Source: an uncultured Candidatus Saccharibacteria bacterium
GTDB taxonomy: Bacteria; Patescibacteriota; Saccharimonadia; Saccharimonadales; Saccharimonadaceae
NCBI GenBank assembly: GCA_946414345.1
Contig: CAMKOB010000006.1
Location: 1-44,356 of the forward strand
Direction of reading: 5' to 3'
Length of the DNA stretch: 44,356 nt
This document shows positions 1-44,356 of this stretch, piece by piece (the stretch's first letter is position 1; each line of letters opens with the position of its first letter). The translations under genes and the position numbers were made by a program. Below the pieces are notes generated by a model, which ran no database searches, had not been told where the DNA came from, and saw nothing but the letters and a program-made list of their open reading frames with translations.

Positions 1-424
1 CAGTAGCAAAGACTGCAGTATCGTTCAGATCTACATCAATCTTAATGTCACTAGCTGTAATAGTAAGCGTGTCTTCCAAATCATCAGCTACAGCATTAAC
101 CATGCTAGTTGGCTTATCTGCATTCATTACTCCAAGTGCACCAAGAAGTACTACAACGGATAATGTAGTTAGTTTAGCCACTAAGTGTTTATTAGTATGA
201 GTAGTAAAACGATTTACTTTCTTACGCTTTTTAGTTGCAGTAATAACTATAGCTACTATTGCTATTATAAGTACAGAAATACCGATAATAGGAAGTATCA
301 TACCGACGATATTATTGGCTCCGTCTGTATGAGAGACACTAAACATACCAGTATCTGGTGCACTAGTGTCTGGCACTACGGATGGACTAGCGTCATTTAC
401 GTTAATAAGAAGTTTTGATGACAT
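1..424 (-). CDS. Membrane-anchored surface protein, N-terminal part (3' end outside window)
   Basis: I do not recognise a named family. The visible 141 residues begin with a short polar segment containing APDTG (residues 22-26), then a hydrophobic span (about 40-64), a basic cluster KKRKK (65-69), a second hydrophobic span (about 84-101), and a polar segment of the type that starts extracellular beta domains. PxTG plus hydrophobic stretch plus basic tail is the layout of a sortase cell-wall sorting signal, but here it sits at the N-terminus instead of the C-terminus. The last visible residues (DTLTITASDI) loosely resemble the start of the beta region in the FSMPD proteins of this window, so this may be another secreted or surface relative. 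The start is supported by a good promoter upstream and by AAAAGG about 10 nt before the ATG. The gene runs off the left edge. Confidence 0.6.
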   Translation of the reverse strand, partial: MSSKLLINVNDASPSVVPDTSAPDTGMFSVSHTDGANNIVGMILPIIGISVLIIAIVAIVITATKKRKKVNRFTTHTNKHLVAKLTTLSVVVLLGALGVMNADKPTSMVNAVADDLEDTLTITASDIKIDVDLNDTAVFAT

Positions 425-470
425 ATGCCTTTTGCCTTTTTGTGTTTGTGTTTATAAACTTATGGTTATG

Positions 471-498
471 ATTATAGCAAAATAATGGAAATAGTCAA
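471..498 (-). promoter_or_regulatory. Sigma70-type promoter of the left-edge surface protein
   Basis: On the minus strand there is a -35 TTGACT (493-498), a 16-nt spacer and a -10 TATAAT (471-476) with an upstream TG (extended -10). The leader to the ATG at 424 is about 40 nt. This is one of the few promoters here with both boxes and a real 5' leader. Confidence 0.75.
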
Positions 499-548
499 GC
501 AACACAAACACCTTGGTAACAAGCATCGAAATGTTTATAAAAACGATT

Positions 549-1961
549 TTACGCTAGTTTCTTTCTTAATATTTCCTGCACCGCCGACGGATTGGCTTTG
601 CCATGTGATTCTTTCATCACTTGTCCTACAAGGAACCCAATTACCTTTTCTTCTCCAGCCCGAAAATCATCTTGAGCCTTTTTCGTTTCAGGTTTTGCTA
701 ATACAGTATCAACAATCGCTCCCAATGCATCCAAATCATTTTCCTGGATCAGACCCAACTCTTTTGCAATAGAGCGCGTATCCTTGCCGCGCATCTGTGG
801 GTCGAATAATCTCAAAAATACTTCTTTAGCGGCCGTAGAGGATAGTTCTTTCTTTTCGTTCATTTGCGCCAGGTCATTTAGTTGTTTAGCTGACGGCAAA
901 TCATTCAAGTATTCTGCTGATTTCTCTTCCGCAAGAAGTACTGATGCAAACAGATTGGATATACTTTTTACGTTCTTCTCGTCAATTTCGTTGAGTTTAA
1001 ACATTAATTCTGGATAATCCAACAATACTTCCATTGTGTCATTAGCGATTATTCCGCCAAATTTAGTGCGATAATCTGCCGGCATCATCGGGAGCTTTGA
1101 TGATTCGGCTTCGACAAACTCTTCAGTTAAATGAATTGGTGGTAAATCTGGCTCCGGCATATAACGATAATCTTTAGCTTCTTCCTTAGAGCGCTGGCCA
1201 GTGGTTTTGCCGGTTGCATCGCTCCAACCCCGAGTTTCTTGAATGACTTTTTCGCCCGCTTCAAGTAATTTTGTTTGCCGAGCAATCTCGTACTCTACTG
1301 CCCGTTCTACGCTTCTAAATGAATTCAAATTTTTGACTTCGGTTCTTGTGCCGAGTTTCTTTGAGTCCTCGGGCGCTACCGAAGTGTTTACATCAAATCG
1401 CATATTACCATTATACAAATCACCGTAAGTTACACCAGCATAGCGCATTAACCGCCATAATTCTTTACAATAGTCGTGCGCATCTTTTGCCGAATGAATG
1501 TCTGGCATCGATACGATTTCAATCAGTGGCGTGTCAACACGGTTTAAATCTACTAATGAGTAAGAGTCAAAATGTGTTAATTTGCCCGCATCGCCCTCAA
1601 GATGAGCATGCTCAATTTTTATCCGCGTACCAGATGGCAACTCTACATACCCTGAGCCAATAATTGGCGCATAATACTGAGTAATCTGATATCCTTTTGG
1701 TGAATCGGGATAGAAATAATGCTTGCGATCAAATCGCGAATTATTATTTATCTCACAGTTCATTGCTCGTCCAGCCAAAATCGCCAGCCTAATCGCTTCT
1801 CCATTTAATCGCGGGAGCATCCCGGGCAAAGCATAATCCACTGGGGATACACAAGAATTAGGTTCTTTGCCACGTGCATCGTTGTCAACTTCGGAAAAAA
1901 GCTTAGTTTTTGTACAAAGCTGTACGTGGCACTCTATTCCGATTGTGGGTATATATTTCAT
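549..1961 (-). CDS. gatB: Asp/Glu-tRNA amidotransferase subunit B (GatB)
   Basis: GatB is the kinase and tRNA-binding subunit of the GatCAB complex. It phosphorylates Glu or Asp on mischarged tRNAGln or tRNAAsn, and ammonia released by GatA then completes the amidation. The 470-residue length is normal. The N-terminal cradle motif IGIECHVQL, the family blocks EGDAGKLTH and DLNRVDTPLIEIVSMPD, and RYMPEPDLPP are all present. The C-terminal helical/YqeY-like tail ends with GKANPSAVQEILRKKL. It is the last gene of gatC-gatA-X-gatB and is preceded by TTAGGAG about 13 nt before the ATG. Retention of GatCAB implies that Gln-tRNA and/or Asn-tRNA is made by the indirect route. Confidence 0.97.
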   Translation of the reverse strand: MKYIPTIGIECHVQLCTKTKLFSEVDNDARGKEPNSCVSPVDYALPGMLPRLNGEAIRLAILAGRAMNCEINNNSRFDRKHYFYPDSPKGYQITQYYAPIIGSGYVELPSGTRIKIEHAHLEGDAGKLTHFDSYSLVDLNRVDTPLIEIVSMPDIHSAKDAHDYCKELWRLMRYAGVTYGDLYNGNMRFDVNTSVAPEDSKKLGTRTEVKNLNSFRSVERAVEYEIARQTKLLEAGEKVIQETRGWSDATGKTTGQRSKEEAKDYRYMPEPDLPPIHLTEEFVEAESSKLPMMPADYRTKFGGIIANDTMEVLLDYPELMFKLNEIDEKNVKSISNLFASVLLAEEKSAEYLNDLPSAKQLNDLAQMNEKKELSSTAAKEVFLRLFDPQMRGKDTRSIAKELGLIQENDLDALGAIVDTVLAKPETKKAQDDFRAGEEKVIGFLVGQVMKESHGKANPSAVQEILRKKLA

Positions 1962-1964
1962 AAT

Positions 1965-2384
1965 TTAAATTGCTCCTAAATCCTTTAATGCTTGTCTATA
2001 GACTGCAAGAGCAGTTGCGGCTTGACGATACGAAACTTCCAAATCACTTTCGTGCGCAATTGCATTGCGCAGTTTGTGTGCACGCCACACGGCATTAATG
2101 TCGCTAAATTTATCGCCAGTTTTTTTCAACCGTTCCCCCATCGTTTTGCCAGGCGCACCCATTTCTGACAGTGCTTTATCGAGCAACTTGTCGCCATTAA
2201 TAATAGACATCGACCAAGTTGATGGATTTTCTTTATTTAAACTATTCTCGATGCGCAAAAATTTAGTTTGGTATTCCTCAAGGTTGAATTTATGTGTGCG
2301 CCGCCCCGTTAGCTTAATTGCGAGGAATAAGAATATCGCCACAATCAAAACTGCAACGATAAAAATGACTGGTCCACCTTCCAT
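1965..2384 (-). CDS. Single-pass membrane protein with HEPN-like RNAIAH motif
   Basis: This is a 139-residue protein of unknown function between gatA and gatB. Residues 6-24 form one transmembrane helix, followed by GRR and a cytoplasmic, mostly helical domain. Near its end is HKLRNAIAHE (R106, N107, H111). This fits the R-[N/D/H]-x3-H signature of HEPN domains, many of which are metal-independent RNases, while others only bind RNA or protein. The start codon overlaps the gatA stop (TAATG), with AGGAG inside gatA, so translation is coupled to gatA. No nucleotidyltransferase or antitoxin partner is adjacent, so I do not call it a toxin. The HEPN assignment rests on this motif and the helical context only. 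Confidence 0.6.
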   Translation of the reverse strand: MEGGPVIFIVAVLIVAIFLFLAIKLTGRRTHKFNLEEYQTKFLRIENSLNKENPSTWSMSIINGDKLLDKALSEMGAPGKTMGERLKKTGDKFSDINAVWRAHKLRNAIAHESDLEVSYRQAATALAVYRQALKDLGAI

Positions 2385-3760
2385 TATATTAACTCCTTAG
2401 AGAATTCAATTAATTTTTTGTCGCTTCGCCTCGGGCCTACGAGTTGCAGACCAACCGGCAACCCGCTATTGGTCTTCCCCGCTGGAATTGCAAGACCCGG
2501 TACGCCCGCAAGGTTTAATGATACGCTCATCAAATCTTCAAGGTACATCGCAACTGGATCATTTACTTTTTCGCCAAGCTTAAATGCTGGGTTTGGCGAC
2601 ACTGGCGTCAGAATAAAGTCACATTTTAAGAATGCTTTTTCGTATTCCTGTACGATTAAAGTCCTTGCCTTTGCGGCCTTCAAGAAATATGCATCGTAAA
2701 AGCCAGACGACAAGACGAAGTTACCAATCATGATTCGCCGTTTATTTTCAGGCATAAAACCTTCACTACGAGTGTTCAAGTACAAATCGTTCAGATTTTC
2801 AGACTCCTTACTTCTAAAACCATATCGTACGCCGTCGTAGCGCGACAGGTTTGATGCGACTTCAGCTGGCACAATAATATAATATGCCGCCAAGGCGTAT
2901 TTTAATGCCGGCATCTCAAGTTCTACAATCTCATAACCCTTTTTCTTCAATGTTTCGCACTTCTCCTTTAGCGCCTTCCGAATATCCGCATCCACCGACT
3001 CATTGTCGAACTCCTTGATAACACCAATACGTAACTTGGAAAGACTTCCTCGGGGCGCTTCGGAGTAATAATCCGGTAGTGTAGTCATGTCTTTCGGGTC
3101 TTGTCCAGATGCAATCGACATCAATAAATCCATATCTTCCGGTGTTTTGCTAAAGAATCCAATACAATCTGTCGATGACGCCATTGCCACTACGCCGTAG
3201 CGCGAAATACAGCCATAAGTTGGCTTCAGGCCATATACACCGTTAAACGATGCTGGCTGCCTAATCGAACCACCAGTATCCGTACCAGTTGCAAATTCTA
3301 CAATATCGAGCGCCACTGCCACTGCCGAACCGCCAGACGAACCGCCGGCTACTCTTTCGAAATCAACCGCGTTGTGGGTCGGCCCAAAATATGAGTTTTC
3401 AGTGGATGAACCGTGCGCAAATGCGTCAAGATTGGTTCGCCCAATCATGATTGCTCCCTCGGCTTCAAGTTTAGCAACGGCAGTAGCAGTTATCGGTGAC
3501 TTAAATCCCTGCAAAATATGTGCCGAAGCCGTAGTCTCACCTCGTGGAGACAAGAAATTATCTTTAAGCGCATATGGCACACCGGCCAATTTTCCAACTT
3601 TTTCGCCTCGGGCAATTGCCGCGTCAATTTCTGCCGCACGTTTTAAAGCGCCGTCTTCGTCGATGAAAGTAAAAATATTATAATCCGCATATTCTTTCGC
3701 TTTTTTTAGCGCAGTTTTTACGAGCTCAGTAGCAGTAGTTTTTTTATCAGCTATTTTCAT
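2384..3760 (-). CDS. gatA: Asp/Glu-tRNA amidotransferase subunit A (GatA)
   Basis: GatA is the glutaminase/amidase subunit of GatCAB. It hydrolyses glutamine and channels ammonia to GatB. The amidase-signature triad is intact: Lys66 in YALKDN, Ser141 in GGSSGGS and Ser165 in DTGGSIRQPASF. The length of 458 residues is slightly under the usual 480-490. It lies 3 nt after gatC, with a weak AAAGG upstream, and ends in TAATG, shared with the following HEPN-like gene. No residue loss is seen, so it should be active with GatB and GatC. Confidence 0.97.
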   Translation of the reverse strand: MKIADKKTTATELVKTALKKAKEYADYNIFTFIDEDGALKRAAEIDAAIARGEKVGKLAGVPYALKDNFLSPRGETTASAHILQGFKSPITATAVAKLEAEGAIMIGRTNLDAFAHGSSTENSYFGPTHNAVDFERVAGGSSGGSAVAVALDIVEFATGTDTGGSIRQPASFNGVYGLKPTYGCISRYGVVAMASSTDCIGFFSKTPEDMDLLMSIASGQDPKDMTTLPDYYSEAPRGSLSKLRIGVIKEFDNESVDADIRKALKEKCETLKKKGYEIVELEMPALKYALAAYYIIVPAEVASNLSRYDGVRYGFRSKESENLNDLYLNTRSEGFMPENKRRIMIGNFVLSSGFYDAYFLKAAKARTLIVQEYEKAFLKCDFILTPVSPNPAFKLGEKVNDPVAMYLEDLMSVSLNLAGVPGLAIPAGKTNSGLPVGLQLVGPRRSDKKLIEFSKELI

Positions 3761-3763
3761 AAA

Positions 3764-4051
3764 CTATAATACCTTTGGTACTTTTATTTGATTGTCAATC
3801 GTCTCGACCGTCAGATTAAGCAAGTCTTCGCAATTAGCGTCTTGTGGAAGTATTTCGTCGTTCCTCCAGACATTCTCCATTTCGAACACTTGATAAGTTG
3901 GCTCTACATCACTCGTGTCAAGCTCATCGAGCTGAGAAATATATTTGATAATATTCTCCAAATCGCCACCTAGTCGTTTAGCTTCATCGCTATTCAAGCG
4001 AAAATCCGACAAATCGGCCAAATGCTTTACCGTACTCTCATCTACTTTCAT
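3764..4051 (-). CDS. gatC: Asp/Glu-tRNA amidotransferase subunit C (GatC)
   Basis: GatC is the small clamp subunit that wraps around GatA and stabilises its contact with GatB. The 95-residue protein starts MKVDESTVKHLADLSDF and contains LENIIKYISQLDELDTSDVEP, typical of the family (written here as two adjoining halves, LENIIKYISQ and LDELDTSDVEP). A longer reading frame is open upstream to 4096, but the internal ATG at 4051 is preferred: it matches normal GatC length and lies 7 nt downstream of a TATAAT box. It is the first gene of the gat operon. Confidence 0.93.
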   Translation of the reverse strand: MKVDESTVKHLADLSDFRLNSDEAKRLGGDLENIIKYISQLDELDTSDVEPTYQVFEMENVWRNDEILPQDANCEDLLNLTVETIDNQIKVPKVL

Positions 4052-4058
4052 ATGATTT

Positions 4059-4064
4059 ATTATA
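4059..4064 (-). promoter_or_regulatory. Extended -10 box of the gat operon (leaderless)
   Basis: TGGTATAAT on the minus strand ends 7 nt before the gatC ATG. Transcription would therefore start at or next to the start codon. No convincing -35 at normal spacing is visible; TTGACG lies 22 nt upstream, too far. Confidence 0.6.
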
Positions 4065-4107
4065 CCACAATCAGAAAAATAATAAACGTCAAGCAAAATG
4101 TCAAAAA

Positions 4108-5748
4108 CTATTTGACATTCCTAAATAATAGTTTTCTAATAGCCTTAATTATCGGGTTAACTTCATCTAGATTTAAGAAATAACTCGCAATGACGTATGC
4201 CAACAACGATACCGCCGTAATCAACATAAATTTTGGTATTGTGATGACAAGTGAGGAGTCCGTTGCCATAAGTGGCACGAATTTAGCCATCGAAAATGCT
4301 ACGCACCCGGCCACCAATGTGGCTACTCCCATTTTGAGAACCGCTTTTAAAAAATCCTTATCTAGTAGTTTGCCATCAGAGCGTCGTTGCAGTATTAGAA
4401 GTAAGATTGCGATTTCAATCAAAGCTCCAATTGATTGGGCTAGGCCTAACCCATCTACTCCCCATCCTAATAAATACGCCGCAATGGATAGCAGAATTGT
4501 TAAACCAATTGCGATGATAGATACTCTAAACGGTGTTTTAGTGTCCTGGTAGGCGTAAAACCCACGCGACGCAATATGAAACACGCTTCTTGCAAAAATC
4601 GCAATACAAAGCATACCGAGAATAGACGCAATTGTACCGTTGCTATTATTATTGCCAATATTGGAAATAAAGCTAGTTACATAACCGCGTCCAAAAAAAG
4701 CAATGGTTGCGACTGGCGCCGCAATCCAAATGATCATCCTAAGAGCCTGTCTAAAAGTATTATAAAACTCTTTTTTGTCGCCGTTTCCAAGTTCTTCAGT
4801 TAGCTTTGGAAAGAATGCTGTAGAAATTGCTACGCCAATTAAACTCACCGGCATTGATTGTAGAGTTGTTGCCTGATCAAAAGAACGCACGGCCCCCGCC
4901 CCCATTCGTGAAGACAAGTTGGTTGAAACAATCGAATTTACATAGTCGATTCCCTGGTCAAGCGACCTTGGCGGTAACAGCTTTAAAATTGTGCGAAAAC
5001 CTTGGTTTTTCCAATTAATTTTGAACTCGTAGTCAAAACCAAGTCCAAATAATCCAATCAATGCTATCGCCAGCTGCATTACGGCACCCAAGATGACGCC
5101 AATTGCTACACCCATGATACCGCCCTCAAATAGTTGAATTCCAAACAGATTAATCCCACCAGTAAACCAAGTAATGCCGATAATAATGCCTATATTATAT
5201 ATAGCGGGTGCAAAAGCGTAAAACACAAATCGCCCCACGGCCTGCTGCATCGAAGTGAGTACGGTTGCGATTGAGAAAAGAAAAGGATTAATCGCAATTA
5301 CACGTGTCATGTTAATTGCTAGAATCATGCCGGACTCGTCCAAACCAGGTGAAACTACGTATCGGATTAATGGGTCGGCAAAAATCATAATAAGGATAGA
5401 TGCAGCCAAAGTAATTAAAGCAAGCAAATTAAGAAGCGATGATGACATTTCCCAGGCAGATTTTTTATTCCCCGTGATTAATCGTTGATTAAAAACTGGT
5501 ATAAATGATACGGCCAATGCACCAGACGTCAAGATAAAGAACATGAAATCCGGAATTGTAAATGCCGCCGTGTAGGCGTCGATACCAGTTGGATAAGTTC
5601 CTAAATAATACGAATTTAAAAGACGGTCGCGGAAGAGTCCGAGCAGGGCCGAAATAAGAGTGGAAGAGGCTAAAACAATTGCTGCTGATTTTACTGACAT
5701 CTTCATGTTTGCCATAGCCACAACCGACTTAAATCGAAACTTTTTCAT
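4108..5748 (-). CDS. murJ: Lipid II flippase MurJ
   Basis: MurJ is an integral membrane flippase of the MOP superfamily. It moves lipid-linked peptidoglycan precursor from the cytoplasmic to the outer leaflet. The 546-residue protein has about 14 hydrophobic segments after a short basic N-terminus. Family features include SALLGLFRDRLL in the first helix, the FIPVFNQRL loop, and RAFYA-like SRGFYAYQDTKTP in the second half. The C-terminus is short and cytoplasmic. It is divergent from the class A PBP gene, which polymerises the flipped substrate; the two share a palindromic promoter. The ATG lies 7 nt after a TATAAT box, predicting a leaderless mRNA. Confidence 0.93.
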   Translation of the reverse strand: MKKFRFKSVVAMANMKMSVKSAAIVLASSTLISALLGLFRDRLLNSYYLGTYPTGIDAYTAAFTIPDFMFFILTSGALAVSFIPVFNQRLITGNKKSAWEMSSSLLNLLALITLAASILIMIFADPLIRYVVSPGLDESGMILAINMTRVIAINPFLFSIATVLTSMQQAVGRFVFYAFAPAIYNIGIIIGITWFTGGINLFGIQLFEGGIMGVAIGVILGAVMQLAIALIGLFGLGFDYEFKINWKNQGFRTILKLLPPRSLDQGIDYVNSIVSTNLSSRMGAGAVRSFDQATTLQSMPVSLIGVAISTAFFPKLTEELGNGDKKEFYNTFRQALRMIIWIAAPVATIAFFGRGYVTSFISNIGNNNSNGTIASILGMLCIAIFARSVFHIASRGFYAYQDTKTPFRVSIIAIGLTILLSIAAYLLGWGVDGLGLAQSIGALIEIAILLLILQRRSDGKLLDKDFLKAVLKMGVATLVAGCVAFSMAKFVPLMATDSSLVITIPKFMLITAVSLLAYVIASYFLNLDEVNPIIKAIRKLLFRNVK

Positions 5749-5755
5749 AGTATTT

Positions 5756-5775
5756 ATTATATCACGTGATATAAT
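5756..5775. promoter_or_regulatory. Palindromic divergent promoter, murJ / PBP
   Basis: A perfect 20-bp palindrome with half-site ATTATATCAC sits in the 33-bp gap between the two starts. Its outer six bases on each side form a TATAAT -10 box, one per strand (5756-5761 for murJ, 5770-5775 for the PBP). The boxes end 7 nt and 6 nt before the two ATGs. The centre TCACGTGA could also be an operator. Neither side has an obvious -35. Confidence 0.7.
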
Positions 5776-5781
5776 GATTAT

Positions 5782-8721
5782 ATGGCAAAAAAAGCTGAAG
5801 TTATTTTACCGCCAAAGGATAAATCTAAGGCTACATTAAAAACTGCGCAAAAAACTGCTCCTAAAACTACGTCAAAGCCAAGGTCTATAAATGTAGCTCA
5901 AGACGAAGATATCAAAGAGGTGGTTGTTAAAATTAATAAGGAATCCGATCAAGAACAGCCAGTCAACGAGAGTGTTGATGTGGTCGCAATTGAAGATGAT
6001 AATGAGCAAACTAATCAGGAAGAAAGCGAGATGGCAAAATCTAAATCCAAAAAAATAAAGAGAGGTCTCTACAGCTCTTTCAAGTATAAACGCAAGGCTA
6101 AGAAAGAAGCTGAAGCGCGCCGCCGTGCTGAAGATCTCGCCACCTTGCCGAAAGAACCAATCAAAAGATTTTTTGCGAGGCTCCATCCGAAGCGCTTCTT
6201 TAGGTGGTGGTTTTCTTGGCGAGGTCAAAAAGCGATTCTCAAGGCTATTGGCATTTTCATTATTCTGTGCGCTATCGGTATTGGTGGCTTATTTCTCTAC
6301 TACAAAAAGGACCTTGATGAAATCCGTCTCGATGAAATGACCATCGCTGAAACCGTCAATACCTATTTAGACCGCAATGGTGTTGTTTTGTGGAAAGATA
6401 CAGGAAGTGACAATTACCGCCTAGTAGTTGATGCGGATGAGATTCCACAATATATGAAAGATGCCACCATTGCAATAGAAGACCGCAATTTTTACAACCA
6501 TATCGGCGTTGATCCAGTTGGCTTGGTGCGCGCTGTGATTTCCACGCTTAGTGGAAAGCAAGTGCAGGGTGGTTCTACCCTCACTCAGCAGTTAATTAAA
6601 CAAGTCTACTTTGCATCTGAAGCTCAAAGTGCAGACCGCGGTGGTCTACAGCGCAAAATTAAGGAATTAATTCTTGCTATTGAGCTTGAGCAGATGTATT
6701 CCAAAGATGAAATTCTTGCGATGTATCTCAATCAATCCCCATATGGCGGTCGTCGTAATGGTGTAGAGTCCGCTGCGCAGACCTATTTTGGCAAGTCGGC
6801 CAAAGATTTGACACTTGCCGAATGTGCATTGCTAGCTTCTATTCCGAATAACCCAGCTGTCTTTAATCCATATAATGAATATGGCCACGATCAACTAATT
6901 TGGCGCCAACAATATACGTTAGATGTCATGGCGGAAATGGGCAAAATTACACAAGAAGAAGCCGATGCGGCCAAAGCAATTGATATTCTTGCTACGATTC
7001 GGCCCGAGTCTAGCCAATACGCTAACGCTCTCGCACCACATTTTGTCCTAGAGGTGCGTTCACAACTTGAAGATAAATACGGTATATCTACTATGCGTGC
7101 TGGTGGCTGGACGATTACGACTACGCTAGATTATCGCGCTCAACAGATTGCCGAACAGGCCGTCGCTACCGGTATGGAATATAGCTACATGAATGGTACT
7201 GACAATATGGCTCTTGTATCGCTAGATGTGGAAACATCACAGGTCATTGCGATGGTTGGTTCGTCAAATTTCTTTAACGGTGATTATGGCGAGCTGAATG
7301 TTACCACAGACTCTCTCATCGAACCAGGCTCATCCATCAAGCCAATTTTAGACTATTCTGCCCTATTCACACAGCGTGAAGGTATCAACTATGGCCCAGG
7401 CTCTATATTGAGGGATGAAAACATCAACTCTATCTATTGTGCTGGCTATTCTGGTGCCTGTTCGCTTAATAACGCTTCGGGTCAAGGCTTCTACGGCGAT
7501 GTTACAATCCGTTTTTCGCTTGGCCACTCGCTTAATATCGCCGCGGTAAAAGCATTATATATTAACGGAATTGAGAATTCTCTCGAAGTTGCTCATAACT
7601 TAGGTGATAAGGCGTATTGCGCTAACCGCGATAATTATGGCCTCTCGATTGCAATCGGCTCTGGTTGCGGAGTTCGTATGGTTGAACACGCTAACGCCTA
7701 TGCTTCCCTTGCGCGTGGTGGTTCTTATAAGGATATTGCATATGTTCTAGAAGTTAAGAATTCAGCTGGCGACATAATCGAGTCTTGGGTCGATTCACCG
7801 GCCACACGCGTAGTTGATGAACAGGTTGCTTATATGGTGTCCAATATTCTTGGTGATCGTACTGCTCGCTATGATAACGGTGTAGGTTTTGTGGTTCCAG
7901 AAGTCTGGACTGCCACCAAGACCGGTACTACCACCACACAAAATGCAGCGGTCGTTAAGGATTCCTTGATTGAAAGTTTCTCGACTGCTATTTCCACCTT
8001 TGTCTGGAATGGTAATCATGACGGTTCAGGCTTTTCTGCCCCAATGGGTGAACCTGTTCGCTATGCTGTAGGCACATATATGGAGCGTGTCCACAAAGAA
8101 GTTTACGAACCGGATGGCAAGTGGCATTACGGCGATCAACCAATTCAACCAGCCGGCATCCAAACTCTTACGGTGAATGGCAAAACCGACATTTGGCCAA
8201 GCTGGTTTAACAAGGACAAAAACTCTGGCATTACCAAAGAGAGTTTAACATTTAATAAATATAACCATCTATTAGCTTCATCCTGTACTCCTCAAGCCTA
8301 TAAAGTCGAAATAGAAATAAGTAAAATTACTGATCCAATGACTGGCAAGGAGACTTACAATGTACCGGAGCCATATGATCGCGAAAATAGTGATACATGT
8401 GACTATGTTGCACCACAGGTTTCCTTATCTATTTTCTCACCAAACATCATTGTAACAATCAATAGGGGGACCAGCCCGATCGCCGGCGCCTCACTTTATG
8501 TGGATGGCACTGAAATTTCTAACGGTATTAAGGTCGACTCGGCCGGTAACGCCAATGTTTCATATAAAATAAATGGCACAGAATCTTCAATTAAGGTCCT
8601 TATTACTGATGAGGCCGGCTATACTGCCACCGCTGAAGAAACTCTTACCCCAACAAATCCTGGCAATTCTGGTAATTCAGGCAGTAACCCGGGCTACACC
8701 GACAAGCCAACTTCTCCGTAA
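5782..8721 (+). CDS. Class A penicillin-binding protein (transglycosylase/transpeptidase)
   Basis: This bifunctional peptidoglycan synthase polymerises glycan strands from lipid II and cross-links them. At 979 residues it is long for the family. A charged, Lys/Ala/Glu-rich cytoplasmic tail fills about residues 1-150, followed by one membrane anchor (152-173). The GT51 domain has EDRNFYNH (catalytic Glu233), GGSTLTQQLIKQ (263-274) and the KELILAIELEQ block. The transpeptidase has Ser517-x-x-Lys520 in PGSSIKP, SLN (583-585) and KTGTT (713-717), so it looks active. A predicted Ig-like beta module (about 877-956) and a Gly/Ser/Asn/Pro tail end the protein. It is divergent from murJ and leaderless. 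Confidence 0.95.
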   Translation: MAKKAEVILPPKDKSKATLKTAQKTAPKTTSKPRSINVAQDEDIKEVVVKINKESDQEQPVNESVDVVAIEDDNEQTNQEESEMAKSKSKKIKRGLYSSFKYKRKAKKEAEARRRAEDLATLPKEPIKRFFARLHPKRFFRWWFSWRGQKAILKAIGIFIILCAIGIGGLFLYYKKDLDEIRLDEMTIAETVNTYLDRNGVVLWKDTGSDNYRLVVDADEIPQYMKDATIAIEDRNFYNHIGVDPVGLVRAVISTLSGKQVQGGSTLTQQLIKQVYFASEAQSADRGGLQRKIKELILAIELEQMYSKDEILAMYLNQSPYGGRRNGVESAAQTYFGKSAKDLTLAECALLASIPNNPAVFNPYNEYGHDQLIWRQQYTLDVMAEMGKITQEEADAAKAIDILATIRPESSQYANALAPHFVLEVRSQLEDKYGISTMRAGGWTITTTLDYRAQQIAEQAVATGMEYSYMNGTDNMALVSLDVETSQVIAMVGSSNFFNGDYGELNVTTDSLIEPGSSIKPILDYSALFTQREGINYGPGSILRDENINSIYCAGYSGACSLNNASGQGFYGDVTIRFSLGHSLNIAAVKALYINGIENSLEVAHNLGDKAYCANRDNYGLSIAIGSGCGVRMVEHANAYASLARGGSYKDIAYVLEVKNSAGDIIESWVDSPATRVVDEQVAYMVSNILGDRTARYDNGVGFVVPEVWTATKTGTTTTQNAAVVKDSLIESFSTAISTFVWNGNHDGSGFSAPMGEPVRYAVGTYMERVHKEVYEPDGKWHYGDQPIQPAGIQTLTVNGKTDIWPSWFNKDKNSGITKESLTFNKYNHLLASSCTPQAYKVEIEISKITDPMTGKETYNVPEPYDRENSDTCDYVAPQVSLSIFSPNIIVTINRGTSPIAGASLYVDGTEISNGIKVDSAGNANVSYKINGTESSIKVLITDEAGYTATAEETLTPTNPGNSGNSGSNPGYTDKPTSP

Positions 8722-8734
8722 CAGAGATTGATGA

Positions 8735-8740
8735 TATAAT
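8735..8740 (+). promoter_or_regulatory. -10 box of the PIN-TRAM gene (leaderless)
   Basis: TATAAT ends 6 nt before the ATG at 8747, in the 25-bp gap after the PBP gene. No -35 or Shine-Dalgarno sequence is visible. Confidence 0.6.
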
Positions 8741-8746
8741 ATTATT

Positions 8747-9442
8747 ATGGAATTATTTATATTGCTAATATGTCTCATAATTTTAACCGAGACGACAATG
8801 CTTTTGATTAAAAAATATAAGCCAACCTCAAGTAATAAACGTAAAATCTACATCGATACATCAGCGCTTATCGATGGGCGAATTATCAATATCGCAAGGA
8901 GTGGTTTTTTGGATGGTGACTTAATCATCCTAAAAAGCGTGCTACTAGAGCTTCAGCTTCTTGCCGATGGCAAAGACACCGAGAAACGTAGCCGAGCTCG
9001 TGCTGGCCTTTCTGCCGCCACCGAGCTAGAGCGCGTGATTAATGTTAATACCGAAATAGTCGACGATACCGGCGGCTTGCGAAAGGTTGACGAAGAATTA
9101 TTAAAATATGCTAAAGAAAACCGCGGCGCCATTCTAACAATGGACTATAATCTTATCAAAGTAGCCGAAGCTGAAAAAATCGAAACACTCAATATTAACG
9201 ATCTCGCGCTTGCCACGCGAAGTGAATTTGTGCCAGGTGAAAAAGTCAGACTTCGGATTCTTGACAAAGGCTCCAATAAAGGTCAAGGGGTTGGCCACCT
9301 TGATGATGGGACCATGGTGGTAGTTGATAATGCAGCCAATAAAATTGGCCACGAAGTTACAGTTGAGCTTATCAAATTTTATGAAACTCCTGCAGGCAAA
9401 ATGATTTTTGCCAAGCTTGCGTCAGGTCGACGAGACAATTAA
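8747..9442 (+). CDS. PIN-TRAM domain membrane protein (YacL-like, putative RNase)
   Basis: One N-terminal transmembrane segment (about residues 3-21) precedes a PIN domain, starting KIYIDTSALIDGRI with acidic residues D37 and D43 and a further acidic position near 69 (LLELQLLADG). A C-terminal TRAM RNA-binding domain begins at EFVPGEKVRLRIL and runs through GQGVGHLDDGTMVVV. PIN domains are Mg-dependent nucleases, and PIN-TRAM proteins of the YacL type are membrane-bound. Bacillus-type YacL has several membrane helices; this one has a single helix, so it is a minimal form. It has its own -10 box. Its last 21 bases overlap the convergent phosphoketolase C gene. The RNA target is unknown. Confidence 0.85.
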   Translation: MELFILLICLIILTETTMLLIKKYKPTSSNKRKIYIDTSALIDGRIINIARSGFLDGDLIILKSVLLELQLLADGKDTEKRSRARAGLSAATELERVINVNTEIVDDTGGLRKVDEELLKYAKENRGAILTMDYNLIKVAEAEKIETLNINDLALATRSEFVPGEKVRLRILDKGSNKGQGVGHLDDGTMVVVDNAANKIGHEVTVELIKFYETPAGKMIFAKLASGRRDN

Positions 9443-10573
9443 ATCCTCACCAAACTCAATTGCGTGAGTATGATTTTCGTTTAAGGTTTTTTTGTATTTA
9501 TCTACCAATTCATTAATTTTCAATGCTTTTGCAATATCGATTGCAAGATCAAATCTTGTTGAAGCGTTTTTTCTTAACATTTCAAATGGCGTTGTAGTGG
9601 AACCTTCTTCTGAAAATCCATGTACGCGGAGCCGCCATGAATCAGTATATTTTTCAAAAATAGTTTCGAGAGTCGCTGGATAACCATGAAAGCTGGCAAT
9701 AATTGGACAATTGATTGTAAATATTTCGTTAAATTGTTCGCGTGTCATCTTGTGCTCGGTTGTGCCGATTGCACGGTATGATAGAGAGTTAATAATAACA
9801 AGACGGAGTCTTAACCCAGGCAAATCTTTTTTCAGAATCTTTACCGCTTCCATTGCTTCACGTACCGCGATATCTCCTGCTGCTGCTAGAACAAAATCTG
9901 GCTTATCATCGGACAATGATTCATAAATAATTGCGCCTTCCCCATCAAATAAACTGCCAGCGGTCTGCTCGTCGAAGTAGACAGGCAGCTCATTCTTGTC
10001 AAATGTTGTAAAATTTACAACATCACGTGATGCGAGCATAAAATTAAATGCCGCTTCTGCCACTGCAGCGTCCGTTGGAAAAATACAATTTACTAAGTCA
10101 GACGGCACCGAAAGTAGCGTCGATATTAAGGCTGGCGATTGGTGTGTAAATCCATTGTGGTCTTGGCGCCAACAAACCGAAGTGGAAAGTAGGTTTACTG
10201 CCGGCAGACTTTTCCGCCATGGTACATTCTTAGATTGCTTGATGAATTTTATTTGCTGTAAGAGCTGTGATGCGACGATTGGGAAGAATGATTCGTAACT
10301 GCCCATCATAGCCTGCTCGCCATTGATCAAATGTCCCATCATTGTGGAAAACAATACGTTTTCAGAAAGCATCTCTACGATTCTTCCCTTTGGCGACTCT
10401 GGCAGATCCCATTTTTTAACCGGCAAATCCCATGCTCTGCTCTCTACGTCATACATCGCGGTGAACTTATTCGATGTGGTTTCATCCGGTGAAAAGAAAT
10501 AAAAGTGCGGATCGTTAATCATCTCTTGCTTTAATAGCTCGCCAATTCTCTTCGCGGACGATTCTTCTGTCAT
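9422..10573 (-). CDS. Phosphoketolase, C-terminal half as a separate protein
   Basis: These 383 residues match the C-terminal two thirds of xylulose-5-phosphate/fructose-6-phosphate phosphoketolase (pyrimidine-binding plus C-terminal domains). Landmarks are SPDETTSN (28-35), EMLSEN with the catalytic-type Glu71, WRQDHNGFTHQ (135-145, retaining both active-site His), FHGYP and EEGSTTTPFEM. It begins where single-chain enzymes reach FRVFGPDETASN, so the chain starts at a domain edge. The ATG overlaps the upstream stop by 4 nt (ATGA), and AAAGGGGAT (10581-10589) is a well-placed ribosome site. That argues for deliberate separate translation, not a sequencing frameshift. The cognate half is immediately upstream. 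The active site should lie at the interface of the two products. Confidence 0.9.
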   Translation of the reverse strand: MTEESSAKRIGELLKQEMINDPHFYFFSPDETTSNKFTAMYDVESRAWDLPVKKWDLPESPKGRIVEMLSENVLFSTMMGHLINGEQAMMGSYESFFPIVASQLLQQIKFIKQSKNVPWRKSLPAVNLLSTSVCWRQDHNGFTHQSPALISTLLSVPSDLVNCIFPTDAAVAEAAFNFMLASRDVVNFTTFDKNELPVYFDEQTAGSLFDGEGAIIYESLSDDKPDFVLAAAGDIAVREAMEAVKILKKDLPGLRLRLVIINSLSYRAIGTTEHKMTREQFNEIFTINCPIIASFHGYPATLETIFEKYTDSWRLRVHGFSEEGSTTTPFEMLRKNASTRFDLAIDIAKALKINELVDKYKKTLNENHTHAIEFGEDLIVSST

Positions 10574-11502
10574 ATCGTAAATCCCCTTTCCTTGTCAAAC
10601 AATTCTTCAAAATGATAAGAATGCAACCACTCACTCAGTCGCTGCAATTCCTCAGGTTTTTGAGCTGGCTCCTTGAGTGGTACTTGATGCGCATCCTGAT
10701 GTGCGTTTGGCCCACCTGCGCCCTTCTCGGTTTTTAAAATATAAAATGGTGATTCAACTTCTTGATTTAAAGCATATTGAAACGCTTCTGGTGCATCACC
10801 GTCAATTACTACTGGCGTGAAACCAAAACCTCGGATCATATCATTTAATTCTTTTTCGGACTTTCTAGCGTAAATAGTCGGGGCAGAGATTTTGTATCCA
10901 TTAAGATGCAGTATCGGTAAAACTACTCCATTTCCCTCGCCGCCCACCAAATTCTTTAGGTTCAAAGAACCGAGCGCAGTTGCTGTTTCTAATTCGCCAT
11001 CACCAATGAGTACTGCTAGAGTTTTTTCTGGATGTCCTAACGCCACGCCGTAAGCGGTTGCTAGTGCATAGCCAAGCTCTCCGCCTTCAGTAATTACTGT
11101 TGGGGTCATTGGGCTAGCATGTGATGGGAATCCATCTGGCCACGAAAAATTTCTACAGATATAAACTAGTCCTTCATAATCTAACGCTGCGCGTTTATCT
11201 ACCTCGTTCAGTTTACCATCTATAAATAAATTTGCCTGCAGAGCTGGAAATCCATGTCCAGGTCCTAAAACAAATGTGTAATTTGGGTCATCGCCGAAAT
11301 ACTCCTTCAAGTTTGCATAGGCAACGTTTATTCCGTGGCAAGTTCCCCAATGCCCAAGCAATCTTGCTTTGATATCCTCGGGTTTTAATGGCCTTTCTAG
11401 CAAAAAATTATCTCTTAAATATATTTGCGCCACAGAAAGATAATCACACGCTCTTACGCGTCGATTTATATAGTTAATCTCAGAAATGCCCACGCTAGAC
11501 AT
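10570..11502 (-). CDS. Phosphoketolase, N-terminal (TPP pyrophosphate-binding) half
   Basis: This 310-residue protein covers the thiamine-diphosphate pyrophosphate-binding domain. It shows LLGHWGTCHGIN (His51), GPGHG (His83), SHASPMTP (His128), EGGELGY, the cofactor motif GDGE (167-170) with LHLNGYKI downstream, and AHQVPL. Together with the next gene it would cleave xylulose-5-P (and perhaps fructose-6-P) with phosphate to acetyl-P plus an aldose phosphate. It ends EELFDKERGFTI, where the single-chain family runs into a linker of roughly 60 residues; that linker is absent from both products. The HEGGELG His common in the family is Thr here (ITEGGELG). Although the frame is open to 11667, the start at 11502 gives the usual N-terminus (RACDYLSVAQIYL) and is 6 nt from a TATAAT box. 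Confidence 0.9.
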   Translation of the reverse strand: MSSVGISEINYINRRVRACDYLSVAQIYLRDNFLLERPLKPEDIKARLLGHWGTCHGINVAYANLKEYFGDDPNYTFVLGPGHGFPALQANLFIDGKLNEVDKRAALDYEGLVYICRNFSWPDGFPSHASPMTPTVITEGGELGYALATAYGVALGHPEKTLAVLIGDGELETATALGSLNLKNLVGGEGNGVVLPILHLNGYKISAPTIYARKSEKELNDMIRGFGFTPVVIDGDAPEAFQYALNQEVESPFYILKTEKGAGGPNAHQDAHQVPLKEPAQKPEELQRLSEWLHSYHFEELFDKERGFTI

Positions 11503-11508
11503 AACCTT

Positions 11509-11514
11509 ATTATA
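11509..11514 (-). promoter_or_regulatory. -10 box of the split phosphoketolase operon (leaderless)
   Basis: TATAAT on the minus strand ends 6 nt before the ATG at 11502. It lies in the 57-bp divergent gap shared with the femX-like operon. Confidence 0.6.
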
Positions 11515-11544
11515 ACATAAGCGGCCACTGTTTGTCTTAAAATA

Positions 11545-11553
11545 TGCTACAAT
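11545..11553 (+). promoter_or_regulatory. Extended -10 box of the femX-like operon (leaderless)
   Basis: TGCTACAAT is an extended -10 whose hexamer ends 6 nt before the ATG at 11560. No -35 is seen at the normal distance. Confidence 0.6.
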
Positions 11554-11559
11554 AGTTAT

Positions 11560-12645
11560 ATGAAAAAAACATTTCGCGAAATTTCTTTTGATGAATTTGA
11601 AGAGTTTGTTGAAACCTGCCCAACAAAAAGCTACATGCAAAGTCCGCAAATGTTCAAACGCTACCAAAAAACCGGCCGAGAATGCTATCTTCTTGGCGTC
11701 TTCCTAGACGAAAAACTCGTCGTTGCCGGCATTGTAAGCAATATTTACGAACGGTATGGCCATAAAATCTTCACTTTTTCGCGCGGTCCACTTGCTAATT
11801 TTTCGAAATACGAAAAAGAGCTGTACTATTTTCTAGATGAAACTAAAAAGTATCTTAAACCAAAACACGGCATCGTGCTCCAAATATCACCAAGTTTATT
11901 AGTACCAAGTGCACCAAAAGATTTCGCTGCCAAATTAAAAACCCACGGCTTTAAATACCTTGGCGAATACGAGCAAGTCAAATGGACCTACGCGATTGAT
12001 TTTAGTAAAATCGAGAATCTCCCGCCGGTTGAGCCGCCTAAACAAAAGTCACCTACTCTTTCACCGGAAATTTCACCAGAATCCGAGCAGATACTAGCGC
12101 GTAGCTTCCGCCGTGATCATCGTTATACGATTAAATACGCCACCGAACGCTATGGCATTAAATTGAGAGAGCTCCAACCATCAGAATACGATATTCTACT
12201 CAAATTATTGGAAGAATCTGGCCGCCAACACGGTTTTGTCCCGCGCGACCAAAAATTCTTTGAGCAAATGTCAGATGCCTTCGGTTCCGAAGTCTCCGCA
12301 GTTGTCGCCGAATTACCAGATGGCACACCAATTGCTGCTGCCTTTTTCATTCTTTACGGCGACGAAGTAATTTATTTGTCCAGTGGGCTTTCACGCGAGC
12401 ATAAAAAACTTGGTGGGCCACACCTCATTCAGTCCGCCATGATCAAATATGCCTACGCCAACGGATTTAAAAAATACAACTTCTGGGGTACCAATCCAGA
12501 TCCAGAAAATGGCGTATATAAATTCAAGCAAGGCTTTCATGGCGAAGTGGAAGAATTTGTTGGCACTTTTGCGGCACCTATTTCCCCACTCGGCACCATC
12601 TACCTTAAAAAACTCCGCGCCGCCGAACACCGCGATTTGACGTAG
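11560..12645 (+). CDS. FemX/FemAB-type peptidoglycan aminoacyltransferase, copy 1
   Basis: The FemABX family transfers amino acids from aminoacyl-tRNA to the Lys side chain of lipid II, building the peptidoglycan interpeptide bridge. This 361-residue protein has the two GNAT-like halves. N-terminal: SYMQSPQMFKRYQKTGRE, then YLLGVFLDEKLVVAG. C-terminal: YNFWG-like KYNFWGTNPDPENGVYKFK, then GFHGEVEEFVGTF, the characteristic end block. There is a Pro-rich linker around residues 155-175. The long FemA coiled-coil arm is not obvious, so it is closer to FemX. It is the first gene of a pair and leaderless. The amino acid transferred cannot be read from sequence. Confidence 0.85.
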   Translation: MKKTFREISFDEFEEFVETCPTKSYMQSPQMFKRYQKTGRECYLLGVFLDEKLVVAGIVSNIYERYGHKIFTFSRGPLANFSKYEKELYYFLDETKKYLKPKHGIVLQISPSLLVPSAPKDFAAKLKTHGFKYLGEYEQVKWTYAIDFSKIENLPPVEPPKQKSPTLSPEISPESEQILARSFRRDHRYTIKYATERYGIKLRELQPSEYDILLKLLEESGRQHGFVPRDQKFFEQMSDAFGSEVSAVVAELPDGTPIAAAFFILYGDEVIYLSSGLSREHKKLGGPHLIQSAMIKYAYANGFKKYNFWGTNPDPENGVYKFKQGFHGEVEEFVGTFAAPISPLGTIYLKKLRAAEHRDLT

Positions 12646-12657
12646 AAAGGAATATAC

Positions 12658-13707
12658 ATGGAATTTACCACCCTTAATCCCAAAGAATTCACCAAATTTG
12701 AAAGAAGCCAGAAAACCGGTAATTTCTTTCAATCGGTTCCCCGCTCGGTGCTCCGTGAAAAAATGGGTTTTAACACCTATCTTGTTGGCGTAAAAGAAGA
12801 AAAAAAAGTTCTCGCCGCCGCTCTTATTATTGAACGCGACCACGAAGCTCTTTTACAACTTGGTCCAATAATGGATTATGACAATTCAAAACTTCTCGAT
12901 TTCTTCCTCGCCGAAATTATTAAATATGCTCGCGAACAGAAATTTATCAAGCTAGAAATCTTTCCGCCAATTGTTTATGCCACTCATCAAATGGATGGCG
13001 CGATTATCGATAAGCTAGACACCTCTAAATTGTTCGATGCCTTTAAAAAACATGGCTTTACTCACGAGGGCTTTACGACCGAAGTCGAAAACAAAGCTAA
13101 TCGCTGGATGTTTATCAAAGACCTCTCAGGCTTAAAAACTCTCCGCGATGCAGAACTCACGATGAACTCCAGCACCCGTAAAAAACTTCATAAGACCACC
13201 CGCGAACTAGATATTAAAGTCTTGAAAGATAAATCCGAACTACCAGAATGGCGCGAGGCTCTACTCGAAAGTAACAAGAGAAATGGTATACCTACTCGCG
13301 AAGTCAAATATTTTGAAGATTTGTGGGATGCGTTTGGTGACGAAGTGGTTTTTGTCGAAGCTCGGGTGAAAGAAACCGGCGAACTCGTGTCGAGCGAAGT
13401 AGACATTTTCCATCCCAACGAAATGGTGGCTTTTGTGGCTGGCACTATTGAGAAAAACAAGCATTATAATGGCTCTACCGCCATCAAAGGTTGGAATATC
13501 GAAGAATGCTTGCGTCGTAAACAAACCCGCATGAATCTCTATGGCATGAAAGGTGATTTTTCGCCCAGCAATCCCCTGCTCTTCTTCAAGAGTGGGCTCG
13601 GCGGAATTACCGAAGAATATGTTGGTGGTTTTTCGATGGTCTTAAATTCTAAAAAACTCCTCAAAAACAAAGTCAAAAGAAAAATCAAAAAACTAATCAA
13701 ACACTAA
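12658..13707 (+). CDS. FemX/FemAB-type peptidoglycan aminoacyltransferase, copy 2
   Basis: This 349-residue paralogue lies 12 nt downstream of copy 1, with AAAGGAA as the ribosome site. It opens with KTGNFFQSVPRSVLREKMG and ends with the family block MNLYGMKGDFSPSNPLLFFK, then GLGGITEEYVGGF, and a Lys-rich C-terminal tail that may bind tRNA or membrane. Sequential action on the same bridge is the usual reason for tandem Fem genes (inference). Its TAA stop overlaps the TAG stop of the convergent glycosyltransferase gene (shared CTAA). It is clearly diverged from copy 1, so it is not a recent duplicate. Confidence 0.85.
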   Translation: MEFTTLNPKEFTKFERSQKTGNFFQSVPRSVLREKMGFNTYLVGVKEEKKVLAAALIIERDHEALLQLGPIMDYDNSKLLDFFLAEIIKYAREQKFIKLEIFPPIVYATHQMDGAIIDKLDTSKLFDAFKKHGFTHEGFTTEVENKANRWMFIKDLSGLKTLRDAELTMNSSTRKKLHKTTRELDIKVLKDKSELPEWREALLESNKRNGIPTREVKYFEDLWDAFGDEVVFVEARVKETGELVSSEVDIFHPNEMVAFVAGTIEKNKHYNGSTAIKGWNIEECLRRKQTRMNLYGMKGDFSPSNPLLFFKSGLGGITEEYVGGFSMVLNSKKLLKNKVKRKIKKLIKH

Positions 13708-14636
13708 CTATAATAATTAATTATTATTTTTAATTTTGTTTTTAAATTGCAATTCTTGAAGAACTTATTATGGCGCCATTTCGGGAAGTACTTCTTCAAC
13801 ATCTCGCGCGAGCGCTTTAATCCATCGCGTCCTTCTGGAAATTTTTTGTAGTATTCTGCCGAATCCATCAATAAATTCCAAATAAAGAACCACTCTAGCT
13901 CGGCATGATATTCTTGTACTGCATCCATCTCATCAAAGCGCCGGTAAAGTCCCTCAAGCGTTGGAAAAATATCGAAATAATGAGAACTCCATTCCAGTTT
14001 ATGTAGTACCGAATCCGGATTTTGATAATACAAATATAACGGTTCGTCAACAGCTGAATATTTATCGGTGTATAGAATTAATGCCGGCATCATATCCATA
14101 TCCTCATGGATGACGCCTTCAATAAATTTGAATCCACATTTGACATACCACTTTCGGCGAATTAGTACCTGTACTGGGCCAAGTTCGCTCCGAATAAAAC
14201 GGCTTTTGAAATCTGGCTGTGTAGGCGAAAATGCCGGTATGTGGTCAACGTGTCCGTCTGGGAAGATTTTTTCCAATCCCACCATTACAAAATCTGCGTC
14301 AGTTTTCTTGGCTTCGGCCATCAGTTTAGCAACGGAATCTTCGCTTATAGTGTCATCGACATCGATGAACCAAAAATAATCACCTTTTGCTTTTGGAACA
14401 GCGAAGTTTCTAGCTGCGCCCGCGCCGGGCGTGGTGCATTTATAAGATCGAATTATTTTAGGGTGCTTCTTTGCCAATTTCTCCGCAATCGCCAATGAAT
14501 TGTCCGTTGAATTGTTATCAATTAGTAATACCTCACTGCTTCCCTCAAAGTTCTTTAATGCATTTAACACGGACGCCACGCAGCGGTCGATATATTTTTC
14601 TGCGTTAAAAATCGGTATAATGATTGAAATATCCAT
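13704..14636 (-). CDS. Family 2 glycosyltransferase
   Basis: A GT-A fold is indicated by SIIIPIFNAEKYIDRCVAS at the N-terminus, LLIDNNSTDNS (37-47) and the metal/nucleotide-binding DVDD (92-95). The 310-residue length and the later HEDMDMMP segment are common in capsule or surface-polysaccharide transferases. Donor and acceptor are not predictable. It follows uvrB with a TAATG stop/start overlap, so it is translationally coupled to a repair gene with no obvious functional link. Genes in this window are often joined this way. It converges on the femX-like pair, so envelope glycosylation is a reasonable guess. Confidence 0.9.
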   Translation of the reverse strand: MDISIIIPIFNAEKYIDRCVASVLNALKNFEGSSEVLLIDNNSTDNSLAIAEKLAKKHPKIIRSYKCTTPGAGAARNFAVPKAKGDYFWFIDVDDTISEDSVAKLMAEAKKTDADFVMVGLEKIFPDGHVDHIPAFSPTQPDFKSRFIRSELGPVQVLIRRKWYVKCGFKFIEGVIHEDMDMMPALILYTDKYSAVDEPLYLYYQNPDSVLHKLEWSSHYFDIFPTLEGLYRRFDEMDAVQEYHAELEWFFIWNLLMDSAEYYKKFPEGRDGLKRSREMLKKYFPKWRHNKFFKNCNLKTKLKIIINYYS

Positions 14637-16630
14637 TACTTTTCTCCAATATATTCTTTAATCTTGGCGACTTCATCGCGTAGTAAAGCTGCTTTTTCAA
14701 ATTCAAGATTGGCTGCGGCTAGTTGCATCTCTGACTGCAACGATTTGATTAATGTCGGCAACTCGTCTTTTGGAATTCGCTTAATATCAAGTTTGTTCTC
14801 AACCTGCTTTTCTGGAATAATTGCCCTTAACCCTAAAGATACCTCTTTTTTGATTGAAGTCGGTGTAATATTGTGCTCAGTATTGTATTGTTTTTGGATT
14901 TCACGTCGACGATTAGTTTCGGAAATCGCTTTCTCCATACTTTCGGTGATAAAGTTGGCATACATAATTACTTTACCTTCTACGTGCCTCGCTGCACGAC
15001 CAATTGTCTGTATTAAAGCTGATTCGCTACGTAAAAAACCTTCTTTGTCTGCATCAAGAATTGCTACCAGCGAAACCTCTGGCAAGTCTAACCCCTCACG
15101 CAGAAGATTAATCCCCACTAACACATCATAAACGCCCTCACGTAAATCTCGTAAGATATCACCACGCTCTAACGTATCAACATCGGAATGAATATATGCG
15201 GTCTTTACACCACGTTCTTTTAAATGGTCGGTCAAATCCTCTGCCATTCGTTTGGTAAGGGTTGTAATCAAAGTTCTCTGGCCCTTGGCAATGCGCTTGT
15301 CAATTTCTTCCATCAAATCGTCAATCTGCCCCTCGGAGCCACGTACTTCGATTTCTGGGTCAAGCAATCCAGTCGGGCGAATTACTTGCTCAGCTGGCTC
15401 CGGGGAATGCTCGAGCTCATATTCTCCAGGTGTTGCAGAGACATAGATCGCCTGATTAATACGCGCCTGAAATTCACCATAAGTCAGTGGTCTATTATCG
15501 AGTGCTGACGGTAGCCTAAAGCCATAGTCCACCAATGTCATCTTACGGGCATGATCGCCGTTGTACATTCCTCTGACCTGCGGTAAAGTCATATGCGACT
15601 CATCCACAATCAACAAGAAATCTTTTGGGAAGAAATCCAGTAGTGTTGCGGGTGGCTGTCCAGGCTTCCGCCCATCAAGGTGGCGTGAATAGTTTTCAAT
15701 TCCCTTTACAAAACCTGTGCTTTCAAGCATCTCCAAATCATATTTAGTGCGTTGAGACAACCTTTCTGCTTCAAGGTATTTTTCGTGACTCCGGAAATAG
15801 GCAATTCGCTCGTCAAATTCGGCGCGAATAGTTTTCAAAGCTCTTTCAAGTTGGTCTTTCGGTGTCGCGTAATGTGTATTCGGAAAGATATGAATATGAT
15901 CTGGCTTTTCTAAGACATCAAACGTCAGCGGGTCTACAATTTTTACCTCCTCCAATTTATCGAAACCAAACTCGAAGCGGTAACCATGCTCGCCATTTGC
16001 TGGATATAAATCCACCGTGTCGCCCATTACTCTAAAGTTCCCTCTTTCAAATGCCAAATCATTTCGATGATATTGCATATTGATAAGATAACGCATAAAA
16101 GAAATTTGGTCTAACTGCGCATCTGCTGTCCAGCCTTCCTTTTTCTTCCATAATGGTAGCGACATTGCTAAATAATACTCCGGTGCACCAATACCATAAA
16201 TACATGATACTGATGCAATAACTATAACATCGTTCCGTGTCAACAAAGCTTCAGTTGCTCCATGCCTCAACCTGTCGATTTCGTCATTAATAGCCGAATC
16301 CTTTTCAATGTAGGTATCTGTCGACGCAATATAGGCTTCCGGTTGATAATAATCGAAATACGACACGAAATAATGGACTTCATTCTCCGGGAAAAACTCC
16401 CGAAATTCTGAGTATAGCTGAGCAGCAAGGGTTTTATTGTGCGCTAGAATCAAAGTCGGTTTCTGTGTATTCTGTATAATATTAGCCATCGTAAAGGTCT
16501 TACCGGAACCGGTCACGCCCAACAATGTTTGTTCTTTTATGCCAGACAAAACACCATCCGTAAGCTGTTTGATAGCTCTCGGTTGGTCGCCAGTTGGCTG
16601 AAATTTTGACACCAATTTAAACTTTGCCAT
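14636..16630 (-). CDS. uvrB: UvrABC excinuclease subunit B (UvrB)
   Basis: UvrB is the damage-verification helicase of nucleotide excision repair. It is loaded by UvrA and recruits UvrC. The 664 residues include Walker A GVTGSGKT (38-45), the beta-hairpin region [20 protein letters not shown], the DEAD-like [10 protein letters not shown], helicase motifs V/VI ([23 protein letters not shown]) and the C-terminal UVR motif ([20 protein letters not shown]). The protein is complete. The gene has its own -10 box in the 35-bp gap after ung, and its stop overlaps the GT2 start. Confidence 0.98.
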
Positions 16631-16637
16631 ATCTACT

Positions 16638-16643
16638 ATTATA
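16638..16643 (-). promoter_or_regulatory. -10 box of uvrB (leaderless)
   Basis: TATAAT on the minus strand ends 7 nt before the uvrB ATG; a second TATAAT lies about 9 nt further upstream. Confidence 0.55.
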
Positions 16644-16665
16644 TCATTATAAGCTTTTTATGGCA

Positions 16666-17313
16666 TTACCACTCAATTGGACTCATATTATTCTTAACTA
16701 AAAACTCATTGCAACGTGAAAAATGATGATTTCCAAAAAAACCGGCATGTGCCGACAAAGGCGATGGATGCGGGGACTCCAAAATTAAATGCCGCGACGA
16801 GTCAATCAGAGATTTTTTATTTCGAGCATCTCTACCCCATAAAATGAATACCAAATGTGGTCGCACCTTGTTCAAATACTCAATGGTAGCCGTCGTGAAT
16901 ACCTCCCAACCTTTGCCACGATGCGAACCTGCTTTATGTGCCTCTACGGTCAAAACGGTATTAAGCAGCAAAACGCCCTGCCTTTGCCAATTTCGTAAGC
17001 TCCCAGCCGGATTGGTATGATGTCCAATATCATTATCTATTTCTTTATAAATATTAATAAGTGATGGCGGTACTGGCTGCGAATTAGGCACTGAAAAAGC
17101 CAAGCCTTCCGCTGCGCCAGGGGTATGATACGGGTCTTGTCCTAATATTACCACTTTTATATCATTCAAGTCGGTTGTGAATGCCGAGAATACAAGCCCT
17201 TTCGGCGGAAAGATGGTTTTATGTTCGTATTCATCGTGTAAAAAAGCCGACAATTCCTTGAAGTAGGGCTTTTCAAACTCTGTTTTTAAAAACTCCTTCC
17301 AACTCTCGTGCAT
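16666..17313 (-). CDS. ung: Uracil-DNA glycosylase (family 1)
   Basis: This enzyme removes uracil from DNA as the first step of base excision repair. The 215-residue protein contains the catalytic water-activating motif GQDPYH (58-63, Asp60), the uracil-binding LLLNTVLTV (115-123) and the DNA-intercalation loop HPSPLS (182-187). All are standard for family 1. It is upstream of uvrB on the same strand and divergent from tdk across a 14-bp gap with overlapping -10 boxes. It has no leader or Shine-Dalgarno sequence. Confidence 0.97.
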   Translation of the reverse strand: MHESWKEFLKTEFEKPYFKELSAFLHDEYEHKTIFPPKGLVFSAFTTDLNDIKVVILGQDPYHTPGAAEGLAFSVPNSQPVPPSLINIYKEIDNDIGHHTNPAGSLRNWQRQGVLLLNTVLTVEAHKAGSHRGKGWEVFTTATIEYLNKVRPHLVFILWGRDARNKKSLIDSSRHLILESPHPSPLSAHAGFFGNHHFSRCNEFLVKNNMSPIEW

Positions 17314-17315
17314 GA

Positions 17316-17325
17316 TATAATTATA
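17316..17325. promoter_or_regulatory. Overlapping divergent -10 boxes, ung / tdk
   Basis: The 10-bp palindrome TATAATTATA contains a plus-strand TATAAT (17316-17321) and a minus-strand TATAAT (17320-17325) that share two bases. Each ends exactly 6 nt before its start codon. The whole intergenic space is 14 bp (17314-17327). Confidence 0.7.
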
Positions 17326-17327
17326 GC

Positions 17328-17918
17328 ATGGCTAAACTGTATTTTCGCTACGGCGCAATGGGGTGTGGCAAAACGATGCAACTTTTACAAGTGGCATTTA
17401 ACTACGAGGAACGTGGTCACAAAGTTTGTGTCATTAAGCCTCGTACCGACACTAAAAATGGTACTAAGCTGTTAACCCGCATCGGTCCCGAACGCGAAAC
17501 TAACTTATGTTTTGATCAATCTACCGATATATATAAAGAGGTGTCCAAAAAATATAAAAAAGTACATTGTGTACTCGTTGATGAGGCGCAATTTTTGACT
17601 CCTGCACAAGCCGACCAACTTATGAAAATAACAATTGATTTGGATATACCAGTCATGGCTTATGGTCTTAGATTGAATTTCCGTCAACAAGATGGCGGAT
17701 TCGAAGGAGCTACTAGATTGCTTCAGATTGCCCACGATATTGAAGAAATCAAAACAATTTGTGAGTGTGGCCATAAAGCCACTCTAAATTGTCGTTTTTT
17801 GAATAATAAACTCATGACGGATGGCCCAGATATTTTAATTGACGATGGTAAATCAAAAATCGAATATCGTGCTCTCTGTCCTGCTTGCTACGAGAAATAT
17901 CTGAAAGGAGACAAATAA
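17328..17918 (+). CDS. tdk: Thymidine kinase (type II)
   Basis: This salvage enzyme phosphorylates thymidine to dTMP with ATP. The 196-residue protein has the P-loop GAMGCGKT (9-16), the catalytic DEAQF (85-89, Glu86) and the lasso zinc site with Cys145, Cys147, Cys184 and Cys187 (CEC...CPAC). This fits type II (TK1-like) enzymes. It is followed by tmk with a TAATG overlap, giving a two-step thymidine to dTDP route, as expected in an organism relying on host nucleosides. It is leaderless. Confidence 0.95.
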   Translation: MAKLYFRYGAMGCGKTMQLLQVAFNYEERGHKVCVIKPRTDTKNGTKLLTRIGPERETNLCFDQSTDIYKEVSKKYKKVHCVLVDEAQFLTPAQADQLMKITIDLDIPVMAYGLRLNFRQQDGGFEGATRLLQIAHDIEEIKTICECGHKATLNCRFLNNKLMTDGPDILIDDGKSKIEYRALCPACYEKYLKGDK

Positions 17919-18517
17919 TGTATATCGTTATAGAAGGTCAAGACGGTACCGGTAAGTCCACCCAAGCTCGATTATTAAAAGATTATTTCGAAAATCAGGG
18001 CAAAGAAGTAGTCGTGATGGATGAACCAGATGGTGATTTGCCACAAGCCCACGATATCCATGACATGATTCTGGTTCGTGGTTATAACCTTGAATCTCTA
18101 ACGAATGTTTTATTGTTTACTGCAGCACGTGTTGAATTATGGCGAAAGATTGCTGAGCCAGTATTGAAAAACGGCGGCGTTGTGATTTCTGCTCGAAATT
18201 ATTGGTCTACATTAGCTTATCAAGGTTATGGTGAAGGTGTTTCGAAAAGCAAAATTATTAAAATCACTCACGAGGCTTTACCAGACAAATATTGCCACCC
18301 GGACAAAGGATTTATCCTAATTGTTTCCGACAAAGTTCGATTAGAGCGCCAAGGCGGTCGCGGCAAAGCTAAAGAAACTTTCGAGGCCAAACCAGACGAT
18401 TTTCAGCAGCGTGTTAATGCTGCCTATCCAAAAATTGCTAAGGAATTCAACATCCCAATCATTGATGCATCCGGTACTATTGAGGAAGTTTTCAGTTTAA
18501 TTAAAGAAAAACTATAG
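17918..18517 (+). CDS. tmk: Thymidylate kinase
   Basis: This kinase phosphorylates dTMP to dTDP. Residues 7-14 form the P-loop (GQDGTGKS), MDEPDG is the substrate-base/DR-like loop, SARNYWSTLAYQGYG fits the TMP-binding region, and RLERQGGRGKAKE is the LID. At 199 residues it is slightly short. The frame is open a little upstream, but the ATG overlapping the tdk stop (TAATG) with AAAGGAG (17904-17910) inside tdk is the obvious start. It is translationally coupled to tdk. Confidence 0.93.
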   Translation: MYIVIEGQDGTGKSTQARLLKDYFENQGKEVVVMDEPDGDLPQAHDIHDMILVRGYNLESLTNVLLFTAARVELWRKIAEPVLKNGGVVISARNYWSTLAYQGYGEGVSKSKIIKITHEALPDKYCHPDKGFILIVSDKVRLERQGGRGKAKETFEAKPDDFQQRVNAAYPKIAKEFNIPIIDASGTIEEVFSLIKEKL

Positions 18518-18549
18518 TGGTGTCAGTTTAATAAAACTCGTAATAATGT

Positions 18550-18555
18550 TATAAT
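18550..18555 (+). promoter_or_regulatory. -10 box of FSMPD gene A (leaderless)
   Basis: TATAAT ends 6 nt before the ATG at 18562. No -35 is seen. Confidence 0.6.
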
Positions 18556-18561
18556 TAACTT

Positions 18562-19935
18562 ATGCTTAATATGGGAGAAAATGTTTTTGAAGCACAAGAA
18601 AAGCGTCCCACCTTTTTTGTAGCTCAATATATTACTACATACTTTTACGTATTGTTTTTCCTATTATTAGTTACCGCCATCTCAGCCTTAATACAGTCGC
18701 AACCAGTAAATTATAACGCCGCAAATGCTGTAGAGGCCGATACCGCTATATCTGTTAACGTGGCAGACGCCTGTTCAATCACTAACACCATTGAAATCAA
18801 CAAGCAACATACTGCCACTGTTCAGGCTAATTCTTATACATCAGATATTGGAGAAACACTAATAAGTGTTAACTGCAACGATATTAGTGGCTATTCGGTC
18901 TATGTTGTGGGCTACACGAACGACACAGAAGGCGCGAATACTTTAACGGGAAGCAATACTGGTCTTACAATTCCAACTGGTACCAGCGTAGATGCCACCA
19001 CGTCTAACTGGGCTATGAAGTTAATACCAGTTAGCGGGATCGATGCCCCGACTATATTAAGTGACAATAACGGTTCCTTTGCTTCCTACCATATAATTCC
19101 GGCAACTGCCACCAAAGTGGCAACACTTGCTAATAGCACCGAATCGTCGTCAGAGTTTAAAACTACCTACGCCGTGGCCATCTCTGCTTCTCAATCGGCC
19201 GACAGCTATACTGGTCAAGTAAAATATACTCTCGTCCACCCGAGTTATGCTAACGCAGATGGAAATGTATACATGCAAAACTTTACCTTAGCCGATTGTC
19301 AACAAAATGTTGGTGTTAATGGAAACCCAGCAAACGTTGGGGACGAAATGACTCTACGTGATAGAAGAGATAATAACGAATATACGGTCCGCTACATTAA
19401 CGGTGCCTGTTGGATGACGCAAAATTTGCGCATTGCGGGGACAATTAATAAGCAATACTCCAACTTCTCACGAGTAGATAATTTCAATCCGTGCGAGAAC
19501 GATCTCACGGCTGGGCAAAGTTATGATGAGCCAAGATGCCATGTTTCTGAAGACGATACTTATGGAGTGTGGTATAATTTTGCGGCAGCATCAGCGGGTC
19601 AAATTACTGGAAGCTCCAATTACACCAATGCGACTGAAGATATTTGTCCATCCGGTTGGAGACTTCCACAAGATGGCTCTGGGGCTGGTCAGACCAGAAA
19701 TATAACCAGCTCCACTGTTTATGCAGCGGCATTTAATCCAGTAGGTGGTGGTTCCTACTGGGACAAGACAAATGATGGTAGTGTCAATGGATATTGGTGG
19801 TCTTCCACCGCTCAGGGCAATCCGTATCGTTACTACATCTATTATGATGGCACTAACCTCATTAATAGTCCGAATGGTTGGTGGGGGATATATAGATTTG
19901 GCGGATATTACATTCGTTGCGTCCGCCTGCAGTGA
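18562..19935 (+). CDS. Secreted FSMPD-domain protein A
   Basis: This is a 457-residue exported protein. A signal/anchor helix (about 24-44) is followed by a Thr/Ser-rich beta domain (about 55-230). A C-terminal Fibrobacter succinogenes major paralogous domain (about 235-457) has DRRDNNEYTVRYINGACWMT (265-284), EDICPSGWRLP (359-369), GYWWSS (410-415) and the terminal YIRCVRLQ. Paired Cys in the domain suggest disulfides outside the cell. FSMPD proteins are surface or secreted, and the fold is thought to be lectin-like; the ligand is unknown. The domain resembles protein B closely, including YDE-RCH and GVWYN blocks. The C-terminal 40 residues are rich in Tyr/Trp/Gly/Asn. In an epibiont a role in host contact is plausible but unproven. 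Confidence 0.85.
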   Translation: MLNMGENVFEAQEKRPTFFVAQYITTYFYVLFFLLLVTAISALIQSQPVNYNAANAVEADTAISVNVADACSITNTIEINKQHTATVQANSYTSDIGETLISVNCNDISGYSVYVVGYTNDTEGANTLTGSNTGLTIPTGTSVDATTSNWAMKLIPVSGIDAPTILSDNNGSFASYHIIPATATKVATLANSTESSSEFKTTYAVAISASQSADSYTGQVKYTLVHPSYANADGNVYMQNFTLADCQQNVGVNGNPANVGDEMTLRDRRDNNEYTVRYINGACWMTQNLRIAGTINKQYSNFSRVDNFNPCENDLTAGQSYDEPRCHVSEDDTYGVWYNFAAASAGQITGSSNYTNATEDICPSGWRLPQDGSGAGQTRNITSSTVYAAAFNPVGGGSYWDKTNDGSVNGYWWSSTAQGNPYRYYIYYDGTNLINSPNGWWGIYRFGGYYIRCVRLQ

Positions 19936-19976
19936 TTATGAATCAAATAACAATAATGGCTTTAAATTAGTCAAAT

Positions 19977-21755
19977 TCAATTCTCAGCAAACTGTGAATT
20001 ATAAAGCTCCGCATAGAATCCGCCAGTAGCCAACAATTCATCGTGATTTCCCTGCTCCACAATTGCGCCATCACGCATTACTAGAATTAAATCAGAATTG
20101 CGAATGGTTGACAAACGATGTGCAATCACGAATGAAGTTCTTCCGTGAGTGAGTTTTTCAAACGAGTCTTGAATTAATTGTTCAGTACGCGTATCCACGT
20201 TTGAGGTAGCTTCGTCTAATATCATCATGGGGGGATCGGCTACCATCGCGCGCGCGATGGTGATTAATTGCTTTTCGCCAGCCGAGATGTTATCCGAGTC
20301 CTCCGAAATCATTGACTTATAGGTTTTTGGTAGGGCTTCAATAACATGGTTGACGTTACTGGACTTTGCTGCTTGGACAATGTCGTTATATGAGGCGGAC
20401 TGATTACCATAGCGTAAGTTTTCTTCTACGGTACCGCTAAATAGCCAAGTATCTTGTAAAACCATACCAAACAAACGTCGTACGTCCGCACGCTTCATTT
20501 CGCGAATCGGTTCGCCATCGATAGTAATAAAACCAGAATCTGGTTCATAAAACCGCATTAGTAGATTGATGATGGTCGTTTTGCCGGCGCCAGTTGGACC
20601 AACGATTGCGACCTTCATGCCGGGCTTAATAGTGGCAGAAAAGTTTTTAATTACCGGTTGTTTTTTATTATAGCTAAAGCAAACATTATGAAATTCTACT
20701 TCACCCTTAACATCAGGAATCGTGAGCGATTTTTCGGTATCGGGCTCCTCCTCAGGTTCTGCTAAGAATTCAAAAATCCTTTCACTTGCCGCGAGAAGTG
20801 ATTGTATTGTGGCGGTGGTTGCCGCGACCTCAGTAATTGGTCGATTAAACCTTGAAACATATTGGATAAAGGCTTGGATGTCACCAATGTTGATGACGCC
20901 ATCAATAACAAATTTACCGCCAAGTATACAAATTGCTACATATGCAAGGTTGGTGAATATATGTGTTACTGGAAACGATAGGGATGAAAATATCTGTGCG
21001 CGTTCAGCGGCTTTCGCGAGTTTTTGATTAACGGCGCCAAAACTCGCCACTGCAGTCCTTTCATATGAATTCGACTTAATAACAATTTGTCCAGAATAAT
21101 CCTCTTCGATTTCACTATTCAAAGCGCCAAGCGTATTTTGTTGTTCGCGGAAATACTTTTGGGCAAATTTTGTGATTTTTCCTACAGCTAATACTGATAA
21201 CGGAATTGCCACGAATGAAATCAAAGAAAGTGGCACTGAAATTGATAACATAATAATCATCACGCCAATCAAAGTTGTGATAGATAGCGAAATATCTGCT
21301 ATTTCCTGTGACATTGATGTAGTGAGTACATCAACATCATTGGTCATGCGTGACAAGGTATCGCCATATTTATGCTTGTCGAAGTAAGAAATTGGTAACC
21401 GAGAGATTTTGTCGATGATTTCAGAACGGAGATGCTCTGTGTATTTTGCCGAAACCACCGCAAGGATGAATGCCTGCCCATAATTTAGTAGTGCTGATGC
21501 CAAGAACAATATTACAACCACCACAACCTTGCGTCCAATCGAACCAAAATCAATCTCCGGATAAGTATTGACCGCAATATTGGTCATGTCGCCAAGTATT
21601 TTTGGAATAAAAAGCGCGAGTATTGCTGAACCAATCGCCAAGATTACTGATAGAAGAATCATAAATCGCCACGGTTTAATAGATTTCAAAAATTGTTTCA
21701 ATGCAAACTTGATGTCTTTTGCTTTACCAGCCGTTGTACTTCCGTGTCTGTCCAT
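19977..21755 (-). CDS. Heterodimeric ABC exporter, catalytic half (MsbA/MdlB-type)
   Basis: An exporter half-transporter of 592 residues: six-helix membrane domain (about 30-330) then ATPase domain. Walker A is GPTGAGKT (386-393), the signature is ISAGEKQ (490-496, a non-canonical LSGGQ), Walker B is MILDEA with catalytic Glu515, and the switch His546 is in AHRLST. This half therefore supplies the intact Walker B Glu and H-loop of the pair. It is coupled to the upstream half by TAATG, with AGGAG before it. The substrate may be lipid, peptide or drug and cannot be decided from sequence. Confidence 0.93.
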   Translation of the reverse strand: MDRHGSTTAGKAKDIKFALKQFLKSIKPWRFMILLSVILAIGSAILALFIPKILGDMTNIAVNTYPEIDFGSIGRKVVVVVILFLASALLNYGQAFILAVVSAKYTEHLRSEIIDKISRLPISYFDKHKYGDTLSRMTNDVDVLTTSMSQEIADISLSITTLIGVMIIMLSISVPLSLISFVAIPLSVLAVGKITKFAQKYFREQQNTLGALNSEIEEDYSGQIVIKSNSYERTAVASFGAVNQKLAKAAERAQIFSSLSFPVTHIFTNLAYVAICILGGKFVIDGVINIGDIQAFIQYVSRFNRPITEVAATTATIQSLLAASERIFEFLAEPEEEPDTEKSLTIPDVKGEVEFHNVCFSYNKKQPVIKNFSATIKPGMKVAIVGPTGAGKTTIINLLMRFYEPDSGFITIDGEPIREMKRADVRRLFGMVLQDTWLFSGTVEENLRYGNQSASYNDIVQAAKSSNVNHVIEALPKTYKSMISEDSDNISAGEKQLITIARAMVADPPMMILDEATSNVDTRTEQLIQDSFEKLTHGRTSFVIAHRLSTIRNSDLILVMRDGAIVEQGNHDELLATGGFYAELYNSQFAEN

Positions 21756-23527
21756 TATTTTGCTCCTTTCTCTGCGAATTTGTTTGCTAGCTTTAATTCA
21801 TGTGCATACTCATCGTCCGACAATTGTGATTTTACAATACTTTGATAGACGGGGCATTTATTTAATAGATCAAGGTGACAACCTTTCCCGGCAACACGTC
21901 CGTTATCGAGCACGACTATTTGCTCGGCGTCTTTTATAGTACTAACTCTTTGTGCCACAACGAGTACCACCGCATTTTCGGTAATCGGTTTTAAAGCGGC
22001 GCGCAATTTGGCGTCCGTTTTCATATCAAGTGCCGAGAAAGCATCGTCAAAAATAAAGATATCTGGTTTTTTACAAATCGCCCGAGCGATTGATAGTCGT
22101 TGTTTTTGCCCACCTGAGACATTAGTGCCACCTTGTGCGATGCGGGAGTTATATTTTTGTGGTAATTTTTCGACGAAGTCCTTTGCTTGAGCGATTTCAG
22201 CCGCTCGTATTACATCTGCTTTGCTTGCATTTGGCGCTCCAAACATAATGTTTGATTCAACGCTACCAGAAAACAGGATCCCGTGCTGCGGTACAAATCC
22301 AATCCGCGAAATTAAATCGTCTTTTTCGTAATCCTTCACTGAAACACCGTTTATGAGTATTTCTCCATCCGTTGCTTCGTAGAACCTCGGCACCAGGTTA
22401 ATTAATGTCGACTTACCAGAACCGGTCGAGCCGATGAACGCTGTAGTCTTCCCCGCTTCTGCCACAAATGACACATTTGAAAGAACTTTTTCGGCTGCGC
22501 CAGGATAACAAAAATCTACATTTTTGAATTCTACCGATGCGGACTTACTCGGCACGCCATAAGTTTCGCCGCGCCAATGAATTTTAAAATTAAGATCTAA
22601 TACCTCACGAATCCTTTCCGCTGATACGTTGGCGCGCGGCAGCATTACAAACAACATTGACATCATCAAGAATGACATCATTACAAAAGTCACATATTGT
22701 GCAAAAGCTGACATGTTACCGAGATATGAAAAGTCCTGATGCAGGAGTGAAATACCCACCCAAGAGCATAATAATGTTGCACCATTAAAGATGATGCCAA
22801 TTAAGGGGTTTTGTAGCTCTAGAATTCTATCTATAAAGATCAATAGTTTTGTTAGCTCATCGTTGGTTTTTTCGAATTTCTTCTTTTCTAATTTCTCGTT
22901 ATTGAAAGCACGAATTACTCGAAGGCCTGTTAAATTTTCACGCGTAATTAAAGTTATTCTATCAACGATTGTTTGAAAAACTTTAAACTTTGGAATTACT
23001 AAAGCCATTATTAAAACTACTGAACAGATAATAGCAGTTACACCAACTGCAATTATCCAGCTCATTTCCGGTGCGGTTTGTATCGCCATAACCAAAGCGA
23101 TAATACAGAAGAGTGGTGAACGTATCATCATTGATAGGAGCATTGTGATAACCATTTGGATTTGATTTACGTCATTAGTCGTACGCGTAATCAAAGAGGC
23201 AGTACTAAATTCCTTCAAGTCACTAACGCCAGCATTGATAATTTTTGCAAAAATTTCCGCCCTTAAATCGCGCGAAAAATAAGCGCCCACTCTTGCCGAC
23301 AAAAAGCTCGACAAGAATGCAGCTACCGCTGAAAGCGCAGTGAGACCTAGCATTATTAACCCCATTGACCAGATATAATCCATATTTCCGGGCACAATGC
23401 CATCATTAATAATCTGTGCCATTAGCGCCGGCAATTGTAGCGTAGTATATACTTGCGCCACGGTTGCGAGAACCAAAATAACCACTTGCCACCAATAAGG
23501 TTTTAGATATTTAAATAGTTTCCACAT
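21755..23527 (-). CDS. Heterodimeric ABC exporter, degenerate half (MdlA-type)
   Basis: The partner half-transporter, 590 residues. It has Walker A GSTGSGKS (366-373) and a canonical signature VSGGQKQ (470-476). However, the Walker B catalytic Glu is Asp (FIFDDAFSALD, Asp495) and the switch His is Gln (AQRVST, Gln526). Asymmetric heterodimers such as TM287/288 and LmrCD show the same division: one composite site binds ATP but hydrolyses poorly. GGGAG precedes the ATG. It begins 3 nt after the YbhN-like gene in a four-gene operon. Confidence 0.93.
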   Translation of the reverse strand: MWKLFKYLKPYWWQVVILVLATVAQVYTTLQLPALMAQIINDGIVPGNMDYIWSMGLIMLGLTALSAVAAFLSSFLSARVGAYFSRDLRAEIFAKIINAGVSDLKEFSTASLITRTTNDVNQIQMVITMLLSMMIRSPLFCIIALVMAIQTAPEMSWIIAVGVTAIICSVVLIMALVIPKFKVFQTIVDRITLITRENLTGLRVIRAFNNEKLEKKKFEKTNDELTKLLIFIDRILELQNPLIGIIFNGATLLCSWVGISLLHQDFSYLGNMSAFAQYVTFVMMSFLMMSMLFVMLPRANVSAERIREVLDLNFKIHWRGETYGVPSKSASVEFKNVDFCYPGAAEKVLSNVSFVAEAGKTTAFIGSTGSGKSTLINLVPRFYEATDGEILINGVSVKDYEKDDLISRIGFVPQHGILFSGSVESNIMFGAPNASKADVIRAAEIAQAKDFVEKLPQKYNSRIAQGGTNVSGGQKQRLSIARAICKKPDIFIFDDAFSALDMKTDAKLRAALKPITENAVVLVVAQRVSTIKDAEQIVVLDNGRVAGKGCHLDLLNKCPVYQSIVKSQLSDDEYAHELKLANKFAEKGAK

Positions 23528-23530
23528 TTG

Positions 23531-24595
23531 TTATTTTCTCCCACTTTTTAATTTTCTTTTTTCCACATTGATGGACAGAAATGATAATCCGCCAAATATT
23601 ATATATATATAATATGTGAAAAATCTCCAAACAAGCATAGCCCAGAAAACGTATCCGGCCGACAAAGCTGAAAAAACGATATAAAAGGTTCCTTCTGCCG
23701 CTCCGGTATTGCCCGGTGTTGGAATAAAATAAACTGCGCTGGTTACGGCCAGCGTAGTTGATAAACATTCTAGAAAACCCACGTTGCCACCAAATGCTAA
23801 CAAAACAAAGAAAGGTATAGTGGCGATAAAAAATTGATAAAGTGTAGCGAGTACGATTGTTTGTATAAATAATCCACGTGTTTTTAGTGTGCGTTTGACA
23901 GACTTAACATATTCCGCTGTTTCGGTTTCAACACGTTTCACTGCCTCGTCACGGTTTTTGACAATTTTTACTTTTGCAAGTATTCGCACAAAGAGATTAA
24001 TGAATTTTGCTGTAGCCTTTGGGAAAAAATTTACCGCAATCATCATTAAAGGCCAAAAGGCAAAAAACAATAACCCGAGCCAAGCTGGCACCATTAAAAC
24101 TGGATTATCGTGCATCGGATTGCCCACCAAGAAAAAGATTATTGCCAAAATCAAAAAACCAATTTGCCCAACAATCATCGCTACGATTGGCACCGAAGTA
24201 GCATCGCCAGCCGGCAATTTACTATGTTTACGCATATAATATACCTGAAATGGCTGCCCGCCAATTGCGGCTGGTGTTACGTTGTCATAATATTTACCAA
24301 GCATCACGACCCGCCAGGCCAATTTCCAGATTTCACGCCGAGTCATATTTTTTTTGCCAGAAGATCTTTTTATCATCAACACATATTTAAAAAGATTCGC
24401 CAACGTTGCCAGAGCAAACATCAAAACCGCAGGTATCAGATACCAGCCATTCAATTCGACTTTTGACAATTCAGTTGCATCCGCAGATTTGCCATATTCA
24501 TTGACTGCGGTAGCTACAATTACTGCAATATTCAAGGCAATAAATGCAATTATCGCAAAAGTCTTCTTGGAGAGCTTCTTTTTTTGTTTTTCCAT
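23531..24595 (-). CDS. YbhN/UPF0104-family membrane protein (flippase-like domain)
   Basis: A 354-residue polytopic protein with about eight hydrophobic segments. It belongs to the family related to the membrane part of lysyl-phosphatidylglycerol synthase/flippase. Typical blocks are PAAIGGQPFQVYYMRKHSK, IPTPGNTGAAEGTFYIVF and WRFFTYYIYIIFGG. No soluble lysyltransferase domain is attached. Members are thought to move or handle lipid-linked substrates. Its place between an AI-2E-family gene and an ABC exporter suggests an envelope-lipid role (inference). GAGGA precedes the ATG. Confidence 0.85.
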   Translation of the reverse strand: MEKQKKKLSKKTFAIIAFIALNIAVIVATAVNEYGKSADATELSKVELNGWYLIPAVLMFALATLANLFKYVLMIKRSSGKKNMTRREIWKLAWRVVMLGKYYDNVTPAAIGGQPFQVYYMRKHSKLPAGDATSVPIVAMIVGQIGFLILAIIFFLVGNPMHDNPVLMVPAWLGLLFFAFWPLMMIAVNFFPKATAKFINLFVRILAKVKIVKNRDEAVKRVETETAEYVKSVKRTLKTRGLFIQTIVLATLYQFFIATIPFFVLLAFGGNVGFLECLSTTLAVTSAVYFIPTPGNTGAAEGTFYIVFSALSAGYVFWAMLVWRFFTYYIYIIFGGLSFLSINVEKRKLKSGRK

Positions 24596-24610
24596 ATAGT
24601 CCTCAGATAA

Positions 24611-25720
24611 CTATCCACGCGCCGCTTTGATATTTGGATACTCGTCGATTAGCACACGGATGCATCCGGCAATCGGAATTGCTACGATAGCACCAATCAA
24701 ACCAAACATATACATACCGATAACGATAGCAATAAGTATTATTACGGCCGGCAACTTTAAAGCATTTCCTTGAATCTTCGGTGCAACAACATTATTCTCT
24801 ATTTGTGCATATATTATATATACTATTGCAAATATTATTGCTGCAACCGGACTGCTGAATAGTAGCAAGACAGTAACCAGTGTGCCGCCGATAAACTGAC
24901 CAAACATTGGAATCAAATAAAATAACATTGTAACCATGCCCATTGGTATCGCCAAGCTTGGTTGCACCTCAGTGAATAGCGAAAGTAGGAATACGATGAG
25001 CCCACTAGCACAACCATCAATCACGGCAACGATAACTTGGCGCGAAACGTAGGTAGAAACAACATTCGCCATCTTTGCAAGTACTCTTTTTGCCACTGCG
25101 ACCGGTTTCTTATCTTCTTCCGGTGAGCCAAGGCTCGCCCACAAAGAATCCAGTAATGCTGGCCCCTCAAGTAGCATCAATAAGGTTAAAACTAGCACGA
25201 GCACTATTTTCATCATAAAATCTGCAACATTTCCTACGCTTGTTACCAGATTGTTCCCCAACATCCCGAGCAAGTTATTGGATAGATTTGTTACGGCGTT
25301 ATTGATTTCACTGTGTAAATCCTGGATTCCGAACGATTTTCCAATATCGTTAATTCCATCCCACCCGCCAAAAGTATTTTCAAAAGTTTGAGGAAAGTTT
25401 TGAATAAACTTAGATGTTTCATTTACTACCACTGGACCGACTATTGCGATTACGCCGCCGATTACAAAAACCACAATAAAGTAAGCAAGTACTGCGGATA
25501 AAGTTTGGTGTTTTTTTCCACTCTCACCAAAATGCTTATTGAAAAAACCATTAACTTTACGGACTAATGGCTTTAAAGCTAAAGCCAAGAAGAGAGAGGC
25601 GCCAACCACTAACAAGCCAGTTTTAGCAGATATCAAAAACAGCACAACTAAACCAATTCCCACCGGAACCAGCCAGAATTTAATAAATGTTTTCAAATCG
25701 GTTTCAATTACTTTAGCCAT
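24611..25720 (-). CDS. AI-2E (TqsA/PerM) family transporter
   Basis: This 369-residue membrane protein starts with paired N-terminal helices, has a soluble amphipathic middle (about 100-160, NETSKFIQNFPQTFENTF), and ends with the C-terminal helix set containing FYLIPMFGQFIGG and AQIENNVVAPKIQGNALKLP, which identify the family. Members export small molecules or act as Na+(Li+)/H+ antiporters; the name does not prove AI-2 transport. It is the first gene of a four-gene operon with a leader and a strong ribosome site. Confidence 0.9.
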   Translation of the reverse strand: MAKVIETDLKTFIKFWLVPVGIGLVVLFLISAKTGLLVVGASLFLALALKPLVRKVNGFFNKHFGESGKKHQTLSAVLAYFIVVFVIGGVIAIVGPVVVNETSKFIQNFPQTFENTFGGWDGINDIGKSFGIQDLHSEINNAVTNLSNNLLGMLGNNLVTSVGNVADFMMKIVLVLVLTLLMLLEGPALLDSLWASLGSPEEDKKPVAVAKRVLAKMANVVSTYVSRQVIVAVIDGCASGLIVFLLSLFTEVQPSLAIPMGMVTMLFYLIPMFGQFIGGTLVTVLLLFSSPVAAIIFAIVYIIYAQIENNVVAPKIQGNALKLPAVIILIAIVIGMYMFGLIGAIVAIPIAGCIRVLIDEYPNIKAARG

Positions 25721-25723
25721 GAA

Positions 25724-25749
25724 CCTCCTCCATATAATTCATTATACCA
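25724..25749 (-). promoter_or_regulatory. Extended -10 and strong Shine-Dalgarno of the AI-2E/ABC operon
   Basis: TGGTATAAT (hexamer at 25741-25746, minus strand) is followed by a short leader with GGAGGAGG (25724-25731) 3 nt before the ATG. Unlike most first genes here, this one is not leaderless. Confidence 0.65.
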
Positions 25750-25781
25750 TAGAAATTACGTTTTATTTTAAAAACGCCTGC

Positions 25782-25810
25782 TTGCGAAAAACATAAAAAT
25801 AGTATATAAT
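25782..25810 (+). promoter_or_regulatory. Promoter of queA-tgt
   Basis: TTGCGA (25782-25787), a 17-nt spacer and TATAAT (25805-25810), ending 8 nt before the ATG: both boxes present, almost leaderless. Confidence 0.7.
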
Positions 25811-25818
25811 AATAAAAT

Positions 25819-28148
<2,330 letters not shown>

Positions 28149-28165
<17 letters not shown>

Positions 28166-29510
28166 AAATAGCCCCGTTTGGATTATCGTTTAGAGCAATC
28201 CCTTGTTTTAGCAACAAATCGCGAATTTCATCAGACCTTTTAAAATCTTTTTCTGCACGTGCAGCATCTCTCTCACGAATCAATTCGTAACTTTGTTTTG
28301 CAATATCTGGCGTATCTGTAATTAATCTTAGACCAAATAATGCATCGACTTTTTTCCAATCATCAAGTGATAAGTCCGAATTATCAATAATTGCACATGC
28401 CTCAGCAGAGTTTAGATTATTATTGACTGCGGCGAGTATGTTATCAAAAACACTCGCCACATCCGATTTTTCCTTGTCACCGTTATTAAGCTGATAGCAT
28501 TTAGCAATCTTCGCTCGCCAATTCGCTCGACGATTCCTTGCCGCTTCTAGAGAATCAAAAGTGAAATTCCGTGTGCCTTGGTAGTGACCAGAAAGAAGCC
28601 ACATCTTGTAATCCATCGGCGAGAAACCACGGCTAGCCAAATCTTCCAAACTATATACGTTACCAAGTGACTTAGAAATTTTTTGTCCATCAATCGTGAT
28701 GAAATCGCAGTGCATCCAATAACGCGCTAGTTCCTTACCATACGCCGCGTAAGTCTCGGCAATTTCATTGGTATGGTGCACCGGAATGTGATCAACTCCG
28801 CCCGTGTGAATGTCGATTGGCTCGCCAAGCTCTTCATGAATAATCGTCGAGCATTCCAAATGCCAACCAGGATATCCAGGGCGTCCGAGATAATCCCACC
28901 GCATCGCATGATCCTCGCCCTCGTGAATAAACTTCCAAACTGCAAAATCTGATGCATTACGTTTTTTATCCGAAAAGCCAACACGAGCGCCTGCTTGCAA
29001 TCCATCCAAATCTAATCTCGCAAAATCCGCATATGAAGGCATCTTTGATGTATCGAAATAGATGCCATCTTGAGTCTCGTACGTGAACCCATTTGCAGTC
29101 ATCAGATCAACTGCCCGCATATCCGCTTCGATAAAATCCGTTGCTCGAGCTACAATATCTGCCGGCAGAAACTCCATTGCCGCGTAGTTAGTCAAATACA
29201 CATCTATATAATGCTCTGCAATTTCCCATACAGTCTTACCTTCACGCTTTGCCCCTTTCTCGAGTTTATCTTCTCCCTCGTCAGCATCGGATACTAAATG
29301 CCCGACGTCAGTTAGATTCAAAACTCGAAGAACTTTATAATCATTCATTTTTAAAGTTCTAACAAGCAAATCCCAATAAGTGTATGCCGCAAAATTCCCG
29401 ATATGAGGAGTAGCATAAACGGTAGGACCACAAGTATAAACCTTTACTACATCACCAAGAGGTTTAAAAACTTCAGTTTTACGGGTCGCGGTATTATATA
29501 GTTTTAGCAT
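28149..29510 (-). CDS. cysS: Cysteine--tRNA ligase
   Basis: A class I synthetase charging tRNACys. The 453-residue chain starts MLKLYNTATRKTEVF, has the zinc-ligand Cys27 in YTCGPTVY, HIGN (36-39) as the HIGH motif, the GWHLECS zinc-site block and KISKS as the KMSKS loop. The frame is open to 29639, but the ATG at 29510 has GGAGGAAG at good spacing and the standard N-terminus. It overlaps the 3' end of the alpha/beta hydrolase gene by 17 nt. Its last codons lie in the hairpin arm shared with tgt. Confidence 0.97.
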
Positions 29511-30252
29511 GTAATTCTTCCTCCAATATTTCACGTATTTTATTGTATTTTTCATGTGAAAAACCATGTTTTCCATCTGTAATAATCGTTGTGATATTAC
29601 AATTATCTTTAGCGGCGCGCGGAATGTTGTATGACGCAATTAGTATGTCTTTGCCACCGTAAATCATAGTTATTGGTAATGGTAAATCTATTAAAACCTG
29701 ATAATTTTTACGATTTTTTACAATTTTTTCTACCGAATCATTAAAAGCTTTTTCCTTAATAATTGAATGGTCCTTTTGTGCCAAAGCGGTCCTAAATGTA
29801 TTCATCGCTTCATCAAATCTGCTATCGTCCAAATCTTTTGGTGTAAAAGTTGGTGGTGACACCAGGATGAGTTTATCAACTAATCGGCGGTGTTTATCTG
29901 CATAACGCGTTGCGATTAAGCACCCCATCGAATGTCCAACCAGAATTAAAGGTGTTTTAATGTTCAGTTTTTTTATTGAATTATCAAGTGCCAACAACTG
30001 ATTTGTGTAATTGTAGTTTATTCTATCTGATTTATATGACTGCCCAGAGCCCAGTAAATCAAACGTTACAAATCGTACGTCTTTTAAGGAAACAGTTCCT
30101 TCTAAATACATCAATGCCTTTTGAAAAGTTCCCGAATCAGATGCAATTCCATGCAAAAAAAACACAGTTAAACGCGGGGCTAACGAAGCAGAATAATCAT
30201 GCGTCTTTTTTAACTCGAGCGGACGTTTCAATATATCGTGCCGAATATTCAT
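29494..30252 (-). CDS. Alpha/beta hydrolase
   Basis: A 252-residue alpha/beta-hydrolase fold protein. It has the oxyanion-hole region FFLHGIASDSG (31-41), nucleophile elbow GHSMGC (Ser108), the acid region YGGKDIL and the late His in GKHGFSHEKY. The substrate is not predictable; it could be an esterase, lipase or lactonase. No signal peptide is seen, so it is probably cytoplasmic. It sits in an operon after the DHH phosphoesterase (TAATG overlap) and before cysS. Confidence 0.88.
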   Translation of the reverse strand: MNIRHDILKRPLELKKTHDYSASLAPRLTVFFLHGIASDSGTFQKALMYLEGTVSLKDVRFVTFDLLGSGQSYKSDRINYNYTNQLLALDNSIKKLNIKTPLILVGHSMGCLIATRYADKHRRLVDKLILVSPPTFTPKDLDDSRFDEAMNTFRTALAQKDHSIIKEKAFNDSVEKIVKNRKNYQVLIDLPLPITMIYGGKDILIASYNIPRAAKDNCNITTIITDGKHGFSHEKYNKIREILEEELHAKTI

Positions 30253-31235
30253 TACGCTTCCTCCGCAAGAAGCTCAGGCACAATGCGAACCAAATCTGTC
30301 AATACTTCATCATAAGAAGTGTCATAAGTTCTAAAACCGGCGGCGTATTCATGACCACCACCGCCAAAATAACCTGCAATTTTTTCGGCAATTGCTGCAC
30401 CGGGTGCACAGCGTATTTTGCCGGTCACTTTGCCGTCCGGGTAAGTTTTAATTGCTACTGCAACTTTCACGCCTTCAACTAGCCGTAATTCTTCCAAAAT
30501 TAAGACATTTGGATTGTATTCATCAGAATATTCACGAATATCATCCCATGGTATCAAGACAGTAGCCAATGCGCCATCCAACGAATAGTCAATCCTTTTG
30601 ATTAAGTCTGCCTTATAATCCAAAATACGTGGTGACTTTTTCATATATTCACGGCGCATCTCCTCAAGTTCCGACACATTAGCATCCAGCTCTGTGAGTT
30701 CTGCCATAATTTCAAAAGTCCGTGCTGTTACCGTAGCACTTGTGAGTCCCAACGTGTCAGACATAATACCTTGCATGATAGCTTCTGCCGCTGGCTTTGA
30801 AATCTCCAAATGATTCTCACGCGCAACTTCATAAATTAATTCCGCACAAGCAGGCTTAATATCGATTATCGAATCGTGCGAGAAATCCAAATCATCAGCA
30901 GTTTCGTGATGATCAATTACTAAGACGGGTGCTGTATATAAACGATTCCGAATTGCCGTATCGTCCATTAATTTCGACAGCAGAATTGCCGCAGCTGTGT
31001 CGACGATGATGTACCCATCTGCTCGAAAGTCAAATTCATTAGTGACCCTAGACCAATCTGGAAAATAATGTAAATATTTCGGAATATCTACTGGGCAATA
31101 AAGCGATATTTCGCAATCTTTCAATAAATAGTCAATGGCAATTGCACTACCAAGTGAATCTCCATCAGGGTTTTCTGCCTGAATAATGCAAATCGTTTTT
31201 TTATCTTTAACAAAATCACTAAATAATTGATACAT
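30252..31235 (-). CDS. DHH/DHHA1-family phosphoesterase (NrnA-like)
   Basis: Family members degrade nano-RNA or pAp, or hydrolyse cyclic dinucleotides. The 327-residue protein has NPDGDSLGS (22-30), IVDT (77-80), the signature DHH (108-110) and a C-terminal DHHA1 domain with GGGGHEYAAGF. The first metal motif normally begins with His four residues before the first Asp (HxNPDxD). Here that position is Ala20 (QAENPDGD), so one metal ligand seems absent. The remaining Asp/His ligands are present. It heads the operon with the hydrolase and cysS, with a -10 box 9 nt before its ATG. Confidence 0.9.
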   Translation of the reverse strand: MYQLFSDFVKDKKTICIIQAENPDGDSLGSAIAIDYLLKDCEISLYCPVDIPKYLHYFPDWSRVTNEFDFRADGYIIVDTAAAILLSKLMDDTAIRNRLYTAPVLVIDHHETADDLDFSHDSIIDIKPACAELIYEVARENHLEISKPAAEAIMQGIMSDTLGLTSATVTARTFEIMAELTELDANVSELEEMRREYMKKSPRILDYKADLIKRIDYSLDGALATVLIPWDDIREYSDEYNPNVLILEELRLVEGVKVAVAIKTYPDGKVTGKIRCAPGAAIAEKIAGYFGGGGHEYAAGFRTYDTSYDEVLTDLVRIVPELLAEEA

Positions 31236-31244
31236 ATATCTTAT

Positions 31245-31250
31245 ATTATA
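31245..31250 (-). promoter_or_regulatory. -10 box of the DHH-hydrolase-cysS operon
   Basis: TATAAT on the minus strand, ending 9 nt before the ATG at 31235; leaderless or nearly so. Confidence 0.5.
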
Positions 31251-31259
31251 TCACACGCT

Positions 31260-31691
31260 CTAGACAACGTTTCGGCGGTGATTAACTTTCCAAGCGCGAA
31301 TCTTGGCGAAATGTGCCGCAAGTGCATCGGTGGTCAACTTGTCTCCCAACATTACAGTATCTTGTGGATTAAAATTATGTTCTTCCATGGTGGCTGTAAG
31401 CTTCGTTGAAAGTGGCTTTTTGGCCCACCACACGCACGGAATACCTAGTGGTTCACAAAACTTTTTCATAAATTTTTTACGGCCATTATTTGAAATCACC
31501 ACAACCTTGACGCCGGCACTTTTTACATCCTTAATCCACTTAATTAGTTCATCGGCAGGCTCTTTCTCTGAATGGAGCCTTAGGGTATTGTCTAAATCGC
31601 ACAATAATAATTTTACTCCAGCATCATTTAGAATCTCTGGCGTTACATCCTCGAACCTTTCAAATTTTTTGTCAACGCAAAATAAACACAT
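31260..31691 (-). CDS. YqeG-family HAD IIIA phosphatase
   Basis: A small HAD-superfamily phosphatase of 143 residues. It has DLDNT (32-36) as motif I with nucleophile Asp32, VISNN (65-69) as motif II, a Lys in AKKP (91-93) and GDKLTTD (116-122) as the acidic motif. The family resembles phosphatidylglycerophosphate phosphatases and YqeG proteins. With cdsA directly upstream on the same strand, a phospholipid role (PGP dephosphorylation) is possible but not shown. A TATTAT -10-like sequence (31698-31703) ends 6 nt before its ATG, so it may be transcribed independently of cdsA. Confidence 0.85.
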   Translation of the reverse strand: MCLFCVDKKFERFEDVTPEILNDAGVKLLLCDLDNTLRLHSEKEPADELIKWIKDVKSAGVKVVVISNNGRKKFMKKFCEPLGIPCVWWAKKPLSTKLTATMEEHNFNPQDTVMLGDKLTTDALAAHFAKIRAWKVNHRRNVV

Positions 31692-31695
31692 AATA

Positions 31696-32388
31696 TTATA
31701 ATACCACAGACTTAATAATTAAATAAAGCACCGCCGTTGTAAATGCTGCCGAATCAATTCTGTCTAAAAAGCCACCGTGTCCATTTGAACCGCCTACCAC
31801 CAGTTCGGGTTTTTCGAAAAACTTATTTTTTATAACGACCTCATTAGAATCTTTAATAGCAAACTTTCGCTTCAGATAACTTTCAAACAAATCACCCACT
31901 ACCGCCAAGGGAGTTGCTAGCAAAAAGACCCATTCAGTAGTAAAATTTCCTCTTATCGCATACATGGTAACCACCATTGCAAACGAAATTGTTACTCCCA
32001 TAATTGTTCCCTCCCAAGTTTTATTCTTGGAAATTTTCGGAAACGGTCGCGAGGCACCAAATACTTTTCCACCAAACGCTTTTCCAAAAAGATAAGACGA
32101 AATGTCATACCCAGGTACGCCGAGTGCCATATACCAAATTATAATAGAATCTGCTTCACCTACAAATAGGATGCTTACTAGGATAAACAACAGCTCCAAT
32201 GTTGCGAGTAAGATGCCAATGGGGTGACATTTTTGTTTAAAAAAACTAAAAAGTTCAATAATTGCTACCGCTGCAAATGCTGCATATAGAATCTTAAAAG
32301 GAATACTGTCGAAAGTATAAATCGCCACCATCGCTACAACGAACAACACCACCCCAACAGCTACTCGCACCCGAAAATTATCGCTCAT
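31696..32388 (-). CDS. cdsA: Phosphatidate cytidylyltransferase
   Basis: CdsA makes CDP-diacylglycerol from phosphatidate and CTP, the entry to phospholipid synthesis. The 230-residue membrane protein has about six helices and the family block KNKTWEGT, then GDLFESYLKRKFAIKDS and, after a short extra segment (VVIKNKFFEKPELVVGGS), NGHGGFLDRIDS. Most CdsA proteins run from the KDS motif almost straight to PGHGG, so the extra ~20 residues are unusual. A -10 box precedes it. Confidence 0.92.
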   Translation of the reverse strand: MSDNFRVRVAVGVVLFVVAMVAIYTFDSIPFKILYAAFAAVAIIELFSFFKQKCHPIGILLATLELLFILVSILFVGEADSIIIWYMALGVPGYDISSYLFGKAFGGKVFGASRPFPKISKNKTWEGTIMGVTISFAMVVTMYAIRGNFTTEWVFLLATPLAVVGDLFESYLKRKFAIKDSNEVVIKNKFFEKPELVVGGSNGHGGFLDRIDSAAFTTAVLYLIIKSVVL

Positions 32389-32394
32389 AGCATG

Positions 32395-32400
32395 ATTATA
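32395..32400 (-). promoter_or_regulatory. -10 box of cdsA (leaderless)
   Basis: TATAAT on the minus strand, ending 6 nt before the cdsA ATG. Confidence 0.55.
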
Positions 32401-32421
32401 TCATAAGAATTCAAATCAAAA

Positions 32422-33900
32422 TTAATCTGCGCGCTTCATCGTTGGAAATGGTACAGCTTCGCGGCCCGGTACACCTTCAAGCAGCCAGAAATTCCGTTCT
32501 GAATTACCCCAGCCACAAGCCGGCGGCATACCATATTCTAGCATCTCCACGAAGTCTCGGTCGAGCATTTGGGCTTCTTCGTCTCCCGCATCACGTGCAG
32601 CTTGTTGCTCTTCGAAACGTCCAAGTTGGTCTAGCGGGTCGTTTAATTCAGAAAATCCATTACCCATTTCGGTCCCAGCAATTACTGGATGGAATCGCTC
32701 AGTCACCAGTGGATTATCTGGAGATTTTTTTGCAAGTGGCGACAAACTTAAAGGCTCTTCGATCACCCAATACGGGCCAGCCGAAGTTTTGCGAATTAGT
32801 TTCCAAACATCATCAATCAAATGCGGAGTAGAAGTATTATTGAGCTTACGAACAAATTCTTCTTTCTTCAAATCTTTAGCGTCCCAGTTTTCAAGCAAAA
32901 TCTTAATTAGTTGCTCTCGGTCTGGGTTAAACACATCAACGTCGAATTTTTCACGAAGCAAATCAGCGTATTTATAACGTGGCCACTCGCAATCCAAATT
33001 AATATCAAATCCACCCACATGGAATTGTAAGGTTCCCCAAGTCTTTTTTGCAACGTATTTAATCATTTCTTCATATAATTTCATGCCGTCTTCATAATTC
33101 TCATACGCAGCATAAGACTCAAATGCGATATGCTCTGGCAGATGCTCATCATCTACGCCTTCATTGCGGAATCTTGGCCCAATATCGTAGACTTTTTCAA
33201 ATCCACCACCGAGCAACCTCTTTAATGGCAATTCGTGCGAAATACGCAAATAAAAGTCTTCATCAAGCGCATTCATATGTGTCACGAAAGGAGTTGCATC
33301 TGCTCCACCGGTAGTATGCTCAAGCACCGGAATATTGATTTCAATAAAACCATGTTCATTCATAAACTCGCGCGTTGCTTGCCAGAACCGTGAGCGACGC
33401 ACCAACCTTTCTCTTACCTCGGGATTTACATTCATGTCGACATAGCGTCTACGGTAACGTTCTTCCTTATTAGTAAACTTTTCAGGTAGGGGGCGTAAAG
33501 ATTTCGTCAAAAGTCTCACAAAATCTGAAAACACCGATATTTCGCCAGTCTGCGACTTGTCTACTTTGCCAGTTGCCTCAATAAAATCACCAGTGTCGAG
33601 TAGCCTTACATCCTTAGCGCCAAGCATGCCTGCCGGAGTTTCTTCCGACGAGGCGCGCATAAATATTTGTACTTCGCCGGTATAATCTTTAAGTTTTAAG
33701 AATACTAATTTTCCAAAAGAGCGAATCGCAACAATTCTTCCGGCCACGCAAACTTCTTGACCAGCTTTTTCGTCAAAATGATTAATGACATCGCAAATCT
33801 TAGTATTTCGCTGGCTCTTTGATGGGTACGGCTCAATTCCCCGCTCGCGGAGTTCGTCTAATTTTTTTAATCTCTCGTTTCGATAATCTTCTAACAACAT
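32422..33900 (-). CDS. lysS: Lysine--tRNA ligase (class II)
   Basis: A 492-residue LysRS with an N-terminal anticodon-binding OB fold (about 45-150, VCVAGRIVAIRSFGKLVFL) and a class II core. Motif 2 is YDIGPRFRNEG and the later block is GTEMGNGFSELNDP. Motif 3 is unusual: GMPPACGWGNSERNFWLLEG replaces the common GxGIDRLxMLL, but keeps the Arg. The C-terminus stops soon after PFPTMKR. The start at 33900 is chosen over an open extension because it lies 6 nt from a TATAAT box and gives the normal MLLEDYRNERLKKL opening. Confidence 0.96.
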   Translation of the reverse strand: MLLEDYRNERLKKLDELRERGIEPYPSKSQRNTKICDVINHFDEKAGQEVCVAGRIVAIRSFGKLVFLKLKDYTGEVQIFMRASSEETPAGMLGAKDVRLLDTGDFIEATGKVDKSQTGEISVFSDFVRLLTKSLRPLPEKFTNKEERYRRRYVDMNVNPEVRERLVRRSRFWQATREFMNEHGFIEINIPVLEHTTGGADATPFVTHMNALDEDFYLRISHELPLKRLLGGGFEKVYDIGPRFRNEGVDDEHLPEHIAFESYAAYENYEDGMKLYEEMIKYVAKKTWGTLQFHVGGFDINLDCEWPRYKYADLLREKFDVDVFNPDREQLIKILLENWDAKDLKKEEFVRKLNNTSTPHLIDDVWKLIRKTSAGPYWVIEEPLSLSPLAKKSPDNPLVTERFHPVIAGTEMGNGFSELNDPLDQLGRFEEQQAARDAGDEEAQMLDRDFVEMLEYGMPPACGWGNSERNFWLLEGVPGREAVPFPTMKRAD

Positions 33901-33906
33901 AATCTT

Positions 33907-33915
33907 ATTATACCA
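33907..33915 (-). promoter_or_regulatory. Extended -10 box of lysS (leaderless)
   Basis: TGGTATAAT on the minus strand; the hexamer (33907-33912) ends 6 nt before the lysS ATG. Confidence 0.6.
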
Positions 33916-33942
33916 TAAAATTCCCCTTAGCTCCACCACCAG

Positions 33943-33971
33943 TTGAAAAACGATCAGGCTTATGCTACAAT
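33943..33971 (+). promoter_or_regulatory. Full sigma70-type promoter of the orphan gene
   Basis: TTGAAA (33943-33948), 17-nt spacer, TACAAT (33966-33971) with TG upstream. A leader of about 20 nt follows with GGAG (33987-33990) 6 nt before the ATG. This is a complete promoter plus ribosome site. Confidence 0.8.
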
Positions 33972-33996
33972 CATAATATAAAGAACGGAGATAATA

Positions 33997-34959
33997 ATGA
34001 TAGGCCTCAATAGCTTAGGTGGTAATACTACTACTAATCCGGATTCGTTAAAAGCTAGCAATGACATGGCTGCTGCATGGGCTAGCCTTGCAGATAATTC
34101 AAATGAACTATTCAATCCCAAACCACAATCATCTCCGAATAATACACAATCAAAACCAGAACTATCGCCAGATGAGAAAGAAAAACTCGGTCGCAAACTC
34201 CGTAAAGAACTTCTTGAAACGGCCGAATTAGCATCTAAAAAACAGTCCGAAGCATATAAATATCTTTATGAATCATTAAGCAACTCTGGCTACAACGCTT
34301 TAGCAACGACGGTTGACGGTTTCAGAAAAAATACTGTAGACCTAGATGCGGGACGCATCAAGTCTCTAATCGATTATATAGATCTAAAATTTACTTCTGG
34401 ACCAGGCGTAGATAAATCGCGTGCAGAAGCTCGTGAAAACTATCAAAAAGCCTCAGTTGCTTACGCTGGAAAGATTGAAAAATCATTAGAATACGCCGGG
34501 CGAGGGCTGCTACTTTCAAGTGGAGAAACAGCATCCTGCCTTCTCAAACTAAGAAAAACTCTTCCAGAAAGTCAGCTGGCGACCAGCAAAGAGCTCATTG
34601 AGTATTTCGATAACCCATCCGAAGAAGCAAAAAAACAGCTCAAAGAAAACCTAACTGGGCACGATAATCTTATAGGAAAAGCTTTTCACTCGCTTACGAA
34701 AAGTACGGAAGAAGAAATGCCTCGTAGTAGTGGCATCTCGGATACGGTATATAAAATTGGTGCTACTACTAGGGGTGGGCATGAAGGCCTATACGGGGCA
34801 TTAATTGACTATTATGAATTCAAAAAAGACAATCACCAAGGTGACAAAACGGTAGAATCTCAGTCGTCACAAACATTTCAACCAAATAACCCAACCGTCA
34901 ATCGCCCCACTGGCTCCAAGATGATGTCAGCTGAAGAATTAAAACAAATAATTATTTAA
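33997..34959 (+). CDS. Hypothetical helical protein, no recognised family
   Basis: I do not recognise this 320-residue protein. It has no signal peptide or membrane helix. Residues 1-55 are Asn/Ser/Pro-rich and probably disordered. About 57-280 are charged and mostly helical, with Lys/Glu-rich amphipathic stretches (KEKLGRKLRKELLETAELAS, then SRAEARENYQKA). About 282-308 are again Gln/Asn/Ser/Pro-rich, before a short C-terminal helix. Only one Cys (181) is present. It has its own full promoter and ribosome site, unlike most neighbours. It lies between lysS (divergent) and greA (convergent, 8-bp overlap). Cytoplasmic structural, regulatory or effector roles are all possible; none is supported. 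Confidence 0.75.
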   Translation: MIGLNSLGGNTTTNPDSLKASNDMAAAWASLADNSNELFNPKPQSSPNNTQSKPELSPDEKEKLGRKLRKELLETAELASKKQSEAYKYLYESLSNSGYNALATTVDGFRKNTVDLDAGRIKSLIDYIDLKFTSGPGVDKSRAEARENYQKASVAYAGKIEKSLEYAGRGLLLSSGETASCLLKLRKTLPESQLATSKELIEYFDNPSEEAKKQLKENLTGHDNLIGKAFHSLTKSTEEEMPRSSGISDTVYKIGATTRGGHEGLYGALIDYYEFKKDNHQGDKTVESQSSQTFQPNNPTVNRPTGSKMMSAEELKQIII

Positions 34960-35398
34960 TTTCAACTATCTTAACTTTTTTATCGTTAAAATCGAAAGTG
35001 TCGCCAACCTTGCGCCCAAAAATTGCTTTGCCGATTGGTGATTCATTTGAAATTTTGCCACCGAACGGGTCAGCTTCCGTTGGCCCGACCAAAGTATAAT
35101 TAACTGTCTTTCCGCCCATATCGAGTGTCACCGTGGAGCCAAGTGCAACCGTGCTCTTTTTACCACCACGAATAATCTTCGCATTCTTCAAAATTTCCTG
35201 AATTTCAAGGATGCGCCCCTCAGCAACTTTTTGTTCATTTCTTGCCGAGCTGTACTCTTCATTCTCAGACAAATCACCAAAAGCTCGCGCGGTCGCGATG
35301 CGCTCGGTGATTGCTGGACGATTTGCGATTAACTCTGCGAGCTCATCCTCAAGCTCCTTTTTGCCTTCAGCTGTCAAATTAATACTCTTTTTAATCAT
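34952..35398 (-). CDS. greA: Transcription elongation factor GreA
   Basis: GreA enters the RNA polymerase secondary channel and stimulates cleavage of backtracked transcripts. The 148 residues comprise the N-terminal coiled coil (TAEGKKELEDELAELIANRP, then GDLSENEEYSSARNEQ with the acidic tip) and the C-terminal FKBP-like domain (VGPTEADPFGGKISNESPIG, then KAIFGRKVGD). The start MIKKSINLT at 35398 is preferred to a TTG two codons upstream. The 3' end overlaps the convergent orphan gene by 8 bp. Confidence 0.96.
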   Translation of the reverse strand: MIKKSINLTAEGKKELEDELAELIANRPAITERIATARAFGDLSENEEYSSARNEQKVAEGRILEIQEILKNAKIIRGGKKSTVALGSTVTLDMGGKTVNYTLVGPTEADPFGGKISNESPIGKAIFGRKVGDTFDFNDKKVKIVEIK

Positions 35399-35422
35399 AA
35401 CCAAAATCTCTTAATTAATACT

Positions 35423-35428
35423 AGTATA
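35423..35428 (-). promoter_or_regulatory. Possible -10 box of greA
   Basis: TATACT on the minus strand in the 32-bp gap after proS, with a leader of about 24 nt to the ATG. Weak; read-through from proS is an alternative. Confidence 0.35.
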
Positions 35429-35430
35429 GT

Positions 35431-36660
35431 TTATAGTAAGTCAGAAAGTTTGTCAATAGAAATTTTGGACGTTTTACCACTAGCGCGTTCAACTACTTCC
35501 GCGGTGCCATCGGCCAATGTTTTATCAGAGATAACTACTCTATATGGTATACCCATCAACTCGCTATCGGCAAATTTTTCACCTGGGCGTACGTCGCGAT
35601 CATCAAATATTATTTTATCTGTATTCTTGGCATAGAATTCTTCGGCTTGTCTTGTTCCCTCTTCGCCAATCCCCACCAGATATATTTGGAACGGCGCCAC
35701 AGATTTTGGCCATACTAGACCTTTGTCATCGGAGTATTTTTCGGCAATTACGCCCATCAATCTGGATACACCGATACCGTAGCAACCCATATAAACGGTT
35801 TGCAAATGGTTCTCTTCGTCGGTATATTTCAAGTCTAACGGTTCAGTGTATTTAAATTTAAGCTTAAATATGTTTGCCACCTCTGCACTAGTATCTTCGG
35901 TCAAATCTTCGCGCTTTGCACCCAAATCCTTCAAGGTCTCGTCGTTCAGGACCTCTTTATTCAGTACCACGCTCTTGTTGGAATTATAATATATAGTATC
36001 TTCGCCCACGTCAAGTAAAGTTTGGTATTCATGCGAATATTTTGAGAAAATTCCACCGCTTGCAAAAGTCTCATAAGTGCAGTCGCCAAGTCCAACTCGC
36101 TCAAATACTCGTTTGTACGCCCCTTCAACCTTTGTGTAAAAATCATTCAAATCAGCTTCGTCGGTATGAAAACTGTACAAATCTTTCATCAAGAACTCTC
36201 GTCCACGCAAAATCCCGGATTTTGCTCTGAGTTCGTTTCTGAATTTAGTCTGGAATTGATAGACGTATACCGGTAAGTCCTTGTAGCTCGAAATATAGGT
36301 TTTCAGCATGCTTACCATTGGCTCTTCGTGTGTTGGCGCTAGCCCCAACTCTCCACCTGAAGCAAGCTCGGTCTTAAACCAAATATCTACTTCTTGATCT
36401 GAAAATCTTCCAGTTTTTTCCCAGGGCTCAGGGTTTTGCAAGGCGGACATCTGTACCTCTTCGCACCCTAAGGCATTTAATTCATCACGAATAATATTTT
36501 TAATATTTTCAATCACCGCGAGACCGAGCGGTAAATAGTCATATACCCCAGCCATCTCCTTATGAATAAAACCAGCCCGAAGAAGTAATGCCCCATTTTT
36601 AGCATTCTCGTCCTTTGGCGCTTCGCGCAAAGTCTTGATAAAAGTGTTTTTTAATCTCAT
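35431..36660 (-). CDS. proS: Proline--tRNA ligase lacking the editing (INS) domain
   Basis: A class II ProRS of 409 residues, against about 570 for the usual bacterial type. Motif 1 region GVYDYLPLGLAVIENIKNI, motif 2 FRNELRAKSGILRGREFLMK and motif 3 GCYGIGVSRLMGV are present, as is the C-terminal anticodon-binding domain (QIYLVGIGEEG, GIPYRVVISDKTL). The INS domain, which deacylates Ala-tRNAPro and normally sits between motifs 2 and 3, is absent; that interval is only about 120 residues. Similar short ProRSs occur in alphaproteobacteria and mitochondria. The gene has a -10 box in the 18-bp gap after the CPBP gene. Confidence 0.95.
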   Translation of the reverse strand: MRLKNTFIKTLREAPKDENAKNGALLLRAGFIHKEMAGVYDYLPLGLAVIENIKNIIRDELNALGCEEVQMSALQNPEPWEKTGRFSDQEVDIWFKTELASGGELGLAPTHEEPMVSMLKTYISSYKDLPVYVYQFQTKFRNELRAKSGILRGREFLMKDLYSFHTDEADLNDFYTKVEGAYKRVFERVGLGDCTYETFASGGIFSKYSHEYQTLLDVGEDTIYYNSNKSVVLNKEVLNDETLKDLGAKREDLTEDTSAEVANIFKLKFKYTEPLDLKYTDEENHLQTVYMGCYGIGVSRLMGVIAEKYSDDKGLVWPKSVAPFQIYLVGIGEEGTRQAEEFYAKNTDKIIFDDRDVRPGEKFADSELMGIPYRVVISDKTLADGTAEVVERASGKTSKISIDKLSDLL

Positions 36661-36666
36661 AGAGAT

Positions 36667-36672
36667 ATTATA
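36667..36672 (-). promoter_or_regulatory. -10 box of proS (leaderless)
   Basis: TATAAT on the minus strand, ending 6 nt before the proS ATG. Confidence 0.6.
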
Positions 36673-36678
36673 TCATAT

Positions 36679-37512
36679 TTACCCAAATCCGAGCACATAC
36701 AATAGATAAAAAGCCACACCATTTTTAATCATGTGGGTCAAAATACCAGCATAAATAGTGCCGGTTACTTCGCGCAACACACAAGCTACTACGCTAAGCG
36801 CAAATACATTTACGCTTACGTTCCACTGAAAATGCAACAAGCCAAATAAAGCTGACGTTATCAGGATTGCTCCTACCACGCCCATGCGCGCCCTTAACCT
36901 ACCATAGAGCCACCCACGAAAAATGATTTCTTCAACTATCGGCGCGAGTACTACTAACACTAAGAAGGCAACTATTCTTTCTGGGCTAGTCATATATGGG
37001 GTAAATCCAGTTGCTTGCGATTGCTCTGCGTTGAACCATGGGAACAAGCTAAATAAATATACTAACCCTATTGCAAGAATGGTAGATGCAATGTATGCCA
37101 CAGGCGAAAGCCCAATATCGGTCCAAGTTGGTAAACCGCTAAGCCCAAGTTGCTCACGTTCTTTGACACTCGAAACGCTTTCTTGTTCGTTTTTCTCTGG
37201 CTTCAAATCATTTTTAGCCTTTTTCTTAGTACCATCAATCCATTTTTCTTTTAACCTTGGCGGTATTACTATAACCATCACAAGAGTCAATACATATGTT
37301 GCAAGAGAATAGATGCCAGACAGCACCGGCTTATTGAGTTGGTCGAGTCCGACGAATAAGCCCATAATAGAACCTATTACAAACTGTGATACCACTACCG
37401 AGCAAAACACCCAAATGATGAGAAGCAGAACGTATCTTATAGTATACCAGCATCTCGGAGCGGCCTTGCGCGTTCTTTTGTTTGTTTTCTTTTTGCCCAC
37501 ACTACTTTTCAT
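36679..37512 (-). CDS. CPBP-family intramembrane metalloprotease
   Basis: A 277-residue membrane protein of the CAAX-protease/bacteriocin-processing (Abi) family. The active-site motifs are EEIIFRG (Glu194, Glu195, Arg199) and FGLLHF (His227), in a core of about six helices. A very basic N-terminus (KKKTNKRTRKAAPR) and a charged cytoplasmic loop (about 86-125) come before the conserved region. It starts directly after rseP (TAAATG, no gap), so two intramembrane proteases are co-transcribed. The substrate is unknown. Confidence 0.9.
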   Translation of the reverse strand: MKSSVGKKKTNKRTRKAAPRCWYTIRYVLLLIIWVFCSVVVSQFVIGSIMGLFVGLDQLNKPVLSGIYSLATYVLTLVMVIVIPPRLKEKWIDGTKKKAKNDLKPEKNEQESVSSVKEREQLGLSGLPTWTDIGLSPVAYIASTILAIGLVYLFSLFPWFNAEQSQATGFTPYMTSPERIVAFLVLVVLAPIVEEIIFRGWLYGRLRARMGVVGAILITSALFGLLHFQWNVSVNVFALSVVACVLREVTGTIYAGILTHMIKNGVAFYLLYVLGFG

Positions 37513-38895
37513 TTAGAAAAACCTCGTTATATCTAATATTGTTACGATTGCAAGGAGTGCTAAAAGCACTAGCATCGCCCGTGAAACGATTTTTTGCTCG
37601 GTCTCCTTGGTTAGTTTTTTGCCACGCAATTTATAAATGCCAATCAGTAGCCACCTGCCACCATCTAGTGCTGGTATTGGCAGGACATTCATGCAAGCTA
37701 ATGAGATCGAAATTAGCGCCGTGAGAAATGCAAGATTGGTTGGACCGGCCGCCGTGAATGATGGAAATAGAACCCCTATAATTCCTACTGGCCCTGACAC
37801 AGAGTCGCCAACAGAAGAAAGCGCTTCCTGCCCGCTTTCACGTGTTGCCTCGTCAAAGCTAAAGAGTCTACCAGTGCCAGTAATTAGGTTCCAGAGCAAG
37901 TCACCAACACCTTTAAAAGTTTCACCGGTGATTTGAAGAGTGAGTCCCGCTCCTACGATTGGCGCGCTCCAAGTGGAATATGCAAGTGCTTGCGATGACT
38001 GCATCGCAATGCCAAGTAAGTAGTCAGCATCAGTATCATTTAGGGTGGCAGTAAGTTCCAATTCTTCTATAAAAGTAGGCGCCACGCCATCTGCGTCAAC
38101 CGGCCCAGTCAAAATACACTTTTCATAATCAGGATTCGCCTGGCAATCAATCGTTCTTTCTATTTTGTATGTAACAGCTTCTTCTGGATGTAACTGATTG
38201 TATGTGGTTACATCGCTTGGATAAACAATTTCCGTATCGCCTGCACCAATAATAATGTCGCCTTCTTTCATTCCGGCCACTTCTGCGGGTGAGTTTTCCA
38301 GTACTTGCATAATCTCAACCCGTCCGCCGGTAGTACGCGTGTCGGCATCAATTATGAATTGCCCTTCCAAAAACTGTGGCATACCAGTCCAGGTCAAAAT
38401 TGTAAGAATAATCCACGCCACTAGCCAGTTCATCGCTACACCGGCAAACAGAATCTTAGTCTTCTTCCAGAAATTCGCAGCACCAAAGGTGCCAACTCTT
38501 TCATCTTCAGCAGATTCGCCATCCATCTGACAAAAGCCACCAATTGGCAGCCAGTTTAAGCTAAAAACTAACCCATCTGCGACTAGCTTTTCCCTACTTT
38601 TCACCTTTATAGTCGTTTTGCTGGCCTTCTTTGGCTTTTCGGATTCTTTTTTGTCGTCCTCTGGCAAAACAGTTTTCATTATCCCATTATTCCCCCATTC
38701 GGATTTTTTGAGTTTGCGCCATTTATGGGTGGTTGGGTCTTTTATCCAAGCCACTGCGCGTGGTGGAAATCCAATACCAAATTCTAGTACCCTCACCCCA
38801 TTTTTTCGAGCCGCTAAAAAATGCCCAAACTCGTGCGCCGTCACCAAAAACATTAAAACAAGCAAGCCAACGATAACGCCTACAAAAATATCCAT
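37513..38895 (-). CDS. rseP: RIP metalloprotease RseP (site-2 protease)
   Basis: An M50 intramembrane zinc protease of 460 residues. HEFGH (21-25) lies in the first helix and the third zinc-ligand region PIPALDGG (about 406-413) near the C-terminus. Between them is a PDZ domain (NSPAEVAGMKEGDIIIGAG). A Lys/Glu-rich insertion (about 65-110) follows FGIGFPPRAV. Family members cleave anti-sigma factors or signal-peptide remnants. It follows uppS with a 15-bp gap that carries its own -10 box. Confidence 0.94.
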   Translation of the reverse strand: MDIFVGVIVGLLVLMFLVTAHEFGHFLAARKNGVRVLEFGIGFPPRAVAWIKDPTTHKWRKLKKSEWGNNGIMKTVLPEDDKKESEKPKKASKTTIKVKSREKLVADGLVFSLNWLPIGGFCQMDGESAEDERVGTFGAANFWKKTKILFAGVAMNWLVAWIILTILTWTGMPQFLEGQFIIDADTRTTGGRVEIMQVLENSPAEVAGMKEGDIIIGAGDTEIVYPSDVTTYNQLHPEEAVTYKIERTIDCQANPDYEKCILTGPVDADGVAPTFIEELELTATLNDTDADYLLGIAMQSSQALAYSTWSAPIVGAGLTLQITGETFKGVGDLLWNLITGTGRLFSFDEATRESGQEALSSVGDSVSGPVGIIGVLFPSFTAAGPTNLAFLTALISISLACMNVLPIPALDGGRWLLIGIYKLRGKKLTKETEQKIVSRAMLVLLALLAIVTILDITRFF

Positions 38896-38901
38896 ATATC
38901 T

Positions 38902-38907
38902 ATTATA
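38902..38907 (-). promoter_or_regulatory. -10 box of rseP (leaderless, in a 15-bp gap)
   Basis: TATAAT on the minus strand, ending 6 nt before the rseP ATG and close to the uppS stop; -35 contacts, if any, would fall in the uppS coding sequence. Confidence 0.55.
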
Positions 38908-38910
38908 ACA

Positions 38911-39582
38911 CTACTTTCCGAATCTACGGTTACGCTTTTCGTATTCTTCTAAGATTTCTTTAATATCTTCGCCACCCATCTCTGGGAAGTATTTCTTAAT
39001 AAACATGAATTCGCTGTATGCTGCACGCCACAACATGAAACCGCTAATTCTCTCTTCGCCCGAAGTCCGAACCACCATATCGACATTTGGCACTTCTGGA
39101 TGATAAAGGTTGGCACGAATCGTTTCAGGCGTAATTTCGCCGGCTTTTCGCGATGCAGCGTTAGCTGCGTCGGCAATCTCTTGCTCACCACCGTAGTTAA
39201 AACAAAAACTCACCGTGATGCCGGTGCAATCCGCAGTAATCTTTTCGGCTTTTTCAATTGCGCTTGCAATTTTGGGCGACAACTTATCTTTGGAACCAAG
39301 TATTATCATCCGCGCGTTTTTTGCGGCCAGTTTTTCAGCATATTTCAAAATCTTAGTCTCGGCAAGCTTCATTATGTATGAAACTTCTGCCTCACTTCGT
39401 CCCCAATTCTCGGTCGAAAAAACATAGAAAGTAATAAACTTGATATCAGCCTCTGCTGCCGCTTCAACCAATGCTTTAATTGCATCAAGGCCTTTTTTGT
39501 GGCCTTCAATTGTCGGTAAGCCCTGAGACTTAGCCCAGCGCCGATTTCCGTCGGCAATAACTCCTAAATGCATCAAACTCAT
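38911..39582 (-). CDS. uppS: Undecaprenyl diphosphate synthase (cis-prenyltransferase)
   Basis: UppS makes the C55 carrier used for lipid II. The 223-residue protein has the N-terminal pyrophosphate site LGVIADGNRRWAKSQG (DGNRRW where many UppS have DGNGRW), GHKKG, FYVFSTENWGR, CFNYGGEQEIADA and the C-terminal MVVRTSGEERISGFMLWR, then AYSEFMF, a normal cis-prenyltransferase set. Chain length cannot be read from sequence. The start ATG overlaps the frr stop (ATGA), so the two are coupled. Confidence 0.95.
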   Translation of the reverse strand: MSLMHLGVIADGNRRWAKSQGLPTIEGHKKGLDAIKALVEAAAEADIKFITFYVFSTENWGRSEAEVSYIMKLAETKILKYAEKLAAKNARMIILGSKDKLSPKIASAIEKAEKITADCTGITVSFCFNYGGEQEIADAANAASRKAGEITPETIRANLYHPEVPNVDMVVRTSGEERISGFMLWRAAYSEFMFIKKYFPEMGGEDIKEILEEYEKRNRRFGK

Positions 39583-40124
39583 ATTTTCATTATCTCATCG
39601 GTCTTAGATTTAAATGCAGTATCGATTTTGTCGGTAAAATCTTTAGTTAAATCGTCAATTTCCTTTTCGGCACGCTTCTTGATATCTTCGCTTAATTCTT
39701 CAGCGGCTTTCAAGCCTTTACGCGCATCTTCACGAATATTTCGAAGCGCCACCTTTGCTTGCTCAACTTTTGTCGAAGCCGTTTTGACAATTTCCTTGCG
39801 ACGCTCTTCAGTTAGTGGTGGAATTGGCACACGAATCACGCGACCATCATCAGCTGGATTTAATCCGAGCGCTTGGTCGTTGCGAATTGCAGTTGAAATT
39901 GCCTGGATAGTAGACGGATCAAAAGGCGTCACAACGAGCAAGGTTCCATCGGCGGCCGTCACGTTGGCAACCTGGTTTAGTGGCATAAACTGCCCGTAAG
40001 CCTCCACCTTGATTGAGGCCAACATGTCTGGATGCGCTCTGCCAGTGCGCACCTTCTTCATCTCATCATTAAATCGCGTGAGAGCTTCTTCCATCTGTTT
40101 CCGCTCTTTGCTAATATCAAACAT
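39579..40124 (-). CDS. frr: Ribosome recycling factor
   Basis: RRF splits post-termination ribosomes together with EF-G. At 181 residues it is close to the standard 185, with KVRTGRAHPDMLASIKVEAY, the PLNQVANV domain II segment, VRIPIPPLTEERRKEIVK and the C-terminal helix. It heads frr-uppS. It is one of the few first genes with a true leader and Shine-Dalgarno sequence. In many bacteria pyrH is just upstream; here two FSMPD genes on the other strand occupy that place. Confidence 0.97.
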   Translation of the reverse strand: MFDISKERKQMEEALTRFNDEMKKVRTGRAHPDMLASIKVEAYGQFMPLNQVANVTAADGTLLVVTPFDPSTIQAISTAIRNDQALGLNPADDGRVIRVPIPPLTEERRKEIVKTASTKVEQAKVALRNIREDARKGLKAAEELSEDIKKRAEKEIDDLTKDFTDKIDTAFKSKTDEIMKI

Positions 40125-40129
40125 AATAA

Positions 40130-40156
40130 CTCCTTGTTTATATTACTATTATAACA
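40130..40156 (-). promoter_or_regulatory. Extended -10 and ribosome site of frr
   Basis: TGTTATAAT (hexamer 40148-40153, minus strand) followed by AAGGAG (40130-40135) 5 nt before the ATG. Confidence 0.65.
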
Positions 40157-40209
40157 TAATGCCCCGAGTTTTTAAAAACAGCTAATACTACAAATGTAGC
40201 GAAAATCTC

Positions 40210-40240
40210 TTGATTATTTATTCTGTTTATGCTATATATT
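40210..40240 (+). promoter_or_regulatory. Promoter of FSMPD gene B (leaderless)
   Basis: TTGATT (40210-40215), 17-nt spacer, then TATATA/TATATT (40233-40240) with TG upstream, ending 5-7 nt before the ATG at 40246. Confidence 0.6.
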
Positions 40241-40245
40241 AAAGT

Positions 40246-41538
40246 ATGAAAAGGCCAAAACAAACACTTTTATCGAAAATTATTCTAAACAGTTTAATGA
40301 TGGCGGGACTAATAAATGCTGCGATTGGGCTAGTAGCGAATACGGCCTCCGCTCTGGAGTATACCTCGAGTCCAGTACCGGTCAGTTTTACCTACAGCGA
40401 CGTGTTAACGGTATCTACCGGTGGCGATGTCTTAATTCCGAACTTGGTCCCAGGCAATAGTACTATTAGTGCTAATAATTATGTAATCACGGTTAGTACG
40501 AATAGTGTAGCCGGATATACACTGTCTGCTTCCGTGGGCTGTGCTAGTGGTGATGGGTGCTTTAATTCTAAAACATTAGGTGATGGCAACAATAATAATT
40601 TTGCTATGGTGGAATCTACTACAGCCTTAACTCCGGGCAGATGGGGTGTTTCATTTGACGGTACGGCAACCACTAGCTCTGTTTTTCAAACCTTACCACT
40701 TTATTCTGATACAGCTGAAACCATTAACCAAACTACCAATGCTAGTGGTACCGCTGCTATCGGATATCATGGCACACAAGACACCACCTTTCGTATCGGT
40801 GCCTATGCCGACGAAAACCAAGTCGCCGGGACTTATACCAATTCAGTGAATTTTTATGCTGTGGCAAATATTGTAATTACGCCACTGGGCGAGTGTAGCT
40901 CCACGGAGTCTTGCATGCAGACCTTTACAGCCGACATGTGCGAAGCTCAAGCTTCAGACGCTCCTGTAACCCTCACCGATGCTCGTGATGGTAATACCTA
41001 CACCGTCCGCTACCTCCAAGGCGCTTGCTGGATGACGCAGAACCTAAGGCTAACCAATACGGTAAGCTCACAATATTCAAACTTTAGTACTAATTCCACC
41101 TTTAACCCGTGTGTGGGTGACTTAACCGCAGGCGGTTCTTACGATGAAGCAAGATGTCATGATTCGGGAAGTACTGAAACGGGTGTGTGGTACAACTACG
41201 TTTCAGCTTCGGCTGGCACCATCACAGGAAGAAGCAACTCTACAATTGCCACTGAGGATATCTGCCCAGCCGGATGGCACTTACCAAACTATGACACGAC
41301 TAAGCCAGCAGGTTCCGTTAATAGTCTACTAGATTTGCAGGATAAAGATTACTTCTCCCCAGTTACCGGCGGCTACTACTACGGCAGTAGTATCGACATT
41401 CCCGGCAGCGGTTATTGGTGGTCGTCTGTCGCCTACGGTAACATGGAACGCTACCACCTGTACTACAATGGTAGTAGCCTGGGTACCGTCAGCAGCCTCA
41501 GGAGCCTCGGGCTCTATATTCGCTGCGTCCGCCTCTAG
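40246..41538 (+). CDS. Secreted FSMPD-domain protein B
   Basis: A 430-residue exported protein. The signal peptide (basic start, hydrophobic 11-31, ANTASA end at 36) is followed by a Thr/Ser/Asn-rich beta domain (about 37-215, including VITVSTNSVAGYTLSASV). The FSMPD domain (about 220-430) has DARDGNTYTVRYLQGACWMT (245-264), EDICPAGWHLP (337-347), GYWWSS (389-394) and terminal YIRCVRL. It closely resembles protein A through the domain; the last 40 residues differ most, and their codons look unusual (see the entry at 41413). It forms a same-strand pair with gene C. Function unknown; surface recognition is the natural guess. Confidence 0.85.
   Translation: MKRPKQTLLSKIILNSLMMAGLINAAIGLVANTASALEYTSSPVPVSFTYSDVLTVSTGGDVLIPNLVPGNSTISANNYVITVSTNSVAGYTLSASVGCASGDGCFNSKTLGDGNNNNFAMVESTTALTPGRWGVSFDGTATTSSVFQTLPLYSDTAETINQTTNASGTAAIGYHGTQDTTFRIGAYADENQVAGTYTNSVNFYAVANIVITPLGECSSTESCMQTFTADMCEAQASDAPVTLTDARDGNTYTVRYLQGACWMTQNLRLTNTVSSQYSNFSTNSTFNPCVGDLTAGGSYDEARCHDSGSTETGVWYNYVSASAGTITGRSNSTIATEDICPAGWHLPNYDTTKPAGSVNSLLDLQDKDYFSPVTGGYYYGSSIDIPGSGYWWSSVAYGNMERYHLYYNGSSLGTVSSLRSLGLYIRCVRL
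41413..41535 (+). other. Candidate hypervariable 3' region of FSMPD gene B
   Basis: This stretch runs from GYWWSS to the terminal IRCVRL. In codons 414-423, eight of ten are NNC (ACC, GTC, AGC, AGC, CTC, AGC, CTC, CTC) and two are NGG. This is the pattern left when adenines in AAC-type codons of a diversity-generating-retroelement template are randomised. The flanks match gene A. No reverse transcriptase gene is present in the window, and no template repeat was noticed by eye. Confidence 0.4.
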
Positions 41539-41583
41539 TTTTACTCTATCTAGAAATTAAAGCCAGAGATATCCAAAACACTA

Positions 41584-41611
41584 TTGCTTTTTTCCACTCG
41601 TGTGCGATAAT
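41584..41611 (+). promoter_or_regulatory. Promoter of FSMPD gene C (leaderless)
   Basis: TTGCTT (41584-41589), 16-nt spacer, GATAAT (41606-41611) with TG upstream (TGCGATAAT), ending 6 nt before the ATG at 41618. Confidence 0.55.
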
Positions 41612-41617
41612 AATAGT

Positions 41618-43018
41618 ATGAGTATAAAGAGAGTTGTGTGTAGCTCAATGTTTGTTGTTAGCGCAGCGAGTGCTATTAGTTCGGTAACGCTTTTTTGTAC
41701 TGAACTATCAACTGATGCTTTGAACCCCGGCGTCGGCATGGCCGCCACAATTAGCCCTTCTTCTACTATTGAAATCAGTACTAATAATGTTTCGCTAGAT
41801 ATTGTTCCAAGTATTAATGGTACGTTTGAGAGCGACTACACTACGATTAGCACATATACAAATACTACTAATGCCTGTACGGTAACTATGAACACGACCT
41901 CTACTAACCTTACTTCTGGCGAGGATGTCATTGCCACATTGTCTAGTTCTGTTTCGGAATCTAACTTTACCAACGATAGATGGGGATATCGCGTGGGTGG
42001 CACCGGTGATTATAATGCAGTTGCGGCGAGCAATCCAATTGCCACCTATACTCAGTATACCGGCTCTACGGCACAAGACATTGACGTCTATTTTGCCGCC
42101 AAGTTTACTAATGCAATTAAAGCTGGTACATATACAGATACAGTGACTTTTATTAGCACCTGCGTCCCAGACCTAGTTACCGACATTCAGGAGCTTGAAT
42201 ATATGCAAGAATTCGCCACGCTTACCAGCGGTGAAAAGGTTGCCGTAATAAACTCTATGACTCTGAACCAGCAATATCAATTAAAAGACAATCGCGATGA
42301 AAAAGAATACTATATCGCCAAACTTGCCGACGGCAACGTTTGGATGACGCAAAATCTAGACCACGATATCGTCACTACGCCAGGCTTTTATACATATGCC
42401 AACACGGATATTGGCCATGGTGCCACGACGGACACATCTGCCATCTGGACCGCCGTCAAAGCGACCTATGATTCTGCCCATATAGCTTGGGTCTCATCTT
42501 TCACTACCCCAGAATCTTTCAACCCAGGTGATGTTTGTTGGAATGGTTCCTTCGGTGACAATAATATATCTACCGGTACCGTGGCTTGTGGCAATGACAA
42601 ACATTACCATATCGGGAACTATTACAACTGGCCGGCTGCAGTAGCAATGAACAATAGTAGTGATTATATGAATACGTCGATTGATGTGGAGCAGTCCATT
42701 TGTCCTGCTGGCTGGAGGTTGCCTATTGGTGGTACAGCCAATACGGGCTCTGGCTCCTTCCAATATTTATCCGACCAACTAAATTTTACGGCCGGTACAT
42801 CAGGTAATATGCAGAACGCGCCAGCATATTTTGTGTATGCTGGGAATTTCCACAATGGCACCGTGAATGGTGTTGGCAGTTGGGGTGGTTACTGGTCTGA
42901 AGTTTCATATGATAGTGATGAGGGGCACAGCTTTTATTATAGTAAGTCAGGCGAATTGTCACCCCAAATACATGGCGCCTCGGATGTCTGCGGCTCTTTG
43001 CGCTGCCTAGTCCGCTAA
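41618..43018 (+). CDS. Secreted FSMPD-domain protein C
   Basis: A 466-residue exported protein. The signal segment (about 5-30) is followed by a Thr/Asn/Ser-rich beta domain and then an FSMPD domain with LKDNRDEKEYYIAKLADGNV, WMTQNLDHDIV, SICPAGWRLP, GGYWSEVSY and terminal SLRCLVR. It is much less similar to A and B than they are to each other. It has a longer middle region with HYHIGNYYNWPAAVAM. The start at 41618 is chosen over a GTG six codons upstream because that would run through the -10 box. A strong hairpin follows the stop. Confidence 0.83.
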   Translation: MSIKRVVCSSMFVVSAASAISSVTLFCTELSTDALNPGVGMAATISPSSTIEISTNNVSLDIVPSINGTFESDYTTISTYTNTTNACTVTMNTTSTNLTSGEDVIATLSSSVSESNFTNDRWGYRVGGTGDYNAVAASNPIATYTQYTGSTAQDIDVYFAAKFTNAIKAGTYTDTVTFISTCVPDLVTDIQELEYMQEFATLTSGEKVAVINSMTLNQQYQLKDNRDEKEYYIAKLADGNVWMTQNLDHDIVTTPGFYTYANTDIGHGATTDTSAIWTAVKATYDSAHIAWVSSFTTPESFNPGDVCWNGSFGDNNISTGTVACGNDKHYHIGNYYNWPAAVAMNNSSDYMNTSIDVEQSICPAGWRLPIGGTANTGSGSFQYLSDQLNFTAGTSGNMQNAPAYFVYAGNFHNGTVNGVGSWGGYWSEVSYDSDEGHSFYYSKSGELSPQIHGASDVCGSLRCLVR

Positions 43019-43019
43019 A

Positions 43020-43055
43020 AAATATGGCGTCATATTCTTGATGGACGCCATATTT
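43020..43055. terminator. Bidirectional intrinsic terminator between FSMPD C and tsf
   Basis: A perfect 12-bp stem, AAATATGGCGTC (43020-43031) with GACGCCATATTT (43044-43055), and a 12-nt loop. For the minus strand (rpsB-tsf) it is followed by a run of T residues. It is less U-rich on the plus strand but lies directly after the FSMPD C stop. Confidence 0.85.
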
Positions 43056-43071
43056 CTTATAAGCCAGGTTT

Positions 43072-43665
43072 TTATTCAGTTACACCAAGCTCAATACGCT
43101 TAAATTGTCGAACAGTGATATTCTCGCCAGTCTTTGCGATGGCCTCTTTAATGAACTGCTCCACGGTCTTGGTGTCATCCAAGATATATGGTTGATTCAT
43201 CAAAACCTTATCAGAGAAAGCTTTCTTAACTTGACCTTCAAGAATCTTGTCTTTCATATTCTCTGGGCCTTTGAAATTCTCTTCAAGTTCTTTTTTCTTG
43301 GCATCCATCACCTCAGCTGGGATGTCCGCTTCAGACACATAGAGTGGTGCCATCGAAGCAACCTGCATCGCGATTTGGTGAGCAAGAGTTTTAAATTCAT
43401 CAGTCTTAGCGACGAATGAAGTCTCACAGTTGACTTCTACGATTGCACCAAGACGGCCATCGTGGATGTAAGCATCAACAAGACCTTCGCGAGTCTCACG
43501 ATCGCCACGTTTTTCCGCTTTGGTGAGACCTTTTTTGCGCATCGCCTCTAATGCTTTGTCGAAATCGCCCTTAGCCTCGACGAGTGCTTGCTTAGCATCG
43601 GTTAAACCTGCACCAGACAATTCTTTGAGCTTCTTGATCTGTTCAATTGATATTTTTTCTGCCAT
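43072..43665 (-). CDS. tsf: Elongation factor Ts
   Basis: The nucleotide-exchange factor for EF-Tu. The N-terminal UBA-like domain (KELSGAGLTDAKQALVEAKG) and the core TSFVAKTDEFKTLA are present. At 197 residues it is a short form with a single reduced core domain, as in several compact bacteria. It lies 26 nt downstream of rpsB, with GGAGG before its ATG, and is followed by the strong terminator. No pyrH follows. Confidence 0.96.
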   Translation of the reverse strand: MAEKISIEQIKKLKELSGAGLTDAKQALVEAKGDFDKALEAMRKKGLTKAEKRGDRETREGLVDAYIHDGRLGAIVEVNCETSFVAKTDEFKTLAHQIAMQVASMAPLYVSEADIPAEVMDAKKKELEENFKGPENMKDKILEGQVKKAFSDKVLMNQPYILDDTKTVEQFIKEAIAKTGENITVRQFKRIELGVTE

Positions 43666-43669
43666 ATTA

Positions 43670-43679
43670 TTGCCTCCTT
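43670..43679 (-). promoter_or_regulatory. Strong Shine-Dalgarno of tsf
   Basis: AAGGAGG on the minus strand, about 7 nt before the tsf ATG; a clear contrast with the leaderless first genes. Confidence 0.7.
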
Positions 43680-43691
43680 ATCAAATTTATA

Positions 43692-44356
43692 TTACTTCTT
43701 ACCCTCTTTGATTGCTTCTACGAAGTAATCAAGTGCAAGCTTAGTAGCCTTTAAAGAATCGTCATTCATTGGAATAACATAATCAATAGTGGTAGGGTCA
43801 ACGTTGGTGTCAGTAAGAGCTATAACCGGGATATGCAAACCGTTAGCTTCCTTAATGGCGTTGCGATCTTCTGATGCGTCCACTACGATAACGAGAGCTG
43901 GCTGTTCATTCATCTCTTTGATACCACCGTAGCGTTCATTCAAAAGATCAATTTCCTCTTGATAACGCTGAACTTCAAGCTTTGAATAGCGATTTTCGAG
44001 TTCGCCTGAAGCCATGCGGCGTTCCAAATCTTTGAGCTTCTTGATTTGGCGGTTCACGGTGTCGACATTGGTAAGTGTACCACCAACCCAACGCACGGTC
44101 ACGTATGGCATCTCAGCAGCATCGGCTGCTTCCTTTACGATATCTTTAACTTGTTTCTTAGTGCCGACGAACAAAACTTTCTTGCCACCTTTCACAACTT
44201 CGGTGATTTTTGGCAAAGCCTTCTCAAAGCCCTCAACGGTTTTCTCTAGGTTGATAATATGTCCATTCGCGCGCTTACTATGGATGTATGGCGCCATCTT
44301 TGGGTGCCAGCGGCTCGTTTTGTGCCCAAAATGAGCACCAGCTTCGAGCAGAGCTT
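43692..44356 (-). CDS. rpsB: 30S ribosomal protein S2 (5' end outside window)
   Basis: S2 joins the small subunit late and bridges head and body with S1. Visible are the near-N-terminal LLEAGAHFGHKTSRWHPKMA, PYIHSKRANGHIINL, VLFVGTKKQVKDIV, VRWVGGTLTN and the C-terminal PALVIVVDASEDRNAIKEAN, then IPVIALTDTNVDP. The frame continues past the right edge, so only the first few codons are missing. It heads rpsB-tsf. Confidence 0.96.
   Translation of the reverse strand, partial: ALLEAGAHFGHKTSRWHPKMAPYIHSKRANGHIINLEKTVEGFEKALPKITEVVKGGKKVLFVGTKKQVKDIVKEAADAAEMPYVTVRWVGGTLTNVDTVNRQIKKLKDLERRMASGELENRYSKLEVQRYQEEIDLLNERYGGIKEMNEQPALVIVVDASEDRNAIKEANGLHIPVIALTDTNVDPTTIDYVIPMNDDSLKATKLALDYFVEAIKEGKK

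Follow-up and report, generated by a model that had tools for sequence, protein, structure and literature searches.

What the 3' end of gene B records, and where its author is now, are the questions raised by this locus. Gene B (40246-41538, plus strand) lies in a window of 44,356 nucleotides, the whole stretch of Candidatus Saccharibacteria DNA analysed here, and encodes a FISUMP-domain protein of 430 aa. The initial annotation proposed that the gene ends in something like the variable region (VR) of a diversity-generating retroelement (DGR), which might sit at some other place in the genome and diversify the tail. The protein scores above the curated cut-offs of both PF09603 (35.0 bits, cut-off 33.9) and TIGR02145 (46.3 bits, cut-off 41.65), while its paralogue, gene A, falls slightly under both. 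The part of the domain matched by Pfam (41023-41289, plus strand; aa 260-348) lies 5' of the VR. The N-terminus carries a hydrophobic stretch that by inspection resembles a signal peptide; the product is probably exported, and a role in surface binding or adhesion is likely for this host-dependent Saccharibacterium. On the question of a C-type-lectin fold, a relative's target matches Lcl_C besides the FISUMP assignment of gene B; the AlphaFold model of the gene B FISUMP domain has a pLDDT of 41.5 and is unusable, and a PDB sequence search with the domain profile gave no credible match.

The nearest complete DGR is found on a FISUMP gene of another uncultured Ca. Saccharibacteria (locus L109, CAMVFY010000001.1). 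Its target gene (2056-3624) is followed by an accessory ORF (3710-4570), a reverse transcriptase (RT) gene (4567-5703) and an inverted template (TR; 5705-5922), and its own VR differs from the TR at 21 of the 180 bases compared, every one a template A. This target is homologous to gene B in both its FISUMP core and its tail, and rewriting has affected the same Asn codons of the template in each. Next to the L109 target, however, stand an accessory gene, an RT, a TR and a hairpin, all of which gene B lacks. In the same genome as L109, lepA (EF-4) is split (L117; contig C1 of G376/G393, 8875-17976) into parts of 181 aa (8875-9420) and 408 aa (16750-17976). The two parts are separated by about 7.3 kb in which FISUMP genes are accompanied by a complete DGR, making lepA the DGR site of that genome; the segment behaves like an insertion.

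The comparison of gene B with the L109 template is decisive. The two align without gaps over 180 bases, from 41349 to 41528 on the plus strand (L109:5740-5919, minus strand), with 82% identity, and 27 of the 33 mismatches fall at template A. Measured against this relative's TR rather than an own-genome template, mismatches occur at 27/57 A and 6/123 non-A positions (Fisher p=4.7e-11), the latter made up of 3/51 C, 2/36 G and 1/36 T. The variable region proper, from the first to the last changed template A, spans 41374-41513 (plus strand). Nineteen of the 20 template Asn codons (AAC or AAT) are rewritten in gene B, and the third base is retained at 19 of the 20. The VR occupies the 3' end of the gene and is followed by a constant anchor of 15 bases identical to the template (41514-41528, plus strand; CTATATTCGCTGCGT), the expected position of a DGR homing signal (IMH), and by the stop codon at 41536-41538. 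The alignment strongly supports the tail as a genuine DGR variable region, as the initial annotation had proposed. That annotation placed it correctly in the 3' tail, but its start at 41413 misses several variable codons.

The codon signature that first drew attention to the tail is real, though it proves little. Codons 414-423 read ACC GTC AGC AGC CTC AGG AGC CTC GGG CTC, eight of ten being NNC, where the L109 template has ACC AAC AAC AAC AAC AGG AAC AAC GGG AAC. Against an NNC background of 26% in codons 1-375, eight in ten has a binomial P of 6e-4 for a single window. Nine ten-codon windows of gene B reach eight NNC, three of them (starting at codons 250-252) distant from the tail, and NNC richness was rejected as proof of a DGR because other stretches of the gene are equally rich. 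The motifs GYWWSS and YIRCVRL do enclose both this stretch and the tail of gene A, as described, but the parallel between the two ends there. Compared with the L109 template, the tail of gene A differs at 9/25 A and 20/55 non-A positions (p=1), and gene A was rejected as a second VR. The tail of the C3 paralogue is likewise without A bias (p=0.4).

These paralogues bring in the explanation that requires no retroelement, in which a tolerant, variable ligand-binding loop of the FISUMP domain diverged by ordinary protein evolution. FISUMP paralogues generally differ at this place, gene A and the C3 paralogues vary there without A bias, and template Asn codons may themselves mark tolerant loops and so produce some A bias at low identity. 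Two controls exclude such a loop as the source of the pattern in gene B. One is the lack of A bias, against the same template, in the tails of gene A and the C3 paralogue. The other is the upstream stretch (40915-41346), where gene B and L109 diverge about evenly at the four bases (21/121, 22/106, 23/104 and 21/101) and show the usual codon pattern, with 24, 15 and 48 mismatches at first, second and third positions (144 each). In the VR this pattern is inverted, with mismatches of 16, 14 and 2 among 47, 47 and 46 positions; third bases are changed at 2/46 and first and second bases together at 30/94. Selection on a loop would not protect synonymous third positions. Furthermore, divergence at non-A sites falls from 66/311 upstream to 5/87 in the VR (p=4e-4), leaving these sites less diverged than their flank. 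Ordinary evolution is already contradicted by the codon-position inversion, and we regard it as very improbable.

Other FISUMP tails of this genome were also compared with 15 genus templates, in 45 comparisons. Among these, the tail at G000:C18:6119-7483 (L011/L014) differs at 32/47 A and 30/104 non-A positions (p=6.5e-6), and that at G000:C1:62302-63657 (L002/L013) has an A bias with p of about 0.001. Both are 59-68% identical to genus templates. They are possibly older VRs, a suggestion from the alignments that we do not press to a claim.

Where, then, is the DGR that wrote the tail? The assembly of this genome, 98.76% complete, holds 861,140 bases on 29 contigs. Neither the Pfam RVT_1 profile nor, at E<=10, a profile of 17 genus DGR RTs detected an RT in it; the latter profile matches the RTs of relatives at E<1e-140. 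A profile of the genus accessory ORF, run without a positive control, found nothing. The L109 TR matches the tail of gene B only, and a DNA search for a second copy of the gene B VR found none. No hairpin with a stem of at least 8 bases occurs within about 160 bases 3' of the VR. RT, TR, accessory protein and hairpin, the components by which a complete DGR would be recognised, are thus all missing from this assembly, and the near-identical repeat beside an RT gene anticipated by the initial annotation is not there. Its idea of a retroelement elsewhere in the genome finds no support in the 98.8%-complete assembly, which lacks RT, accessory gene and TR alike. It had also named, as arguments against a DGR, absence of an RT and template together with a lack of excess variation at these codons; the first holds for the assembly, while the second fails because variation between species is concentrated at template-A codons. 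The lepA gene of this genome (contig C23) is a single intact frame of 618 codons, which is an empty site and not by itself a loss.

The genus as a whole is rich in these elements. RT profile matches occur in 85 of 147 genus genomes, and a DGR RT is present in 56 of the 95 of good quality. VR/TR-type repeat pairs were found in 17 of 20 fetched RT loci, with mismatches nearly all at template A; in 14 pooled pairs, template A is changed to G 160 times, to T 125 times and to C 31 times, and only 21 mismatches remain. In the usual layout, the target gene ends in a VR, which is followed by an accessory ORF of about 275-340 aa, the RT and an inverted TR. Target tails resemble that of gene B, ending in ..SVRCVA or ..YVRCVRS. 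The RTs carry the motifs GIVIGNxTSQ (or xSSQ) and YVDD, the SQ form being a hallmark of DGRs, and the best PDB match of their profile is 8ub7, which we take to be the Bordetella phage DGR RT. Perfect G+C-rich hairpins with stems of 9-13 bases stand a few tens of bases after the VR in L109 (3659-3683), L087, L088, L089 and L104. They are similar to the cruciforms known to aid DGR homing.

The ORF between target and RT is conserved at L089 (1000-1905), at L109 (3710-4570) and at 12 further loci. It has no match in NCBIfam or PHROGs at E<=0.01, and elsewhere only one marginal PADLOC match and one weak Pfam match. A single-sequence model of the protein is helical in its C-terminal half, and a fold search with the model returned nothing at E<=0.001. 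The S23-family chain 2rld appeared at E of about 1, a match too weak to call the protein Avd-like. Avd is the usual DGR accessory protein, which this ORF may replace or contain. In a further genome, G099, a single frame of 2777 aa (contig C3, 64911-72359) holds about a dozen tandem FISUMP domains; a search of that genome with RVT_1 gave no RT.

DGRs of this genus need not lie next to their targets. In G077, which is 99% complete, a remote VR on contig C7 (L052) fits a TR on contig C10 (L089), with mismatches at 30/56 A and 3/121 non-A positions, and one DGR can therefore serve FISUMP genes in trans. A second VR gene in the genome of L109, on another contig (L131), differs at 28/66 A and 10/147 non-A positions; with so many non-A mismatches, this VR is no longer kept identical to the present template. 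Remote VRs such as these leave two readings for gene B: it is either a leftover or the distant target of a DGR missed by the assembly. In the second case, an active RT, accessory gene and TR would have fallen into a gap of the assembly or onto a contig left out of the bin, and would diversify gene B in trans. The frequency of DGR RTs in good genus genomes and the G077 pair speak for such an arrangement, and the VR non-A sites, less diverged from the L109 template than the flank is, fit recent overwriting. Yet all three components are missing without so much as a partial match in the assembly, the hairpin after gene B is absent, and a related genome is also devoid of RT and TR. We consider an active DGR in trans unlikely.

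That related genome, RGIG7166, comes from the abomasum of a water buffalo (loci L107 and L108). It is 98% complete in about 10 contigs, and profile and DNA searches found neither RT nor TR. At L107 it carries a locus syntenic with that of gene B, in the order, with names assigned by inspection, RseP-like protease, UppS-like, RRF-like, two FISUMP genes, EF-Ts and S2. The two loci align up to 41286 and again from 41573, with about 82-84% identity in the flanks, but the segment between (41287-41572, plus strand), which takes in the spacer as well as the last part of gene B, does not align. In one of the two lineages the tail appears to have been exchanged or replaced. RGIG7166 does have a VR tail, at a different locus (L108), with mismatches at 29/57 A and 5/123 non-A positions (p=6e-13). 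No hairpin follows it. The missing alignment at L107 and the presence at L108 of a VR without a core point to exchange or replacement of tails among FISUMP genes, and gene B's genome and RGIG7166 together give two related, near-complete genomes that retain VR tails without a DGR core.

Such exchange invites the explanation that gene B acquired its tail alone, by recombination with a DGR target elsewhere, at another locus or in another strain or species, so that a DGR of its own need never have acted and the core may possibly never have been present in the lineage. The loss of alignment to the syntenic gene fits this, as does the closer similarity of the gene B core just 5' of the VR to L131 (84% over 347 bases) than of gene B to L107 (79% over 1041 bases). 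On the other hand, alignments of gene B to L109, L108 and L131 pass from core into VR with no clear junction, L107 could equally be the gene in which the exchange took place, and no donor with an identical VR came to light. That the tail was acquired by itself strikes us as quite unlikely.

We prefer to see the VR of gene B as an orphaned, probably frozen leftover of a DGR, a reading to which we give a probability of roughly 0.7. A DGR would have written the last 47 or so codons of the gene. As known DGR biology suggests, error-prone reverse transcription of a template RNA would have changed its As, and the resulting cDNA would have overwritten the target gene at its 3' end and created a new binding surface. 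The core of RT, accessory gene and TR would since have disappeared from the lineage, leaving a VR that is presumably frozen at present and evolves by ordinary mutation. Our preference for a leftover stems from the joint absence of RT, accessory gene and TR and from the agreement of RGIG7166; the intact lepA and the absence of a hairpin after gene B favour it further. Against it stand an assembly in 29 contigs and the poor assembly of DGR loci, which contain repeats and population variants.

The elements of this picture have precedents. Strains of Treponema denticola that lack RT and TR keep remnant DGR targets, and in one such relict VR 19 of the 21 mutations fall at template A (PMC4891356). 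The likeness to gene B lies in VR target genes kept in genomes without a core, but the phylum and target family differ, and strains of one species could be compared there. Cyanobacteria have remote variable proteins, and a paralogue, all3226, that shows remnant TR-VR homology but has no RT in its vicinity (PMC7517822). These VRs, too, are distant from any RT, with variable genes dispersed within genomes, but a DGR is known in that genome set, whereas in gene B's genome no RT or TR was found at all. DGR targets of the human microbiome include Fib_succ_major (nine proteins listed) and DUF1566 proteins (PMC4159848); the former share the target domain family of gene B, but in the metagenomes from which they come DGR systems accompany them, and they are not RT-less leftovers. 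Lastly, DGR clade 2 is restricted to Patescibacteria/CPR, bacteria in which cellular DGRs are common as in this genus, and the survey that describes it states that remote targets would escape detection (PMC8144416). Each of the three elements, FISUMP proteins as targets, DGRs in Patescibacteria and remnant targets without an RT, has thus been published already; our literature search found no paper pairing FISUMP with DGRs, or FISUMP with Saccharibacteria.

Gene B demonstrates that a DGR product can be recognised with neither RT nor template in its genome, by means of a test on codon positions together with the template of a relative. Such products escape surveys that begin from the RT. The result connects the abundant FISUMP surface proteins of these Saccharibacteria with targeted hypermutation and hence with variable binding, for which host cells or phages are plausible partners, and it makes gene B a testable case for the fate of DGR targets once the retroelement is gone. 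More tentatively, and with more doubt than confidence, the FISUMP paralogues of the genus might be a growing library of frozen DGR products, in which a movable core writes VR tails that recombination spreads among paralogues and loci and that are kept after the core is lost. If so, species without an RT would rely on binding surfaces made by a retroelement that they no longer own.
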